From an uncultured Porphyromonadaceae bacterium (GTDB lineage Bacteria; Bacteroidota; Bacteroidia; Bacteroidales; Muribaculaceae), in the NCBI GenBank assembly GCA_947575235.1, contig CANPMT010000006.1, positions 1 to 64,000 of the forward strand: 64,000 nucleotides of DNA, in the 5' to 3' direction. Below the pieces are notes generated by a model. The model made no database searches. It was not told the origin of the DNA and saw only the letters and a list, made by a program, of their open reading frames with translations. This document shows, piece after piece, positions 1 through 64,000 of this stretch. The stretch's first letter is position 1. Every line of letters starts with the position of its first letter. Made by a program: the position numbers and the translations under genes.

Positions 1-189
1 TTACTTCAATCTGAAAGGAATTTACTTCAATCTGAAAGGAATTTACTTCAATCTGAAAGGAATTTACTTCAATCTGAAAGAAGCTTACCTCAATCAGAGA
101 GAAGCTTACTTCAATCTGAAAGGAGCTTACTTCAATCTGAAAGGAGCTTACTTCAATCTGTAAGAAACTTACCTCAATCTGAAAGAAGC
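1..189. repeat. 21-bp minisatellite, nine copies
   Basis: Nine tandem copies of a 21-bp unit close to TTACTTCAATCTGAAAGGAA plus one base fill the left edge. The first three copies are identical; later ones carry scattered substitutions such as GAAGC or GGAGC ends. Since 21 is a multiple of three, frame 1 on the plus strand stays open and reads a seven-residue repeat (LLQSERN or LLQSERS) until a TGA at 280-282. That frame has no ATG inside the window, so it could be the 3' end of a repeat protein entering from the left, or the open frame may be accidental. The array may continue beyond the window edge. Confidence 0.9.
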
Positions 190-245
190 TCAGGAAAGAG
201 GATACAAGCCGAAAAGGGAGTGCTTGACTTTAGAGTGAAACCGGT

Positions 246-381
246 AAATTTGCGATATGAAGCCGGCTCATTTGCGATATGAAACCGCCTGAGATGACAT
301 GTATGTGTCTATGGAGGTAGATTGTTGTAGACCGTTGTAGACCGTAAGGCAATTAATGGGAATAAACGTAATGGGAATAAA
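246..381. repeat. cluster of short local duplications
   Basis: This stretch holds several short direct repeats: an 18-bp unit ATTTGCGATATGAARCCG at 248-265 and 270-287, two adjacent copies of GTTGTAGACC near 324-343, and AATGGGAATAAA at 355-366 and 370-381. No convincing gene is present between 190 and 719. The pattern suggests replication-slippage-prone, unselected intergenic DNA next to the two minisatellites. Confidence 0.6.
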
Positions 382-461
382 TTCGTAGGGAAATCGGCTT
401 CCTGTTTGTACCTTTCCCATTTTAACATATGCACTGCCAATAGGGCTTGTGCCGAGAAGAT

Positions 462-504
462 CCTCAATAAAAAAAGAGCCGCAAAGGCTCTTTTTTTATT
501 GAGG
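462..504. terminator. bidirectional hairpin terminator
   Basis: A perfect 19-bp inverted repeat (arms 462-480 and 486-504) with a 5-nt loop, GCAAA. The GAGCC core is flanked by A7/T7 runs, so either strand gives a stem with a U-rich side. It lies downstream of the TonB receptor, which is read on the minus strand and stops at 720, so it is a plausible terminator for that gene. Confidence 0.75.
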
Positions 505-536
505 ATAGCTTTAATGCTGTTAGAAAGCTTTTTTTC

Positions 537-718
537 AGGCTCGGGATTGAGGGCTCAGAATCGAGGGTTCAGGATCGAGGGTTCAGGATCGAGGGCTCAG
601 GATCGAGGGCTCGGGATCGAGGGCGCGGGATCGAGGGCTCAGGGTCGAGGGCTCAGGATTGAGGGTTCAGGATTGAGGGTTCAGGAATCGAGGGGTCAGG
701 ATCGAGGGTGCGGGTGGG
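537..718. repeat. 14-bp minisatellite abutting a stop codon
   Basis: About eleven full and two partial copies of a 14-bp unit close to GGGTTCAGGATCGA occupy the interval between the hairpin at 462-504 and the stop codon (720-722) of the minus-strand TonB receptor. One copy (677-691) is 15 bp. The array therefore forms the first ~180 nt of that gene's 3' untranslated region. An open frame crosses it on the plus strand but has only repeat-derived composition, so no protein is called. Confidence 0.9.
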
Positions 719-719
719 A

Positions 720-3185
720 TTACATCTCGCTGTCGCCGCCGCTGTAGTTGTTGTCCATCTGCGAATCGTCGTCGCCATGGCCTTCTCCTTTGCGGTCGGC
801 CTTCGCCTTCATGTTGCCAAACGAGAACTTGATTGTGAGGCGGATGGTGCGTCCATTGCGCCAGCGTTCGTTATACTGCTCGTAGTTGGGACCGATAGTC
901 GTGCTCTTGAAATGGCGAGAATCGAAGAGGTCGCGGCAATTGAGCGAGAACGACCAGGGACCGAACACGCGGCGTACGCCAAGATCCACGCTCCAGCCAC
1001 CCTGACGCGAACCCTGGGCCGAGAGCATCTTCGAGTTGTAATTGCCCGTAGCCTGGAGCGAGAGCGACCAGGGGAGTTTGAAGTTAGCCATCATACGGGC
1101 ATCCCATGCGAAGCTGTTCTGCTTCAGACCACTCAGCGGGATAATATTACCGCTCTCAGCCTTGAAGTCATAATTCCACGCGCTGATATGGTTGTTGTAG
1201 AGATTGACGGTAGTGGTGAGGTCGAGACAGCGGAAGAGGTTGTTCTTGGCTACAATCTCGCAACCCGAGTTCACCTCGTCGGCCACATTGGCCCAGGTGG
1301 TATACATCACATCCTTATCAAGATAGCTGATACGGTTGAGCATATTGCTGCTTGTGCGAACATAAGCCGACACACTGATCATGTGAGAATACCAGCTCTT
1401 GATATAGTTAAGCTCGAAAGCGTTTGAATACTGAGGCTCGAGCTCCGGATTACCGTAAGAGACGTTGGTGGGATCAGAGATATCGTGGAACGAATTTAGC
1501 TGTCCACCCCACGGGCGACGTATACGGCGGGTATAATTCACCTGCATCTCATTGTCATGCGGTAGACTCCATGAGATGAACGCGCTCGGGAAGAGAGCGA
1601 AATTATTCTTCTTATACTCAGGCACGTCAGCCTCAATTTCACCGAAACCAAGCGAGCGTGTGCGCACCTGCCATGCCTCGGCACGCAGACCGGCCGAGAA
1701 ACTGAAATTCTTTACTTTGCCGCCCAAAGTGGCATAGAACGCCGTGATATTATTACGGTAGATAAAGCGGTTATAGAGCGCCTGGTTCTGCACCATGTCG
1801 GCAGCGGTGGTTCCGGTATAAGTGTCGGTAGGGGTATTCTCCTTGCTATAGTTGCCATTATAGCCACCCTCAAGCTTCAGCCAATCGTTAAGCTGGTTGG
1901 TATAGTCGATTTTCGCCTCCCATGACTGGCTGCCCATATCCATTGTCTGCTCCTGATATTTGTCATCCTCACGGTCGCCGGGCCAGACTATCTCCTCAAG
2001 ATAGGAGCGCCATGTGGGACCGCCGAAATTATTATAAGAGGCAGTCACATCGATGAGATGCGTAGAGCTCCACTTATGGGTGTAGGTAAGTTCGCCATGC
2101 GCGCCGTGCATATCGGCATTATTGCGCGAGAGGTCATTATTCACCAGCCAGTTGTTGGGAGCTGTAGAATTATAGAGGGTGGTAGAGCGTCCCCAGCGGT
2201 GGCCGAACATACCGAAACCGCTCACTCCCAGGTCGTCATTATCAGAGATATGCCATGTTCCGCCGAGGCGTATGAAAAGGTTATTGCCATGGCTCGGGCT
2301 CTCACCCTCGGAAGTGGTGTAAGTGCCGTCGTCAAACTGGCGGTCCATCTTCGAGCCACCTTTCGCATGACGCATACGCCATCCTATGCCACCGAAAAGG
2401 TCGAACTTAGCCGAGTTATAATTGATATTGGCACCAACATTGCCGCCACCCTGCGAGTTGACGCTCAATTCCGCGCTGCCATAATAGCCGGCCTTACGGT
2501 CCTTCTTCAGGATGATATTGATGATACCCGCAGTTCCTTCAGGGCTATACTTGGCGGAGGGGTTAGTTATGACCTCGATACTCTCGATAGTCTCAGCCGG
2601 GATCTGCTCCAGAATCTGGGCACGGTTATCGGCTGTAAGGCCCGACTCCTTTCCGTTGATCCATACAGTCACCGAAGAATTACCGCGCAGCGACACCTCG
2701 CCATCCTGGTCGACCTCGACCGAGGGGATAGACTCCAGCAGTTCCGAAGCGGATGATCCGGCGGCGGTGACATTGGCGTCGACAGTGAACACCTTCTTAT
2801 CGAGTTCGAAACGCATCTGGCTTCGCACACCCTCCACAACCACCTCCTGAAGGAGCTTTGTGTCGTCGGCGAGCGAGACAGTGCCGATATTTGCGGTGCC
2901 CGCCTTCACAGTGACAGGACGTTCCTGCGCCACACTTCCGATATTGGTGATGCGCACAAGATACTTGCCATCCTTAACACCTTTTATGATGAAAGAGCCG
3001 TCCTCATCAGTGTTGGTGCCGATAGGTAGCGGTTTACCAGTATTGGCATCGATGAGCTGGACGGTTACAAAATCCATAGGTTCTCCCGAACCTTTATTGA
3101 TTATTTTACCTGTTATGTCGCCTGCGGCAGAGGCCACAAACGGGATAATGCCCAGGGCCACGGGCATCAAGAATTTTAAGTTCAT
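720..3185 (-). CDS. TonB-dependent receptor, OMP beta-barrel family
   Basis: 821-aa outer-membrane receptor. A signal peptide (residues 1-20, MNLKFLMPVALGIIPFVASA) is followed by a carboxypeptidase-regulatory-like beta-sandwich (about 23-105), a TonB plug (about 115-235, including VSLRGNSSVTVWINGKE and IINIILKKDR) and a 22-strand-type barrel of the outer-membrane beta-barrel family seen in many Bacteroidetes. The substrate cannot be read from sequence. It is not paired with a SusD. The barrel appears to end near IRLTIKFSFG, yet the protein continues for about 30 hydrophilic, acidic residues rich in D, G and S, which is unusual because barrels normally end on an aromatic residue. It is monocistronic, and its 3' UTR starts with the 14-bp minisatellite. 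Confidence 0.9.
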   Translation of the reverse strand: MNLKFLMPVALGIIPFVASAAGDITGKIINKGSGEPMDFVTVQLIDANTGKPLPIGTNTDEDGSFIIKGVKDGKYLVRITNIGSVAQERPVTVKAGTANIGTVSLADDTKLLQEVVVEGVRSQMRFELDKKVFTVDANVTAAGSSASELLESIPSVEVDQDGEVSLRGNSSVTVWINGKESGLTADNRAQILEQIPAETIESIEVITNPSAKYSPEGTAGIINIILKKDRKAGYYGSAELSVNSQGGGNVGANINYNSAKFDLFGGIGWRMRHAKGGSKMDRQFDDGTYTTSEGESPSHGNNLFIRLGGTWHISDNDDLGVSGFGMFGHRWGRSTTLYNSTAPNNWLVNNDLSRNNADMHGAHGELTYTHKWSSTHLIDVTASYNNFGGPTWRSYLEEIVWPGDREDDKYQEQTMDMGSQSWEAKIDYTNQLNDWLKLEGGYNGNYSKENTPTDTYTGTTAADMVQNQALYNRFIYRNNITAFYATLGGKVKNFSFSAGLRAEAWQVRTRSLGFGEIEADVPEYKKNNFALFPSAFISWSLPHDNEMQVNYTRRIRRPWGGQLNSFHDISDPTNVSYGNPELEPQYSNAFELNYIKSWYSHMISVSAYVRTSSNMLNRISYLDKDVMYTTWANVADEVNSGCEIVAKNNLFRCLDLTTTVNLYNNHISAWNYDFKAESGNIIPLSGLKQNSFAWDARMMANFKLPWSLSLQATGNYNSKMLSAQGSRQGGWSVDLGVRRVFGPWSFSLNCRDLFDSRHFKSTTIGPNYEQYNERWRNGRTIRLTIKFSFGNMKAKADRKGEGHGDDDSQMDNNYSGGDSEM

Positions 3186-3350
3186 AATATAGTCGTATCC
3201 GAAATCGTAGTTAGATTACAATAGGTGAGACTTCGCGACCTTGCAAAAGTTTATCAGCCCCTCATCCTCTTTAACATTTATTGAGGAATGAAGGGCTGAA
3301 AAGCATATTTCCACGGGTAAACGGATAGACAACAGATGTGTGAGCGGGGG

Positions 3351-3923
3351 TTAATAAGTGCCGTAACGGAGCTGGCGGTAGAAATTGAGAGAGGCCAGGG
3401 TCATGTAAGGATAGAGCCAGATGAAGCCGATGCCACAGGTAATGACAGCCAGGATAATCCAGCCGATGAATCTGAGCCAGAGGGTGAAGAGGTCCATCTT
3501 ATGGCCACGCATCATGTTCCAGCTCATCTTCATGGCGTCGAGCCCCGAGATATTGGCGTCGTCAGCCATAATGAAGAAAGTCATCGAGAGGCCGCAGGCC
3601 GCTATAATGCCCGGCACGATAAGGAGAGCGGTGCCCACCGACACGATCACCGACACCAGGAGCCCTGCCACGAGCGTCTCAACGAAACGGTTGAACCCCG
3701 AGAAGAGGAGGTCGAGCTTCGAGTTACGTGTATCCGCAAGACAGGCAAGATAGAGGATATATCCGAAACTGAGAGGTCCGGCCACAATAAGCTGGCCCAC
3801 ATAAGTGCAGGCCGCCGCCGACATGATCACGAGATAGATGAGGGTAGCAACAGCGGCGTCAGTCCACTGGTTGGATAGCTGAGCCTTAGCCTTTTGCATG
3901 AAGGCAACATTATCGACATTCAT
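3351..3923 (-). CDS. DUF975-family integral membrane protein
   Basis: 190-aa membrane protein with about four to five hydrophobic segments. It matches the DUF975 pattern: a soluble N-terminus (KAKAQLSNQW), a central segment ending VPGIIAACGLSMTFFIMAD, and the C-terminal signature WIILAVITCGIGFIWLYPY. The family's function is not established. It is transcribed divergently from the OPT transporter, with a 125-bp A+T-rich spacer that could hold both promoters. No enzyme motif is visible. Confidence 0.8.
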   Translation of the reverse strand: MNVDNVAFMQKAKAQLSNQWTDAAVATLIYLVIMSAAACTYVGQLIVAGPLSFGYILYLACLADTRNSKLDLLFSGFNRFVETLVAGLLVSVIVSVGTALLIVPGIIAACGLSMTFFIMADDANISGLDAMKMSWNMMRGHKMDLFTLWLRFIGWIILAVITCGIGFIWLYPYMTLASLNFYRQLRYGTY

Positions 3924-4048
3924 TCTACAGATAAGGTGTTAAAAGAGGTTGATAAAAAATGATAATGCGAATTTACAAAATAAATTTTAATAATAGTCAA
4001 AAAATCATTAAATTCGCTGCATGAACTAATCAAACCAATCAAAGAATC

Positions 4049-6025
4049 ATGCAACAGACAGATGACAACCTAACCACCGGCACGGGTCTGCCCGAGAACG
4101 CGTTCCGCGAGCTCGGCGCCGACGAGAAGTACACCCCGGTGATGCATCCCGCGCACGACCAGCGCGAGGTGACCCCTTATTCAGTAGGGATGGGTCTGGT
4201 TATGGCAATAGTATTCTCGGCCGCCGCTGCCTACCTCGGCTTGAAGGTAGGGCAGGTGTTCGAGGCCGCCATACCGATCGCCATCATCGCCGTAGGCCTC
4301 AGCCAGGCCCTTGGGAAGAAGAATCCCCTCGGGCAGAACGTAATCATCCAGAGCATCGGCGCCTGCTCAGGAGTGATAGTGGCCGGCGCCATATTCACAC
4401 TCCCGGCCCTGTTCATACTCCAGGCCAAATATCCCGACATCACCGTGAAGTTCTATCAGATCTTCCTGTCATCGCTGCTCGGAGGTATCTTAGGCATTCT
4501 CTTCTTCATACCTTTCCGTAAATACTTCGTGAAGGATATGCACGGCAAATACCCCTTCCCCGAAGCCACAGCCACCACACAGGTGCTCATATCGGGCGAG
4601 GCAGCCGCCGAAGAGGGTGGAGGTCAGGCCAAGACTCTCATAGTAGCCTCACTCATAGGCGGTATCTACGACTACATCGTGGCCACCTTCGGCTGGTGGG
4701 CCGAGACAGTCACCTCAATGGCCTCGAGCGCCGGACAGGCCGTGGCCGAGAAGACTAAACTCGTGCTCAGCTGCAACACCGGAGCCGCCCTCCTCGGCCT
4801 TGGCTACATCGTGGGTCTGAAATACGCATTCGTGATATTCGCCGGCTCAATCTTTGTATGGTGGATCATCATACCGCTGCTCGGCACCTACGGCAGTCCT
4901 GAGTTCCAGGCGATGGCTCCCGAGGGGATATTCCGCGACTACGCCCGCATGATCGGTATCGGCGGCATAGCCATGGCCGGTGTAATCGGCATCATCAAAT
5001 CATGGCCCATCATCACACAGGCCGTGGGTCTGGCCGGACGCGAGCTCAAGGGTAAGACATCCGACGCCAAAGAGATGCGCTGGCAGCTCGACATCTCAAT
5101 GAAGCACATCGTATTCTTCATAGTGCTCGCACTCGTGGCAGTGCTCATCTTCTTCTGGGCCGGTGTCATAAGCACCTTCTGGCAGGCAGCAGTGGCATGG
5201 CTTGTCGTGGTTGTGATAGCCTTCCTCTTCACCACAGTGGCCGCCAACGCCATAGCCATCGTAGGCTCCAACCCAGTGTCAGGCATGACCCTGATGACCC
5301 TCATCATAGCCTCAGCCATCTTTGTGGGAATCGGCTTGAGCGGCACCTCAGGCATCGTGGCCTCAATGGTGATAGGCGGCGTGGTCTGCACCGCCCTCTC
5401 AATGGCCGGCGGCTTCGTCACCGACCTCAAGATAGGCTACTGGTTAGGCTCCACCCCCAAGAAACAGGAGAGCTGGAAATTCCTCGGCACCCTCGTGTCG
5501 GCCGCCACAGTAGGCGGAGTGATCATGGTGCTCAACCAGGTGTATGGCTTCACCGGCGACAACGCCCTCGTCGCACCCCAGGCCAACGCTATGGCCAAGG
5601 TGATAGAGCCCCTCATGATGGGAGGCGACACCCCTTGGATTCTCTACATGGTAGGCGCCATACTCGCCTGCATCCTCAACTGGCTCGGTGTTCCCGCCCT
5701 CGCATTCTGCTTAGGTATGTTCATCCCCCTCTCGCTCAACACCCCGATGCTTGTAGGCGGCGCCATATCCTACTATGTGAGCAACTCATCGAAAGATAAG
5801 GCCCTCAACGACGCACGCCGCGACCGCGGCACACTGCTCGCCTCAGGTCTTATAGCCGGCGGCGCGTTGTTCGGAGTGTTCGCGGCCATCACACGCTTCT
5901 GCGGATTCGAATACACCACACCCGGCAGCGAGGAGACAACACAGATTCTCGGCTGCGTGGCTTACCTGCTCCTTATCGGCTATCTCATCTGGGACAGCAA
6001 GCGCGTGAAGCCCCTCAGCAAGTAA
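4049..6025 (+). CDS. OPT-family oligopeptide transporter
   Basis: 658-aa polytopic inner-membrane protein of the oligopeptide transporter (OPT) family, which imports small peptides or metal chelates by proton symport. The soluble N-terminus carries ELTPYSVG-like text (EVTPYSVGMGLVMAIVFSA), followed by 14-16 hydrophobic segments. Family-typical text includes GQNVIIQSIGACSGVIVAG, YPFPEATATTQVLI and SNPVSGMTLMTLII. It ends with a short basic tail. The gene sits just upstream of the PUL but on a separate transcript; a small hairpin (TATCCG/CGGATA near 6035-6054) lies downstream. The codon use is strikingly G+C-rich at third positions. Confidence 0.92.
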   Translation: MQQTDDNLTTGTGLPENAFRELGADEKYTPVMHPAHDQREVTPYSVGMGLVMAIVFSAAAAYLGLKVGQVFEAAIPIAIIAVGLSQALGKKNPLGQNVIIQSIGACSGVIVAGAIFTLPALFILQAKYPDITVKFYQIFLSSLLGGILGILFFIPFRKYFVKDMHGKYPFPEATATTQVLISGEAAAEEGGGQAKTLIVASLIGGIYDYIVATFGWWAETVTSMASSAGQAVAEKTKLVLSCNTGAALLGLGYIVGLKYAFVIFAGSIFVWWIIIPLLGTYGSPEFQAMAPEGIFRDYARMIGIGGIAMAGVIGIIKSWPIITQAVGLAGRELKGKTSDAKEMRWQLDISMKHIVFFIVLALVAVLIFFWAGVISTFWQAAVAWLVVVVIAFLFTTVAANAIAIVGSNPVSGMTLMTLIIASAIFVGIGLSGTSGIVASMVIGGVVCTALSMAGGFVTDLKIGYWLGSTPKKQESWKFLGTLVSAATVGGVIMVLNQVYGFTGDNALVAPQANAMAKVIEPLMMGGDTPWILYMVGAILACILNWLGVPALAFCLGMFIPLSLNTPMLVGGAISYYVSNSSKDKALNDARRDRGTLLASGLIAGGALFGVFAAITRFCGFEYTTPGSEETTQILGCVAYLLLIGYLIWDSKRVKPLSK

Positions 6026-6077
6026 AAAAAGACTCATATCCGCATAAAAACGGATAGATAAATGCGAACCCCATTAA

Positions 6078-6106
6078 GTAAAGAGCGGGGGTGAAGAGTA
6101 TAGAAA
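6078..6106 (+). promoter_or_regulatory. weak ECF-like promoter match before heparinase gene
   Basis: GTAAAG (6078-6083), 13 bp, then AGTATAGAAA (6097-6106). The spacing equals that of the three stronger ECF-type promoters in this PUL, but the -10 half has an A for the C and diverges after GTATA. It ends only 3 bp before the ATG at 6110, so a transcript from here would be leaderless or nearly so. It is listed as a possibility only. Confidence 0.2.
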
Positions 6107-6109
6107 GGT

Positions 6110-8371
6110 ATGAAAAGAATAATTATCCCGGCGTTGACCGCCATGGCGTTTCTGATGACAGACGCCAAGATAACACATCCTTCCTTACTCTTCACCCCCG
6201 CACGCGTAAAGGCAGCGCGCGAGCGCGTGAAGACCGACTCCGTGCAGAGCGCGGCCTACGACCAGATTCTCGCCACAGCCGAGAGTCTGCTGTCAAAGAA
6301 CGACGTAAGGAGAATGGAATATCCGGCACTGGCCTACCAGCTGACCGGCGACAAGAGATATGCCGACAAACTCCGCGAGATGCTGCTACAGGTGGCACAG
6401 ACCGAGAGCTGGGCCGACAAAGAGATGATGCAGCGCGATCCCGCCTGGCGCAGCGAGCTGCAGATGGCTCACAAAGCCTTCCAGTTAGCCGTGGCCTACG
6501 ATGCGATCTACGACACCCTCTCGGCCTCCGACCGCAAGAAGATAGCCCAAGGGCTATGGCGTCTTGCCGGAGAACCCCTGACAGGTGACTGGCTGACAGA
6601 ACCCACCAGGATACACTCGCTCAATTCCATGGGCCACAACTGGTGGACGTCGTGCGTGGGTATGGGCGCCCTGTTGGGTCTGGCGCTCTCCAACGAGCTT
6701 CCCGAAGCCGAAGAGGCAGCCCGCCGGGCCGTGGAGGCACTCCCCGAATGGTTTGAATTTGCCGGCGACGTGATACAGCACAAACCCCGCACATTCGACC
6801 GCGAGGGTGGAATGTACGAGAGTATCAACTACGCCAGTTTCGGCATAACCGAGGCCCTTCTGCTACGCATGGCATGGCTCAACTCACACCCCGGCGCCAC
6901 ACTCGAGGAGATTCCCGCCATGAAGCAGTTCCCCGCATTCTTCAGCCACGTCAGCTATCCGCGCACAGGTGAGCTATACTCACTTAACTTCGGCGACAGC
7001 CACAAGAACGTCACCGGCGAGTCATCGATGTTCCTGGCGTATGCCATGGGGGAGGAGAATCCCGTCACGCTATGGTATGCCGGAAACGTAGAGGCCGGGC
7101 AACACCGCGAGGGCTTCCCCCGGAATTACCCGATGGGTTTCCTCTACACACCCGACCTTGCCAAAGCCCCCTCGCAGCCCGACCTTCCCCTCTCGCACAT
7201 CTGGGAAGACTTCGGCTGGGCCACCATGCGCGACAGCTGGAAGCCCGACGCCACGATGCTCGCCGTAAAGAGCGGCATGACATGGAACCATGCCCATGCC
7301 GACGCCAACTCACTGATTCTGTTCCACAACGGTGTGGATATAATAAAAGATGCCGGCAACTGCTCATACGGCAAACCGGAATACCGCAACTACTTCTTCC
7401 AGAGCGACGCCCACAACGTGGTGAAATTCAACGGCGAGGGTCAGCCCCGTTATCAGCAATACCACGGCACGATGTTGCCCGGAAGCGTGTCGGGTCTGCT
7501 GGCGCAGGATAACATACGCTACGTCATGGCCGACGGCACCGGACCCATGAGCCATCTGTTCGACCGCAACCAGCGCCACTACCTCTGGATGGACTCAGTG
7601 ATATATGTCATTGACGACATACACAGCCACAAGCCAGGCCGGTTCGAATGGCTCTGGCATCCCGGAGGCACCGCCAAGAAGAGCGGAGGCGACATCGAGA
7701 TAACCAACGGCAACTCCGCCGCCGTGATACGCCCCCTCTATCCCGAGCCATTGGCACCCAGCAACTTCGTGCACGATTATCCCGAGATGATGTACTGGGA
7801 GGTGCGCCAGGGTCCGACAGAAGACCTCAGCGGCACCGAAGACTACTACAGCTTCATCCTCCCCGGCGACAGAGACCGTGTGAAAGGGGTCACAGCCATA
7901 ATCCTCAAAGACTCACCAGCCGACAGGAATCTCCCTGTGATGGAACGCCGTGAGGGGAAGAACTGGATAGGTCTGCGCATCAGGCATAACGGCAAGATAA
8001 CCGACCTCTACATCAACCAGCTTGCTGACGGACGACTGATGCACCTAAACTCATGGATAGAGGCCGACGGCTGGAACACCGACGCCTACATGCTGGCCGT
8101 AAGCTATCAGGAGGGGGCCGACCCCACCGAGCCGGACGAGATATTCATGAGCCATGGCAGCTCATTGAGGCGAGGTGAGGATGTGCGCCTGTCGTCACTC
8201 TCGAAACTCAGCATGATAACGCGTCCCAAAGAGCGCAACCTCAGAATCACAGCCCAGGGGCAGCCAAGGCTGAGGTTCAGTGTAAAAGGCTCGCCCTCCA
8301 AAGTAGAGCTCAACGGTAAGCCCTGCAAATTCGAGAAAGATGGAAAACTGATAAAAATCAAGAGCCATTGA
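6110..8371 (+). CDS. heparinase II/III-family polysaccharide lyase
   Basis: 753-aa exported enzyme: signal peptide MKRIIIPALTAMAFLMTDA, an alpha/alpha-toroid alginate-lyase-like domain (about 30-350) and a heparinase II/III beta-sandwich (about 365-600). Members cleave uronic-acid-containing polysaccharides by beta-elimination. Catalytic-type residues are visible in MGHNWW (H176, N177) and in the NHAHADANS block (H394/H396, N400). Uronate lyases generate unsaturated ends, matching the GH88 two genes downstream. It opens an apparent operon with GH97 (47-bp gap) and GH88. The exact PL family and substrate (heparin-like, alginate-like or plant glucuronan) cannot be decided here. Confidence 0.88.
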   Translation: MKRIIIPALTAMAFLMTDAKITHPSLLFTPARVKAARERVKTDSVQSAAYDQILATAESLLSKNDVRRMEYPALAYQLTGDKRYADKLREMLLQVAQTESWADKEMMQRDPAWRSELQMAHKAFQLAVAYDAIYDTLSASDRKKIAQGLWRLAGEPLTGDWLTEPTRIHSLNSMGHNWWTSCVGMGALLGLALSNELPEAEEAARRAVEALPEWFEFAGDVIQHKPRTFDREGGMYESINYASFGITEALLLRMAWLNSHPGATLEEIPAMKQFPAFFSHVSYPRTGELYSLNFGDSHKNVTGESSMFLAYAMGEENPVTLWYAGNVEAGQHREGFPRNYPMGFLYTPDLAKAPSQPDLPLSHIWEDFGWATMRDSWKPDATMLAVKSGMTWNHAHADANSLILFHNGVDIIKDAGNCSYGKPEYRNYFFQSDAHNVVKFNGEGQPRYQQYHGTMLPGSVSGLLAQDNIRYVMADGTGPMSHLFDRNQRHYLWMDSVIYVIDDIHSHKPGRFEWLWHPGGTAKKSGGDIEITNGNSAAVIRPLYPEPLAPSNFVHDYPEMMYWEVRQGPTEDLSGTEDYYSFILPGDRDRVKGVTAIILKDSPADRNLPVMERREGKNWIGLRIRHNGKITDLYINQLADGRLMHLNSWIEADGWNTDAYMLAVSYQEGADPTEPDEIFMSHGSSLRRGEDVRLSSLSKLSMITRPKERNLRITAQGQPRLRFSVKGSPSKVELNGKPCKFEKDGKLIKIKSH

Positions 8372-8418
8372 GTATAAGGAAAAGCTGAAACGTATAGAGG
8401 AGTAAAAGGTAATCCGAA

Positions 8419-10347
8419 ATGAAAAGGAATCTGACCAAACTCTTCTATACGTTCTTTTTATGCGCTGCCGCAACCGGATTTCCGGTTATGGCGCAAAGCG
8501 AATCAGAACTACGCCTGACATCGCCCGACGGGCGCAACACGGTTACATTCTCCAAGCCGGGGAATGAGCTCCGTTATTCAGTCGAGACCGACTCACGCCC
8601 TGTGATACTACCCTCGCGGGCCGGTATGGAAGTCGACAACTTAGTGTGGGAGAAAGCATTAGGGAAACGCGACCTGCAGCAGAGCGCAAGCTGGATGGAT
8701 CTGCTCACAGTCGACAGCGTGAGCTATCATCCCCTCACCGACAGCATATGGCACCCCCTCTACGGCGAACGCTCGACAGTGAGAGACCGTTTCAACAGCG
8801 CCACCCTCCACATGTCGCGCAAAGATAAGAGCGACTACCGCCTTGACGTGCAGGTGCGCGCCTACGACGAAGGGATAGCCTTCAGATACTACTTCCCCGA
8901 GCATCCGGCTGCCATATTCCACAAAGTGACAGCCGACCTCACCGACTACCGAATGCCCGAAGGCACGATAGCCTGGGCAGAGGAATGGGCACAGGCTCCC
9001 TTCCGCGAGCTTCCCATCGACAGCATCAGCCGTCCGGTGGAGCGGGCACTGACCATGCTATTGCCCGGCCAGAGATGGGTGGCTCTCCTTGACGCCGACA
9101 CCGACGACTGGTGTCTCACCAAGCTCCGCCACCGCCAGGGTGAGCCCGGCACACTCGAATCAGTGATGTACTCCCCCGTAGACATCGTTACCTACTACGC
9201 CACCCCCTGGAAGATAATAATGACCGCCGACACTCCCGGTGAGCTTATCGAGAACAACGACATAGTGCAGAACCTCAATCCCCCCTGCGCCATAGCCGAT
9301 ACCGGCTGGATAAAGCCCGGCAAGATAATGCGCGAGACAACCATCTCGACCGAAGGGGCCATAGCCACAATCGACTTCTGCGCCGCCCACAACATACCCT
9401 ACATGCTCTTTGACTGGCTATGGTATCTGCCCTGCACATCGCACGACGGCGACGCCACAAAAGTGGTGGATAAACTCGACATGCCATTCGTGACCGACTA
9501 CGCCCGCAAGAAAGGGGTAGGGGTGTGGGTCTACGTCAACCAACACGCCCTTATGAAACAGCAGCGCGAGCTCTTCCCCCTGCTCAAGGAGTGGGGGATA
9601 ACCGGAGTGAAGTCAGGATTCGTGCAATACGCCTCACACCGCTGGGCCACATGGCTCCACGACATGGTGCGCTACGCCGCCGAATGCGGATTGCTCATGA
9701 ACATACACGATGAATACCGTCCCTCCGGATTCTCACGCACCTATCCCAACCTCCTCACCCAGGAGGGAATCTTGGGTAACGAGGAATTCCCCTCGGCCAC
9801 ACACAACGTCACCCTCCCCTTCACACGCATGATAAACGGAGCCGCCGACTACACGATATGCTACTTCGACAAACGCCTCAAGACCACCCACGCCCATCAG
9901 TTGGCCGCCTCACTTGTGTTCTACAGTCCGCTGCAGACCATCTTCTGGTATGACAAGCCCGACCGCTATCACGGCGAGCCCGAGATAGAATGGTTTGAGA
10001 ATCTTGAGACAGTCTTCGACGACACACGCGTGCTTTCAGGCTATCCCGGCCGCGACATAGTAATGGCACGCCGCAAGGGGGACGCATGGTTTGTTGGCGC
10101 CATGGCCAACGACCAGGGTGGCGATCAGGAGATCTCCCTCTCATTCCTGCCCGAAGGTGAGAAATGGCTCATGAGCGAATACACCGACGACGAAAATATG
10201 CCCACCGCCACCAAGGTGCGCTGCGGAAAATATGCCGTAGACAGCAAGACGGTGCTCAGATACAAACTCAGCCCCAAAGGGGGAGTGGCTATCCGGCTCA
10301 CCCCTCTCTCCGACAAAGAAGCAAAAAAATACAAGAAAAAGCGATGA
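8419..10347 (+). CDS. glycoside hydrolase family 97 enzyme
   Basis: 642-aa periplasmic or surface exo-glycosidase of family GH97 (alpha-glucosidase/alpha-galactosidase group). The signal peptide ends at about A25. The N-terminal supersandwich begins LRLTSPDGRNTVTFS, and the (beta/alpha)8 barrel follows (about 290-550) with YMLFDWLWY, GVWVYVNQHAL and NIHDEYRPSGFSRTYPN, then a C-terminal beta domain. The strand where retaining members have their Asp nucleophile reads GVKSGF (G396-F401), with no Asp, and the SusB-type base region reads HDEY (430-433). It therefore belongs to an inverting-like or third subgroup. The gene overlaps GH88 by ATGA, indicating translational coupling. Confidence 0.9.
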   Translation: MKRNLTKLFYTFFLCAAATGFPVMAQSESELRLTSPDGRNTVTFSKPGNELRYSVETDSRPVILPSRAGMEVDNLVWEKALGKRDLQQSASWMDLLTVDSVSYHPLTDSIWHPLYGERSTVRDRFNSATLHMSRKDKSDYRLDVQVRAYDEGIAFRYYFPEHPAAIFHKVTADLTDYRMPEGTIAWAEEWAQAPFRELPIDSISRPVERALTMLLPGQRWVALLDADTDDWCLTKLRHRQGEPGTLESVMYSPVDIVTYYATPWKIIMTADTPGELIENNDIVQNLNPPCAIADTGWIKPGKIMRETTISTEGAIATIDFCAAHNIPYMLFDWLWYLPCTSHDGDATKVVDKLDMPFVTDYARKKGVGVWVYVNQHALMKQQRELFPLLKEWGITGVKSGFVQYASHRWATWLHDMVRYAAECGLLMNIHDEYRPSGFSRTYPNLLTQEGILGNEEFPSATHNVTLPFTRMINGAADYTICYFDKRLKTTHAHQLAASLVFYSPLQTIFWYDKPDRYHGEPEIEWFENLETVFDDTRVLSGYPGRDIVMARRKGDAWFVGAMANDQGGDQEISLSFLPEGEKWLMSEYTDDENMPTATKVRCGKYAVDSKTVLRYKLSPKGGVAIRLTPLSDKEAKKYKKKR

Positions 10348-11606
10348 ATACCAAGAATCTAACATCATTACTATTAGGGACGCTGTTAGCCGTGGGATGC
10401 GCCCCGCAGCAGAAGGAAGCGGCCGTAGACACGGGGCACGACCTCGACTACTGCCACAGGCAGGTGCTGTCGACCCTGGCCGAACTGCATGAAAACAAAG
10501 GAGACTCACTCGATTACACCATGATGCCCCGTAACGTGGCTCCCGATTCCGACAGATGGGAATGCCGTCCCACCTGCGCCGAGGAATGGTGCAGCGGGTT
10601 CTGGCCCGGCGTGTTATGGTATGACTACGAGGCCACGGGCGACTCAACCGTGCTTGCCGAAGCCCGCAGATTCACACGCTCACTCAAGAAAGTGGTGGAT
10701 GACCCCGTCTTCGACCACGATCTCGGTTTCCTGATACAGTGCAGCTACGGCAACGCCTACCGTCTCACCCACGACGAGGAATACAAGCAGGTGATACTCA
10801 ACGCCGCCGACTCCCTGGCCACACTCTTCAACCCCAAAGTGGGCACCATCCTCTCATGGCCCCGCAACGTAGGTGAGCTTGGCGGTCACAACACCATCAT
10901 GGACAACATGATAAACCTTGAGATGCTCTTCTGGGCCTCCAAAAACGGCGGCAATCCCTATCTTCACGACATAGCCGTGAAACATGCCGAGACCACAATG
11001 GAGCATCATTTCCGCGATGACTACACCTCATATCATGTGGCCGTCTACGACGGCGAGACCGGTAAATTCATCAAAGGTATGACACATCAGGGGTATGCCG
11101 ACAACTCGATGTGGGCACGTGGACAGGCCTGGGCCATCTACGGCTACACAATGGTCTACCGTGAGACGAAAGATCCCAAATTCCTCGACTTCGCCCAGAA
11201 AGTAACCGACGTCTATCTTGAGCGGCTCCCCGAAGACAAGGTGCCATACTGGGATTTCGACGACCCCGACATACCGCAGACCACACGCGACGCCTCAGCC
11301 GCCTGCGTCGTGGCCTCCGCCCTGCTTGAATTAGGTGGATATGTGGAGGGGGAGAAGGGTGAGGAATATATCAACTCAGCCAAAGAGATGCTCGCCTCGC
11401 TCGCCACCGACAGATACCAGTCGAGAGAACATAACAACTCATTCCTGCTTCATTCCACCGGACACCGTCCGGCGGGGAGCGAGATCGACTACTCGATAAT
11501 ATATGCCGACTATTACTATATAGAGGCACTCAAGCGACTGAACGACATGGAGAAAGCCGCCGATCCCGGCAGCCGCCAGATAGCGGTCAACCGCTCAAAG
11601 AGCTAA
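10344..11606 (+). CDS. GH88 unsaturated glucuronyl hydrolase, lipoprotein
   Basis: 420-aa enzyme that removes the unsaturated uronate left at chain ends by polysaccharide lyases. The ATG at 10344 overlaps the GH97 stop (ATGA), and the product starts with a lipoprotein signal (LGTLLAVGC, Cys19), so it is membrane-anchored in the periplasm or at the surface. The alpha6/alpha6 barrel carries both catalytic aspartates of the family: D126 in FDHDLGF and D187 in IMDNMINLEMLFWA. Length is normal for GH88. The coupling with the lyase at 6110 supports an unsaturated-oligouronide pathway. A longer upstream open frame exists in the same frame but would bury the signal peptide, so it was not used. Confidence 0.93.
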   Translation: MNTKNLTSLLLGTLLAVGCAPQQKEAAVDTGHDLDYCHRQVLSTLAELHENKGDSLDYTMMPRNVAPDSDRWECRPTCAEEWCSGFWPGVLWYDYEATGDSTVLAEARRFTRSLKKVVDDPVFDHDLGFLIQCSYGNAYRLTHDEEYKQVILNAADSLATLFNPKVGTILSWPRNVGELGGHNTIMDNMINLEMLFWASKNGGNPYLHDIAVKHAETTMEHHFRDDYTSYHVAVYDGETGKFIKGMTHQGYADNSMWARGQAWAIYGYTMVYRETKDPKFLDFAQKVTDVYLERLPEDKVPYWDFDDPDIPQTTRDASAACVVASALLELGGYVEGEKGEEYINSAKEMLASLATDRYQSREHNNSFLLHSTGHRPAGSEIDYSIIYADYYYIEALKRLNDMEKAADPGSRQIAVNRSKS

Positions 11607-11645
11607 AAAACTCTTGACCCGATTTAAGTTTTAAGAAATAATTAC

Positions 11646-11653
11646 TAATTTTG
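11646..11653 (+). promoter_or_regulatory. possible -7 element for the beta-helix gene
   Basis: TAATTTTG fits the Bacteroidetes -7 consensus TAnnTTTG. A TTT but no TTG lies at the expected -33 position. It is 71 bp upstream of the ATG at 11725 and just after the GH88 stop, so the beta-helix gene may start a new transcript. Confidence 0.4.
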
Positions 11654-11724
11654 TAAGAGTTATTCTTGTGGGGAGGGACTCACACTCAGACATCCCTCCC
11701 CGCAAGAATAAAAAGAGTAAAGTG

Positions 11725-13143
11725 ATGAGAAATATAATCTTAGCCCTAACCTTAACTACGGCTTCGTTGCTCACACATGGAGAACTTGTAACCTATCCGG
11801 CTCCGAAAGAAGCGCGGATGAACCCGGCGTTTACCGTAGAGGTGCGCCAGGGTACAGCCGACTGGCAACAGCTCCCGGTATATAACGTGCTTGTTGACCG
11901 CGTGGAGGAGACACATAAAGTGACCGACTCCTCGATGGCCTTCTTCGACTTTGACGGAGAGGCCGAGATAAGGGTGATCTCGAATGCCGCCCGTGTCAAG
12001 GATGCCCGCGTCCGTCCGTTGAGCTATGACATAAAGCCCGAGGTGAAGGGTGACACCCTCACATTCACAATCGACCGTCCGCGCCTCCTCTCAGTAGAGG
12101 TGAACGGCGACATCTTCTCGAATCTTCAGCTCTTCGCCAATCCTATCGACAGGAACCGTCCCGCCAATATAAAGAAATTTGCCAAAGGGAAGGGTAACCG
12201 TTACTTCGGTCCCGGCTATCATAAGCTCGACAGCGTTCTGCTGATCGGCTCAGGCGAGAATGTCTACATAGACGGAGGGGCCTATATAGACGGCGAGATA
12301 GAGATAAAGGATGCCGAGAATGTCACACTCTACGGACGCGGACTCGTGTATCCCTCGCGCAAGATGGGGCTGAAGGTAAGCAACTCGCGCAATGTCAGGA
12401 TAGATGGACTCTTCACCACCCAGTGCGCCGTAGGCGGAAGCGACGGTGTGGAGGTGAGCAACGTCAAGGTGATAAGCTATTACGGCTGGGGTGACGGATT
12501 CAATATCTTCGCCAGCAGCAATGTGCACTACGACGGTGTCTTCGCCCGGACGAGCGATGACTGCACCACCATCTACGCCACCCGCAAGGGCTACACCGGA
12601 GGCTGCCACGACATCCTCACCGAGAATTCAGTGCTCTGGGCCGACGTGGCGCATCCCTTCATGATCGGTCTGCACGGTAATGTCGAGAACCCCGACACGA
12701 TAGAACGCGCCCTCTACCGCAATATCGACGTGCTCGATATGAAGGAGAAACAGATTGATTATCAGGGAGTGTTCGCTATCTTGGCCGGCGACAACAACAC
12801 CGTGCGCGACATTACCTTCGAGGATATAAGGGTGGAGGATTTCCGTCAGGGTAAACTCTTCGACATACGCATCCCCTTCAACAAGAAATACTGCGGAGCC
12901 CCCGGAGCCGCGATAGAGAACATCAGATTCAAAGATATAATCTACAATGGAGACCGTTCCGAACTGTCGCTCATAATAGGATATGACGAGACACGCAAGG
13001 TGAAAGGTATAGAATTCGACAACCTTGTGATCAATGGCGTGCATATCCATGACACCATGCCGGGAAAGCCCGCATGGTATAAGACAGGCGACATGGCCCG
13101 CATCTTCGTGGGCGAGCATGTCGAGGACGTCACCTTTAAATAG
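11725..13143 (+). CDS. parallel beta-helix glycosidase-like protein (GH28/GH49-type)
   Basis: 472-aa exported protein, signal peptide MRNIILALTLTTASLLTHG. An N-terminal beta-sandwich (about 20-150) precedes a right-handed parallel beta-helix (about 165-460) with repeated strand-turn text such as VTLYGRGLVYPSR, VRIDGLFTTQC and VHYDGVFARTSDDC. The TSDDCTTIY turn and the WGDGFN turn supply the Asp-rich active-site pattern seen in GH28/GH49-like hydrolases. Substrate is unknown; a pectic or dextran-like backbone is possible. The start at 11725 puts the signal peptide at the N-terminus. The gene ends in TAG, one of only two long genes here that do, and is followed 14 bp later by the regulator. Confidence 0.75.
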   Translation: MRNIILALTLTTASLLTHGELVTYPAPKEARMNPAFTVEVRQGTADWQQLPVYNVLVDRVEETHKVTDSSMAFFDFDGEAEIRVISNAARVKDARVRPLSYDIKPEVKGDTLTFTIDRPRLLSVEVNGDIFSNLQLFANPIDRNRPANIKKFAKGKGNRYFGPGYHKLDSVLLIGSGENVYIDGGAYIDGEIEIKDAENVTLYGRGLVYPSRKMGLKVSNSRNVRIDGLFTTQCAVGGSDGVEVSNVKVISYYGWGDGFNIFASSNVHYDGVFARTSDDCTTIYATRKGYTGGCHDILTENSVLWADVAHPFMIGLHGNVENPDTIERALYRNIDVLDMKEKQIDYQGVFAILAGDNNTVRDITFEDIRVEDFRQGKLFDIRIPFNKKYCGAPGAAIENIRFKDIIYNGDRSELSLIIGYDETRKVKGIEFDNLVINGVHIHDTMPGKPAWYKTGDMARIFVGEHVEDVTFK

Positions 13144-13157
13144 AGAGAACCCCCGTT

Positions 13158-16010
13158 ATGACCCACACCCCGGAAATCAGGTGCGCCAGGCCGCATACAC
13201 GTATACTGCAATTCATATCAATAATTCTGCTCATGCTGCTTACGGCAGTGTCAGCCTCAGGAGAGGGACGGCTTTACCGTCAGGTTCCTTCGTCGGAACA
13301 GACAGCGACAGGGTCGCTGACCGTGTATGACATAACGCGCACCCCCGACGGCTACACCTGGCTCGGCACCGACCGCGGCCTTGTGCGCTATGACGGAGAA
13401 TTCGTCATGAGCGTCAGCGATGCCGAAGGGCGCCCGGGACGATCCCCCATCAAGGCCGTGGCGCCGGTGGGGAGGGGTAATCTGCTTGCCGGAACTCCCA
13501 ACGGAGTGTATCTGCTGAGAAGCAACGGCGGCAGCTATTCGGCCGAACCCCTTTTGGGGGGCCGGAAATTCTCATCCACCTCCGCACTCGCGCTCGATTC
13601 ATGCCGGGCCGTGATAGGGGGCGACGAGGGTATGCTGATATATAACGAACAGAGAGACAGTGTGCGCCATATACGCATAAGCCATGACGCTCTCGATCTC
13701 TCAAACCATATCATAGACATGGCCGCTGCCAACGGCCATGTCTTTGTGCTCACTAAAGAGGGGGTGTTTGACGTGGTGCTCAACGATAAGGGTGAGACAA
13801 TACGCAATCTCGACAAAGATGGCGCCTTGCCCTCTGAATCGCCCACCTCGATAGCGGCGGCCGGAGGGAAAGTATTTGTGGCCGGCACAACGGAAGGGAT
13901 ATTCCGCATCACACTCCCGGACGGGAAGGTAACACCCATACTCCCCGAACTCAGAGGGAGGGTGATGACCTCACTCGCGGTCTCGCCCGACGGCACTACG
14001 CTTTACATCGGCACCGACGGCTCAGGAGTGGTGAAAATGTCGGTGGCCGACGAGGTAGTGACCGGCGAGATCCGTCATTCATCGCTCGACCCGCACGGTC
14101 CGCGCAGCAACCAGGTGTATTCACTCTTCACCGACAGGCGCGGCGAGGTGTGGACGGGCTACTATCAGGGGGGAGCCGACTACACCCCTTCGAAAGAGGG
14201 ACCCTTCACACTTATCGACAATCCCCACACCTTCAACACGCGTGGAGTGGCTGTGAGGGCATTATGCCTCACCGAAGGTTATATCGTGATAGGCACACGC
14301 GAAGGTGTGGTGATATTCGACACCTCTTTGCGCACTGCCCGTCATATCAGGGCTCCCCATCTGCGCTCGGAGATGGTGATATCGCTCCTCAACCATAACG
14401 GGAAGGTACTATTAGGCACCTACGGGGGAGGACTCCATACTCTCGATCCTTCGACTGGCACCATCGGCACACCCGCCTCACTGCGGGGGGAGGATGTCTT
14501 CATCAACGGCAACGTCTTCTCAATCGCGAGCGACGGCAACGGCAATATCTGGGCCGGAACCGACAAAGGGCTATACCGCATAAGCGGAGATGGGAAGACA
14601 GAACGCTTCACCTCATACAACAGCGCGTTGCCCGAGGGGAACGTCTACGGCATATTTTTTGATTCGAAAGGGAAGGGGTGGATATGCGCCGAGAAGGGGC
14701 TTGCTCTCTACGACCCCCGTCAGCAGCGTCTGCGCACCGACCTGTTCCCGGTATCCTTCCCGAAAGATGTGCGCTTCCGCACCGTGTATGAGGACCGGGG
14801 TGGAAGACTCTACTTCGTGCCAGAGAGCGGGCACGTGTTCACCTGCATGCCCGATTTCTCGGATGAACGTATCCTTGACCGGTCATTGCTCGCCGATACA
14901 GAAGCGAAAGGTGTTGTGGAGGACCGCGACGGGAATATCTGGGTGTCGACCAACCGGGGATTGTTCCGTCTTGACAAAGATGGGTCGGTGCTGCGTTTCG
15001 GCACCTCGGCCGGACTCCCATCGGCCGGATTTCTCCAGGGACAGCCGCAGGTGGATGCCAACGGCGATATCTGGTTCGGCAATAGCGAGGGTCTGGTGAA
15101 ACTGGCCCGCGAGGAGATAAAGGATTATCTTACCCCTCCGGCGGTGCCTGTGCCCACCTTGGTGAAGGGTGACGGCAGATTGCTCGAATCGCTCCCCTTC
15201 AGGGAAGAGGGTAGCCGTGAATACACACTCACACTTCCGCAATATTACAACACGGTGAAGCTATGCTTCTCAACCTTCACCTATGCCATAGAAGACCCCG
15301 TTGATTTCGAATACAGCATCGACGGTAACGACTGGGTGCGCTTCAGCGGCGAACTCTGCACGTCGCTCTACGCCCTCTCGCCCGGCAGCCACAGACTGCT
15401 TGTGCGTTCGGCCAAAGACACCGAGGGTGAATCAGGTGTGACCACCGTAGTGATAAAAGTGCCTTATCCATGGCATTGGAGAGTAATCTTCATTCTTGTG
15501 GCTATAGTGGCGGTGCTGACCGGAATCTTCATCTACCGTTATCTGCGTCACCGCCGACAGGCATCGGCTCCCGCAGCTGCCGAGGTGAACCAGGCTCCGC
15601 AGCCCGGGGAGAGTGTGGCCGAAGAGAAGAGGAAATACGTCTCAAATAATCTCTCGCGTACCGAGGCACGTGAGATCAGCCATAAGGTGGATGAGGTCAT
15701 GGCCCGCGAGAAGCCCTATCTCAATTCAGAACTCAAGCTTGTCAACCTTGCGGAGATGGTGGGGGTGTCGTGCCATAAGCTGAGCCAGTTCTTTAGCCAG
15801 CACAAAGGGAAGACTTTCTACGACTACATCAACGGCTACCGCATCGAGGAGTTCAAGCGGATAGTTCGCGAGGAGGGTGGACGCAATTACACCCTCACCG
15901 CCATGGCCGAGAAAGCCGGCTTCTCATCGCGTGCCTCCTTCTTCAGATACTTCAAAAATGTTGAGGGAATCTCGCCCGGCGAGTATCTGAAACGCGAGGG
16001 GAAAGAGTGA
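13158..16010 (+). CDS. membrane-anchored beta-propeller/AraC regulator lacking kinase and receiver
   Basis: 950-aa PUL regulator. Layout: signal anchor (about 14-35), periplasmic Reg_prop beta-propeller repeats (about 40-650; for example GYTWLGTDRGLVRYDG, GNIWAGTDKGLYRIS), Y_Y_Y domain (about 660-768), one transmembrane helix (about 775-797, VIFILVAIVAVLTGIFIY), a short linker, then a C-terminal AraC/XylS helix-turn-helix (about 826-948, ending FKNVEGISPGEYLKREG). A hybrid two-component sensor would have HisKA, HATPase and receiver domains between the membrane helix and the HTH; here about 30 residues separate them. Ligand binding must therefore act directly through the membrane on the DNA-binding domain. 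It lies immediately upstream of an ECF sigma gene. Confidence 0.92.
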   Translation: MTHTPEIRCARPHTRILQFISIILLMLLTAVSASGEGRLYRQVPSSEQTATGSLTVYDITRTPDGYTWLGTDRGLVRYDGEFVMSVSDAEGRPGRSPIKAVAPVGRGNLLAGTPNGVYLLRSNGGSYSAEPLLGGRKFSSTSALALDSCRAVIGGDEGMLIYNEQRDSVRHIRISHDALDLSNHIIDMAAANGHVFVLTKEGVFDVVLNDKGETIRNLDKDGALPSESPTSIAAAGGKVFVAGTTEGIFRITLPDGKVTPILPELRGRVMTSLAVSPDGTTLYIGTDGSGVVKMSVADEVVTGEIRHSSLDPHGPRSNQVYSLFTDRRGEVWTGYYQGGADYTPSKEGPFTLIDNPHTFNTRGVAVRALCLTEGYIVIGTREGVVIFDTSLRTARHIRAPHLRSEMVISLLNHNGKVLLGTYGGGLHTLDPSTGTIGTPASLRGEDVFINGNVFSIASDGNGNIWAGTDKGLYRISGDGKTERFTSYNSALPEGNVYGIFFDSKGKGWICAEKGLALYDPRQQRLRTDLFPVSFPKDVRFRTVYEDRGGRLYFVPESGHVFTCMPDFSDERILDRSLLADTEAKGVVEDRDGNIWVSTNRGLFRLDKDGSVLRFGTSAGLPSAGFLQGQPQVDANGDIWFGNSEGLVKLAREEIKDYLTPPAVPVPTLVKGDGRLLESLPFREEGSREYTLTLPQYYNTVKLCFSTFTYAIEDPVDFEYSIDGNDWVRFSGELCTSLYALSPGSHRLLVRSAKDTEGESGVTTVVIKVPYPWHWRVIFILVAIVAVLTGIFIYRYLRHRRQASAPAAAEVNQAPQPGESVAEEKRKYVSNNLSRTEAREISHKVDEVMAREKPYLNSELKLVNLAEMVGVSCHKLSQFFSQHKGKTFYDYINGYRIEEFKRIVREEGGRNYTLTAMAEKAGFSSRASFFRYFKNVEGISPGEYLKREGKE

Positions 16011-16027
16011 AAATCGGCCACAATCAA

Positions 16028-16066
16028 TCTCAAATAATTGTGAGATACGGGAGTCTCAAATAATTA
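16028..16066 (+). promoter_or_regulatory. direct repeats, possible AraC-regulator operator
   Basis: TCTCAAATAATT occurs at 16028-16039 and again at 16054-16065, a 26-bp period. The first copy also reads as an inverted repeat (TCTCA...TGAGA). The repeats sit 18 bp after the regulator stop codon and about 75 bp upstream of the sigma-factor promoter. Two same-orientation sites are typical of AraC-family binding. That this regulator binds them is inferred. Confidence 0.55.
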
Positions 16067-16140
16067 TACTCTTAATTCCTAATGATTTACAATCAAGATA
16101 TGTCATTAAATTAGCTGACATAATCCCGCCCCCGAAAAAG

Positions 16141-16172
16141 TTGGAGAAGGGCATGGTTTTGGAGTAGTTTTG
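16141..16172 (+). promoter_or_regulatory. housekeeping promoter of the ECF sigma gene
   Basis: TTG (16141-16143), 21 bp, then TAGTTTTG (16165-16172), a good match to the Bacteroidetes primary-sigma promoter TTG...TAnnTTTG. Predicted transcription start is near 16179, giving a leader of about 38 nt before the ATG at 16217. Confidence 0.7.
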
Positions 16173-16173
16173 C

Positions 16174-16197
16174 GTCCGTTAACCAATCTTAACGGAC
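16174..16197 (+). promoter_or_regulatory. perfect inverted repeat at the sigma transcription start
   Basis: GTCCGTTAA (16174-16182) and TTAACGGAC (16189-16197) form a 9-bp perfect inverted repeat with a 6-bp spacer, exactly over the predicted transcription start and leader. It could be a DNA operator or a 5' mRNA hairpin controlling sigma-factor synthesis. Confidence 0.5.
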
Positions 16198-16216
16198 AAA
16201 AACAAATCTAAAGACT

Positions 16217-16726
16217 ATGGCTTTCAATCATCAGAACGACCTCATCTCACGTGTATACACACAGTATCACGCACAGCTTACAGGCTACATCCGCCGTATG
16301 GTAAACGACGCCGACGATGCCGATGACATTGCCCAGGAGGCCTTCATCAACCTCATGGGTTATGGCGAGAAACTTCAGGAGACCACAGTAAAGAGTCTTC
16401 TGTTCAGGATAGCCGGCAACCTGGTAAACGACTACCTGCGTCATCTCTATGTAAAGACAGAGGTGCACACCCAGCTTGGCAAGCAGCGCAGCGAGGAGAG
16501 CGACGACACAGAGAGCGGCATATACGCACGCGACCTCCGTCAGCTTGAGCGCAGGAAGCTCGCGAGCATGCCGGGGCAACGGCGTGTGGTGTACATGCTG
16601 CGCATACATGGTGAGAAGAACACTCAGGAGGTGGCCGATGCGCTCAACATATCGCGCCGCACCGCCGAGAATCATTTTTACTTAGGATTGAAAGAGATGC
16701 GCGAGTATTTCAGAGCCTGCATCTGA
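16217..16726 (+). CDS. ECF-type RNA polymerase sigma-70 factor
   Basis: 169-aa extracytoplasmic-function sigma factor: region 2 at about 9-75 (YIRRMVNDADDADDIAQEAF) and region 4 at about 112-165 with the recognition helix in EVADALNISRRTAENHFYLG. No FecR-like anti-sigma gene is adjacent; the next gene is susC. The upstream gene is the membrane AraC regulator. Control is therefore likely at the level of sigma transcription. Three downstream units carry a common GTAAAM-N13-CGTATWWGAW element that fits an ECF -35/-10 pair, the obvious candidate targets. Confidence 0.93.
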   Translation: MAFNHQNDLISRVYTQYHAQLTGYIRRMVNDADDADDIAQEAFINLMGYGEKLQETTVKSLLFRIAGNLVNDYLRHLYVKTEVHTQLGKQRSEESDDTESGIYARDLRQLERRKLASMPGQRRVVYMLRIHGEKNTQEVADALNISRRTAENHFYLGLKEMREYFRACI

Positions 16727-16801
16727 GAAGCGTGCCTCCGATTATAAAGAGTAAAAGTGGGTATCGCTAAAAAAAATTAAAAAACTCGATTGGAAGAATG
16801 A

Positions 16802-16830
16802 GTAAACGGAGAGATATGTCCGTATAAGAT
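16802..16830 (+). promoter_or_regulatory. ECF-type promoter upstream of susC
   Basis: GTAAAC (16802-16807), 13 bp, CGTATAAGAT (16821-16830), preceded by an A-rich tract and TCGATTGG. The same elements and the same 13-bp spacer precede the genes at 22425 and 26556. It lies 57 bp before the susC ATG and follows the sigma-factor gene. Confidence 0.7.
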
Positions 16831-16887
16831 TACAAAACCGAACTATCGACAAACAACTAACAGAAACAGAATATAAACCAGACTATC

Positions 16888-19800
16888 ATGAAACCAACTT
16901 CAAAACGGCGGCATATGGCACGGCTGACAGCCCTGGTGTTGCTTGGCGGAGGTGTCTTCGGACTCACACCTGCCACAATGCATGCGGCACCCGCGGCGGC
17001 AGCGGCCACGTTGAGCACCGTCTCCGGAACAGTAACCGATGAACAGGGCGAGGCTCTGATAGGCGCCACCATCCTGGTGAAGGGTACAAGCAACGGAACA
17101 TCTACCGACATCGACGGCAACTTCACCCTGAAGAATGTCACAGGGAACACACTCGTGGTGTCATACGTAGGCTACCAGACAAAAGAGGTGGCTGTGGCGC
17201 CTAACCTTAAGATTGTGCTGGCAGAGGAATCATCAGTGCTCGACGAGCTCGTGGTGGTAGGCTATGGTGTGCAGAAGAAAGGTTCACTCACAGGCGCCGT
17301 GTCATCGGTAGGTGAGGCGGCCTTCGCCGACAAAGGAGCCACTACCAACCCCTTGGCCGACCTTCAGGGTCAGATTCCGGGTATGCTCGTGACACGCGGC
17401 TCATCGGCTCCCGGCCGTGAGGGATGGGATTTCAAAATCCGTGGCGAGGCCTCGGTCAACAATACCTCGGCACTTGTGATCATTGACGGTGTGCCCGGCA
17501 ACATGAACGACCTCAATCCCGAGGATATAGAGAATGTGTCAGTGCTCAAGGATGCGTCGGCTGCAATATACGGTGCGCGTGCGGCCGGTGGTGTCGTGCT
17601 CGTTACTACAAAACGCGGCAGCCGCAACGGCAAGAAACCTACCGTGACATACAGCGGCAACGTCACCTGGAAAGTGTCAGACCCGCAGGTGCAGTGGATG
17701 ACCCTCCAGCAGTGGGCCACATGTATCGAGGAGACTCTCTACAACGAGGGTATCTCAAGCGGTACACTCAGCACCTTCACCCCCGTCGGTGCCATGCCTT
17801 ACGCGGCCATCTACGCCATGAAGACACGCGACCCGCAGTTCATGGGCACCGTGCAGAGCTATGCGGCTCTCGGCGGTAACGCCGACGCCATCAGCGACAT
17901 CGGTTTCATCGACTCAGACCAGTATAGCGACACCTTCGGCAACGCCTTCTCACATTCACACTCGATAGGTGTGAACGGTGGCAACGACTTCATGCGCTAC
18001 AACGTGAGCTTAGGCTACATGTATGACGGTTCGCCGCTTCAGTTCGGCATAAAGGAGAACGGACGCCGCTTCAACGCACGCGCCAACAACGACTTCACCA
18101 TAGCCAAATGGTTTGACCTCTCCACCACAATAGCCTTCGCACGCCGCGACAACACCTACCCCTACTACAATCCCTCAGGTGTGAACGGCAACCCTCCCGG
18201 CTCACCGATCTTCTCATCAGACGGTCAGCACGCCTTCGGATGGCTCAACAACTATTCAGACGTGGCAGTGGCCAAATTAGGTGGCAACAAGCGCAGCATC
18301 TACAACGAGACAACGGTGAACGTGCGACCCACATTCCACATCATCAAGGGACTTGACCTTATCGGAACCGTAGGCTACACAATCAAGGACTGGGTGAACA
18401 AGGAGACAGAGTACAAGAACTACATGTACACCTGGGACAACGAGAAGATCGAGACCATGATGCGTCCCACCGACAACCGTTTCCTCCGCAAGAACCAGGC
18501 CAATCTCTACCAGCTCTATCAGGGCTACCTGAACTATATGACCGACTTCGGCACGAGCGACGACCATAACCTCACCGTAATGGCAGGTATAAGCTACGAG
18601 CGCGAGGACCAGGAGTCGACACAGACCAAGCTTCTCAATCTCTCTGACGGCTATCTCCACTCCCTCTCATCGTCATACAATCCCGAGACGACGAAGGTGG
18701 AATTCTCAGACGACAAGTGGACAACCGCCCTCGCCTCATACTTCGGACGTATCAACTACGACTACCAGGGACGTTACCTCATCGAGCTCCTCGGCCGTTA
18801 CGACGGTTCGTCGAAATTCGTGAGAGGTAAGAAATGGAAAGGTTTCTTCGGTGTGTCGGGCGGCTGGCGCATCAGCGGTGAGAAATTCATGCACGACATC
18901 TCATGGCTCACCGACCTGAAGCTCAGGGCCTCATATGGCGAGACCGGTAACCAGAGTGGCATCGGCACCTACGACTTCGTGGGTAACGTGGCCACAAGCG
19001 TCAACGGCTCCAACACAACAGGTGCCGGTCTGTTCGGCCCCACCGGTTCAGCGGCTCCCGGTCTGACTCTCTGGCAGAGCAACGTGATCAGCCTTGACCG
19101 CACATGGGAGACTGTGAAGAACACCAACGTAGGTGTTGACTTCGCCTTCCTGAGCGGACGTCTGAGCGGTTCGTTCGAGTATTTCTGGAAGACCAACGAC
19201 AACATGCTCGTTGGCGTGACATATCCCGCCATATTCGGAGCGTCAGCCCCCAGCACCAACAGCGGCAAACTCACCGTAAACGGATGGGAGCTCCAGCTCA
19301 ACTGGCGTGACCGCGTAGGGGAACTCTTCTACAACGTAGGCTTCAACATCTCGGATGCCAAGAACAAACTCGTGTCAATGCCAAACACAGAGGGTTACGA
19401 CCAGAATAAGATAACCAAATACAGAGAGGGCTACGAGCTCAACTCAATGTTCGGCCTTGAGTTTGTTAAACTCATCGAGAACCAGCAGGAGCTCGACAGC
19501 TACCGCGCAATGATAGACGCGGCCGACGGACAGGCACTCGGAGTTGACACCTCACTCTTGGGTATAGGCGACGCCATGTATGCCGACCTCGACGGCGACG
19601 GCAATATCGACTATGACGATATCAAGCTTCTCGGCTCGAACAATCCCCGCTACTCATTCTCGCTCAATCTCGGCGGCGAATGGAAAGGTTTTGACCTCAA
19701 CATGATCTTCCAGGGTGTAGGTAAGAACCAGCTCATCCGCGACGTGACATCGCTCACATCACCCGGCCGCAACATCTATCAGATACAGGGTGGCCAGTGG

Positions 19801-20274
19801 TATGACAAGACCTGGGGATACAATCCCGGCCAGGATGACCGCATGGTAGGCCAGACAATCGACTACTATCAGGTAGGCGCCGACGGCACACTCGTACCCA
19901 CCACAGTCACCACCAGCGCGTCAGACTACCGCACGGGCTACAACGACCCCTACAACGCGGTGCCCCGCTGGAACCGCAGCATGGCCGCCTACAACTACCT
20001 CTACAGCGATGCCTGGTATCGTCTGCAGAACATGGCCTACTGCCGTCTGAAGAACCTCACCGTAGGTTACACCCTCCCCACCACGCTGACCTCAAAGATC
20101 GGCATAGAGAAGGTAAGACTGTACTTCACCGGCACCGACCTCTTCACAATCAAGTTCAACAAAGACAAGACCGACCCTGAGAACAACAGCACCAACCCCC
20201 TCGGAGGTTCATCCGGCGCGAGTGCATATCCCTTCTACCGTTCATACACAATCGGTCTTAACCTAACCTTCTAA
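16888..20274 (+). CDS. SusC/RagA-family TonB-linked outer-membrane transporter
   Basis: 1128-aa outer-membrane glycan importer that works with the SusD lipoprotein downstream. After a signal peptide (about 1-38) come a carboxypeptidase-regulatory-like domain (about 45-105, VSGTVTDEQGEALIGATI), the SusC signature SSVLDELVVVGYGVQKKGS with the TonB-box region (about 113-132), a plug (about 135-235) and a long barrel ending in LNLTF with a terminal Phe. There is no N-terminal STN (secretin/TonB short) domain, so it should not signal to an anti-sigma factor. Length is normal for the family. It begins the susC-susD transcript. Confidence 0.96.
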   Translation: MKPTSKRRHMARLTALVLLGGGVFGLTPATMHAAPAAAAATLSTVSGTVTDEQGEALIGATILVKGTSNGTSTDIDGNFTLKNVTGNTLVVSYVGYQTKEVAVAPNLKIVLAEESSVLDELVVVGYGVQKKGSLTGAVSSVGEAAFADKGATTNPLADLQGQIPGMLVTRGSSAPGREGWDFKIRGEASVNNTSALVIIDGVPGNMNDLNPEDIENVSVLKDASAAIYGARAAGGVVLVTTKRGSRNGKKPTVTYSGNVTWKVSDPQVQWMTLQQWATCIEETLYNEGISSGTLSTFTPVGAMPYAAIYAMKTRDPQFMGTVQSYAALGGNADAISDIGFIDSDQYSDTFGNAFSHSHSIGVNGGNDFMRYNVSLGYMYDGSPLQFGIKENGRRFNARANNDFTIAKWFDLSTTIAFARRDNTYPYYNPSGVNGNPPGSPIFSSDGQHAFGWLNNYSDVAVAKLGGNKRSIYNETTVNVRPTFHIIKGLDLIGTVGYTIKDWVNKETEYKNYMYTWDNEKIETMMRPTDNRFLRKNQANLYQLYQGYLNYMTDFGTSDDHNLTVMAGISYEREDQESTQTKLLNLSDGYLHSLSSSYNPETTKVEFSDDKWTTALASYFGRINYDYQGRYLIELLGRYDGSSKFVRGKKWKGFFGVSGGWRISGEKFMHDISWLTDLKLRASYGETGNQSGIGTYDFVGNVATSVNGSNTTGAGLFGPTGSAAPGLTLWQSNVISLDRTWETVKNTNVGVDFAFLSGRLSGSFEYFWKTNDNMLVGVTYPAIFGASAPSTNSGKLTVNGWELQLNWRDRVGELFYNVGFNISDAKNKLVSMPNTEGYDQNKITKYREGYELNSMFGLEFVKLIENQQELDSYRAMIDAADGQALGVDTSLLGIGDAMYADLDGDGNIDYDDIKLLGSNNPRYSFSLNLGGEWKGFDLNMIFQGVGKNQLIRDVTSLTSPGRNIYQIQGGQWYDKTWGYNPGQDDRMVGQTIDYYQVGADGTLVPTTVTTSASDYRTGYNDPYNAVPRWNRSMAAYNYLYSDAWYRLQNMAYCRLKNLTVGYTLPTTLTSKIGIEKVRLYFTGTDLFTIKFNKDKTDPENNSTNPLGGSSGASAYPFYRSYTIGLNLTF

Positions 20275-20289
20275 TCTCTCCGCACAGAT

Positions 20290-22233
20290 ATGAAAACAAC
20301 AAGAATTCTGGCAATGGCTGCAATGGGAGCCATGATGTTGGCATCATGCGACGATTCGCTCGATTTCTATCCGGAAATCACCACCAACGAATCGAACACG
20401 ATGGACAAGATAGAATATTATGAGGCTGAGGTCAACAACTGGTACAGCTGGTTGCCGAAGCTCATGGACAACGGCAAGATCCAGGGTCTGGCAGCCCGCG
20501 ACGGCGACAGCGACTTCGGCGTGGGTATGTCGGGAGCCATCTCCGCATCGAAGATGAGCCAGCCCGAGAAGAACGACCGTTACAACGTCTACTACGAGCA
20601 TGTACGCTCGATCAACTATCTGGAGTATTACGCTTCCAACTATTACAAAGGTGATCAGGCCGACCTCGATGTGTATCGTGCGCAGGCCCGTTTCTTCAGG
20701 GCTTACGAAAGCTGGCTCTTCTTCCGCGACTTCGGTCCCGGCACAATAGTGAGAGGTGTGCTCGATCCCACTTCGCCCGAAGTCATGGCCGACCGAAACA
20801 CCCGCGACGAATTTGTGGATTTCATGATCGAGGACCTCAAATGGGCCATCGCGTCAGGGTGTCTTCCCAAAGAGTCAGATATCCGCAACACAGCTAATGA
20901 GGGACATGTGACAGTCGGTGCCGCCAACGCCTTGTTGGGTAGAATCTGTCTCTTCGAGGGTACATGGCAGAAGTATCACACCGAGATGGATGAGTATCCC
21001 GAGGCCAATCATCCCACGACATCAGGCTCACGCGCCGAGCGCAGCCGTTATCTCCTCGAGATCGGCAAGGAAGCCCTTGAGAATGTGATAGCCGACAACA
21101 GTTACGAGCTTTTCCGCAACGAGGCACTCGGCGACGCTTCATATAAATATATGTTCATCCTCGAGAGCAGCGTGGCCCGCAATCCGGCAGGAGTGCTCAA
21201 GAGCGCAAACAAGGAGTATATCTTCGCCAACCGTTTCGACAACTCCACCAAGCTTGCCGCCCAGAACTGGGTGCATACCTACCGTTCAAGCGGTATGGCA
21301 CGTCACCTCGTGGAGAGCTTCGGCACCAAAGATGGCTCACCCCGCTCGACCGACTACTCGAATCCCCGCTACTGGTGTCATGAGAACATGGACCCCCGTA
21401 TCTCCGAGTTGGGTGTGAACTTCATGGGCTACATGTGGACCTACAGTTCAAAGCGCGACAACTACGATGAGATCGGCACACCCACCGTAAACTCGACCAT
21501 CTCCTTCCTGCCCGGCGTGAGCAAGTGGAGCGTGGAGACAACCTGCGGTGCCAACGACGCCTCGTATGACATTCCGGTGATCCGCCTCGGAGGTGTATAT
21601 CTCGACTATGCCGAGACACTCTGCGAGCTCAACGGTGGCGCACCGATTGCCGTGAGCGAGAATGCCCACATCAATCTTCTCCGCAAGCGTGTGAGCATGC
21701 CCGTGAAGAGCAGCTGGACACTCGACGAGATCCGCAACGAACGTGCCTGCGAGCTCTATTTCGAGGGCTATCGTGTGGATGACGTGCGCAGATGGGCGAA
21801 GGGTGATGAACTCTTCGGAGTTGACCTCGAAGGCCTCTATATCGGCAAGACCGAAGCAGAGCGCAAGAATGTGTTCATCGCCAATCCCTGCTACACCGTG
21901 CAGGTGAAGAGCCTCACACAGGATATCCTCGACACCTACCGCTGGATGCAGCTTGAGAAAGACGGGAAGACCCTGTTCGTATTCTGCGACCCCAACAATC
22001 CGCCGACCTACGACCAGGCTGCCGCCAAGAAAGGCCCCGACGGGAAGACCCTCTTCGTCGCAGGCGACCCCACCAAGACCCTCACCAACGGCGTGAAGAT
22101 CAGCGACGACGGTTACTATCTCATCGAGGAGAAGGAGAGCCGCAAATTCGAGAAACGCACATATATGCTCCCGATTCCTGTGGACCAGATGGTGCTCAAT
22201 CCCAACCTCACTCAGAATCCCTACTGGAATTAA
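20290..22233 (+). CDS. SusD/RagB-family glycan-binding lipoprotein
   Basis: 647-aa surface lipoprotein (lipobox LASCDD, Cys20) that caps the SusC barrel and binds oligosaccharide. TPR-like helices typical of SusD are visible (YRAQARFFRAYESWLFFRDF; GAANALLGRICLFEG), as is the C-terminal signature IRNERACELYFEGYRVDDVRRW followed by PIPVDQMVLNPNLTQNPYW. The gene is 15 bp after susC. Oddity: a local duplication near the C-terminus, where DGKTLFV...DP appears twice, 26 codons apart (21961 and 22039), making this protein longer than usual in that loop. Confidence 0.96.
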   Translation: MKTTRILAMAAMGAMMLASCDDSLDFYPEITTNESNTMDKIEYYEAEVNNWYSWLPKLMDNGKIQGLAARDGDSDFGVGMSGAISASKMSQPEKNDRYNVYYEHVRSINYLEYYASNYYKGDQADLDVYRAQARFFRAYESWLFFRDFGPGTIVRGVLDPTSPEVMADRNTRDEFVDFMIEDLKWAIASGCLPKESDIRNTANEGHVTVGAANALLGRICLFEGTWQKYHTEMDEYPEANHPTTSGSRAERSRYLLEIGKEALENVIADNSYELFRNEALGDASYKYMFILESSVARNPAGVLKSANKEYIFANRFDNSTKLAAQNWVHTYRSSGMARHLVESFGTKDGSPRSTDYSNPRYWCHENMDPRISELGVNFMGYMWTYSSKRDNYDEIGTPTVNSTISFLPGVSKWSVETTCGANDASYDIPVIRLGGVYLDYAETLCELNGGAPIAVSENAHINLLRKRVSMPVKSSWTLDEIRNERACELYFEGYRVDDVRRWAKGDELFGVDLEGLYIGKTEAERKNVFIANPCYTVQVKSLTQDILDTYRWMQLEKDGKTLFVFCDPNNPPTYDQAAAKKGPDGKTLFVAGDPTKTLTNGVKISDDGYYLIEEKESRKFEKRTYMLPIPVDQMVLNPNLTQNPYWN

Positions 22234-22301
22234 TGAGTTCTGATAATCAGTGAGTTGGAGATAAAATAAAAATTTTTCAAAAAAAATCGCGTATCGATTA
22301 G

Positions 22302-22330
22302 GTAAACAGAAACCTTCACGCGTATTAGAA
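22302..22330 (+). promoter_or_regulatory. ECF-type promoter upstream of the 22425 gene
   Basis: GTAAAC (22302-22307), 13 bp, CGTATTAGAA (22321-22330), preceded by A-rich DNA and TCGATTAG, matching the element before susC in sequence and spacing. The right end overlaps the left arm of the inverted repeat at 22328-22386. Predicted start is near 22337. Confidence 0.7.
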
Positions 22331-22386
22331 TGTGAAAAAGGGACGCCACCCAAACCTTTCCGGCAACGGCGACCTTTTTCACATTC
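22328..22386 (+). promoter_or_regulatory. long inverted repeat in the susD-22425 spacer
   Basis: GAATGTGAAAAAGG (22328-22341) and CCTTTTTCACATTC (22373-22386) are perfect 14-bp complements. After an A/A mismatch the pairing resumes with CGCC/GGCG, leaving a loop of about 21 nt. The left arm overlaps the ECF-type -10 element. In mRNA reading through from susD it would form a stable hairpin; in mRNA starting at the local promoter only part of the left arm would be present. No U-tract follows, so it is not a standard terminator. Confidence 0.7.
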
Positions 22387-22424
22387 ATCATTTTAACCAA
22401 AATAACAATCAATACCAAAGTATT

Positions 22425-23459
22425 ATGAAAAGATTTACTACAGTGGCTCTCGCCACAATGGCACTTGCCACAGCAGCAACAGCACAGGTACGCTGGAACC
22501 CCGAGAATTCATGGGCAACCGATAACGGCGCTACAATCCTCCAGGTAGGTGAGGACGGAAAATCGGCCGTGAACAAACTTGTGCGTCAGGACAACGGCAA
22601 CTGGCGTGCCGACATCCGCTACGCAGCCACAGCAAACCTCACAGAGGCTGAGCCCTATTTCGTGGCTCAGATCACAACCGACGGTTGCGCATGGAACCTC
22701 AACGACTTCAAGTTTGAGTTCATGCTCCAGCGCAAGGTTTCAGAGGGTCTCAATGAGGATGGCTCAGTAAAATGGAGCGGCAACACCGACTCTTTCCATG
22801 AGGAATACCCCTCATTCGTAGGCGACAAGTTCAAGGTTGTCGACCAGTATGAGGCCGACCTCTATCAGCTTCTCGGCTCAAGCGTGATGAACGGCGAGGA
22901 TGAGGTGTACACAGAGGATGTTATTGTGATCGACCTCAACAAGGTGAAAGCCACTGACGAGGATAAGACCCAGGGCCTTCTCTTCAGCGCGGGCGACGTT
23001 CACTTCCCCAACCTCAATGCCTTCCAGACAATCGTTGAGCCTGATGCCGAGGGTATGGGCGGTGTGCAGCAGCGTTCATGGATGGGCTTCGTATGTATCG
23101 CCCCCGGTGCCACTGTGACAGTTGACCAGCCTACATTCACCATCCACTACACCGGTACTGTAGAGGATTCGAGCGACGCCCTTACCGTATGCGAGGACTA
23201 CTACAACGGCGACGGTGGCAAGGAGGTACGTGAAGGTGATGTAGAGAGCGTGGAGGGTGTTGTAAGCGACAGCTTCAACGTATACCTGAAGAATGGCCGC
23301 ACAGTCGTAGCCCTCGGTGCTGAGAAGACAGAGGCTTACACAACCGATGGCCGTCTTGTAGCCCAGGGTGGCGAGACACTCGAACTTCCCGCCGGTCTCT
23401 ACCTGGTTAAGGCCACCAAGAACGGTGTTGTGAAGACTGTGAAAGCTATGGCAAGATAA
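22425..23459 (+). CDS. exported PUL protein with C-terminal sorting-like module
   Basis: 344-aa exported protein in the position where susE/susF-like glycan-binding genes usually sit. A signal peptidase I type leader (MKRFTTVALATMALATAATA) precedes a beta-rich domain of unknown family (about 22-270) with many aromatic residues. The tail (about 285-344: GRTVVALGAEKTEAYTTDGR, then LPAGLYLVKATKNG) resembles the short immunoglobulin-like C-terminal modules found on many Bacteroidales exported proteins and on type IX cargo. There is no lipobox, so it is not a classical SusE. Function, possibly glycan binding, is inferred from position only. It has its own ECF-type promoter and ends at a strong terminator. 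Confidence 0.7.
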   Translation: MKRFTTVALATMALATAATAQVRWNPENSWATDNGATILQVGEDGKSAVNKLVRQDNGNWRADIRYAATANLTEAEPYFVAQITTDGCAWNLNDFKFEFMLQRKVSEGLNEDGSVKWSGNTDSFHEEYPSFVGDKFKVVDQYEADLYQLLGSSVMNGEDEVYTEDVIVIDLNKVKATDEDKTQGLLFSAGDVHFPNLNAFQTIVEPDAEGMGGVQQRSWMGFVCIAPGATVTVDQPTFTIHYTGTVEDSSDALTVCEDYYNGDGGKEVREGDVESVEGVVSDSFNVYLKNGRTVVALGAEKTEAYTTDGRLVAQGGETLELPAGLYLVKATKNGVVKTVKAMAR

Positions 23460-23498
23460 TAAGAAGACGTCATAGAAGTCATAACATAACCTGCAACC

Positions 23499-23533
23499 GG
23501 AGGGCGTGTCGGTCAGCCGACGCGCCCTCCTTT
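23499..23533 (+). terminator. Rho-independent terminator/attenuator
   Basis: A 14-bp stem (23499-23512 with 23517-23530; one G-U pair) with a TCAG loop, followed by TTT. It lies between the 22425 gene and the lyase at 23565. No separate promoter is evident before the lyase, so partial read-through may set a lower lyase level. Confidence 0.75.
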
Positions 23534-23564
23534 GCATAAGTATCATCCAGATATCACCCCTGAC

Positions 23565-26363
23565 ATGAAACAGAAAATCCTGGCCATACTTTCCGGCATA
23601 ATGCTGACGACGGCAGGTGTGGCGGCACGTACATTCGTGCATCCCGGCTGTTCCTACACGCAAGGGCAGCTTGACCGTATGAAAGCCATGGTGGAGGCTA
23701 AGGTGGAACCTTACTACACTACCTTCCAGAATCTGAAGAACTCGGAGCACGCCCAGCTCGACCGTAAGGTTGTAGACCGTGGCACGCAGATACGCGAGGG
23801 TCAGTTCAATGGCACGGTAGGTATTGACGGCCGTTGCGCCCACGACCTTGCCCTGCTCTGGAAACTCACAGGCGACACCCGCTATGCCGACAAGGCTGTG
23901 GAGTATCTCAACGCCAACAACCATTACACCAACACATCCGCACGCGGCACAGGACCGCTCGACAACGGCAAGATCAACCTGCTGATAGAGGCGGCCGAGC
24001 TGATGCGCGATTATGAGGGGTGGGATGCGGAAGAGCAGCAGAAATTCAAGGATATGCTCACCTATCCCTACTATTCATCGACCGAGGATGTGGCAGCCAA
24101 ATATGCCGACTGGTATAACGACGACAACAACGGCATAACTTTCTACTGGAACATAATGAACGGCGATGCCGGACGCCATGGCAACCAGGGTATGTTCGGA
24201 ATGTTGGGTATGCTGGCCATGGGTGTATATCTCGACAACGAGGTAATCTACGACCGCGCTCTCCGCTATGTGTCGGGTCTTCCTCACCGTGCTGACGACC
24301 TTCCGTATGTTGCCGGTCCACCGATTACGAGCAGCAAGCCCACCCAGACAGGTGAGTTCATGAACACCTACAACCTTGACGGACGCAAGAATGAAATCGA
24401 GGATTACGGCTATGACGAGCTTCTGCAGTATTATTTCTATCCCAACGGGCAGTGTCAGGAATCATCGCGTGACCAGGGTCATGTGCTGGCGGGTCTGCAC
24501 AAGTATATCGAGTTTGCCGAGATAGCCTGGAACCAGGGAGACCGTTTCTATTCACTCCACGACAACCGTCTGCTGAAAGGTATAGAGTTCAACTACCGTT
24601 ACAACCTCTCATTCTTCCAGAGCTATCCCGACCAGCCCGAACCGTGGGAGCCGGCAGGTTACACCACCGACTGGGATGAGGTGACTCTTGAGAACAATCT
24701 CTATCTCCAGACACGCACCCGCAGCGGACGCTGGGAATCGATAAAGCCGAGTCCCGACGGACGAGGGGGTATCAGCAACGTGGGTTCCCGCACATCGGCA
24801 TATGCCCATTATCTGGTAAGGGCCGGTGAGCCGGAGGAGAACACACTCTGGCTGCGCCGCACACATGAATACACCCTCGACAAATATGGCTACGAGACTT
24901 CAGGCACCGGCCCGAGCTGGTATTACGAATGGAATGGCTGGGGAACCCTTACCAAGAGTCTTGAGACCTGGATGGCCGGTGACCCGGTACGATTTGTCGA
25001 CGGCGAGCGCGTGTCGGGAATACACACGGTGCCCGGTGAGATTTCAGCAGCCGATTACGATTACTATAATATAAGCGAGGATGGCGAGGGGCATACCTAT
25101 CACAAGGTGAATGCAGCGTCAGCCACGGCCTACCGTCCCGACGGCGGAGTGGCTCTGTCGCTCAGTGGCGACCGCTGGGTGGTAAGTTCAACCGCAGCCG
25201 GTGAATGGCTTAACTATACGGTGGGTGTGCCTGTGGCCGATACGTATGACGTGTTCGTGACTTACAGAAGCAAGGGTGAGTCACAGGTCGGCGCAGCCGT
25301 GTCAGGTGGTGAGAAGGCGGTGGCTACCCTCGCAGCGTCGGAAGAGTTCAGAGAGGAGCTCATAGGCACTCTGGAGATGCCCGCCGGAGCAGCCGTGGTG
25401 CGACTCTATATGGAGAATCCCGGTGAAGAGCTGGAGATAGCATCAATCAGGGTAGCCTACAATTCCTCTGAGGAGAGAAGGGTTGACTTTGAGGGTTATC
25501 TCGATTCAAGAGCCAAGGAGTTTGTGGCCGACTGGGCATTCAGCGGAATGCTGGTGTCAGATATCAATCTGATGCGCTGTGAGGCCGGAGCTCCCGAGAC
25601 CGCCGAGGTGGTATCGGCCGACAATACATTCGGCCACTATGTCGACGGGGGTATCGAGGGCACAGTGCCTGCTTACACCTATTGGCTGACATACATGACC
25701 GATGGAGAGGAGTGCGAGAGCGAGCGTATCACCATAGAATGGGGTGAGCTCGACGACAGATTCGATTCGGAGGAGGTGTCAGACTGGAACATACCCTCAG
25801 GTAACGGAAGCGGGGAATACAGGGATGGTGTGTTTGCCGTGACCCCCAACGCATCCGGCGCATCACGCGTCAGCCGCAAATGGTCGTTCCCCTTCCATGC
25901 CGGTAACTTCCCGATTCTCGCATTCTGTATGGAGCGTCCCGAGGGTTTGACGATGGGTCTGTACTCAGGGGCGAATTCATGGAACAACGGTTACGACACC
26001 TTCACAGGTAAGATAGGGGAGAACGTCTATTATTACGACCTGACCTCCGGATCTTTCCAGAACAGCAAAGGTGTAAGTAAACTGGAATTTTCAGTAGAGG
26101 AGACGAGCAGTGTACCGTTGCAGCTGCGCACCACCGGACCGGCCGATGCGTCGGCGCTGGAGCTGAAATGGGTAAGGACCTTCCGCAATATGGAGGAGCT
26201 CAAGGCCGCCGCCGAAGATTCAGGAGTTGATGAGGTGGTTGCGCCCGGTGATAGCCATGGACGTATCTACAACATGACCGGCATGGACTGCGGCACTGAC
26301 ATCGACCGTCTCCCCGAAGGTATATATGTGATCGACGGGAAGAAAGTCCTCATCAGAAGATAA
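23565..26363 (+). CDS. alginate-lyase-fold polysaccharide lyase with CBM-like module
   Basis: 932-aa exported enzyme. The signal peptide ends near GVAARTF. An alpha/alpha-toroid alginate lyase domain (about 25-420) includes the family signature RDQGHVLAGLHKY and a conserved NGDAGRHGNQG segment. A CBM6-like beta-sandwich (about 500-620) contains AAGEWLNYTVGVPVADTYDVFV-type text. Further beta-rich domains follow, then a short C-terminal module ending LPEGIYVIDGKKVLIRR, like the tail of the 22425 protein. The ATG at 23565 gives a proper signal peptide. Members cleave uronate polymers (alginate, glucuronan); the PL family is not certain. Works with heparinase-like PL and GH88. Confidence 0.85.
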   Translation: MKQKILAILSGIMLTTAGVAARTFVHPGCSYTQGQLDRMKAMVEAKVEPYYTTFQNLKNSEHAQLDRKVVDRGTQIREGQFNGTVGIDGRCAHDLALLWKLTGDTRYADKAVEYLNANNHYTNTSARGTGPLDNGKINLLIEAAELMRDYEGWDAEEQQKFKDMLTYPYYSSTEDVAAKYADWYNDDNNGITFYWNIMNGDAGRHGNQGMFGMLGMLAMGVYLDNEVIYDRALRYVSGLPHRADDLPYVAGPPITSSKPTQTGEFMNTYNLDGRKNEIEDYGYDELLQYYFYPNGQCQESSRDQGHVLAGLHKYIEFAEIAWNQGDRFYSLHDNRLLKGIEFNYRYNLSFFQSYPDQPEPWEPAGYTTDWDEVTLENNLYLQTRTRSGRWESIKPSPDGRGGISNVGSRTSAYAHYLVRAGEPEENTLWLRRTHEYTLDKYGYETSGTGPSWYYEWNGWGTLTKSLETWMAGDPVRFVDGERVSGIHTVPGEISAADYDYYNISEDGEGHTYHKVNAASATAYRPDGGVALSLSGDRWVVSSTAAGEWLNYTVGVPVADTYDVFVTYRSKGESQVGAAVSGGEKAVATLAASEEFREELIGTLEMPAGAAVVRLYMENPGEELEIASIRVAYNSSEERRVDFEGYLDSRAKEFVADWAFSGMLVSDINLMRCEAGAPETAEVVSADNTFGHYVDGGIEGTVPAYTYWLTYMTDGEECESERITIEWGELDDRFDSEEVSDWNIPSGNGSGEYRDGVFAVTPNASGASRVSRKWSFPFHAGNFPILAFCMERPEGLTMGLYSGANSWNNGYDTFTGKIGENVYYYDLTSGSFQNSKGVSKLEFSVEETSSVPLQLRTTGPADASALELKWVRTFRNMEELKAAAEDSGVDEVVAPGDSHGRIYNMTGMDCGTDIDRLPEGIYVIDGKKVLIRR

Positions 26364-26393
26364 TATATTTTGAAAAAATTGCGAGGGGATTAG

Positions 26394-26422
26394 GTAAAAG
26401 GGAGACGTGATTCGTATTTGAA
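26394..26422 (+). promoter_or_regulatory. ECF-type promoter upstream of the GH43 operon
   Basis: GTAAAA (26394-26399), 13 bp, CGTATTTGAA (26413-26422), preceded by an A-run and GGATTAG. This is the third element of the set found before susC and the 22425 gene. It implies a leader of about 125 nt before the ATG at 26556. Confidence 0.65.
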
Positions 26423-26477
26423 GATGGTTAGACAATTTTAAGGCAATAAAGATTGTTTATTTCTTAAAAAGAATGAG

Positions 26478-26524
26478 GACTCTAAATCTTTGGGAACTCT
26501 AAATCTCAGGAGGACTCTAAATCT
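26478..26524 (+). repeat. three direct repeats in the GH43 leader
   Basis: The 12-mer RACTCTAAATCT occurs at 26478-26489, 26495-26506 and 26513-26524 (periods 17 and 18 bp), between the ECF-type promoter and the GH43 start. It may be slippage, a protein-binding array or an RNA element. Confidence 0.7.
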
Positions 26525-26555
26525 TAAAATCAAACTTTAAAACGACATCGCGAAT

Positions 26556-28181
26556 ATGAGAATTAGGTTGTTACACTTGATTATGTGTGCATCGGCAGCT
26601 GTGACAGCGGCCGATGCACAGTACGTTTCAGACCCCGGTAATCTCAAGGGGACGAGTTATACAAATCCCGTGATACATGCCGACTATTCCGACCCGGATG
26701 TGGTGGCGTCGCCCGACGGTAAGACGTTCTATATGACCGCATCAAGTTTCCAGTGTGTGCCGGGATTGCCGATATTGAAATCGACCGATCTCGTAAACTG
26801 GAGCATTGTCAACTATGCACTTCCGGCAGTGCCTCCCGCAGATTATTATGATGCCGCTCCGCGTCATGGAAAGGGTGTGTGGGCGCCTTGCATACGCTAT
26901 CATGCCGGTGAGTATTACATATATTGGGGAGATCCCGATTTCGGTATCTTCATGATTAAGACAGCCGATCCCGAAGGGGAGTGGTCGGAACCCGTATTGG
27001 TGAAGGAGGGTAAGGGTCTGATTGACCCGTCGCCTCTCTGGGACGAGGATGGGAAGGCTTATCTCGCGAATGGATGGGCCGCCTCCAGAGCCGGTTTCAA
27101 CAGTGTGATAACCATCAGCGAGATGACCCCAGACGGCACAAAAGTGATATCATCGCCCAAGATTGTCTTTGACGGCAATGACGGAGTGAACCATACGGTT
27201 GAGGGCCCGAAGTTCTACAAACGCGACGGATGGTATTATCTCTTCGCCCCTGCCGGAGGCGTCGTGGATGGGTGGCAGATAGCCATGCGGTCGAAAGATG
27301 TCTATGGCCCTTACGAATGCCGTATTGTCATGGCGCAGGGTGAATCCGACATAAACGGTCCACATCAGGGAGCCTGGGTGACGACCGGCAATAACGAGGA
27401 CTGGTTTCTGCATTTCCAGGACAAAGGGGCATATGGACGCATCATCCACCTCAATCCTCTTGAATGGCGCGACAACTGGCCCGTGATCGGCAATGATAGG
27501 GATGGCGACGGCTGCGGCGATGCCGTGAGGAGATGGCGCAAGCCCTCCGGACTTCTCAACGAGGTGAGCACCGACCGTGGTGTGGAGGGGCTCTACCAGT
27601 GGCACGGGAATTACCATGACATCTTCGGATTCGATATTCCGGATGGTGTGAAGCGTATCTACGGCCATAAAGTGTCGGAAGAGTTCGTGAATATGTGGGA
27701 GGTGCCCAATCTATGGCTAAAGAAATTTCCCGATGAGGAATTCAGCATGACCGCCAAGGTCAAGGTGTCGGCCAAATCAACCTCCGAGGGTGTGTCCTCC
27801 GGACTGATTGTGATGGGCTGGGACTATGCGAGACTCGGTGTGGATAAATCTGGCGACGGTTTCGTGGTGACGTTCACCACCTGCAAGGATGCCGAGACCG
27901 GCGGTAAGGAGACTACCCGCGAGATAGCCCGTCTGCAGCCGACGCGCACCTATGCGGCGGGTCTGTATCCCAATCTTGAGGAGGAGATATGGTTTCGTCT
28001 TCAAGTCGCGAAGGGTGGCGAGTGCAAGCTGCAATACAGCACCGACGGGAAGAGATATGAGACAGCCGGAACGTTCACGGCGCGGGCCGGAAAATGGATC
28101 GGGGCGAAAGCCGGATTTTACAGCATAACACCGGCCTCGGTGAGCGAGCGTGGCTGGATTGATATATTGGAGACAGAATAA
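26556..28181 (+). CDS. GH43 glycosidase with C-terminal beta-sandwich
   Basis: 541-aa exported GH43 enzyme (beta-xylosidase/alpha-L-arabinofuranosidase type). The signal peptide ends near ADAQ. The five-bladed propeller (about 34-330) has the three family acids: D46 in YSDPDV (general base), D157 in LIDPSP (pKa modulator) and E216 in HTVEGPKF (general acid). A concanavalin-like C-terminal domain (about 370-541) follows, as in the larger GH43 subfamilies. It likely trims pentose side chains or xylan-like backbones. First gene of a four-gene unit with DUF4861, an esterase and a second GH43. Confidence 0.93.
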   Translation: MRIRLLHLIMCASAAVTAADAQYVSDPGNLKGTSYTNPVIHADYSDPDVVASPDGKTFYMTASSFQCVPGLPILKSTDLVNWSIVNYALPAVPPADYYDAAPRHGKGVWAPCIRYHAGEYYIYWGDPDFGIFMIKTADPEGEWSEPVLVKEGKGLIDPSPLWDEDGKAYLANGWAASRAGFNSVITISEMTPDGTKVISSPKIVFDGNDGVNHTVEGPKFYKRDGWYYLFAPAGGVVDGWQIAMRSKDVYGPYECRIVMAQGESDINGPHQGAWVTTGNNEDWFLHFQDKGAYGRIIHLNPLEWRDNWPVIGNDRDGDGCGDAVRRWRKPSGLLNEVSTDRGVEGLYQWHGNYHDIFGFDIPDGVKRIYGHKVSEEFVNMWEVPNLWLKKFPDEEFSMTAKVKVSAKSTSEGVSSGLIVMGWDYARLGVDKSGDGFVVTFTTCKDAETGGKETTREIARLQPTRTYAAGLYPNLEEEIWFRLQVAKGGECKLQYSTDGKRYETAGTFTARAGKWIGAKAGFYSITPASVSERGWIDILETE

Positions 28182-28184
28182 AAA

Positions 28185-29351
28185 ATGATGAAAATAGAGA
28201 GAGGTATGATAATCATGGCGGTTGCCATGATGTGCGGATGCGCCCGCCAGGAGGTGCGTCTTACGGTAAGCAATGCCGGTGTTGAGGAATCATGGCAGCC
28301 ATTGGCCGAGTTCAGTGCCGACTCAGTGCTTGACCTAATAGGGAGTCCTTATTGCTACGTCACCGACAGCAAGGGGGAGGAGGTGCCCGTTCAGATTACC
28401 TATGACCGTAAGCTGATATTTCCGGTGACGCTGCAGCCCGGCGAGAGCGGGGTTTATGATGTGCATCCCTGCGATACGCTCCGCACATATCCGGCTCTTG
28501 TGTCGGGTCGTGCCTATCCGGAGCGTGCCGACGATTTCGCGTGGGAGAACCAGGTGAACGGTTACCGTGCCTACGGACCCGCCACACAGGCCAAGGGTGA
28601 GAAGGCGTTCGGTTACGACATCTTCTTCAAACACAAGACTGACAGGAATGTTCTGGAGGATATCTATCGTCCGGAGACCGACCCCGCAACATGGCGCAAG
28701 GTGGATTCGTTGCGCAATATCTCGCCTGATTTGGCTGAGGAATTCATAGCGTCATTCTCCTATCATATCGACCATGGGTTAGGGATGGACTGCTATGCGG
28801 TGGGTCCTACTTTGGGAGCGGGTGTGGCCGCTCTTATGGATGGTGACAGCATAGTGTATCCATGGTGTTACGACAAGGTGGAGGTGCTCGATGAGGGGCC
28901 GTTGCGTTTCACCGCACGTCTTGACTTCGCACCTGTAAGGATAGGAGGGGACAGTGCGGTTGTGGAGCACCGTCTTATCTCGCTTGATGCCGGTTCGTAT
29001 CTCAATGACTGCAGGGTGTGGTATGACGGCCTATCGGGGAGCCGGAAGATTGTGGCAGGCGTACCGCGCCGCGACGAGAGTGAGGCTATTATAGACAGCG
29101 CAGCGGGTATCATAGCATATGCCGACCCCACTCAGGGACCCGATAACGGGAAAGCCATGTTGGGGGTGATAGTGGCTAATCCGGTTGAGGATATCGTTGA
29201 GCGCGATGGTCATATTCTGGCTGTGACGACGATAGAGCCGGGCGACACCCTGAGCTATCGCTGGGGCTTTGCCTGGGACCGCGAGGATATCGGCACGATG
29301 ACCCGCTGGAAAGACTATCTCGGCAGTGTGAAATTCGGCAGTGTGAAATGA
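28185..29351 (+). CDS. DUF4861-family lipoprotein
   Basis: 388-aa lipoprotein (MAVAMMCGCARQ, lipobox Cys). It matches the DUF4861 family, beta-sandwich-rich proteins common in PULs for uronate polysaccharides, with conserved text such as ENQVNGYRAYGPA and FGYDIFFKHK. The biochemical role is not settled; a lyase or glycosidase accessory role is often assumed. It begins 3 bp after the GH43 stop and overlaps the next gene by ATGA. The last codons contain a 15-bp tandem duplication (GSVKFGSVK) that also creates the overlap junction. Confidence 0.8.
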   Translation: MMKIERGMIIMAVAMMCGCARQEVRLTVSNAGVEESWQPLAEFSADSVLDLIGSPYCYVTDSKGEEVPVQITYDRKLIFPVTLQPGESGVYDVHPCDTLRTYPALVSGRAYPERADDFAWENQVNGYRAYGPATQAKGEKAFGYDIFFKHKTDRNVLEDIYRPETDPATWRKVDSLRNISPDLAEEFIASFSYHIDHGLGMDCYAVGPTLGAGVAALMDGDSIVYPWCYDKVEVLDEGPLRFTARLDFAPVRIGGDSAVVEHRLISLDAGSYLNDCRVWYDGLSGSRKIVAGVPRRDESEAIIDSAAGIIAYADPTQGPDNGKAMLGVIVANPVEDIVERDGHILAVTTIEPGDTLSYRWGFAWDREDIGTMTRWKDYLGSVKFGSVK

Positions 29352-30406
29352 AAAATGAAAAGAAGATGCGAATCAAAATAATGATAGGGAGAGCCATGAG
29401 AGTGGCTCTTCTTTTTATGGCCGTGAATGTGGCGTCGGCGCAGGGATTGTTTGACTATGTGCAGGGTGGTGATGGGAACCGGGCCTGTCTCCGTCTGCCG
29501 CGTGGTTCGAAAGATGTAAGGGCTATGTTATATTGCCATCAGAATATGACGGAAGAGGTGCTTTTCCGCAACGACCGGTTCCGCTCGAAGATGGACAGCT
29601 TAGGTGTGGCGATGGCATTTGTGCAGCGAGGCTCGCTGAACTGGGATGTCAGGGATGGTTGTCAGGAGAGATTTGACAGTATTGTGGCAGACTTTGCTGC
29701 CGCAACCGGTCGTCCGGAACTTTCGACAGTCAGGGTGATACCCTTCGGACATTCCGCCCAGGCCACCTTTCCATGGAACTTCGCAGCGTGGAATCCTGAC
29801 AGGACACTCTGCGTGATATCATTCCATGGTGATGCTCCGCGCACAAATCTGTGCGGTTACGGACGGGAGAATGTTGAGTGGGGGCGTACGAGGAACATCG
29901 ACAGCATCCCCGGCCTGATGATTGAGGGTGAATATGAATGGTGGGAGGCCCGGGTTCGGCCGGCGTTGGCATTCCGGATGATGTATCCTGAGAGCCGGAT
30001 ATCATTTCTGTGTGATGCCGGGAGGGGGCATTTTGATTTAGGTGATGAGACATTGGATTATATGGCCCGTTTCATTGAGAAATCATTGGCTGATCCCCGT
30101 CCGGAAGGTGGAGTATATTATTCACGTTGGCATGAGGATGGCAGTGAGAGTGATGACCCGAATGATCAGTTCTGGTATCATGATGATGAGATGGTGGCTT
30201 TGACAAAGAGCCGCTACGCAGCTACGTTGGGGAAGCGGATGCAGTATGTCAGTGCGCGTATCAATGGGGAGCCTGTGAAGTATGATGCGGGCAGCCATGT
30301 CAAGATGAACATAACGCTTGATGCCGATGAGTTTACGGTAGAGCCGTTTTTTACCGATGAGACCCCGGTGGGGGGGAGTGGGGACCCAGCGCCGACCCCT
30401 CTGTAG
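29348..30406 (+). CDS. alpha/beta-hydrolase carbohydrate esterase, C-terminally interrupted
   Basis: 352-aa exported alpha/beta hydrolase. A basic N-terminus leads to a signal segment (VALLFMAVNVASAQG). The nucleophile elbow is PFGHSAQ (Ser of GHSAQ); the later ISFHGDAP, a WWEARVRPALAF segment and GRGHFD (likely catalytic His) fit an acyl esterase acting on decorated glycans. The last residues before the stop (PVGGSGDPAPTPL) run into a TAG at 30404-30406, but the same frame then stays open for another 56 codons of protein-like sequence. The native protein is probably about 409 aa with this TAG as a nonsense change. Coupled to DUF4861 by a 4-bp overlap. Confidence 0.75.
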   Translation: MKNEKKMRIKIMIGRAMRVALLFMAVNVASAQGLFDYVQGGDGNRACLRLPRGSKDVRAMLYCHQNMTEEVLFRNDRFRSKMDSLGVAMAFVQRGSLNWDVRDGCQERFDSIVADFAAATGRPELSTVRVIPFGHSAQATFPWNFAAWNPDRTLCVISFHGDAPRTNLCGYGRENVEWGRTRNIDSIPGLMIEGEYEWWEARVRPALAFRMMYPESRISFLCDAGRGHFDLGDETLDYMARFIEKSLADPRPEGGVYYSRWHEDGSESDDPNDQFWYHDDEMVALTKSRYAATLGKRMQYVSARINGEPVKYDAGSHVKMNITLDADEFTVEPFFTDETPVGGSGDPAPTPL

Positions 30407-30577
30407 GTGACCCTGATATACGGCCCCGCGCTAAAGACGGGGGAGTACACATTCAGGAAAGACCCTTCTTATTTTGGCACCGATCCACGGCGTCTATGGA
30501 GCGGCATAACACTTTGTGTGGAGGCACCCGGCGACGACACGTATAAGAGCGCGGTGCAGGAGATTGTGATACATTGA
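30404..30577 (+). pseudogene. in-frame continuation of the esterase after a TAG
   Basis: After the TAG (30404-30406) the same frame continues with VTLIYGPALKTGEYTFRKD and further beta-sandwich-like text to a TGA at 30575-30577, 17 bp before the next gene. No start codon context is present. TAG is one base from TAY, so a tyrosine codon may have been lost. A G-rich run just upstream (30367-30383) also leaves room for compensating sequencing errors. No frameshift is needed to join the two parts. Confidence 0.6.
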
Positions 30578-30594
30578 AATAATAAATAGGAAAG

Positions 30595-32058
30595 ATGAAA
30601 AGACTTAAAATAATAACGTTTTTGCTGCTTACACTCTACATGCAGCCTACATTCGGAGATAACCGATTCCCGATGGCTATAGTGCCCGGTGATTACGCAG
30701 ACCCATCGATTCTGCGGGATGGAGATGATTATTACATGACACATTCTCCATTTATATATAAGCCCGGTTTCCTAATCTGGCATTCCAAGGATTTATCTAC
30801 ATGGACGCCGGTGACACGGGCTTTGAGCGACTGGAACGGCTCTGCAATGGCTCCGGATCTGGTGAAACATAACGGGAAATATTACATCTATTTCCCGTCA
30901 GGTGGAACTAACTACGTCACTGTGGCGGATAATATGGATGGACCATGGAGCGACCCGATTGATTTGAAAATAAGTGGTATAGATCCGGGTCATGTGGTGG
31001 ATGGCAATGGCAACCGCTTCTTATTCGTGAATGAAGGAGAGATGGTGGCACTCTCTGCCGACGGCCTCTCCACACTATCCGAGAAGAGAAAGGTATATGA
31101 CGGTTGGGACATCCCTTCCGGGTGGGTGACTGAAGGAAAATATCTGGAATCGCCCAAGCTATTGAAAAAGGGGGGATATTATTATATAGTATCGGCTGAG
31201 GGTGGCACGGCCGGTCCGCCGACAAGCCATATGGTTATCGTGGCCCGGTCAAAGTCGCTTGACGGTCCGTGGGAGAATTCGCCATATAATCCTCTGGTAC
31301 ACACCTATTCCGATTCCGAGGAATGGTGGTCAAAGGGTCATGGCACACTTGTAGATGACACAGATGGTAATTGGTGGGTGGTCTATCATGGCTATGCCAA
31401 CAATAATCATGCTTTGGGACGTCAGACGCTTATTGAACCTGTGGAATGGACATCTGACGGGTGGGTGCGCCCGGCTGCCTCCGATAGATTTCTTCCACCT
31501 TCGGCTACCTCTCTTGTTACTCTCGATGACGATTTCGAGTCAGATTCTCTGGGATGGCAATGGACTCTATGGAAAGATTATACACCGAGTGCAATCTCAT
31601 TTGGTGATGGCAGGCTCACCCTGAAAGGTAGAGGTGGGAATCCCGGAGATGCCACAGTGCTTCTGACAACTGCGATGCATGGGAATTATATGGTGGAGAC
31701 GGAAATAAGCCTTTATCCTGAGTCGCGGGGAGGATTGATGCTCTTCTACAGTGAGGAGGCCTATGCAGGAGTCATGGCAGATTTGGATAATATATACATA
31801 TATTCAGGGAAGGGTGAATATTCAAGAATACCGAATACAATGGGAGGTAGCTTCCGCGTAAGACTTCAAAACCGTGGAAACCGACTTCATGCGTATGTGA
31901 GTCAGGATGGAGATAAATGGGAGTTGGTGGCGGATGGAATAGATGTTTCCCACATGAATCACAAAGAGTATAAGAAGTTCTTTGCTCTTCGTCCGGCACT
32001 TGTGGCCGAAGGTGATGGGAGTGTGAGCTTTGACAGTTTCAGATATACGGCTTATTGA
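30595..32058 (+). CDS. GH43 glycosidase
   Basis: 487-aa exported GH43 enzyme, signal peptide ending near PTFG. The propeller (about 25-310) carries the three acids: D36 in DYADPSI, D130 in GIDPGHV and E185 in YLESPKLL. A C-terminal beta-sandwich (about 320-487) follows. Subfamily and linkage cannot be assigned by eye; pentose side chains or galactan are possible. Codon use is more A+T-rich than in the upstream PUL genes, a gradient toward the accessory island. It is the last gene of the PUL and is followed by a strong hairpin. Confidence 0.9.
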   Translation: MKRLKIITFLLLTLYMQPTFGDNRFPMAIVPGDYADPSILRDGDDYYMTHSPFIYKPGFLIWHSKDLSTWTPVTRALSDWNGSAMAPDLVKHNGKYYIYFPSGGTNYVTVADNMDGPWSDPIDLKISGIDPGHVVDGNGNRFLFVNEGEMVALSADGLSTLSEKRKVYDGWDIPSGWVTEGKYLESPKLLKKGGYYYIVSAEGGTAGPPTSHMVIVARSKSLDGPWENSPYNPLVHTYSDSEEWWSKGHGTLVDDTDGNWWVVYHGYANNNHALGRQTLIEPVEWTSDGWVRPAASDRFLPPSATSLVTLDDDFESDSLGWQWTLWKDYTPSAISFGDGRLTLKGRGGNPGDATVLLTTAMHGNYMVETEISLYPESRGGLMLFYSEEAYAGVMADLDNIYIYSGKGEYSRIPNTMGGSFRVRLQNRGNRLHAYVSQDGDKWELVADGIDVSHMNHKEYKKFFALRPALVAEGDGSVSFDSFRYTAY

Positions 32059-32113
32059 GGAACGGAAATAACTACTATGCTGTAAGCAGCAGAAACGATG
32101 TATGCTTCACCTG

Positions 32114-32159
32114 TAATCCAAGTAGGGCAATTATTTTTTTATTTGCCCTACTTGGATTA
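32114..32159. terminator. perfect hairpin between PUL and accessory island
   Basis: A perfect 17-bp stem (32114-32130 with 32143-32159) has an all A/T, T-rich 12-nt loop. It separates the GH43 gene from the convergently oriented hicB remnant. The U-rich stretch is in the loop rather than after the stem, so termination strength is uncertain. Confidence 0.6.
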
Positions 32160-32166
32160 TTTCTTA

Positions 32167-32565
32167 TCATAAACTAAGCTCCAAAAGTTCCTGTCCCAAA
32201 GAATGTAATGCCTTCTCTATTTTTTCTCTTGCCTCCTTTCTTGGTCTCGAAATCCCATGTGAATAATTCCACAACTGCTTTTTATTGATTCCGGTAAGTC
32301 GTTCCAACGCCGCATTTGTAATCACTCCTTCATAATATCCAAGGAGTGACTGAACATCGTAATGCCATTCTATTGGCTAGTCTTCCTTCAGGGCCTGTGG
32401 CCATTGCTCTTTGGGCCATTCCTCCTTAAGAATCCTGATAGTTTCAAGCACATCTTTTTTAACATCGTTCACACTGTTACCAGCAGCGAAAATACCCTCA
32501 CAATTCTCACTGAAACCTCCAAAAGAATCAGAACTTGTACAAATGTTAATGATAAGTTTGTTCAT
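32167..32565 (-). pseudogene. hicB: hicB antitoxin, interrupted by TAG
   Basis: The frame from ATG 32565 to TGA 32167 would encode a 132-residue HicB antitoxin. The N-terminal half-barrel text is FGGFSENCEGIFAAGNSV, and the C-terminal DNA-binding segment is DVQSLLGYYEGVITNAALE with LTGINKKQLWNYSHGISRPR. Codon 63 is TAG (32377-32379), where relatives have a residue just before the W-H-Y-D-V segment; TAY to TAG is the simplest change. Because the DNA-binding half lies after the stop, the shortened 62-aa product would lack it. Together with the broken hicA this is a decayed toxin-antitoxin module. Confidence 0.8.
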
Positions 32566-32584
32566 AAGATTAAAATTTTAACGT

Positions 32585-32782
32585 TTATGAAAGAGGTGGA
32601 TTATCTGAGCCCATCTCTTTCATGATCGCCAGCCTCAAAGGCTCAGGTATCTCTCCTCCATGTAACGGAATAGGGATAGGTCGTGGGTATCCAGCCTTTT
32701 CATAAAGGACATGACTTCCTCTTTGTCTGACTCCTACACCTTAATGAAGCGGTGAAATTCTTATTATTTCAATAACTTCCGA
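32585..32782 (-). pseudogene. hicA: hicA toxin remnant
   Basis: Reading the minus strand from 32782 gives SEVIEIIRISPLH, a TAA (32741-32743), then GVGVRQRGSHVLYEKAGYP and IPLHGGEIPEPLRL, ending at TAA 32585. The RQRGSH segment, with the catalytic His, and the PLHGGEIPE stretch are HicA double-stranded-RNA-binding-fold signatures. There is no start codon (TGA TAA TGA lies directly upstream), and the 5' end overlaps the KilA-N gene. The order hicA then hicB is the usual one. The toxin is dead unless expressed by an unusual route. Confidence 0.75.
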
Positions 32783-33567
32783 TCATTATCACCACTCTCC
32801 AACACGCTCATCTGATGGATGGCGATTTGGTTAAGTTTTATAAGTCGATCTGATTGGAGTAAGCCCTGCTCTATGAATACAGCATTGAGGCTTTCCATGT
32901 TTGAGAGGCAGATAAGTTCGTTGACCGAGGCATAGTCGCGGATATTGCCTTTCAAATCGGGGTTAGCCTCTCGCCACTGTTTTGCAGTCATACCGAACAT
33001 AGCCACGTTCAACACATCCGCTTCATTGGCATAGATGATACTCGCCTGGGCTTTAGTGACCTCTGCCGGAATAAGGTTCTGCTTGATAGCATCAGTGTGT
33101 ATGCGGTAGTTGATTTTCGACAACTCACGCTTCGCCGACCATCCAATCAACCGCTGTTCCTCGGCTTTCAACCGCTGAAACTCCTTGACGATATAGACCT
33201 TAAACTCCGGGCTGATCCACATGGCAAACTCAAACGCTATATCCTTATGGGCGTATGTGCCACCATACCGTCCTGCTTTGGCTTGAAGTGATATAGCGTT
33301 GGTTCTTGCTACAAATTCCTTGACACTTATCTTGAAACTGTTGAGACCGGACTGATTTCTAATTGTGGCGAATTCGCCATAATTAAAATCCGGATTATAT
33401 ACTTTTTCCCAAATGCCGATAAACTCAAGCGTGTTACGGTTACGCAGCCAATCAGTGATGAAGAAGTCTCCATCTTTGGCACGCAACATATCGGTGAGAC
33501 AGATGTAGTCCTCTCCGTTTACTTTTACAACATTGACTTCGGTATCTTTTACGGTTATTTTTGCCAT
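32764..33567 (-). CDS. KilA-N domain protein
   Basis: 267-aa protein with an N-terminal KilA-N DNA-binding domain (about 1-110; LTDMLRAKDGDFFITDWLRN and GTYAHKDIAFEFAMWISPEF), a family widespread in phages and mobile islands. The C-terminal half (about 125-250) is helical and includes ANEADVLNVAMFGMTAKQWR, often found behind KilA-N in Bacteroidales. The ATG at 33567 is preferred to an upstream TTG at 33591 because the latter touches the hairpin at 33594-33635. It has a good own promoter. Role unknown, possibly regulatory; location in the defence island suggests mobile-element origin. Confidence 0.85.
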   Translation of the reverse strand: MAKITVKDTEVNVVKVNGEDYICLTDMLRAKDGDFFITDWLRNRNTLEFIGIWEKVYNPDFNYGEFATIRNQSGLNSFKISVKEFVARTNAISLQAKAGRYGGTYAHKDIAFEFAMWISPEFKVYIVKEFQRLKAEEQRLIGWSAKRELSKINYRIHTDAIKQNLIPAEVTKAQASIIYANEADVLNVAMFGMTAKQWREANPDLKGNIRDYASVNELICLSNMESLNAVFIEQGLLQSDRLIKLNQIAIHQMSVLESGDNDRKLLK

Positions 33568-33593
33568 TTGGGGATAAGTGTTTGATTTCAAAT

Positions 33594-33635
33594 GCCAATT
33601 TAGATAAAAATCTCAGGATTTTTATTTAAATTGGC
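33594..33635 (-). promoter_or_regulatory. long hairpin in the KilA-N leader
   Basis: Arms 33594-33612 and 33617-33635 (19 bp) pair with only one G-U wobble around a 4-nt TCAG loop. The element starts 26 nt upstream of the ATG at 33567 and lies inside the predicted 120-nt leader. It could limit translation, stabilise the mRNA, or be an operator for the KilA-N protein. Confidence 0.75.
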
Positions 33636-33694
33636 GACTATAAAAAACTAAACCCGATAGCTTGATATACAGGGACTACCGAGCATCAACACTG

Positions 33695-33726
33695 CAAAGT
33701 TAGTGAGATTTTTCTAATAAAACCAA
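33695..33726 (-). promoter_or_regulatory. promoter of the KilA-N gene
   Basis: On the minus strand: TTGG (33726-33723), 20 bp, TAACTTTG (33702-33695). A full match to the Bacteroidetes primary promoter, predicting a start near 33688. Confidence 0.75.
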
Positions 33727-33914
33727 TTTCAAAATAAGGAAATATCTTAGAATCGTGAATTTTACAGATTCCCAGAATATAGTATCGTCAGAGAGGCTGT
33801 AACGCTACTTTGATGCGTGTCATGAGACCATATTCAATCAAAAAATAAGGACAAAATAGTACCGCTATATCTTTGTCAAATAATAAGCTAAAAAGATTAA
33901 AAACCTAATATTTG

Positions 33915-33945
33915 TTGTGTCTTTCAAGAACAAGTGTTATATTTG
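33915..33945 (+). promoter_or_regulatory. promoter of the DUF262 operon
   Basis: TTG (33915-33917), 20 bp, TATATTTG (33938-33945). Predicted start near 33952, about 32 nt before the ATG at 33984. The interval 33727-33914 shows no further gene and no other element was recognised in it. Confidence 0.7.
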
Positions 33946-33983
33946 CAGCCAAACTTGTAAAGATTGACCAAACTCAGTAAATA

Positions 33984-35381
33984 ATGGGCAAAATCAACGC
34001 CAACATCATGAACATAGGAGAATTAAACTTCTCATTGTTCGACATCCCTTTTTATCAACGTCCCTATCGCTGGCAAACCATCCATGTGGATACTTTATTA
34101 AACACCCTGCGGGATAACCTGAAAAAAGAGGAATATCGTATCGGATCCATCATCGTTAATCCCATTAGCCAGTCCGGTAAATTTGATATTGTTGATGGCC
34201 AGCAACGACTTACAACTCTATCATTGATATTTATGTGCCTTGAGGGAAGTTCGACTTCGCACCGCCTGCAATGCAGATATAGCCATATTGATTCAAGGCT
34301 GAATATATATCGCAATTATCACCATATTCAGAATTGGCTGTCCAATAACAACATCCAAAAGAAGCAACTCCTCGATTTTATTCTTAACAAGTGTTCGGTC
34401 GTAGTTATAACAGCTGATGACTTGACCGAGGCTTTCCAAATGTTCGATAGCCAGAATGGGCGTGGCAAGGAACTTGAGGCCTATAACTTGTTGAAAGCAT
34501 ATCATCTTAGAGCAATTGACAACGACACTACAACCATTACCCTTACCGAAGAGAAAAAGGATATTGACCGTCAATGGGAATCTGCAGTGTTAATGAAAGG
34601 GGTAGATTCAGAGGAATCACTGCTTAAAACAATGGTCAACAATCTCTATCGGATACGCAAGTGGAGCCGACAACATTCAGCATGGTCTTTCGGCAAATCT
34701 AAAATCAATGAATTTAAGGGTATACAATTCAATAAAGGTGAAGCAGAGCTGCCACTTACGAATATGAGCCTATTGCTTTATCTGCATTACAATACCCAAA
34801 CAGAGAGGATAACCCATCGCGGAATAGATGATAAAGGACAAAATCCATTCGTGTCTATCACAATGGATATAATCAATGGAAACCTGTTTTTTGAATATAT
34901 CAGGACCTATATCAATGCATACAATTATGTGATTCTAAATCCTAAACCGGAAGGTCATCCTTTATACAAATTCCAACAGGATTTTAAAGAATACTGTCTG
35001 CAATATCCAGGTGCCAAACGCAAGGGCGACGGATATATTCGCGAAGTGTTTATTGCTCTTGTGCTCGCTTTGTATGATAGGTTTGGAGAGGTATTTGTGA
35101 ATCGTTATTACAAGACACTTTATTCTCTTGCCTATCGTGAACGTCTCAGACTACAAAGAGTATGTTATGCATCCACTATCGATTTCCCTAAACGATACTT
35201 CGAATGCATAACCACATCTGTAAATGATTCCGGACTTAGGTCACTTATTGAGTTTGCGTCTCAAAGCATCGATTACAGAGCCAATAATATAAATAAGGTT
35301 GCAGAATTTATCCTTAATTCCGGCGGTATCATAAACAAAAATGGCAAGATCATAAATTCTGACGATCTTATCTCTGATTAA
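33984..35381 (+). CDS. DUF262 protein (GmrS-like), first of a pair
   Basis: 465-aa protein with an N-terminal DUF262 domain (about 8-200): FYQRPYRW (24-30) and FDIVDGQQRLTT (67-78), a ParB/sulfiredoxin-like nucleotide-binding signature shared with GmrS of the GmrSD type IV restriction enzymes. The C-terminal half is helical, and no HNH motif is visible. It is followed after one base by a second DUF262 gene that does carry the nuclease-type domain, so the two probably act as a complex. The surrounding DNA is clearly more A+T-rich than flanking genes, which is consistent with acquisition by transfer. Anti-phage role is inferred. Confidence 0.85.
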   Translation: MGKINANIMNIGELNFSLFDIPFYQRPYRWQTIHVDTLLNTLRDNLKKEEYRIGSIIVNPISQSGKFDIVDGQQRLTTLSLIFMCLEGSSTSHRLQCRYSHIDSRLNIYRNYHHIQNWLSNNNIQKKQLLDFILNKCSVVVITADDLTEAFQMFDSQNGRGKELEAYNLLKAYHLRAIDNDTTTITLTEEKKDIDRQWESAVLMKGVDSEESLLKTMVNNLYRIRKWSRQHSAWSFGKSKINEFKGIQFNKGEAELPLTNMSLLLYLHYNTQTERITHRGIDDKGQNPFVSITMDIINGNLFFEYIRTYINAYNYVILNPKPEGHPLYKFQQDFKEYCLQYPGAKRKGDGYIREVFIALVLALYDRFGEVFVNRYYKTLYSLAYRERLRLQRVCYASTIDFPKRYFECITTSVNDSGLRSLIEFASQSIDYRANNINKVAEFILNSGGIINKNGKIINSDDLISD

Positions 35382-35382
35382 A

Positions 35383-38022
35383 ATGGAAAGAAAGAATATT
35401 CATAAAAATATAACTGAATTATTTAGCGGCGATTATGACTATATCGTTCCGCTGTATCAGCGCAATTTCGCCTGGGGCGAACCGGAAATTACCCAGCTTC
35501 TCCAGGACTTGTATGAAAGCTATCAATCGGAACGTCCATATTTTGTCGGGTCGATAATCGTGCTTAACCGTAAAAGTGGTACGAACCGCATGCTGGAGGT
35601 CATAGACGGCCAACAACGCCTTACCGTGATTACCTTATTGCTAAAGGTGCTTGGTAAAAATTATCTTCCTCAACTTATGGCAACCCGCCTGCAATATGAC
35701 TCTCGTGATGAAGTGTCTGAATTTCTCAACACCTTCTCAATACCCGATATTTCTAATGGAAATAACAACTTCGGGAGTCTGAATACATTTGCAACAGCCA
35801 TCTCCACCATTAAGGATTGTCCTCTGGATGCAGATAATGAAAACCTGTCAATCGCCAAACTTGACCGCGACAATCATAATGAATTGGAATCATTCGCCAA
35901 TTACCTCGCGTCTCAAGTTTACTTTGTGTTGGCTGAAATGCCCCAAGATACCGATGTGGCTGCCTATTTTGAAATCATGAACAACTCAGGCGACCAGCTT
36001 AAGAAACATGAGATTCTAAAGGCGCAAATCCTCGCCTCGGTTAAAGACCGCTTGTCATTAAATGAAATGAAAAGTCTGGCGGCTATCTGGGATGCTTGTG
36101 CTCAAATGGATGTGCGTGTGCAACGTACAATAAAAGCCAATGTCAGAAATCGGATTTTTGGTGACAATTATGATAGCTTTATTAAAGAAAATATAACTAT
36201 GTTATGTGAAGAGGAGAACGATGATGAGGCTCCAATGACATTGGACGCTATCATACAAGATGACTCATATCGCCATAAAGAGACAGACAAGACAGAGGTA
36301 GAAGATAATACTGACAATATCGGGGAGTCTATAATCGATTTCCCAAATTTCCTCATGCAGGTATTCAGACTTTGCTACAATGACGAATATCAAGAAATTG
36401 AGGGTAAAGAGATTCCTTTGAACGAAAAGGACTTACTTAATGTCTACCAAATTCTTGCAGATAAGATCGATGGCCAGGAATTTATAGCACAGGTACTCTA
36501 TTACAGAATTATTCTCGACAGATATATAATTCGCACTGATACGGACTCTGACAACGATAAATGGACTCTGAAAAAGCCCCATAAGAGTTCATCCAACAAT
36601 GGTATCTGGTTTGGAAAGACCTTTGGAAAGACTTCCCAAGAGTGGTTGGAAGAAACTGTCACCAACATCGAAGATAATGTAATAAAGGCTCTCTCTATGC
36701 TACAGGTTTCCTATCCCTCACGTAAGTACAAATGGTTTCTCAATGAAATTCTCTCTTGGTTCACTTTCGGCGAAGTGGAATACAGCATAAGCTGGTACCT
36801 CCCCAGATTAAACCGACTTATTCTTGGAACGTTGAATGAGATATTGCAGGAGTACAATGACGAATGGAAGTATCTTGGCACATCTACACCACGTTTTCTG
36901 CTGAATGCTATAGATTACCTAATGTATCTGAATGGAGCTAATCCCAATTTCGAGTTCAAATATTATAATTCGGTTGAGCACCATCTCCCTCAATCAAGAG
37001 GTAATATCGATAATAAGTATAACTCCCGAACCATCAACAGTATCGGCAATCTGTTTCTGTTAAGTCGCAGAGCCAATTCCTCATTGAATGACAATGACCC
37101 TATGGCAAAGACAGATAAAGCTGCCAATCAGATTGAATCCATGCCTCCCAACAGACGGGCTATCTATGAACATACCCGTAAGACAAGAAGATGGGAAACA
37201 GCTGACATAGAAAAGCATGAGGCAGAAATATGCGAACTTATAAATCGCAGGGCTACACTCCTTCAAAAAGTGGCTATTGAAGAGAGTAATCTGTTCTACC
37301 GTGCCTGTCTGTCCGTCACTGATTACTGTAATCACAAAGGTTTTTCAGGGGGAGTTCCTCGTTTCTCATTTAGAGATATGTCAACTGAGAAAGCAAGTTT
37401 CGCCAAGCGAGAAGTAACTCGATGGATGGAGCAACATCTTGATTCAACGCTGGAGAATTTCATTGAAGAACAGTTAGCTTCCAATTTGGAGTTAACTAAG
37501 GATTCATGGCGCAAGTGTTTTGTCAAGTACCCATCTGTAACAGAGTACTGCAGCCAAGGGAATTTCACTCGGGAGGAAGGAGATAAGGGAGATATAATAT
37601 ACCTGTTATCTGGAGAACGCAGTAGTAGAAAAGACAACGAACTTAGAGAACATATCTTTTGTGAGAAGGCACGCCAAGCAAATCTTGATGCCTATTTGAA
37701 TCCATACGGAGTATGGATTCAAATAAAGGATGGTAAATTCTTAGAACAATTTCCATACGCTAGTCTGTATCTGAATATATATTTCGACGATATAGAATTT
37801 AAAGGATGGTGTTATGGCATACAATCTCAACGAGGTGGTAATTCCAAAGAGAACAGGTTCCTAAAAAACAATGGCTGGAGTGAAGATGAGGATGGTTTGT
37901 ATATTCTCAATGAAAATCCCATCCTCTGCCCATCTACGGATGACTATGATGAGTCAACAGATTTTGCTTTAAACAAAATAAAGAAGATGATTCAACAGAT
38001 CAACAGCCTGTGTGAAGAATAA
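35383..38022 (+). CDS. DUF262-DUF1524 (GmrSD-like) restriction protein
   Basis: 879-aa protein. DUF262 is at about 5-260 with PLYQRNFAWGE and VIDGQQRLTVIT (74-85). A DUF1524-type HNH region follows at about 525-620 with EHHLPQS (E532-P536) and SIGNLFLLSRRANSSLND. About 200 C-terminal residues of unrecognised type follow (from FYRACLSVTDYC to the end, with NNGWSEDEDG). GmrSD enzymes cut DNA with modified cytosines using the DUF262 nucleotide-binding site and the DUF1524 nuclease. The C-terminal extension and the separate partner gene make this an unusual layout. The ATG follows the first gene's stop by one base. Confidence 0.87.
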   Translation: MERKNIHKNITELFSGDYDYIVPLYQRNFAWGEPEITQLLQDLYESYQSERPYFVGSIIVLNRKSGTNRMLEVIDGQQRLTVITLLLKVLGKNYLPQLMATRLQYDSRDEVSEFLNTFSIPDISNGNNNFGSLNTFATAISTIKDCPLDADNENLSIAKLDRDNHNELESFANYLASQVYFVLAEMPQDTDVAAYFEIMNNSGDQLKKHEILKAQILASVKDRLSLNEMKSLAAIWDACAQMDVRVQRTIKANVRNRIFGDNYDSFIKENITMLCEEENDDEAPMTLDAIIQDDSYRHKETDKTEVEDNTDNIGESIIDFPNFLMQVFRLCYNDEYQEIEGKEIPLNEKDLLNVYQILADKIDGQEFIAQVLYYRIILDRYIIRTDTDSDNDKWTLKKPHKSSSNNGIWFGKTFGKTSQEWLEETVTNIEDNVIKALSMLQVSYPSRKYKWFLNEILSWFTFGEVEYSISWYLPRLNRLILGTLNEILQEYNDEWKYLGTSTPRFLLNAIDYLMYLNGANPNFEFKYYNSVEHHLPQSRGNIDNKYNSRTINSIGNLFLLSRRANSSLNDNDPMAKTDKAANQIESMPPNRRAIYEHTRKTRRWETADIEKHEAEICELINRRATLLQKVAIEESNLFYRACLSVTDYCNHKGFSGGVPRFSFRDMSTEKASFAKREVTRWMEQHLDSTLENFIEEQLASNLELTKDSWRKCFVKYPSVTEYCSQGNFTREEGDKGDIIYLLSGERSSRKDNELREHIFCEKARQANLDAYLNPYGVWIQIKDGKFLEQFPYASLYLNIYFDDIEFKGWCYGIQSQRGGNSKENRFLKNNGWSEDEDGLYILNENPILCPSTDDYDESTDFALNKIKKMIQQINSLCEE

Positions 38023-38094
38023 AATCCTAACCATCCTGAGCATGGAATAATGCTATTTGGGATGAGTCGCATCCGTCCGGGATGGGGTGGATAG

Positions 38095-38139
38095 AAAATA
38101 TATACCCCGGGGTGGTTGCCACCCCGGGGTATATATTTT
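38095..38139. terminator. perfect 21-bp bidirectional hairpin
   Basis: Arms 38095-38115 and 38119-38139 are perfect complements around a TTG loop, with a G+C core (CCCCGGGGTGG) and A/T-rich ends giving a U-rich side on both strands. It terminates the convergent DUF262 operon and asd. Confidence 0.85.
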
Positions 38140-38141
38140 GG

Positions 38142-38196
38142 CAGCCCGTAGGGCTGTCGTGATTTTCAGCGTGTCGTTGTGTGCGACTTGTCGCAC
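38142..38196. repeat. two further short hairpins beside asd
   Basis: CAGCCC/GGGCTG (38142-38147 with 38151-38156, GTA loop) and GTGCGAC/GTCGCAC (38181-38187 with 38190-38196, TT loop) follow the big hairpin. The cluster of tight palindromes looks like a dispersed extragenic palindromic element at the island boundary. Confidence 0.55.
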
Positions 38197-38204
38197 GGAA
38201 AGGA

Positions 38205-39224
38205 TCAGTTTTTGAAGGCGGGATCGTTGGCGAGGAGCCACTGTGCAATCTGCACGGCGTTGAGAGCCGCGCCCTTCTTGATCTGGTCGCCGACAACCCA
38301 GAAACTGAGTCCGTTGGGGTCGGAGATGTCTTTGCGGAGACGTCCGACGTAGACGGGATCCTTGCCTGTGATGTCGAGCGGCATGGGATACTCCTTCTCA
38401 GCAGGATTATCCTTCACAATCAGACCGGGAGCCTTTTCGAAGGCAGCCTGCACCTCCTCGATTGAGAGAGGACGCTCGGTCTCAATCCAGATGGCCTCGC
38501 TGTGGGCACGGAGAACAGGCACACGTACACAGGTTGCGCTAACCTTGATATTGTCGTCGTGCATGATCTTGCGTGTCTCGTTATACATCTTCATCTCCTC
38601 CTTGGTGTAGCCGTTGTCGGTGAATACGTCAACATGAGGGATGAGATTGAAGGCCAGCTGATAGGCAAACTTCTCGATTGTCGGTTGCTTACCCTCCTCC
38701 AGTTCGCGGTACTGGTTGATCAGCTCCTGCATTGCGGATGCACCGGCACCGCTGGCAGCCTGGTAGGTTGCCACATGCACCTTACGGATAGGGGAGAGGT
38801 CGTGGATGGGCTTGAGAGCCACAACCATCTGGATTGTGGTGCAGTTGGGGTTGCCGATGATGTTGCGGGGACGGTCGAGCGCGTCAGCGCCGTTTACCTC
38901 AGGCACAACCAGAGGCACATCGGCATCCATACGGAACGCGCTGCTGTTGTCGATCATCACGGCGCCGTGGCGTGTGATGACATCGGCATATTCCTTCGAA
39001 GTGCCGGCACCGGCAGAGGTGAAGGCGATATCAACGCCTGAGAAATCGGCGTTTTTGTCGAGAAGCTCCACGGTGACTTTCTTGCCACGGAACTCATATT
39101 CAGAACCCGCGCTGCGGGGAGATCCGAAGAGGCGGAGATTGTCAACGGGGAAATTCTGCTCGTCGAGGACGCGCAGAAGCTCCTGACCTACGGCACCACT
39201 GGCACCTACTATAGCTACATTCAT
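38205..39224 (-). CDS. asd: aspartate-semialdehyde dehydrogenase
   Basis: 339-aa enzyme reducing aspartyl phosphate to aspartate semialdehyde with NADPH, the branch point to lysine/diaminopimelate, threonine and methionine. The Rossmann loop [13 protein letters not shown] is at 3-15. The active-site Cys128 sits in GNPNCTT, and the substrate-binding Arg/His region is [13 protein letters not shown] (about 235-247). Length is normal. It is 12 bp downstream of fabD and probably cotranscribed with it. Confidence 0.97.
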
Positions 39225-39236
39225 AATGGGGTGATA

Positions 39237-40115
39237 TTACTGTTTGCCGGAAGTGGCTACATTACGGTTGATTTTCTTCACGAGACCCTGGAGAACAGCA
39301 CCTGGACCGAGCTCGATGAACTCGTCAGCGCCATCGGCAATCATAGCCTCGACATCCTGAGTCCAGCGTACGGGAGCTGTGAGCTGCTTGATGAGGTTGG
39401 CTTTGATCTCCTCAGGGTCGGTGTGAGGTTTGGCGTCGACATTCTGATATACGGGGCAGACGGGAGTCTGGAACTTGGCAGCTGCGATAGCCTCAGCCAG
39501 CTCCTCCTGGGCGGGCTGCATGAGGGGGCTGTGGAAAGCGCCGCCCACCTTGAGCTTGAGGGCACGTTTGGCACCGGCTGCGAGCATCTTCTCACAAGCC
39601 TTGTCTATGCCGTCGAGAGTGCCGGAGATTACCACCTGTCCGGGGCAGTTATAGTTGGCGGGAGCCACGATGTCGTCGACTTCAGCGCAGAGAGCCTCAA
39701 CCTTCTCATCGGGAAGGGCAAGCACGGCGGCCATAGTGGAGGGCTGTGCCTCACAGGCTTTCTGCATGGCGTGGGCGCGGGCAGACACCAGCTTCAGACC
39801 CTCCTCAAACGAGAGGGCTCCAGCAGCCACGAGGGCTGAGAACTCACCGAGGCTGTGGCCGGCAACCATATCAGGCTTGAACTCGTCGCCAAGGCTCTTG
39901 GCGAGAATCACGCTGTGAAGGAAGATAGCGGGCTGAGTCACCTTGGTCTGCTTGAGGTCTTCTTCAGTACCCTCGAACATGAGGTCAGTGATGCGGAAAC
40001 CAAGAATCTCGTTAGCTTTGTCGAAGAGCTGACGGGCTTCGGCATTAGTCTCGTAGAGGTCCTTACCCATTCCTACGAACTGGGCACCCTGGCCCGGGAA
40101 AACGTATGCTTTCAT
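39237..40115 (-). CDS. fabD: malonyl-CoA:ACP transacylase
   Basis: 292-aa cytosolic enzyme that transfers malonyl groups from CoA to acyl carrier protein for fatty-acid synthesis. PGQGAQFVGMGKDLY (7-21) forms the oxyanion region, the nucleophile is Ser88 in AGHSLGEF, and GGAFHSPLM supplies the catalytic His region. Length is normal. It starts a two-gene transcript with asd. Confidence 0.97.
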   Translation of the reverse strand: MKAYVFPGQGAQFVGMGKDLYETNAEARQLFDKANEILGFRITDLMFEGTEEDLKQTKVTQPAIFLHSVILAKSLGDEFKPDMVAGHSLGEFSALVAAGALSFEEGLKLVSARAHAMQKACEAQPSTMAAVLALPDEKVEALCAEVDDIVAPANYNCPGQVVISGTLDGIDKACEKMLAAGAKRALKLKVGGAFHSPLMQPAQEELAEAIAAAKFQTPVCPVYQNVDAKPHTDPEEIKANLIKQLTAPVRWTQDVEAMIADGADEFIELGPGAVLQGLVKKINRNVATSGKQ

Positions 40116-40144
40116 TTCTTTATCTAAATATGGTTATTTGAGTG

Positions 40145-40152
40145 CAAAGTTA
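40145..40152 (-). promoter_or_regulatory. -7 element of fabD-asd
   Basis: Minus-strand TAACTTTG, 30 bp upstream of the fabD ATG. The -33 box is poor (TTC at the expected place). Confidence 0.55.
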
Positions 40153-40207
40153 CAAAAAAAATCAGAAACCACGAAATCAGGAGAGATATGGGGGTGCTGA
40201 GTGAGGG

Positions 40208-41602
40208 TCAGTTGATGACGCGGACGGTAGGGTTGACCAGGAACAGGCGTTCCGTGGAGCGGGTGACGGCGGTGTACAGCCAGCGGTAGAAATCGGGTCC
40301 GACGGCATCGGTAGGGATAGCTCCCATGTCGATGTAGACATGCTTCCACTGTCCGCCCTGGGCCTTATGACACGTCACGCAATAGGCATACTTGGCCTGG
40401 AGTGCATTATAGAAAGGATCCTCCATGGCAGCCTTGATTTTGTGCGACAGCTCACCCTCGGCATCCGCCATGACACGTGTGTAGAGGCGTTCCATCTCAT
40501 CACGCGGGATATTCGGACCCTCCGTGACGAGGCTCCGCAGCATTATCTTGGCTGCAACCGGGGTGTCGGTGTCAGGGAGGCGGAGTTCAACGTCCGAGAA
40601 CCAGCGGCCATATGCCTTCTCACGCCGTCCCACCCAGGTTACCTCAGCTGTCTCGCCGTTGGCGATGAAATTCTTCAGACCGTTGGCCTTGCTCCAGTAA
40701 TAGTCATTCTTGGATATGACAATACGGTCGCCCTGTTGCAGCGGCTCCTCGGCATACATCACCATGTTGCGTATGGCCTGGTTGAAATTGTTGGCACGGC
40801 GGTTTGAGCGAGTCACGATAAGGGTCTCCTCTTGCCCGACAGTGGCCCAGGAGTCAGAGAGATAGTCGGCCAGTTCAGAGGGGTTCACGACAGTGACGTC
40901 GGGGAATCCGGCAGCCCGCAGGGAGAAATTCTCAGGAAGAGTATTGTCAAAGAGCGCCTGGCGCACCACGGTGGCATTATAGAGCACTCCGCTTCCGGCA
41001 GCCTGTCTGACAGGGATTTCGAGCGAGAACGACAGCGGGTTGAGTCCGATGGCCGAGAGCCGGTCGGGATTCATAGCCGGACTCTCCGTCATACCCACGG
41101 GAGGGAGCTGGGCGACATCGCCCACAAAAATCATGCGGCATCCCGGAGCGGAGTAGACGTGCCGCACGAGTTGCTGAAGGAGCGACGCCTGGAAAGAGGG
41201 GGCATCCGTGACGAGCGAGGCCTCATCAATAATGAAGACAGTGTCGGCATCACGGTTCTCCGCAAGGAAGAAGGTAGTGTTCGAGGGGTCGGTGCCATTA
41301 CCTCTGAAAATACGCTTATGGATGGTAGAGGCTTTTTCGCCCGACATTGAGGCTGCCACCTTGGCTGCACGTCCTGTGGGGGCGAGAATCACATATCGTC
41401 GTCCGGCCTGACGGAGGGCTCTGACGAGGGCGGCCACCACCGAAGTCTTACCTGTTCCGGCGTAGCCGTTGAGCAGGAACACGTCGCGGGGGCCTCCGCA
41501 TATAATATAGGAGGAGAGGGCATGTATAAGGGCCAGCTGACTCTCATTAGGGATGAAAGGGAGCTGGGCCAACACCATATCTTTAAGCAGCAGAGGAGTC
41601 AT
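40208..41602 (-). CDS. RecD-like ATP-dependent DNA helicase
   Basis: 464-aa superfamily 1 helicase of the RecD/AAA_30 type, shorter than RecD. Walker A is NGYAGTGKTS (about 45-54), Walker B is VFIIDEASLV, and the motif III-like stretch is GDVAQLPPVG. The C-terminal UvrD-like motif is YCVTCHKAQGGQWKHV followed by YTAVTRSTERLFLV. It probably unwinds DNA ends in repair or recombination. No RecB/RecC genes are nearby. Monocistronic between fabD and eno. Confidence 0.92.
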   Translation of the reverse strand: MTPLLLKDMVLAQLPFIPNESQLALIHALSSYIICGGPRDVFLLNGYAGTGKTSVVAALVRALRQAGRRYVILAPTGRAAKVAASMSGEKASTIHKRIFRGNGTDPSNTTFFLAENRDADTVFIIDEASLVTDAPSFQASLLQQLVRHVYSAPGCRMIFVGDVAQLPPVGMTESPAMNPDRLSAIGLNPLSFSLEIPVRQAAGSGVLYNATVVRQALFDNTLPENFSLRAAGFPDVTVVNPSELADYLSDSWATVGQEETLIVTRSNRRANNFNQAIRNMVMYAEEPLQQGDRIVISKNDYYWSKANGLKNFIANGETAEVTWVGRREKAYGRWFSDVELRLPDTDTPVAAKIMLRSLVTEGPNIPRDEMERLYTRVMADAEGELSHKIKAAMEDPFYNALQAKYAYCVTCHKAQGGQWKHVYIDMGAIPTDAVGPDFYRWLYTAVTRSTERLFLVNPTVRVIN

Positions 41603-41636
41603 AACGGAAGAATTTACGCGAAATTAGTAATAAAAG

Positions 41637-41800
41637 CTGAAAAGAGAAAGTGGAGGAAGGGGTTAAAATGGGGCATCAGGGTTAAAAGAGATAAAAAAGG
41701 GGATAAAAACAGGTGAAAGAGGAGTAAAAAGAGGTGAGTATGGTATAAAAGAGGTGAAATAGATTAAAAAATGCGTTAAAGAGTGGGGTGGAAATGAGAT
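41637..41800 (+). other. strongly purine-biased intergenic tract
   Basis: Nearly all bases on the plus strand are A or G, with recurring G-rich and A-rich blocks (GGAGG..GGGG, AAAAGAG, AAAAAAGGGG). No gene is evident in the 311-bp interval 41603-41914. The tract lies upstream of the eno promoter. Confidence 0.6.
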
Positions 41801-41808
41801 TTTTTTTG

Positions 41809-41816
41809 TAATTTTG
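41809..41816 (+). promoter_or_regulatory. -7 element of eno
   Basis: TAATTTTG just after a T8 run; predicted start near 41823, giving a leader of about 90 nt. No clear -33 TTG, but the upstream A+T-rich and purine tract may compensate. Confidence 0.6.
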
Positions 41817-41893
41817 CATCGAAAAAGAGGGGGATTGCACAGACTCCTCCCCACAGGATTGCGAATCCCTCTGAAGTTGCTTAAAAAATATAG

Positions 41894-43219
<1,326 letters not shown>

Positions 43220-43237
43220 TAACATCATCAATACAGT

Positions 43238-43275
43238 AAAAATTGGCTGCGGACTCTCCGCAGCCAATTTTTTTT
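43238..43275 (+). terminator. eno terminator
   Basis: Perfect 16-bp stem (43238-43253 with 43257-43272), CTC loop, A5 before and T8 ending at 43275. Confidence 0.92.
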
Positions 43276-43298
43276 GCCCAAGTCCGAACCGGATATGA

Positions 43299-43327
43299 GT
43301 AAATCCGGCCTGTGGGGAGTATTAAGG
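43299..43327 (+). promoter_or_regulatory. weak ECF-like promoter match before the GH127 gene
   Basis: GTAAAT (43299-43304), 13 bp, AGTATTAAGG (43318-43327). Same spacing as the three PUL elements, with A instead of C at the first -10 base. It would give a leader of about 23 nt before the ATG at 43357. If real, this distant operon belongs to the same regulon. Confidence 0.3.
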
Positions 43328-43356
43328 GTTGATAACTGATAAAACCGTTCTTTAAC

Positions 43357-45270
43357 ATGAAACTTAAATGGACTTTCTTGCTGGCACTCCTTTCCGTAGG
43401 TGTGCCGCAATTATCAGCCCAATCCATATATCCCGGGCAGCATAAGGGGAAACTGGCAGTTGAGACTGCGGCACCGATGGAGGTGAGAAGTTTTGACCTA
43501 AAGGATGTGCGTCTTCTTCCGGGGAGAGTGCATGATAATCTCATGCGCGACTCTGCATGGATGGCAAAGATTGAAGTGAACCGCCTGCTTCACAGTTTCC
43601 GCAACAACGCCGGAGTGTTCGCCGGTCTTGAGGGTGGCTATGAGGCGGTGAAGAAGCTCGGAGGCTGGGAATCGCTTGACTGTGATTTGCGTGGCCATAC
43701 AACAGGGCATCTTCTTTCGGCCTACGGCCTGATGTATGCAGCCACAGGGGAGGATATCTTCAAACAGAAGGGTGACAGTCTTGTGGCTGGATTGAAAGAG
43801 GTGCAGGCTACGTTGGGGGGCGGTTACCTGAGCGCCTTCCCTGAGGAGCTGATCAACCGTAACATACGTGGAAAGAGTGTATGGGCACCCTGGTATACAC
43901 TCCACAAACTTTTCTCCGGACTTATCGACCAGTATCTGTATTCCGACAACCAGGATGCTCTGGAGGTTGTGACAAAGATGGGGGAGTGGGCTTACAATAA
44001 GCTGGCAGGACTTCCTGACGAGACTCGCCGTCTGATGCTCCGCAACGAATTCGGAGGGATGAACGAGGCCTTCTACAATCTCTACGCCGTTACAGGCGAT
44101 GAACGGTTCAAGGAGTTGGCAGCCTATTTCTATCACAACGATGTGCTCGACCCCTTGGCAGCCGGGGATGCCGACTTCGGTACGAAACATACCAACACCT
44201 TCATTCCCAAAGTGATCGGTGAGATGCGCAACTATGAGTTGACGTCAGATAACCGTAGTGGAGAGATAGCCCGGCTGTTCTGGAACGAGATGACGCGCCG
44301 CCACTCTTTTGTGACAGGATCGAGCAGTCAGAAGGAACATTACTTTGACACGGAGAAATTCTCCAGGTTCATAAACGGCTACACCGGAGAGACATGCTGC
44401 ACGTATAATATGCTGAAATTGTCGCGCCATCTTTTCTGTGAGAATGGTTCGGCCGAGGTAGCCGATTATTATGAGCGGGCATTATACAACCATATTCTTG
44501 CCCAGCAGGATCCACAATCCGGCATGGTGTGTTACTTCCTGCCGTTGCTGAGCGGAGCATATAAGGTGTACAGCACTCCGGAGCAGTCATTCTGGTGTTG
44601 TGTGGGGAGCGGCTTCGAGAGCCATGCAAAGTATGGTGAGGCCATCTACTACCATGGAGAGAATGATTTATATGTAAATCTATTCATACCCTCGGTGCTT
44701 GACTGGCGCGATAAAGGTTTCAGTCTGCGTCAGCAGACCGATTTCCCCGAGTCGGGAGTGGTAAGATTCAGGGTTGATAAATCTACAGGTGAGAATCTGA
44801 ATCTTAAATTACGTTATCCATCGTGGAGTGGCAAGCCTGTAGTGAAGGTGAATGGAAAACGGATGTCGGTCAAGAGCAACCCCTCCTCCTACATCACAAT
44901 CTCACGCAATTGGAGAGAGGGTGACGTTGTTGAGGTGGAATATCCGATGTCGTTGAGAGTCGAGACAGCGCCCGACGATCCGAGTCGCGGGGCAGTCATG
45001 TACGGTCCGGTGGTGTTGGCAGGCGATATGGGAAATGAGGGATTCAATCCATTTTCTGACCCCACTGTACGCAATGATTACTACACCTATGATTACCATA
45101 TTCCGGAGGGTCTTGACACGACTCTGAAGATTGACTCCTCCCGGCCCGGGGATAGCATCAGCAGAGATGGCAACGGACTGACGTTCCGTTCGAAAGATGG
45201 CAAGACTCTGCGACCTCTTTATGATCTGCACCGCACCCGGTATGTAGTCTACTGGAATATGACACGCTGA
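43357..45270 (+). CDS. GH127 beta-L-arabinofuranosidase-like enzyme
   Basis: 637-aa exported enzyme of the former DUF1680 family. The signal peptide ends near LSAQ. An (alpha/alpha)6 barrel (about 40-440) is followed by beta domains. The zinc/cysteine active site of GH127 is present: ETCCTYNMLKL (Glu-x-Cys ligands) and SFWCCVGSG (the Cys pair including the nucleophile). These enzymes release beta-L-arabinofuranose, for example from extensin or arabinogalactan-type side chains. It opens a small operon with a phosphoesterase and an esterase. Confidence 0.92.
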   Translation: MKLKWTFLLALLSVGVPQLSAQSIYPGQHKGKLAVETAAPMEVRSFDLKDVRLLPGRVHDNLMRDSAWMAKIEVNRLLHSFRNNAGVFAGLEGGYEAVKKLGGWESLDCDLRGHTTGHLLSAYGLMYAATGEDIFKQKGDSLVAGLKEVQATLGGGYLSAFPEELINRNIRGKSVWAPWYTLHKLFSGLIDQYLYSDNQDALEVVTKMGEWAYNKLAGLPDETRRLMLRNEFGGMNEAFYNLYAVTGDERFKELAAYFYHNDVLDPLAAGDADFGTKHTNTFIPKVIGEMRNYELTSDNRSGEIARLFWNEMTRRHSFVTGSSSQKEHYFDTEKFSRFINGYTGETCCTYNMLKLSRHLFCENGSAEVADYYERALYNHILAQQDPQSGMVCYFLPLLSGAYKVYSTPEQSFWCCVGSGFESHAKYGEAIYYHGENDLYVNLFIPSVLDWRDKGFSLRQQTDFPESGVVRFRVDKSTGENLNLKLRYPSWSGKPVVKVNGKRMSVKSNPSSYITISRNWREGDVVEVEYPMSLRVETAPDDPSRGAVMYGPVVLAGDMGNEGFNPFSDPTVRNDYYTYDYHIPEGLDTTLKIDSSRPGDSISRDGNGLTFRSKDGKTLRPLYDLHRTRYVVYWNMTR

Positions 45271-45312
45271 TTGTAGGAGCTCCCTTGTCAGGTTAGCCTC
45301 ACAAAATTGTAA

Positions 45313-45357
45313 AGTCATCGCATCTTGGATTTTCAATCTGTCCGGGATGCGGTGACT
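45313..45357 (+). terminator. hairpin after the GH127 gene
   Basis: AGTCATCGCATC (45313-45324) pairs with GATGCGGTGACT (45346-45357) with one wobble and a 21-nt loop; a T-rich stretch follows. Possible terminator, weakened by the long loop. Confidence 0.5.
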
Positions 45358-45381
45358 ATTCTATTTTAACAAAAAAAGTGT

Positions 45382-45389
45382 TAACTTTG
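45382..45389 (+). promoter_or_regulatory. -7 element of the metallophosphoesterase gene
   Basis: TAACTTTG, 33 bp before the ATG at 45423. The -33 box is not clear. Suggests the phosphoesterase-esterase pair can be transcribed apart from GH127. Confidence 0.55.
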
Positions 45390-45422
45390 CAAGTGTAACA
45401 TCTCCACTTAACAATAATCGTC

Positions 45423-46493
45423 ATGAAAAGACTTTCTTCAATACTGGTAATGGGTGCGGTGACCTTGGGAGGCTTTGCACAAAACCGTACTGACCGTCAG
45501 CAACTTGACAATCCTGAATCCTTCTCAATGATTCTGTTGGGCGATCCCCAGGGATACATCAAATATGACATCAATCAACCTCTTTTTGAACTCCAGACAG
45601 TATGGATTTCAGATAACATTGAGAATCTGAATATAAAAGCCGTGCTCTGCACAGGCGACCTCGTGGAACAGAATGAGAACCTTATCCGCAACCGAAATAT
45701 GCTCAATCAGACATCGCGCCAGATGTGGGATTCGGTCTCAAGGGCATTCGAGCGTATCGACAATAAGGTGCCTTATATCATCTCAACCGGAAATCATGAC
45801 TACGGTTACCGCAGTTCGGAGAACGGACGGACGAAATTTCCGGAGTATTTCCCCATAGAACGTAATGAGAAATGGTTTGACTGTGCCGTGGCCTTGTATC
45901 CCAACCGCAACGGGGATGAGTCGCTTGAGAATGCCGCTTTTGAATTCGATGAGCCTAACTGGGGTAAGATACTGGTGGTGTGCAATGAGTTCGCACCACG
46001 CGATGAGGTGCTTGAATGGACCGCGAATCTTATCAGAAGCGACCGCTTCAGGAATCACCGGGTAATCTACATGACACATTCATTGCTTGACGAGAGAAGT
46101 GCAGCCAGAACCGATAATGAACCGTATGCCATAACTCCGCATAACTGGGGGCAACAGGTATGGGATAAGCTTCTCCAACCTTCCGAAAATATAGTGCTTG
46201 CCATAAGCGGCCATGAAGGTGAGGTGGGTGATTTTGAGGATTCAGTGGCTTATCGGGTTGATAAGAATGAGAAGGGGGACGACGTGCATCAGATGATGTT
46301 TAACGTCCAGACTCTCGGCGGAGGCTGGGAAGGGAACGGCGGCGACGGCTGGGTGCGTATCCTGGAGTTCAAGCCTGACGGCAAGACCATCGGGGTCAAG
46401 ACGTATTCACCGCTGTTCGGCATATCGCCATCAACAAAGCATCTGGCTCACCGAACAGGGAAATGCGACCAGTTTGAAATTATACTGAAATAA
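45423..46493 (+). CDS. exported calcineurin-like metallophosphoesterase
   Basis: 356-aa exported protein (signal peptide ending LGGFAQ) of the calcineurin-like phosphoesterase superfamily. The metal-binding motifs appear in order: LLGDPQ, CTGDLVEQ, STGNHDYG, MTHSLL and ISGHEGE. The substrate is unknown; a phosphorylated sugar or phosphodiester released during glycan breakdown is possible. It is followed 12 bp later by an esterase. Confidence 0.88.
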   Translation: MKRLSSILVMGAVTLGGFAQNRTDRQQLDNPESFSMILLGDPQGYIKYDINQPLFELQTVWISDNIENLNIKAVLCTGDLVEQNENLIRNRNMLNQTSRQMWDSVSRAFERIDNKVPYIISTGNHDYGYRSSENGRTKFPEYFPIERNEKWFDCAVALYPNRNGDESLENAAFEFDEPNWGKILVVCNEFAPRDEVLEWTANLIRSDRFRNHRVIYMTHSLLDERSAARTDNEPYAITPHNWGQQVWDKLLQPSENIVLAISGHEGEVGDFEDSVAYRVDKNEKGDDVHQMMFNVQTLGGGWEGNGGDGWVRILEFKPDGKTIGVKTYSPLFGISPSTKHLAHRTGKCDQFEIILK

Positions 46494-46505
46494 AATTCTG
46501 ATAAT

Positions 46506-47297
46506 ATGGTTAAATATATCATGGTGTGGCTGGCGTTCCTGTCGGCTGTGGTTGCTTCTGCTAAATCGCTGACTGTGGAGCTTTATCCGGATTCCCTGGG
46601 TGAGGGCTCTGAATTATATGTATATCCTGCCGATAAACCAGGAGGTGTGGCGATTCTCATGTGTCCCAGTGGAGGATATGAGTGGCTCTCAATTGACAAG
46701 GAGGGTAAGGATATGGCACGATGGATGAATAGCTTGGGTATAACCTATGCCGTTGTCAAATATCGTATGCCACATGAGCGTAGCACTGTTCCTTTGGAGG
46801 ATGTCACCAAAGCCATGCGCCTGATGCGGGAGAAATCCGATGAATGGGGAGTGAGGACACTCGGTATAATGGGAGCGTCGGCTGGGGGACATCTTGCCGC
46901 CACTGCCTCCACTCATTATGAATCGGCTGCTGACCGACCGGATTTCCAGATACTGTTTTATCCTGTGATAAGCATGGACTCTGCGATTACTCATGAGGGC
47001 TCACGAGTGAATCTGCTTGGCCGTAATCCCTCGGAGGAGAAGGTTAGATATTACAGTAACGAGACTCAGGTTACTAAGGAGACTCCGAAGGCATTCATAA
47101 TGTTGGCGGCGGATGATGACATAGTGCCGGTAGCGAATACCATGCGTTATGTCAGGGCTCTGCTCGACAATAATGTGAAGGTATCGCTCCACATGTATCC
47201 TGACGGAGGCCATGGGTGGGGATTCAGCGACGGCTTCAGGTATAAACGCCAATGGACAGAGGAACTTGAGAAGTGGCTCCGTGAAGAGGTGAAGTAG
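46506..47297 (+). CDS. exported alpha/beta-hydrolase esterase
   Basis: 263-aa exported alpha/beta hydrolase of the esterase/lipase group used as carbohydrate (acetyl) esterases. The signal peptide is about 1-20. The oxyanion segment is CPSGGYEW, the nucleophile elbow is GASAGGH, the Asp is in AADDDIVP and the His in PDGGHGWG. It probably deacylates glycans handled by the same operon. It ends with TAG at 47295-47297 and converges with the AAA-ATPase gene with one base between the stops. Confidence 0.88.
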   Translation: MVKYIMVWLAFLSAVVASAKSLTVELYPDSLGEGSELYVYPADKPGGVAILMCPSGGYEWLSIDKEGKDMARWMNSLGITYAVVKYRMPHERSTVPLEDVTKAMRLMREKSDEWGVRTLGIMGASAGGHLAATASTHYESAADRPDFQILFYPVISMDSAITHEGSRVNLLGRNPSEEKVRYYSNETQVTKETPKAFIMLAADDDIVPVANTMRYVRALLDNNVKVSLHMYPDGGHGWGFSDGFRYKRQWTEELEKWLREEVK

Positions 47298-47298
47298 G

Positions 47299-48864
47299 TC
47301 AATGATTATACTCTTGGATTAACCATGAATCAAGCGTTCTGGTTTTAGAGGAGAAGTTAGCTCCTACCAGGAAAATTGAACGTGGGTCACATCCATAAGG
47401 GTCTGCATAACCTTTTTCAAATATCTGAGAAATACCTTGTTGAGGCGTGCCGTCAACTTTGAATTCGAAGATGTAAATATAACGGGTTGTCTTCAGTATC
47501 ATGTCGCAACGGCCATGTGAAGAATGACGTTCTGTCTCAACGCAATATCCAAGCATCTTAGCTACAATCGCCATCATGTTCTGGAAATGTACCTCTTTGT
47601 TCATTTCATGTTCAGATGGTGTGTCGGCTAATAAACTTTGAAACAGAATCATGAGGCTTTCTGCATTACCATTATTGATTTCCTCTGTAAAATGTCGTAA
47701 ACTGAAGTTGCCGTTTTCGACATTGCCGGGGAAGAAATATTTGGCAAGGCTCTCCCAGAATCTTAAGGAGACCTCTTTGTTTGGGAAGCCTAAGACATAC
47801 TCACGTCGGTCACGGTCATATGATTTGATTGAGAGATATCCGGCTTGATAGAGTAGCGGAACGATATCGGTGTCAATATTCGATATATCACATAGCATGC
47901 TGGCGGTTCTCCGGGCTCCATCAAGCTGACCGACATTGAAAGGATGACGAGTTATCAGTTTGAAAAGGAATGATGGCTGTCCCGTATCGAACCAATAATC
48001 GCGGAAGTCGCATTCCTCAAAAGTCTTCATCACACTGATAGGATTGTAGATATCCTCTCCTATTCGCGAGAAATGATAGCCGTCGTAGCGTTCTTTCAGC
48101 TCATGCCATATTTCGTCAGGTGTGCGTCCTTCAAAGTCAGCGAATACGTCTACAGATGAAGTGAAGTATGTGTGCATCTCCTTTTCGGTTATTCCGCATA
48201 TGGCATTGTAGTCAGGACGCAGGGAGATGTCGTCAAGATTGTTAAGTCCACTGAAAACAGAGAGGCGGCTAAATCTGGTGACACCTGTTAAGAATGAGAA
48301 CCGTAAATAGGCATCACATGATTTTATTACTGAGTAGAATGCCCGTAGCTCGTCTTGGATATCCTCCATATACCCATCCCCATTGATGTTGTCAAGTAGA
48401 GGTTTGTCGTATTCATCAATAAGGATTACAATTCTCTCGCCGGTGAGCTTGTAGACACTGTGTATCAGACGGGTAAATCGCTGCGATATACTACCATCGG
48501 AAGATATCTGATATTGTTCTTCCATGCGTAGCAATATGTTTGAGATATGATCAATCATCCGCTGTGGATGGTTGAAATTTTCACCGCTTAAATCGAAGTG
48601 GAGCACCGGGTGGCGCCTCCATTCCGATTCAAGATTTTCGATGAGCAGACCCTTGAACAACTCCTTTTGACCCTTGAAATAGGCTTCAATGGTGGATGTC
48701 AGCAAACTCTTCCCAAAACGTCTGGGACGACTGAGAAATACACAGTTATGACTGTTGGCAAGATGATAAACCAAGTCTGTCTTGTCAACGTAGAGGTAAT
48801 TCCCCTCGCGGATTTTAGCGAATGACTGAATATCGACCGGATATTTCGCGGGCATCTGATACAT
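47299..48864 (-). CDS. AAA-ATPase-like/PD-(D/E)XK nuclease-like protein
   Basis: 521-aa protein with an N-terminal AAA-ATPase-like domain (about 1-260; Walker A SRPRRFGKSLLTST, Walker B IVILIDEYDKPLL) and a C-terminal PD-(D/E)XK-type domain (about 430-510; HGRCDMIL...YIFEFKVDGTPQQG). This pairing is very common and often multicopy in Bacteroidales; its role is unknown, with mobile-element or defence links suspected. The ATG at 48864 is chosen because the promoter -7 box (48892-48899) overlaps an upstream TTG start in the same frame, which could not be in the transcript. Confidence 0.9.
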   Translation of the reverse strand: MYQMPAKYPVDIQSFAKIREGNYLYVDKTDLVYHLANSHNCVFLSRPRRFGKSLLTSTIEAYFKGQKELFKGLLIENLESEWRRHPVLHFDLSGENFNHPQRMIDHISNILLRMEEQYQISSDGSISQRFTRLIHSVYKLTGERIVILIDEYDKPLLDNINGDGYMEDIQDELRAFYSVIKSCDAYLRFSFLTGVTRFSRLSVFSGLNNLDDISLRPDYNAICGITEKEMHTYFTSSVDVFADFEGRTPDEIWHELKERYDGYHFSRIGEDIYNPISVMKTFEECDFRDYWFDTGQPSFLFKLITRHPFNVGQLDGARRTASMLCDISNIDTDIVPLLYQAGYLSIKSYDRDRREYVLGFPNKEVSLRFWESLAKYFFPGNVENGNFSLRHFTEEINNGNAESLMILFQSLLADTPSEHEMNKEVHFQNMMAIVAKMLGYCVETERHSSHGRCDMILKTTRYIYIFEFKVDGTPQQGISQIFEKGYADPYGCDPRSIFLVGANFSSKTRTLDSWLIQEYNH

Positions 48865-48891
48865 AATGGGAAAGCGTTGTTGATGATAATG

Positions 48892-48922
48892 CAAAATTAA
48901 TGAAACTGCTTAATATTAGCAA
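48892..48922 (-). promoter_or_regulatory. promoter of the AAA-ATPase gene
   Basis: On the minus strand: TTG (48922-48920), 20 bp, TAATTTTG (48899-48892). Full consensus match; predicted start near 48885, leader about 20 nt. Confidence 0.75.
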
Positions 48923-48985
48923 TAAAAACATATATAAATATATATGTCTAAAAATATTCGCATATGAAAGTTTATTGATATATAT

Positions 48986-49034
48986 AATTGAAACAGAGGC
49001 TGTCTCTTAAAAGAGGACGGCCTCTGTTTCAATT
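48986..49034. terminator. bidirectional terminator after the flippase-like gene
   Basis: AATTGAAACAGAGGC (48986-49000) pairs perfectly with 49020-49034; pairing continues through GTC/GAC and CTT/AAG with single mismatches. It ends the minus-strand flippase-like gene (stop at 49065). Confidence 0.75.
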
Positions 49035-49064
49035 CGAAAGTAGGTCAATGAGTAAATGTTGACT

Positions 49065-50183
49065 TCAGTCGGTGGTTATTGAGCTGCCGGAGGGGACCGG
49101 GTGCTTGCGGCCGGTGACCGAGATGTAGCCGGCCGAGAAGAGACCTAAGGCTATGAGCATCATCGACTGGAAACTCCACACCACGAGCGAGTAGGCGGTG
49201 CCTTCGGTGTTGGTGCAGCCGAAGAGTGTGAGGGCGAACATAACAGCGAGATTCCACGGACCGAGACCGCCGTTGGATGGAATGGCCATGGAGCAGGAGC
49301 CGAACACGAAGACAACCAGACCGGGACGGAACCCGAGCGCCATGCCGGGGTCTTCGATCAGACGGCGCGTGAAGGGGAATGCCTGGAAGCAGACATACGT
49401 CTCGAAGAAATAGCAGGTCCAGATGGCCGCTGTCAGTATCAGATAAAGCCACCATTTCTTCATGGTGAATATCACCTTGAAACCGCTCCACATATTCTGT
49501 AGGTTCTGGTCGAGCGCACGCACCCATTTATATTCCTTGAGATAGTGGCATACGAACCAGAGACCGCCTATCCCCACACCGAGGCAGATCCATAGCCATG
49601 CACTCCTGACAGCCTCATCGACATCGCGGCCGAATGAATATTTCGTGATGAAAGCCTCTATTTCAGGATGGGCCACAATCAGTGCCACAACAAGCAGGAT
49701 TATCACTACCACAAGGTCGGAGCCACGGTCGCCTACGTCGGTGCCGATCACAGTTGAGAGTTTGGCCTTCTCCCGTCGGCTCACGAAGACGCAACGCCAG
49801 GCCTCGCCAAGCTGCGGGAACACCAGATTGAGGGCATACGCACCCCATATGGTGACCCACTCGCACACCACAGGCATTCTCTGTACGCCTGCCGCACGCA
49901 GCTGGAGCCCCCAGCGCACGCCGCGGATCATGTGCGACACCATGGTGATAAGCATCATCACCGCTATCCAGAAGAAATCGACCCCCTCATGGATAGTGGT
50001 CATGACATCGTTGAAATTCACTTTCTTGAAAAGCCATATTATAAGCCCCACCGATATCCCTATCGGTACGACATAGCGCAGGCCGGTGCCTATATATTTC
50101 TTGATCTCCTCTCCGGTGGCATGTTCGGCGGGGTGCTGCGTGGTTGTGCCGGATGGAGTGGTATTTGTGGAAGTATCAGTCAT
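49065..50183 (-). CDS. flippase-like/LPG synthase TM-family membrane protein
   Basis: 372-aa polytopic inner-membrane protein of the lysylphosphatidylglycerol-synthase transmembrane/UPF0104 family, with about eight helices. Conserved features include GVRWGLQLRAAG, LNLVFPQLGEAWR, the acidic/Arg pair around TDVGDRGSDL, and SNGGLGPWNLAVMF. There is no C-terminal synthase domain, so it is more likely a lipid or isoprenoid-glycan flippase than an aminoacyl transferase. The N-terminal 30 residues are Thr/Ser/Pro-rich and cytosolic. Monocistronic. Confidence 0.87.
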   Translation of the reverse strand: MTDTSTNTTPSGTTTQHPAEHATGEEIKKYIGTGLRYVVPIGISVGLIIWLFKKVNFNDVMTTIHEGVDFFWIAVMMLITMVSHMIRGVRWGLQLRAAGVQRMPVVCEWVTIWGAYALNLVFPQLGEAWRCVFVSRREKAKLSTVIGTDVGDRGSDLVVVIILLVVALIVAHPEIEAFITKYSFGRDVDEAVRSAWLWICLGVGIGGLWFVCHYLKEYKWVRALDQNLQNMWSGFKVIFTMKKWWLYLILTAAIWTCYFFETYVCFQAFPFTRRLIEDPGMALGFRPGLVVFVFGSCSMAIPSNGGLGPWNLAVMFALTLFGCTNTEGTAYSLVVWSFQSMMLIALGLFSAGYISVTGRKHPVPSGSSITTD

Positions 50184-50431
50184 AGCGTTGTATTTTATTT
50201 TTGGATTATCGGCCGGAGCTGCCGGCCCCTTATCCCTATAACAAAAAGAGCGGGCGGAACGTTTGCTCCCAAACCCGACCGGGTGTTATATAATATGATG
50301 TTTTTCAGTCTTAGACTTGTGGGAATCAATTATAATGGTTAAATTCGCGCATCAAACCCCGTCGTTCAACTCCGGCAGGGGTAAGTACCCATGAAATAAT
50401 TAAGTCGTTTCATACTAATTTAGATTTCGAT

Positions 50432-51919
50432 ATGAAATTTCCGATTTTAACACCTCAGGAAGCCGCCGAATATTTCCATGACGGCGATAATGTGGGTTTC
50501 TCAGGCTTTACCGCTCCCGGATCCCCTAAAGTTGTGCCCGGTGCTATCGCAGAGAAGGCAGAACGTCTGCACGCTGAGGGAAAACCTTTAAAAATCAATA
50601 TCTTCTCCGGAGCCTCAACCTCCGACCGTTGCGACGGTGTCCTGGCCCGTGCAAATGCCATAGGCATCCGCACCCCCTATCAGAACCTTCCCGACCTGCG
50701 CAAGCGCATCAACGCGCATGACTGTCATTACTTCGACCTCCACCTCTCGGAGCTGGCCCAGAAATTCCGCTATGGCTTCTATGGCGATCTCGACGTTGCC
50801 ATAATCGAGGTGAGCGACATCCAGGATGACGGCACCGTTGTTGTGGGTCTTGGCGTAGGCAACGTTCCCACATATGCCCAGAGAGCCAAGAAGATTATTC
50901 TTGAGCTCAACGAGAAGATCCATCACAAGCTTTACGGCCTCCACGACATATATCTGCCCCTTGATCCCCCCAACCGTGGCGAGATTCCTGTATTCAAGCC
51001 CAGCGACCATATCGGCACCCCCACTCTCAAGCTTGATCCCGAGAAGATAGTGGGCGTAGTGATGAGCGATTCTCTTGATGGTGTGCATGCCTTCACCACT
51101 CCTGATGACGTCACCAACCATATCGGTGCCAACGTATGCCACTTCCTTATCAGCGAGATGAAGGCCGGGCGCATACCGAGTTCGTTCCTCCCCATCCAGA
51201 GTGGTGTGGGCAATGTGGCCAACGCGGTACTCTACGGTCTGGCCGATGCCAAGGAGATTCCCGATTTCGAGATGTACACCGAGGTAATCCAGGATGCCGT
51301 GATCGACCTCATGAAGCGTGGCCGTTGCAAATATGGTTCCACCAGCTCGCTCACCGTATCCAATGAGGTGGAGCAGGATGTGATTGACAATATCGACTTC
51401 TTCAAGCAGAAAGTTGTGATCCGTCCGGTTGAGATCTCTAACAATCCTGAGGTAATACGCCGTCTCGGCATCATTGCCATGAACACAGCCCTTGAGGCCG
51501 ACATCTTCGGCAACGTCAACTCGACACATGTCACCGGCACAAAGATGATGAACGGTATCGGTGGTTCAGGCGACTTCGCGCGTAATGCTTACATCTCGAT
51601 CTTCTCCTGCCCGTCAATCACGAAGGAGGGTAAGATCTCGAACATCGTGCCGATGGTTTCCCACCTCGACCATTCGGAGCATTCTGTGGATATCCTCGTT
51701 ACCGACCAGGGTATAGCCGATCTCCGTGGCAAGGATCCCATCCAGCGCGCTCATGAGATTATCAACAACTGCGCACACCCCATGTATCGTCCGCTTCTCA
51801 ACGAGTATCTCAAGCTCGGCGGTCCGCAGGGTGGACAGACTCCGCATACACTCAACGCATCGCTCGCTTTCCATACAGCCTTCCTGGCCACAGGCGATAT
51901 GCGCAATGTGACTTTCTGA
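50432..51919 (+). CDS. acetyl-CoA hydrolase/transferase (succinate:acetate CoA-transferase type)
   Basis: 495-aa class I CoA-transferase that moves CoA between acetate and succinate (or propionate) in fermentation. The N-terminal half (about 1-220) starts LTPQEAAEYFHDGDNVGFSG. The catalytic glutamate is E284 in FEMYTEVIQDAV. The C-terminal signature is NGIGGSGDFARNAYISIF. This fits acetate/succinate/propionate production typical of Bacteroidales. Monocistronic, with a perfect terminator. Confidence 0.94.
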   Translation: MKFPILTPQEAAEYFHDGDNVGFSGFTAPGSPKVVPGAIAEKAERLHAEGKPLKINIFSGASTSDRCDGVLARANAIGIRTPYQNLPDLRKRINAHDCHYFDLHLSELAQKFRYGFYGDLDVAIIEVSDIQDDGTVVVGLGVGNVPTYAQRAKKIILELNEKIHHKLYGLHDIYLPLDPPNRGEIPVFKPSDHIGTPTLKLDPEKIVGVVMSDSLDGVHAFTTPDDVTNHIGANVCHFLISEMKAGRIPSSFLPIQSGVGNVANAVLYGLADAKEIPDFEMYTEVIQDAVIDLMKRGRCKYGSTSSLTVSNEVEQDVIDNIDFFKQKVVIRPVEISNNPEVIRRLGIIAMNTALEADIFGNVNSTHVTGTKMMNGIGGSGDFARNAYISIFSCPSITKEGKISNIVPMVSHLDHSEHSVDILVTDQGIADLRGKDPIQRAHEIINNCAHPMYRPLLNEYLKLGGPQGGQTPHTLNASLAFHTAFLATGDMRNVTF

Positions 51920-51929
51920 TAACCAACGC

Positions 51930-51976
51930 TATAAAAAATCTCCCCATGACACCGTGTCATGGGGAGATTTTTTATA
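51930..51976. terminator. perfect 22-bp bidirectional terminator
   Basis: Arms 51930-51951 and 51955-51976, CCG loop, with A6/T6 tracts at the base. Serves the convergent CoA-transferase and PurF-like genes. Confidence 0.93.
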
Positions 51977-51995
51977 CCATCGGTTGGACTTCTTC

Positions 51996-53438
51996 TCAAT
52001 GCTTCTTGCATCCTTTGCAGGGATGGAAACGGCTGCTGCCGTCGAAGCAGTGTGTGCAGAGGCGTTCCTTGGGGAGGCCGATGCTTGAGACGAGAGTCTC
52101 TATGGGGTTGAACTTCAGCGATGAGAGACCGAAACGTTCGCGGATTTTCTCAACGAGAGTATTATATTCCGGAGAGTTGGTGGTGGCGTATTTGTCGAGG
52201 TTCTTGTTGGGGTCGCCCTCAAGTTCGCCGATGATGCGGCGTGTGAGGAGCTCCATGTCGCTCTTCGACGAGGTGAAGCCGATGAATGGGCAGCTGTAGA
52301 TCAGCGGGGGGCATGCTATACGGATGTGTACCTCCTTTGCTCCCAGGTCATACAGATCCTTCACATTGTCGGTGAGCTGAGTGCCGCGTACGATAGAGTC
52401 GTCGCAGAGCAGGGCGCGCTGGTCGTAGAGCATTGCGCCGTTGGGCACAAGTTTCATCTTGGCCACGAGATTGCGTCGGCTCTGTTCAGAGGGGGTGAAG
52501 CTTCGGGGCCAGGTAGGAGTATACTTCGAGATACAACGGCGGTAGGGCACACCCTTTCCGGCAGCGTATCCGAGCGCCATACCTACACCGGAATCAGGTA
52601 TACCGGCAGCGCAATCCACCTCATTCTCATCGGTCTTGCCCATCTCGAAGCCAGACTTGAAACGCATATCCTCTACGTTTGTCCCCTCGTAAGATGAAGT
52701 GGGGAAGCCATAGTAAACCCAGAGGAAAGAGCAGATCTGCATCTCGTCGCCGGCAGCGCGGAGCACCTTTACGTCGTCGGGAGTGATCTCGACGATTTCG
52801 CCCGGGCCGAGGTCGCGGTAAGTCTGGTAACCGAGGTTAGGGAAAGCTGTCGACTCGGAAGAGGCGGCAAATCCGGAGCCATCGGTTTTCTTACCCAACA
52901 CCACAGGTGTGCGGCCGAGTTGGTCGCGGGCGGCGATGATAGAATTTTCGGTAAGAATAAGCAATGAGCATGAGCCGTCGATACGCTCGAACATATGCCC
53001 GATACCCTCGGCAAAAGTCTTCCCCTTGTTGATAAGGAGAGCGATAAGCTCAGTCTGGTTTGTGCGTCCCGAGCTCAGTTCGCCGAAGTGTGCGCCATCC
53101 TCGAGGAGTTCCTTCTCGAGCTGCTCGATGTTGCAGATTTTTGCTACTGTGACGATTGCGAATTTACCGAGGTGAGAGTTGAAGACGATAGGCTGCGGGT
53201 CGTTGTCGCTGATGACGCCTATTCCGATGTTTCCCTTGAACTTGGGGAGTTCATCCTCGAACTTAGTGCGGAAATAAGTGTTCTCGATGCTGTGGATACT
53301 GCGGCAGAAGCGGTTCTCCTCATTGTCGAAGGTAGCCATGCCGGCGCGTCGAGTGCCAAGATGAGAGTTGTAGTCAACTCCATAAAATAGTTCATTTCGG
53401 CAGGCATCCTTTGATGCTGCTCCGAAAAAACCTCCCAT
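51996..53438 (-). CDS. PurF-like amidophosphoribosyltransferase without N-terminal cysteine
   Basis: 480-aa PurF homologue. The type I phosphoribosyltransferase domain is intact: the PRPP loop ALLCDDSIVRGTQ starts at 342, with GIPDSGVGMALGYA upstream. The N-terminal glutaminase-like domain is complete in length, with LGTRRAGMATFD and SSGRTNQTELIALL, but the protein begins MGGFFG where glutaminases have MCG, so the catalytic Cys1 is missing. A Cys-rich tail (CTHCFDG...CKGCKKH) and internal cysteines (VDCAAG, SCPF) resemble the iron-sulfur ligands of some PurF proteins. It may use ammonia or another amine, or act on a different substrate. This variant is known in Bacteroidetes. Confidence 0.9.
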   Translation of the reverse strand: MGGFFGAASKDACRNELFYGVDYNSHLGTRRAGMATFDNEENRFCRSIHSIENTYFRTKFEDELPKFKGNIGIGVISDNDPQPIVFNSHLGKFAIVTVAKICNIEQLEKELLEDGAHFGELSSGRTNQTELIALLINKGKTFAEGIGHMFERIDGSCSLLILTENSIIAARDQLGRTPVVLGKKTDGSGFAASSESTAFPNLGYQTYRDLGPGEIVEITPDDVKVLRAAGDEMQICSFLWVYYGFPTSSYEGTNVEDMRFKSGFEMGKTDENEVDCAAGIPDSGVGMALGYAAGKGVPYRRCISKYTPTWPRSFTPSEQSRRNLVAKMKLVPNGAMLYDQRALLCDDSIVRGTQLTDNVKDLYDLGAKEVHIRIACPPLIYSCPFIGFTSSKSDMELLTRRIIGELEGDPNKNLDKYATTNSPEYNTLVEKIRERFGLSSLKFNPIETLVSSIGLPKERLCTHCFDGSSRFHPCKGCKKH

Positions 53439-53468
53439 AGAAAGAATGTTTAGTTAAATACGATGGTG

Positions 53469-53500
53469 CAAAATTACAAAAAAAGTCAGTGATAATCAAA
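53469..53500 (-). promoter_or_regulatory. promoter of the PurF-like gene
   Basis: On the minus strand: TTTG (53500-53497), 20 bp, TAATTTTG (53476-53469); predicted start near 53462, leader about 24 nt. Confidence 0.8.
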
Positions 53501-53531
53501 GGTCGGGTTATAAAAACTTGTGGGGAGGGTG

Positions 53532-53568
53532 AAAAAAGGCTGTCTTTCACGTGGGTAAAAGACAGCCT
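53532..53568 (-). terminator. minus-strand terminator with no annotated gene upstream
   Basis: An 11-bp stem (AGGCTGTCTTT 53537-53547 with 53558-53568) and a U6 tract on the minus strand (53537-53532). It must end a transcript coming from higher coordinates, where the only candidates are the 42-codon ORF at 53645-53773 or a noncoding RNA. Confidence 0.7.
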
Positions 53569-54150
53569 GGTGGGTCATCGGCTCATGACGCGTTCAGGAG
53601 AGATGACGGAAGCATGCGTCATGGCGCAAGATTAAATAAGCGGATCAGGTCCAATACTCGGAACGCTGTTCTACGGGTTGTGACGCCTCGTTCCTCGTTG
53701 CACCGTTGTTGCGGTTGGAATCGCGGAGAGAAAGGTTGAGTAGACCTTTCTGTGGTACTGAAAATAGAAACATAGTGGTAGGGTTAAAACTGGTTGTAGA
53801 AAATATAAAACAAGGAATCAACTAAGCTTATTAAAAAAGGGAATAACAGATCAAGACAGTTGAGAATGTTATGAAACTTTCCTCGCCGGATATTGACAGT
53901 GATTACGAGTCTTAACGGGTTTAGATTGATTCGATTTGGTAATCGTATAACAAAATAACGGTGAAAAAGTTTTGAAATTGTATGCAAAAATGTGCAAAAA
54001 TCTTTATGATATTTGATAATCAGCAAAATAGACCAATAAATCGGTGAAATATTCCATTCGGAAAACTGTAAATTGGTTAATTAACTGTTGTTAAAAGATA
54101 TAATGAGGCACTCTGTTTGTTAACAAGGATATTAATCTAAGTTATCGCCT
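53569..54150. other. structured and A+T-rich intergenic region
   Basis: Between the terminator and the OmpA-like gene: inverted repeats CATGACGC/GCGTCATG (53584-53591 with 53616-53623), GGAACG/CGTTCC and AGAAAGGT/ACCTTTCT (53729-53751), the small ORF above, then about 350 bp of A+T-rich DNA (53790-54150) in which no gene is convincing. It holds whatever promoter drives the OmpA-like gene, which was not recognised. Confidence 0.5.
53645..53773 (-). CDS. candidate small protein, 42 codons
   Basis: ATG at 53773 to TGA at 53645 encodes a hydrophilic 42-residue peptide: MFLFSVPQKGLLNLSLRDSN followed by RNNGATRNEASQPVEQRSEY and WT. The composition looks protein-like and a terminator lies 77 bp downstream, but no clear promoter was found and nothing was compared. 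The same DNA folds into hairpins (AGAAAGGT/ACCTTTCT at 53729-53751), so it could instead be part of a noncoding RNA. Confidence 0.35.
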   Translation of the reverse strand: MFLFSVPQKGLLNLSLRDSNRNNGATRNEASQPVEQRSEYWT

Positions 54151-54816
54151 ATGAAAACACAAGACTACTACCCGCAGGGCGACGAGACGTCTGCCCCGAA
54201 GCGCAGCAACACACGCGGCTGGCTTGCCGGAGCCGCATGTTTCCTTTTCTTTGCCGGCATTTTAGTGGGTACGATCTTCATCTGCCGTCATCATTATGAC
54301 AAGCTCGACAATGAGCTGATGGCACGTGAGATGTCGTATCGCCAGGGCTATTATCCGCTTAGGGAGATTGATGGTTCGCTGGCCGACGCCCATACACATG
54401 CCACCGACCCGAGAGCGGGCGGTCTGTTGGTGAACGGCCAGTATGCAGGCTCAATCCCGGTGATATACGTAAGCGAGCTCAAGACCGTAGGGAACTCTGC
54501 GTCGCAGCGTCCCGAGAACTACGTCTACTATTTCCCCAACGCAGGGTCAGACGTGCCGGGCAACAACGCGCTCGACAAACTTGCCGGACTGATTGCAAGG
54601 AGCGGAGCCTCCGTATCTGTCACAGGATACACGGACCCGACCGGGAACGCCGCATTCAACCAGCGTCTCAGCGAGCAGCGCGCCCAGCACGTGGCACAGT
54701 ATCTGGAGGCACACGGTGTGCCTGAATCCAAGGTGACTGTAAAGGGTGGAGGCGTGACATCGGCTTATCCCGATTATGCCCTCGACCGCCGCGCTGAAAT
54801 CAAGATTGATTATTGA
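54151..54816 (+). CDS. OmpA-family cell-envelope protein
   Basis: 221-aa protein with a cytosolic N-terminus, one membrane-spanning helix (about 24-45, WLAGAACFLFFAGILVGTIF) and a C-terminal OmpA-like peptidoglycan-binding domain (about 120-221): SVTGYTDPTGNAAFNQRLSE, RAQHVAQYLEAHGV and the final DYALDRRAEIKI with the conserved N/D-x-R-R-x-E/I pattern. It probably ties the inner membrane to peptidoglycan, as in MotB-like or Pal-like proteins, rather than being a beta-barrel. Monocistronic with a terminator. Confidence 0.88.
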   Translation: MKTQDYYPQGDETSAPKRSNTRGWLAGAACFLFFAGILVGTIFICRHHYDKLDNELMAREMSYRQGYYPLREIDGSLADAHTHATDPRAGGLLVNGQYAGSIPVIYVSELKTVGNSASQRPENYVYYFPNAGSDVPGNNALDKLAGLIARSGASVSVTGYTDPTGNAAFNQRLSEQRAQHVAQYLEAHGVPESKVTVKGGGVTSAYPDYALDRRAEIKIDY

Positions 54817-54864
54817 TAACACGCCCCTTGACACGGCTCATCTCAAGAGATGAGTGATACTTGA

Positions 54865-54899
54865 ACGGGAGTCTCCGGATGGAGATTCCCGTAATTTTT
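54865..54899 (+). terminator. terminator after the OmpA-like gene
   Basis: A 12-bp stem with one wobble (54865-54876 with 54881-54892), GGAT loop, then AATTTTT. A second tight hairpin, CTCATCTC/GAGATGAG (54837-54854), precedes it. Confidence 0.85.
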
Positions 54900-54974
54900 G
54901 GTCAAATACTGTAAATTGCAGGTCAGAATACATATTTGGCACGGATGCGCACACCCTATCCAGTTGCCATACGC

Positions 54975-54982
54975 TAAATTTG
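54975..54982 (+). promoter_or_regulatory. possible -7 element of the mannosidase gene
   Basis: TAAATTTG fits TAnnTTTG and lies 72 bp upstream of the ATG at 55055. No -33 box at the right distance. Confidence 0.35.
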
Positions 54983-55054
54983 TGAAGTCGGTTCCCCTCT
55001 CCGGGGGGAACGTGCGATGACGTTTAAATCATAAGCTAACCTTAAACATAAATA

Positions 55055-58000
55055 ATGAGAAAAGAGATAATGTTGGGAGCCTCGCTCCTTGCCTTCGGCC
55101 TCGGCAGCACAGCTGCTGAGAAGGAGGGGACAGTCTACGCCGTTTCGGATGCCCATCTTGACACTCAGTGGAACTGGGATGTGCAGAGCACGATACGCGA
55201 CCATATTCTGAAAACCATCAACCGCAACCTTCTTCTGCTGCGCGAATACCCCGACTACGTATTCAATTTCGAGGGTGGAGTGAAGTATGCCTGGATGAAG
55301 GAGTATTATCCCCGCGAGTTTGAACTTGTGAAGGATTACATACGTCAGGGGAGATGGCATGTGAGCGGCGCGAGCTGGGATGCCAACGATGTTATCATGC
55401 CATCTGTCGAATCACAGATACGCAACATCATGCTGGGTCAGGATTTCTACCGCAAGGAATTCGGCATAGAGAGCACCGACATCTTTCTGCCTGACTGCTT
55501 CGGCTTCGGCTGGACGCTCCCCACGATAGCCTCACACTGTGGTCTTATCGGGTTCTCCTCGCAGAAACTCGACTGGCGTCACCATAACTTCCATGGCGAC
55601 AGCAAGCATCCCTTCACCTTAGGCTTGTGGCAGGGTGTCGACGGAAGCCGTGTGATGCTGGCCCATGGCTACAACTACGCCCACCGGTGGCCCGGCGATA
55701 CCGACCTGACCTCAGACTCGGAACTCCGTAAGCAAGCCGCCCGGTCGCCGTTGGGAAAGGTTTACCGGTATTATGGCACGGGTGACACCGGTGGTTCGCC
55801 GACGATAGGCTCGGTCATCGCTGTGAGCGATGCGTTGCACGCCGACGGTCCGTTGGAGGTAAGGAGTGTCACGAGCGACGCCCTCTTCAAGGAATACCTG
55901 CCATACGCCTCTCACCCGGAACTACCGGTATATGACGGCGAGCTGCTCATGGACGTACACGGCACAGGATGCTATACCTCGCAGGCGGCCATGAAACTCT
56001 ATAACCGCCAGAACGAACAGCTTGGCGACGCTGCCGAGCGCGCTGCCGTAATGGCCACAGTGCTGACGGGGGCTCCTTATCCGGGAGAGGCATTCACCGA
56101 AGGGTGGAGGCGGTTCATCTGGCACCAGTTTCACGACGACCTCACAGGCACAAGCATACCGCGCGCATACGAATTCTCATGGAATGACGAGCTGCTCACG
56201 CTGAAGCAATTCTCGGGACTGTTGGGGACAGCTATCACCGACCTCTCATCACGTCTCAACACAGCCGTGAAAGGTGCGCCTATGGTGATATTCAATCCCT
56301 CCGGCACCCGGCGCGACGATGTGGTTGAGGTGAGTGTCCCGGCCGCATCCTATCCCGCCACATGCGTTGTGAAAGACCAGAACGGGAAGAGGGTGAAAGC
56401 CCAGATAAGCGGATATGCCGACGGTAAGGCAAAACTTCTGGTAAGCGCGTCAATCCCGCCCATGGGGTGCGCTGTCTATGAGGTAAGCGTGTCGGGCAGA
56501 GGTGTGTCCTACGCTCCAAAGAGCGCTTCTGTAATCGAGAACAGCCGCTACAAGATTACCTTTGACAAGGTGGGCGACATTACCTCCCTTATAGATAAAT
56601 CCACAGGACGAGAGCTTGTGAAAGAGGGTGGAAGGATACGTCTTGCCATGTTCAAAGGGAATCCATCGTACGACTGGCCCGCGTGGGAGATAATGAAAAG
56701 CACACTCGACCGTAGCCCGGAATCAATCACAGCCAATGCCAAGGTGGAGATGGTGGAGGATGGTACCGTACGCAAGACTGTCAGAGTGACCAAAGAGGAT
56801 GGAGACTCACGTTTTGTGCAATACATCCACCTCTACGAGGGTGCCTTGGCCGGAAGGGTGGATTTCCGCAATGAGATAGACTGGGCATCGACAGATGCCC
56901 TGCTGAAGGCGGAGTTCCCGCTCACCTGCGATAACAAGGAGGCAACCTATGATCTTGGAGTGGGTGTGGCGCGAAGAGGTAACAACATCGACCGTGCCTA
57001 CGAGGTGCCGGCGCAGCAATGGGCCAATCTCACACACAGCTCCGGCAGTCATGGTGTGACTATCCTGAACAACTGCAAATACGGCTGGGACAAGCCTGAC
57101 GACAGCACACTGCGTCTCACACTCCTGCATACCCCCTCCACAAGGAATGCTTACACATATCAGGATCATCAGGATTTCGGCCATCATTCGTTCACCTACT
57201 CGCTCATCCCGCATGACGGGGCGCTCGACCGTGCGGCTGCCGTGGCCGAGGGTGAGCGTCTTAACCAAGGATTGAAGTGCTTCATACCCTCGCGCCACAA
57301 GGGGGAGGGTAGAGAACTCTCGTTTGTAAAATCGGAGAGTGGCAACATAGCCATCAGGGCATTGAAGAGAGCCGAAGATGGCAAAGGCTATATAGTGCGC
57401 GTGTATGAGACAGCCGGACGCCCCGCGACAGGGAAACTGACCTTCTGTACCGAATTGCTCACAGCCTCGGCTGCCGACGGCACCGAAAAGCCGGTCGGAG
57501 ATGCATCATTCAATGGCAAGGAACTGAATGTGGCGCTTCCCGCTAACGGTATAGCCACTTATCGTATAGACTTCCGCACTCCCGCCGCAGAGGTGAGGAG
57601 GGAGATGGCTGCAGTTGACCTCCCCTTTGATACACGGGCCTTCTCATGGAATGAATTCCGGGGTGAGGGGGAATTTGCCGGTGGCTACACATATGCCGCC
57701 GAACTGGTGCCGGACGTTATAAGCAGCCGCGAGGTGGAATTCAGTCTCAACCCACGGGCGGAGCATACCGCCGTGAGATGTGACGGCCAGAGCCTCACGC
57801 TCCCCGCAGGTAAATGGGATACCCTCCATCTGCTTACGGCTGCCATGACCGAGGATACCGACATCGACGCGCAATTCATCGTGAACGGCAACCCGGTTAA
57901 AGTGAGAGTGCCCTCATATACAGGTTTTGTAGGCCAATGGGGGCATACAGGCCATACCGAAGGGTATATGAAACCTGAGACAGTAGCCTATGTAGGGACT

Positions 58001-58642
58001 CACCGTCACTCCTCGGCCGGCGACGAACCGTATGAATACACTTATATGTATCATACCGTGGTGCCTGTCCCGGAGGGTACAGTTACCGTTCAGTTACCTT
58101 CGGGTGGAGATGTGGCTGTATTCGCGGCCACAGTGACCGAAGGTATGCCCGCAATGGCCGAGGCATCGTCACTCCTGTTCGAGACAGCCGGCTCAGACAA
58201 CCCGAAACTTATGAAAGCCGGCAGGCGTGAGAGTCTTCTCAAACCGGAGATGATAACCGGATGGTCAGGGTTTGTGGTAGAGAGTGAGCATCCACGCTAT
58301 CTTGTTGATGGCGACACCTCCACAAAATGGTGTGACGTCAGCGGCGCCCCGGCATATGTTGACTTCGACTTGGGAAGGGTCTCGGATATAAAAGGGTGGA
58401 AACTTGTGAACGCCGCCAATGAATATTCAGGCTACGTCACAGCCGGATGTTACCTTATGGGTAAATCAGAAGCTGATGATGAATGGCGCACATTGGACGC
58501 CGTGAGGGGGAACCGCCGCAATCTGGTGGAGCGTGGCATCAATCCCGATAAGCCGGTGCGTTATCTGCGACTCATGGTGACCGATCCCACGCAACCCGGT
58601 CTGGACGCGGCCACAAGAATTTATGAATTAGAGGTGTATTGA
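55055..58642 (+). CDS. GH38 alpha-mannosidase with F5/8-type C domain
   Basis: 1195-aa exported enzyme. The signal peptide is about 1-20. The GH38 catalytic domain (about 25-330) has zinc ligands in DAHLDTQW (H34, D36) and the retaining nucleophile D147 in FLPDCFGFGW, with a further ligand His in WHQFHDDLTGTS. The middle and C-terminal mannosidase domains (about 400-860) are followed by a beta region and a discoidin-like F5/8 type C carbohydrate-binding module (about 1060-1195, HPRYLVDGDTSTKWCDV...). It removes alpha-mannose, for example from host or yeast N-glycans. No SusCD pair is adjacent, so it is a stand-alone glycan-trimming gene in this window. Confidence 0.93.
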   Translation: MRKEIMLGASLLAFGLGSTAAEKEGTVYAVSDAHLDTQWNWDVQSTIRDHILKTINRNLLLLREYPDYVFNFEGGVKYAWMKEYYPREFELVKDYIRQGRWHVSGASWDANDVIMPSVESQIRNIMLGQDFYRKEFGIESTDIFLPDCFGFGWTLPTIASHCGLIGFSSQKLDWRHHNFHGDSKHPFTLGLWQGVDGSRVMLAHGYNYAHRWPGDTDLTSDSELRKQAARSPLGKVYRYYGTGDTGGSPTIGSVIAVSDALHADGPLEVRSVTSDALFKEYLPYASHPELPVYDGELLMDVHGTGCYTSQAAMKLYNRQNEQLGDAAERAAVMATVLTGAPYPGEAFTEGWRRFIWHQFHDDLTGTSIPRAYEFSWNDELLTLKQFSGLLGTAITDLSSRLNTAVKGAPMVIFNPSGTRRDDVVEVSVPAASYPATCVVKDQNGKRVKAQISGYADGKAKLLVSASIPPMGCAVYEVSVSGRGVSYAPKSASVIENSRYKITFDKVGDITSLIDKSTGRELVKEGGRIRLAMFKGNPSYDWPAWEIMKSTLDRSPESITANAKVEMVEDGTVRKTVRVTKEDGDSRFVQYIHLYEGALAGRVDFRNEIDWASTDALLKAEFPLTCDNKEATYDLGVGVARRGNNIDRAYEVPAQQWANLTHSSGSHGVTILNNCKYGWDKPDDSTLRLTLLHTPSTRNAYTYQDHQDFGHHSFTYSLIPHDGALDRAAAVAEGERLNQGLKCFIPSRHKGEGRELSFVKSESGNIAIRALKRAEDGKGYIVRVYETAGRPATGKLTFCTELLTASAADGTEKPVGDASFNGKELNVALPANGIATYRIDFRTPAAEVRREMAAVDLPFDTRAFSWNEFRGEGEFAGGYTYAAELVPDVISSREVEFSLNPRAEHTAVRCDGQSLTLPAGKWDTLHLLTAAMTEDTDIDAQFIVNGNPVKVRVPSYTGFVGQWGHTGHTEGYMKPETVAYVGTHRHSSAGDEPYEYTYMYHTVVPVPEGTVTVQLPSGGDVAVFAATVTEGMPAMAEASSLLFETAGSDNPKLMKAGRRESLLKPEMITGWSGFVVESEHPRYLVDGDTSTKWCDVSGAPAYVDFDLGRVSDIKGWKLVNAANEYSGYVTAGCYLMGKSEADDEWRTLDAVRGNRRNLVERGINPDKPVRYLRLMVTDPTQPGLDAATRIYELEVY

Positions 58643-58657
58643 TAAAGTGTGATTTGG

Positions 58658-58694
58658 TTATCGGGGGTAAAATTATTAATTTTATCCCCGATAA
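58658..58694 (+). terminator. hairpin directly before the Fur-family gene
   Basis: TTATCGGGGGTAAAAT (58658-58673) pairs with 58679-58694 (16 bp, one wobble, TATTA loop). It lies 15 bp after the mannosidase stop and ends 12 bp before the regulator ATG. It can serve as mannosidase terminator, but its A/T-flanked palindrome over the regulator's leader also suits an operator. Confidence 0.65.
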
Positions 58695-58706
58695 TTATAT
58701 GGATAT

Positions 58707-59129
58707 ATGAACGTAAGTGAAGATAAAAGACTGGAGGAGAAGGGAGTACGTCCTACAGTGAACCGTATATTGGTGTTGCGGGCCTTATCGGAATACAGTC
58801 ATCCGGTGAGTCTCGGCGACCTGGAGGGGCGCATAGGCACCCTTGATAAATCAAGTATATTCAGGGTGCTCAACCTCTTTGCGGAGCATCATATAGTGCA
58901 TTCAATCGAAGATGGGAGCGGGTCGCTGAAATATGAGATCTGCAAGGGGGAGCATGAGTGCACACTCTCCGACATGCACGTACACTTCTATTGCGAGGGC
59001 TGTCATCAGACATTCTGTTTCGAGGACTCTCCGATTCCGGCGGTGCAGCTTCCTGAAGGTTTTGAGGTAAGCGCCATCAATTATATGGTAAAGGGGCTGT
59101 GTCCGCGTTGCCGGGGAAGAGAGAGCTGA
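58707..59129 (+). CDS. Fur-family metalloregulator
   Basis: 140-aa repressor of the Fur superfamily. The N-terminal winged helix (about 10-85) includes RPTVNRILVLRALSEYSHPVS and STIF-like text DKSSIFRVLNLFAEHHIVH. The C-terminal metal-binding domain has the HVHFYCEGCHQTFCFED block and a second CPRC near the end, the two CxxC pairs that hold structural zinc. The histidine-rich stretch GEHECTLSDMHVHF could be the sensory site. Whether it senses iron, zinc or peroxide cannot be told. Start at 58707 follows a hairpin that may be its own operator. Confidence 0.92.
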   Translation: MNVSEDKRLEEKGVRPTVNRILVLRALSEYSHPVSLGDLEGRIGTLDKSSIFRVLNLFAEHHIVHSIEDGSGSLKYEICKGEHECTLSDMHVHFYCEGCHQTFCFEDSPIPAVQLPEGFEVSAINYMVKGLCPRCRGRES

Positions 59130-59246
59130 CGATTGCCACCTGTTTTGAGGAGTTGGCCACGTGGATGAACTTTCGGAGGGGGAGGAACCGTTATAACAGA
59201 AGGGGGTGGATTACCTCTGTTGTTAACCCAAAATTATAGAGAAAGT

Positions 59247-60272
59247 ATGAACATAAGAAAAATCAAGTTCGGTTTCGTGGCGGCACTTGCAATCGGCACG
59301 GCGGCCACATCACTCATTTCATGTGGCGGAAGCGGCACCCGTCAGGCCGATTCCACAGCCGATGGGGAACAGGTAGAGAAACATGGAGGCAAGGTCGGGG
59401 GGCCCCAGTTAGGGCAGCCCGGTGGGGGTCCGGCGATCGACAAGAGCGGCGACGCCACACTTCAGGAGATGATCAAGACCGTGCTTCCCAAATTCCAGCA
59501 GCTCGAATATACAGATGCCGAGACAGGGATGAAGATGCGCTATAACCTCTACACACCCGACAACCATAACGGACGCAAGAAATATCCTCTTGTGCTCTTC
59601 ATAGCCGATGCCAGCACACCCGGCGACAGTGTGACGCTTCCTCTGACACAGGGTTACGGCGGTCTGATCTGGGCAACTCCCGAGTCGCAGGCCAAGAATC
59701 CCTGTTATGTGCTCGTGCCGCAGTTTGCCGGAGTAGGAGTGAATGACGCATATGAGCATACAGATGAGGTTGATGTGGCGATGCGTCTTGCAAAGAGTGT
59801 GATAGCCGCCAAGAGTGTCGACCCCGACAGGGTTTATACCACAGGCCAGTCGATGGGTGGAATGATTTCGATGTATTACAATGTCATGTATCCCGATGTC
59901 TTCGCGGCCTCCATCTTTGTCGACTGCCATTGGGACACCGCCACCTTCCCAGAGCTTGCCAAGCATAAGTTTGTCTATTTCATAGCAGGCGACAAGGGTA
60001 AGGCCTATCAGGATATAAAACCTCTGGAGGAGGCTGCCGAGAAGGATGGGGTACAGTATACGTTTGCATCCTGGAGCGCGAAGCTTCCCGAGGCACGTCA
60101 GAGCGAACTGGCCGCCACCATGCTTGAGAAAGGGGCACCGATCAATCTCATAGAGTTCGAGCCCGGCACGGTACTTCCTGAAGATGGGAAAGGGAGCGAG
60201 CACATGTACTCGTTTGACTACGCTTATAAAGTGACAGCCGTACGCGACTGGCTGTTCAAGCAGAAACGATAA
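59247..60272 (+). CDS. lipoprotein alpha/beta-hydrolase (esterase/peptidase-like)
   Basis: 341-aa lipoprotein; the ATG at 59247 gives the lipobox TSLISCGG. A low-complexity linker rich in G, Q and K follows (about 30-70). The hydrolase domain (about 85-340) resembles CE1/polyhydroxyalkanoate-depolymerase-like esterases: YPLVLFIADASTPG, nucleophile elbow TTGQSMGGM (Ser), FVDCHWD and a C-terminal EHMYSFDYAY with the likely His. Probable surface or periplasmic esterase; feruloyl or acetyl esters are plausible substrates. Monocistronic; it converges with the umuD-like gene 13 bp downstream. Confidence 0.82.
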   Translation: MNIRKIKFGFVAALAIGTAATSLISCGGSGTRQADSTADGEQVEKHGGKVGGPQLGQPGGGPAIDKSGDATLQEMIKTVLPKFQQLEYTDAETGMKMRYNLYTPDNHNGRKKYPLVLFIADASTPGDSVTLPLTQGYGGLIWATPESQAKNPCYVLVPQFAGVGVNDAYEHTDEVDVAMRLAKSVIAAKSVDPDRVYTTGQSMGGMISMYYNVMYPDVFAASIFVDCHWDTATFPELAKHKFVYFIAGDKGKAYQDIKPLEEAAEKDGVQYTFASWSAKLPEARQSELAATMLEKGAPINLIEFEPGTVLPEDGKGSEHMYSFDYAYKVTAVRDWLFKQKR

Positions 60273-60285
60273 GCACAGCTTCCGC

Positions 60286-60720
60286 TCAGCGGAGGTTCTT
60301 GATAATTTTAGCTACAACTCCCCAGACGGTGCAATCATCGTCTGGGGTTATTTTAAATGCCGGGAAGCTCTTATTTGCGGGGCGGAGCCATATCTCGCCA
60401 CGGTGACGCAGGGAGAGGTCGAGATATTTCAGGGTGAACTCGCCGTTTACGAAAGCCACTACTATATCGTCCTGACGGGGGTCAAGAGCACGGTCAATCA
60501 CCACGATATCGCCGTCATCGATTCCGGCGTCAATCATGGAGTTTCCCACCACTTTTGCATAGAAAGTGGCGGCGGGATGGGCTATAAGCTCCTTGTTGAA
60601 GTCGAGCGACTTGTCAATATAGTCCTGAGCCGGACTGGGGAATCCGGCGCGAATGCCGGCATCGGCATATGGGAGGTCGAGAGTTGTGGCGAAACCGCCG
60701 GCAAACATTTCAAGAGTCAT
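60286..60720 (-). CDS. umuD: UmuD-like S24 peptidase (SOS response)
   Basis: 144-aa self-cleaving protein of the LexA/UmuD (S24) family. The cleavage site is probably Ala25-Gly26 in RAGFPSPAQDYID. The Ser/Lys dyad is S61 in GNSM and K98 in FTLKYL. It lacks the LexA N-terminal winged helix, so it is the polymerase V accessory type. Normally umuC follows; here the next gene is a converging esterase, so no partner is adjacent. It has a -7 promoter element but no recognised SOS box. Confidence 0.9.
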   Translation of the reverse strand: MTLEMFAGGFATTLDLPYADAGIRAGFPSPAQDYIDKSLDFNKELIAHPAATFYAKVVGNSMIDAGIDDGDIVVIDRALDPRQDDIVVAFVNGEFTLKYLDLSLRHRGEIWLRPANKSFPAFKITPDDDCTVWGVVAKIIKNLR

Positions 60721-60757
60721 GGAAAGAGTGATGTTGACGTGTTAGATTAATCCGGTG

Positions 60758-60765
60758 CAAAGTTA
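60758..60765 (-). promoter_or_regulatory. -7 element of the umuD-like gene
   Basis: Minus-strand TAACTTTG, 37 bp upstream of the ATG. No good -33 box at the right distance. Confidence 0.5.
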
Positions 60766-60851
60766 CAAAATAATTTGAATCACTTATGCCCACATTTTTT
60801 CGCAGGCACCTAAATCTCGCCACTTATGATATGTTACATGGCATAACATAA

Positions 60852-60881
60852 TTGTGGTCTGCGAAATTTTTTGTAATTTTG
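60852..60881 (+). promoter_or_regulatory. promoter of the type III R-M leader
   Basis: TTG (60852-60854), 19 bp, TAATTTTG (60874-60881); predicted start near 60888, about 366 nt before the mod ATG. Confidence 0.7.
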
Positions 60882-60887
60882 CGGATA

Positions 60888-61253
60888 GACTCACGCCGTG
60901 CGTCTTCCAAGAGAGGAAGCGAGGCGGGAGGATAAAATAAAAGGCGTTTACTCGCGCTTTATTCTTGTCATATAGAAAACCTTCCGAAATTTTTATAGAC
61001 AGTCAAGAATATTGCAAAGTGGACGCCCACGGGTATGTATTTACCTATCCGGCTCATTCTGTGCCTTTTCGAGGCATAGAGTGGGTTTGGGGTATGTACA
61101 CATAGGCGTGGGGTCTGCGTTGTCTTTCTACTGTCTTGGTTACTCGGAAGGTACCACTATATGAAGAAAGCAACGGTACAGATACCCACCCTTTTTTATA
61201 GACTTACCTGTCGCAATAGGGGTAATCGGCGACACTTCCGACTAACCTATTAA
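60888..61253 (+). ncRNA. candidate structured leader or noncoding RNA before the R-M operon
   Basis: No protein frame is convincing in this interval. Several hairpins follow the promoter: CTTCC/GGAAG inside a longer bulged stem (60891-60930), AATAAA..GCG paired with CGC..TTTATT (60936-60963), GTGG/CCAC near 61018-61030, and TGCCT/AGGCA (61062-61076). No terminator with a U-tract was seen before the mod gene except a T6 run at 61192-61197 without a clear stem. It could be an independent RNA, an attenuator or a regulatory 5' UTR; no known RNA family was recognised. Confidence 0.4.
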
Positions 61254-63098
61254 ATGAAAGCTACTGAACGACATAACCTGATTGACCGCATAAAGACCTT
61301 GGAGGGCTTGACCGACGATGAGCGTTCGGCTCTGCTCAGTCTACTCCGAGAGTCCAAGACCTACGGCCTTGTGTGGGAAGACAAACCCGAAGAGGTCGAA
61401 GAACGTCTGCGCACCGAAATGCCAGTACTCAAAGAGGTCGAGAGCCGAGCAATCATCTCCGACAATCCCGACGCTCCCAACCACATCCTAATCGAGGGAG
61501 ATAACCTCGAAGCCCTCACCACCCTCGCTTACACTCATGAGTGCAAAATCGACGTTATTTACATAGATCCTCCGTACAATACCGGCAACAAAGACTTCAT
61601 CTATAATGACTCCTATGTAGACACAGAGGACCGCTACCGACATTCCAAGTGGCTATCCTTTATGTCCAAGCGACTTTCAATTGCCAAGAAGCTATTAAAA
61701 GATACTGGCGTTATTTTCATCTCAATCGATGACAACGAACAAGCAAATCTAAAACTTCTCTGTGACAACATATTTGGAGAGAAAAACTTTATTACAAATC
61801 TTATCTGGCAATCTACTCCTGGTTCAAATACTGGTTCTGACATCAAAACTGTAACGGAATACGTTCTAATGTTCGCAAAAAATAAGACAACTACATCTAT
61901 TAATGCAAAGCCGATTGACAATGTCGATAAATATACATTATTAGATGAACATTGGGAGTTTAGAGGGCCTTATATAACCAATAAACTTGATAGGAGAATG
62001 ACTGGCAACCACTATTCGGATGCACTTAATTATCCTATTGAAATGCCAGATGGTAGCATCCTGTATCCCGGCGGCGAAAATTTCAAACAAACATTTTGGA
62101 ATTGGAGATGGTCTAAAACTAAAATCGAATGGGGAAGAGATAACGATTTTTTAATCTTCCAAAAGAAGAATGGTAAATGGGTTATATACTTCAAACAATA
62201 TTTAAAAGTAGATAATAACAACGAACTTATTCAACGTTCACATCCTTTCCAAAATTTGCTCTTAGAAGATGCAATAAGTTCCGCAAGAGGCACAAAAGAG
62301 GTTATGGAACTGTTTTCTGAAAAGAAGTTTGACTACCCCAAACCGTTAAACCTTTTACGAAATGTTTTTTTGATGGCCGGGGCAAATGATTCAATAATCC
62401 TCGACTTTTTTGCGGGATCAGGCACTACTCTCCATGCCGTTATGCAGCTGAATTCCGAAGATGGCGGACACCGTCAGTGTATTCTCTGCACCAACAACGA
62501 GAACGGTATCTGCGATAATGTAACCTACGAACGCAACAAGCGTGTAATACAAGGTTACACCAAACCTAACGGCGAAGCCGTCGAGGGTCTGCACGTCAAC
62601 AATCTACGTTACTATCGCACAGACTTCGTTGGGCGTAGTCGCTCCATGAGGAATATGCAGCGACTCGTCAATCTCTCAACAGATATGCTCTGTATCAAGG
62701 AGAACCTTTATACCGAACAAAAAGAGATGGCCGGTATGAAAACTCACCCGCAGGTTTTCCGCTACTTTGATGACGGCAAAAAACAGATGCTTATTATCTA
62801 TCGCGAGGAATACATCTCTCAGGTGGTTGAACTGATAGAGAAAATGGACTTGAAGCAGAAAATGAAAGTGTATGTGTTCTCACCGAGTGAAGACCCGGCA
62901 ACCGACCTTTTTGATCCGGTGGCCGACAAGGTACAACCTACGGCACTCCCTGCCGCAATTTACAACACATACAAGCGTATACTCCCCAAGAAAACAAACA
63001 AGTTTATCAATGGTGAGGAAGATACGCTTACTCTGAGTCCCGAAGAAGAAGCTTTGGGAGGTTTGTTTGGCGAAGATGAGAAAGGAGGCGAAGAATGA
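61254..63098 (+). CDS. mod: type III restriction-modification methyltransferase (Mod)
   Basis: 614-aa N6-adenine DNA methyltransferase of the beta class: the catalytic DPPYNTG (D105-Y108) comes before the SAM-binding FFAGSGTT (from F385), with the target-recognition region between (about 190-370). That recognition region is A+T-richer and less conserved in look than its flanks, as is usual for exchangeable specificity domains. Its modification protects host DNA and it forms the Mod2Res complex with the next gene, whose ATG overlaps its TGA by ATGA. No simple-sequence repeat suggesting phase variation was seen. Confidence 0.95.
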   Translation: MKATERHNLIDRIKTLEGLTDDERSALLSLLRESKTYGLVWEDKPEEVEERLRTEMPVLKEVESRAIISDNPDAPNHILIEGDNLEALTTLAYTHECKIDVIYIDPPYNTGNKDFIYNDSYVDTEDRYRHSKWLSFMSKRLSIAKKLLKDTGVIFISIDDNEQANLKLLCDNIFGEKNFITNLIWQSTPGSNTGSDIKTVTEYVLMFAKNKTTTSINAKPIDNVDKYTLLDEHWEFRGPYITNKLDRRMTGNHYSDALNYPIEMPDGSILYPGGENFKQTFWNWRWSKTKIEWGRDNDFLIFQKKNGKWVIYFKQYLKVDNNNELIQRSHPFQNLLLEDAISSARGTKEVMELFSEKKFDYPKPLNLLRNVFLMAGANDSIILDFFAGSGTTLHAVMQLNSEDGGHRQCILCTNNENGICDNVTYERNKRVIQGYTKPNGEAVEGLHVNNLRYYRTDFVGRSRSMRNMQRLVNLSTDMLCIKENLYTEQKEMAGMKTHPQVFRYFDDGKKQMLIIYREEYISQVVELIEKMDLKQKMKVYVFSPSEDPATDLFDPVADKVQPTALPAAIYNTYKRILPKKTNKFINGEEDTLTLSPEEEALGGLFGEDEKGGEE

Positions 63099-64000
63099 AA
63101 AATCTGCAATATCAACAAGAGGCAGTTGCCGACCTCACCAACAAGACTATCAAGGCTCTTAACAGCGGCGCTAAACGAAGAAAGATAGTGTTTGAGGCTC
63201 CCACCGGCGCGGGCAAAACCGTTATGGCTTGTCAGACTCTCGCCTCCATAGTCGATGAGTTGAAGAACCGTGGCGACACCCGCTATCAGGAATGTGCCTT
63301 TATATGGTTTGCACCACGCAAACTGCACATTCAGAGTTACGCGAGTCTGAAAAACGCTTTCGGGGAAACCCGAAAACTTCAACCCGTGATGTTTGACGAA
63401 CTCGAACAGAGCGAAGGCATCAAGCCCGGTGAAATCCTTTTTGTGAACTGGGAGAGCGTCAACAAGGACAAGAACCTAATGGTGCGCGACAGCGAAAGCT
63501 CCGCGTCGCTTTATGAGATAACTTGCCGCACACAGGAACAGCTCGGTCTGCCCATCGTGGCCATCATCGACGAGGAACACATGTTTTGGTCGAAAACGGC
63601 AGACAAGTCCGGACAGGTTCTCGACCGCATAAATCCGGCAGTTGAAATCCGCATTTCGGCTACACCCAAAACAGCAGTCAACGGTTCGACTCAGAGAGTG
63701 CTCGTTGACCGACAAGACGTTATCAAAGCCGGAATGATCAAGAAGGAGGTCGTGCTCAATCCCGACATAGACGTTGACGCCGCTGACCCCATGTCGCTTG
63801 AAGAACGACTTTTGAAAGTCGCACTTCAAAAGCGGCAGCAGATAGCCGACGAATATGAGCGATTGGGCATAAACATAAAGCCACTTCTACTGATTCAGCT
63901 CCCCAATGACACCAAGGAAACGATGACCGAGGATGACAACAAGGTTGCTGAAATTGTCAAGACATACCTCAACCTCAATCCTCATGAGGAAATCACCGTA
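63095..64000 (+). CDS. res: type III restriction endonuclease Res subunit, 5' part
   Basis: First 302 codons of the Res helicase-nuclease; the gene runs off the window. The superfamily 2 helicase start MKNLQYQQEAVADLTNKTIK is followed by Walker A EAPTGAGKT (34-42) and Walker B IIDEEH (D159-H162), then a SATPK motif. The nuclease domain would lie beyond the window. It translates from an ATG overlapping the mod stop codon, so the two subunits are coupled. Confidence 0.93.
   Translation, partial: MKNLQYQQEAVADLTNKTIKALNSGAKRRKIVFEAPTGAGKTVMACQTLASIVDELKNRGDTRYQECAFIWFAPRKLHIQSYASLKNAFGETRKLQPVMFDELEQSEGIKPGEILFVNWESVNKDKNLMVRDSESSASLYEITCRTQEQLGLPIVAIIDEEHMFWSKTADKSGQVLDRINPAVEIRISATPKTAVNGSTQRVLVDRQDVIKAGMIKKEVVLNPDIDVDAADPMSLEERLLKVALQKRQQIADEYERLGINIKPLLLIQLPNDTKETMTEDDNKVAEIVKTYLNLNPHEEITV

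Follow-up and report, generated by a model that had tools for sequence, protein, structure and literature searches.

A predicted relay from a kinase-less propeller-AraC sensor to an ECF sigma factor without a neighbouring anti-sigma gene in a Muribaculaceae PUL

The control of PULs is described as SusR-type, as hybrid two-component, or as exerted by an ECF sigma factor together with its anti-sigma factor. The window analysed here, a stretch of 64,000 nucleotides from the genome (3.32 Mb; completeness about 90%) of an uncultured Muribaculaceae bacterium, raises the question of how a PUL is controlled whose ECF sigma gene stands next to the gene for a membrane-bound AraC-type regulator and has no anti-sigma gene beside it. 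A sequence-only reading had proposed a cascade in which the regulator turns on the sigma factor and the sigma factor turns on the operons; this proposal is supported, since both steps gain sequence evidence, the first from an operator and a -7 box at the sigma gene, the second from promoter boxes in related loci. We consider it highly probable that a two-tier relay controls this PUL, leading from a kinase-less propeller-AraC sensor to an anti-sigma-free ECF sigma factor and from there to the operons of the cluster.

The gene cluster and its orphan sigma factor

The genes and regulatory sites assigned to this locus lie on the forward strand. The regulator gene (13158-16010; 950 aa) is followed by that of the orphan ECF sigma factor (16217-16726; 169 aa), by genes for a SusC-like transporter (16888-20274; TIGR04056, 803 bits) and a SusD-like lipoprotein (20290-22233; PF07980, PF14322), by a gene for a secreted protein of unknown family (22425-23459; no Pfam match, signal peptide judged by eye), and by one for an alginate-lyase-like protein with DUF4979 (23532-26363; domain match). 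A further unit comprises the gene for a GH43 glycosidase (26556-28181; domain match) and, next in line, that for a DUF4861 protein (28185-29351; PF16153, and NF058564 with 304 bits, under the cut-off of 320). Pfam and TIGR profiles agree with the earlier description of the first three of these reading frames.

The sigma factor consists only of sigma-70 regions 2 (Sigma70_r2, PF04542) and 4 (Sigma70_r4_2, PF08281), the architecture of ECF sigma factors, and scores 115.1 bits against TIGR02985 (Sig70_bacteroi1), under the curated cut-off of 126.4. The absence of an anti-sigma gene, claimed from the sequence, held in the search for FecR and FecR_C, which had no match among the 18 window proteins scanned (located within 720-38022). 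The same is true of the claim that SusC lacks an STN domain: Pfam gave no STN match in the window SusC, nor in any of the 20 SusC proteins scanned, the window protein among them (the scan omitted L063, in which SusC is split into two ORFs, and L066). The extra gene found 3' of the sigma gene in L072 encodes a DUF4959 lipoprotein. The genome of the window has 16 TIGR02985 matches, the two weakest of them partial, and a FecR_C ORF adjoins three of the eight other sigma-like genes checked, with FecR_C scores just under the cut-off for L004 and L005 and over it for L008. To call this genome devoid of FecR on the strength of a search with PF04773, which has no match, would be misleading, since FecR_C (PF16344) matches the ORFs next to these three other sigma genes. 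No anti-sigma gene neighbours the sigma gene studied here, and the activity of this sigma factor would be set by its synthesis.

The regulator and the promoter of the sigma gene

The regulator is predicted to be a kinase-less one-component protein with a signal/TM segment, a propeller, a second TM segment and an AraC-type HTH. Hydropathy places one membrane segment at the N-terminus (residues 16-34) and one internally (about 774-796), and Pfam detects Reg_prop and HTH_18, the latter being the DNA-binding domain (residues 864-946; 15747-15995). The propeller, TM and AraC parts of the architecture originally read were recovered, whereas its Y_Y_Y part was undetected by Pfam here; of 15 regulators scanned, 10 do have a Y_Y_Y match. 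Reg_prop and HTH_18 occur together in all 15, while the Pfam scan for HisKA, HATPase/HATPase_c and Response_reg found none of these domains in the 15 nor in 10 further regulators. The exception is the regulator of L163, which is of the full hybrid two-component type with HisKA, HATPase_c and Response_reg.

The sigma gene is preceded by a perfect 12-bp direct repeat that had previously been missed, TCTCAAATAATT-N14-TCTCAAATAATT (16028-16065), whose conservation makes it the proposed site of the regulator. It stands 137 bp ahead of TAGTTTTG (16165-16172), which we assign to the sigma gene as its -7 box of the Bacteroidetes primary-sigma type (consensus TAnnTTTG). In 397 family genomes the mismatch-free operator has three matches, all of them between the gene of an AraC regulator and the sigma gene that goes with it. 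A loose search of the family genomes gave 32 matches (reversed control, 10); the gene context of 14 of them was checked, six with 0-2 and eight with three mismatches, and none of these eight lies in a regulator-sigma module. One more match, in G190, was placed by its position; the remaining 17 all have three mismatches. Twenty genomes have one strong match each to a model (R1) derived from 17 operator sites; the training sites account for 17 of these matches, and two of the remaining three lie between regulator and sigma genes, one of these two having already been found by the mismatch search. Within the loci searched, a strong R1 site is found only at the sigma promoter.

A TAnnTTTG box follows the operator by 134-140 bp in all 17 aligned loci, with a distance of 134-138 bp in 16 of them as determined by script (in shuffles, 0.059 on average and 2 at most) and of 140 bp, judged by eye, in the last. 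The spacing class of the operator follows the HTH of the regulator (60.5% versus 50.9% identity; 0 of 2000 permutations, in a test that ignores shared ancestry). With a repeat spacing of 24-26 bp, and not the 21 bp found on average in hybrid two-component sites (in an excerpt of PMC3878776), the two half-sites would fall on different faces of the helix. G219 carries an operator 3' of a regulator gene, with no sigma gene or -7 box found downstream; outside the family, the operator model gives partial and weak matches only, several of them wrongly oriented. Scans for sigma-70 promoters and terminators yielded no more matches than shuffles. By its conservation, the arrangement establishes a predicted operator and promoter at the sigma gene, and the regulator would bind there.

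ECF promoter boxes in the window and in related loci

The motif GTAAAM-N13-CGTATWWGAW, reported earlier from three units, has exactly three matches in the window and none in 100 shuffles; a scan of the entire genome returned only these three, all in the locus, with none for the reversed control. The boxes located by motif scan lie 5' of susC (box 1, 16796-16830), ahead of gene 22425 (box 2, 22296-22330), and 5' of the GH43 gene (box 3, 26388-26422). The looser pattern GTAAM-N14-CGTATWNGR finds the same three sites in the genome (reversed control, 1). In 396 other family genomes, the strict motif has one match each in 12, as many as its reversed control, and its background is therefore about 0.03 per genome. 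The GATTRG-like element said to precede each box is correctly placed at boxes 2 and 3, where GATTAG abuts GTAAA, but not at box 1, where GATTGG (16788) is displaced upstream by 8 nt and the sequence in register is GAATGA; the corrected in-register consensus is RATTRRGTAAAC-N13-CGTATW. Two further candidates were discarded. A fourth box at 8368-8396, 5' of a GH97 gene, is indistinguishable from chance, since its loose pattern has two matches elsewhere in the genome and three with the reversed control, and a two-mismatch match at 6022-6050 is at chance level.

G204 carries the same locus with a sigma factor 50% identical, and has boxes at both matching places searched, before susC and after susD, as well as a further one before another gene. 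In G243, the susC, susD, 22425-like and lyase genes are kept (70-79%; 73% for the counterpart of the 22425 product), whereas the sigma factor is only 39% identical; the boxes read GTAATC-N13-CGAATAT, and a pattern covering them has two matches in that genome, neither of them outside the locus (one match for the reversed control). Boxes and sigma factor have both diverged in G243.

Across 22 loci (461 kb in total), a relaxed box with a spacing of 16 has 19 matches, 14 of them just 5' of genes, against one match for eight other spacings combined, with a pattern shaped in part on these same loci and with the 8368-8396 box still counted among the 14. Additional stretches contributed six new matches, five of them gene-upstream, and showed two known ones again, against four for eight other spacings combined; of the 15 additional stretches free of overlap with those scanned before, 5 have a match. 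Within the stretch searched, 12 of the 22 loci have no match to the relaxed pattern; for L021 and L060, which are among these 12, other patterns reveal boxes. Ten loci do have matches; in two of them the sole match is inside the sigma gene, and the matches of L059 and L069 fall within sigma coding sequence. Since none of the 19 relaxed boxes is located upstream of a sigma gene, autoregulation of the sigma factor is not proposed. De novo counting of two-box words per locus returned mostly AT-rich words, yet indicated the boxes of L070. Boxes of fixed geometry at matching places in relatives and in other clusters support the predicted step from sigma factor to operon.

The proposed relay, its alternatives and its distribution

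In the proposed relay, the membrane regulator would sense a periplasmic glycan fragment through its propeller and activate transcription via its cytoplasmic AraC-type domain, without kinase or receiver. Bound to the direct repeat, it would activate the housekeeping-type promoter of the sigma gene, and the sigma factor, controlled by its synthesis rather than by an anti-sigma factor, would direct RNA polymerase to initiate at the boxes that precede susC, gene 22425 and the GH43 gene; we infer that this sigma factor recognises them from the fact that the two lie together and have changed together. Transcripts running on from the sigma gene into susC probably contribute basal expression.

How far such a transcript accounts for the transporter is the point on which another wiring deserves attention. 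In many relatives, sigma and susC genes are only about 40-160 bp apart and look co-transcribed, so that the regulator may control SusC directly as well. A mixed wiring, in which the regulator-driven transcript crosses the sigma gene into susCD and the sigma factor only recruits further operons, is a possible, if doubtful, reading: most relatives show no box between sigma and susC, L065, L067 and L070 have boxes ahead of later genes, and no terminator is predicted between the two genes in the window (by a simple consensus scan that finds fewer sites than in shuffles), but the window and G204 do have a box there. It is quite unlikely that the AraC protein acts at the target promoters as well as at the sigma promoter in a feed-forward loop, as PorX of Porphyromonas gingivalis does in binding the sigP and porT promoters (excerpt of PMC8265659), because each of the 20 genomes has a single strong operator site, found in the loci at the sigma promoter only, and the operator pattern with up to three mismatches occurs once in the window.

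Ordinary control by an anti-sigma factor encoded elsewhere is unlikely. The FecR_C ORFs indicate that such proteins are present, in a genome about 90% complete; yet each of the three adjoins another sigma gene, the window proteins scanned include no FecR, the extra gene of L072 is a DUF4959 lipoprotein, and STN is missing from all SusC proteins scanned. The 16 TIGR02985 matches likewise point to other ECF-like sigma factors, but that the boxes are due to chance or serve one of these is very improbable, given that all three genome-wide matches fall in the locus, that G204 has boxes at matching places, and that boxes and sigma factor have both diverged in G243.

Compared with PUL systems of ECF sigma factors and FecR-type anti-sigma factors, the relay shares a Bacteroidetes-type ECF sigma gene adjoining susC and susD, but has no FecR neighbour and no STN on SusC, and its sigma gene is preceded by a regulator gene and an operator dedicated to it. 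To our knowledge, the DNA-binding domain of SusR is not of the AraC-type kind found here. SusR is likewise a membrane-anchored PUL regulator with direct-repeat sites, but it acts on the PUL genes themselves and its sites are spaced by 67 or 77 bp (excerpt of PMC3878776). The hybrid two-component systems (HTCS) of Bacteroides PULs also combine a propeller-type periplasmic sensor, an inner-membrane anchor, an AraC-type domain, direct-repeat sites and control of the neighbouring PUL (excerpts of PMC3878776 and PMC3243724); in contrast to them, the 15 regulators scanned here have no histidine kinase or receiver, and the predicted site is at the sigma gene, not at susC, with wider repeat spacing than the HTCS average (PMC3878776). 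In PorXY-SigP of P. gingivalis, too, a sensor pathway of the Bacteroidota turns on an ECF sigma gene at the level of transcription (excerpts of PMC8265659 and PMC4800418), but it is a two-component system with genes apart, serves a secretion system and not a PUL, and has PorX also at target promoters. HrpL, Streptomyces SigE and the ECF114 factor SigH of P. gingivalis, which is listed among transcriptionally controlled ECF sigma factors, have no anti-sigma factor and are made only upon action of an upstream regulator; they depend on other regulators and belong to other ECF groups, and the excerpt of PMC8999054 that treats them names no PUL system. Transcriptional control of ECF sigma factors is already known elsewhere, and the PUL relay is a variant thereof; for such gene clusters it seems to be undescribed so far.

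The expected gene order was found in relatives: the regulator gene is directly 5' of the sigma gene in 14 of 19 family relatives, while three of the 19 (L057, L058, L072) have no regulator of this kind adjoining sigma. Among non-family sigma matches, 7 of 12 have a regulator directly upstream, all seven kinase-less; beyond the home family, five families show the adjacency. We suggest that this is likely a fourth mode of PUL control besides SusR, HTCS and ECF/anti-sigma systems, found in six or more families of a single order. It would have a characteristic operator, in the home family, and a distinct ECF promoter consensus, and through it one sensor input would set several separate operons via a dedicated RNA polymerase holoenzyme. 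The locus would join the sensor type of hybrid two-component systems to an ECF output, dropping the anti-sigma factor; such a relay predicts a signal-amplifying switch and would explain how a single glycan input reaches operons that lie apart. A 2013 study called it challenging to predict ECF-controlled promoters, a task for which transcription-start data are needed (excerpt of PMC3878776). The present analysis yields a consensus for the promoters of one ECF group of the Bacteroidota; together with the operator, this consensus opens regulon prediction to direct testing. At box 2, a stem-loop (22328-22386; no strand assigned) lies where transcription from this box would be expected to start, and two relatives have one at the same position with a different sequence.

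The regulator-sigma module and its spread

In the relay that we infer from sequence throughout, its activation, ligand and recognition included, a membrane-bound propeller/AraC regulator (13158-16010) would switch on the gene for an orphan ECF sigma factor (16217-16726), and this sigma factor would in turn drive the operons carrying its two-element promoter boxes. Both genes and the SusC/SusD pair are positioned as the sequence-only reading had described them. Genes for an OPT transporter, a heparinase II/III-like protein, GH97, GH88, and a GH28-like protein (score just below the cut-off) are present upstream of the regulator, while SusC, SusD, a secreted protein without a Pfam match, an alginate-lyase-like protein, two GH43 proteins and DUF4861 are encoded downstream of the sigma gene. 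This gene content suggests that the substrate may be an acidic plant or algal glycan. Two adjoining genes with GmrSD restriction-type domains are found at 33984-38022, and short FecR_C proteins lacking the PF04773 match that FecR should give adjoin other ECF sigma factors of the same genome (loci L004, L005, L008).

Sigma matches with E values of 1e-25 or better occur in 20 of 397 family genomes, the own genome included. The regulator-sigma gene order, which had been proposed as a check in related genomes, recurs there: a regulator of this family is located directly upstream of the sigma gene in 14 of the 19 family relatives, counting one regulator split in two ORFs (L062) and one cut by its contig (L065). 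One gene intervenes in L070, no regulator of this family lies beside the sigma gene in L057, L058 and L072, and a contig edge makes L061 not judgeable. In a sample of 393 genomes from the order, 12 possess a sigma match; ten of these, with 12 sigma matches, are outside the home family. The regulator is directly upstream in seven of these 12 cases, across five families (a small opposite-strand ORF intervenes in one, L158), and is separated from the sigma gene by one gene in L165; a contig edge intervenes in L162, and no regulator was found beside the sigma gene in L166 and L167. Two stretches from uncultured Bacteroides sp. fall outside both draws: in L021, one gene separates such a regulator from the sigma gene, and L020 has no regulator of this kind in the stretch examined.

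The proposed operator upstream of the sigma gene

The candidate operator (16028-16065) contains a 12-bp direct repeat at 16028 and 16054. Without mismatches, this repeat occurs three times in 397 genomes (the own genome, G204 and G024), each time in the interval that separates a regulator of this family from a sigma gene; with two mismatches, there are three matches, two of which (G314 and G228, not G372) are situated likewise. The operator sites from 17 loci can be aligned, and a model built from these sequences, searched with stricter filters at which weak matches are lost, yielded one strong match (E ≤3.7e-6) in each of 20 genomes, 17 of them being the training sites. The others are placed between regulator and sigma gene in G380 and in G228, the latter already met in the mismatch search, or adjoin a regulator with no sigma found downstream (G219). 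Across the 23 sequence sources covered, strong matches lie at sigma promoters without exception. Of nine weaker matches (E 0.001 to 0.007), one, in G059, lies at a sigma gene on the opposite strand; around the remaining eight, BLAST detected neither a regulator nor a sigma, and a weak SusC match at one of them.

A TAnnTTTG box, which we take to be the Bacteroidetes primary-sigma -7 element, follows the operator by 134-138 bp in 16 of the 17 loci when scored by script (approximate dinucleotide shuffles: mean 0.059, maximum 2); in the 17th, a stretch too short for the script, it was found by eye at 140 bp. Among the 17 regulators, HTH identity is 60.5% within an operator spacing class versus 50.9% between classes (0 of 2000 permutations, which ignore kinship). 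The G243 regulator is an outlier, with an HTH identity of 31-43% to the others, and beside it a different direct repeat, two copies of GTTTCAAGTTTT 75 bp apart, is present upstream of the sigma gene (L060); the -7 box follows the first copy by 136 bp.

The promoter boxes of the predicted sigma regulon

The strict pattern GTAAAM-N13-CGTATWWGAW had been reported before susC, the secreted-protein gene 22425 and GH43. It indeed has exactly three matches in the window (none in 100 shuffles) and no others anywhere in the 3.32-Mb genome (reversed control 0); a looser pattern likewise matches these three sites alone (reversed control 1). In the 396 other family genomes, 12 have one strict match each, and the reversed control likewise yields 12 by the author's count. 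The GATTRG-like motif claimed before each box holds for sites 2 and 3, where GATTAG directly precedes GTAAA, and fails at site 1, where GATTGG is displaced 8 nt upstream and GAATGA stands in register. Eighteen boxes from the window and relatives align gap-free with six of 39 columns invariant (G7, T8, C26, G27, A29, T30), an alignment of hand-picked good examples that displays the pattern and is no test of it. A loose single-pattern scan of the own genome gave five matches, three in the window (one new, the others being two of the three known boxes) and two elsewhere, against three in the reversed control, so this pattern is informative within loci and not genome-wide. The loose box at 8368-8396, before the GH97 gene at 8419, is at chance level; a match on contig C11 has the same second half.

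With a spacing of 16, a relaxed box has 19 matches in 461 kb (in 10 of 22 loci), 14 of them directly upstream of genes; eight other spacings combined gave one. Since the pattern was partly shaped on these 22 loci, the scan was redone on 17 stretches added later. Eight matches resulted, two being repeats of earlier ones; the six new ones fall in 5 of 15 non-overlapping stretches, five of them upstream of genes, and the eight other spacings combined gave four matches, two upstream of genes. One of the new boxes, in L158 from another family, precedes a GH43 relative; three similar boxes are present in L070.

The locus of the window is also present in G204, where the sigma is 50% identical; boxes precede susC and follow susD, and the contig ends shortly after the latter. 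In G243, the susC, susD, 22425-like and lyase genes are the same (70-79%), but the sigma is 39% identical, and the boxes are altered in both elements (GTAATC-N13-CGAATAT); a pattern covering them matches the G243 genome twice, each time within the locus (reversed control 1). If the lyase-like ORF is read at its full length, the second match overlaps it, and the gene would thus have to start later. Under the simplest alternative wiring, transcription would continue from the sigma gene into susC; such read-through is likely at least in relatives with closely spaced sigma and susC genes.

With sigma-driven transcription from the boxes, the expected start at box 2 is in or near the 5' arm of a stem-loop that begins just after this box in three genomes (window 22328-22386, L055 about 19605-19655, L060 about 7955-8000), with unrelated stem sequences and raw values of -27 to -29 kcal/mol. 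The stem-loop may therefore terminate the susCD transcript while box-2 transcripts escape. The leader of the GH43 unit (26475-26525) contains three copies of the 16-nt repeat GAGGACTCTAAATCTT, 17-18 bp apart, one of them 81% identical.

Relation to known regulatory systems

The sources consulted describe three kinds of PUL regulator, namely SusR-like, hybrid two-component (HTCS) and ECF/anti-sigma (PMC3878776, PMC13088901), or the latter two (PMC10766802, PMC11501099, PMC3243724). Two related cases depart from this rule: a distant ECF sigma acts on part of a B. thetaiotaomicron PUL (PMC12596196), and in B. xylanisolvens, genes of a PUL that carries an ECF/anti-sigma pair are under the direct or indirect control of an HTCS belonging to another PUL (PMC4855328). 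Transcription-controlled ECF sigmas (HrpL, SigE, ECF114 and others) are already known (PMC8999054), and PorXY-SigP of P. gingivalis, a near case within the phylum, has been reinterpreted as a feed-forward loop (PMC8265659, PMC4800418). No AraC-to-ECF relay in a PUL was among the literature matches listed; with subscription papers and bioRxiv preprints largely outside the scope, this absence is weak evidence of novelty.

Kinase and receiver domains are absent by Pfam from all seven direct outside-family regulators and that of L165. At another of the 12 outside-family matches, a full HTCS (L163:15535-19671) lies directly upstream of an ECF sigma gene of this type, a predicted kinase-bearing version of the same relay.
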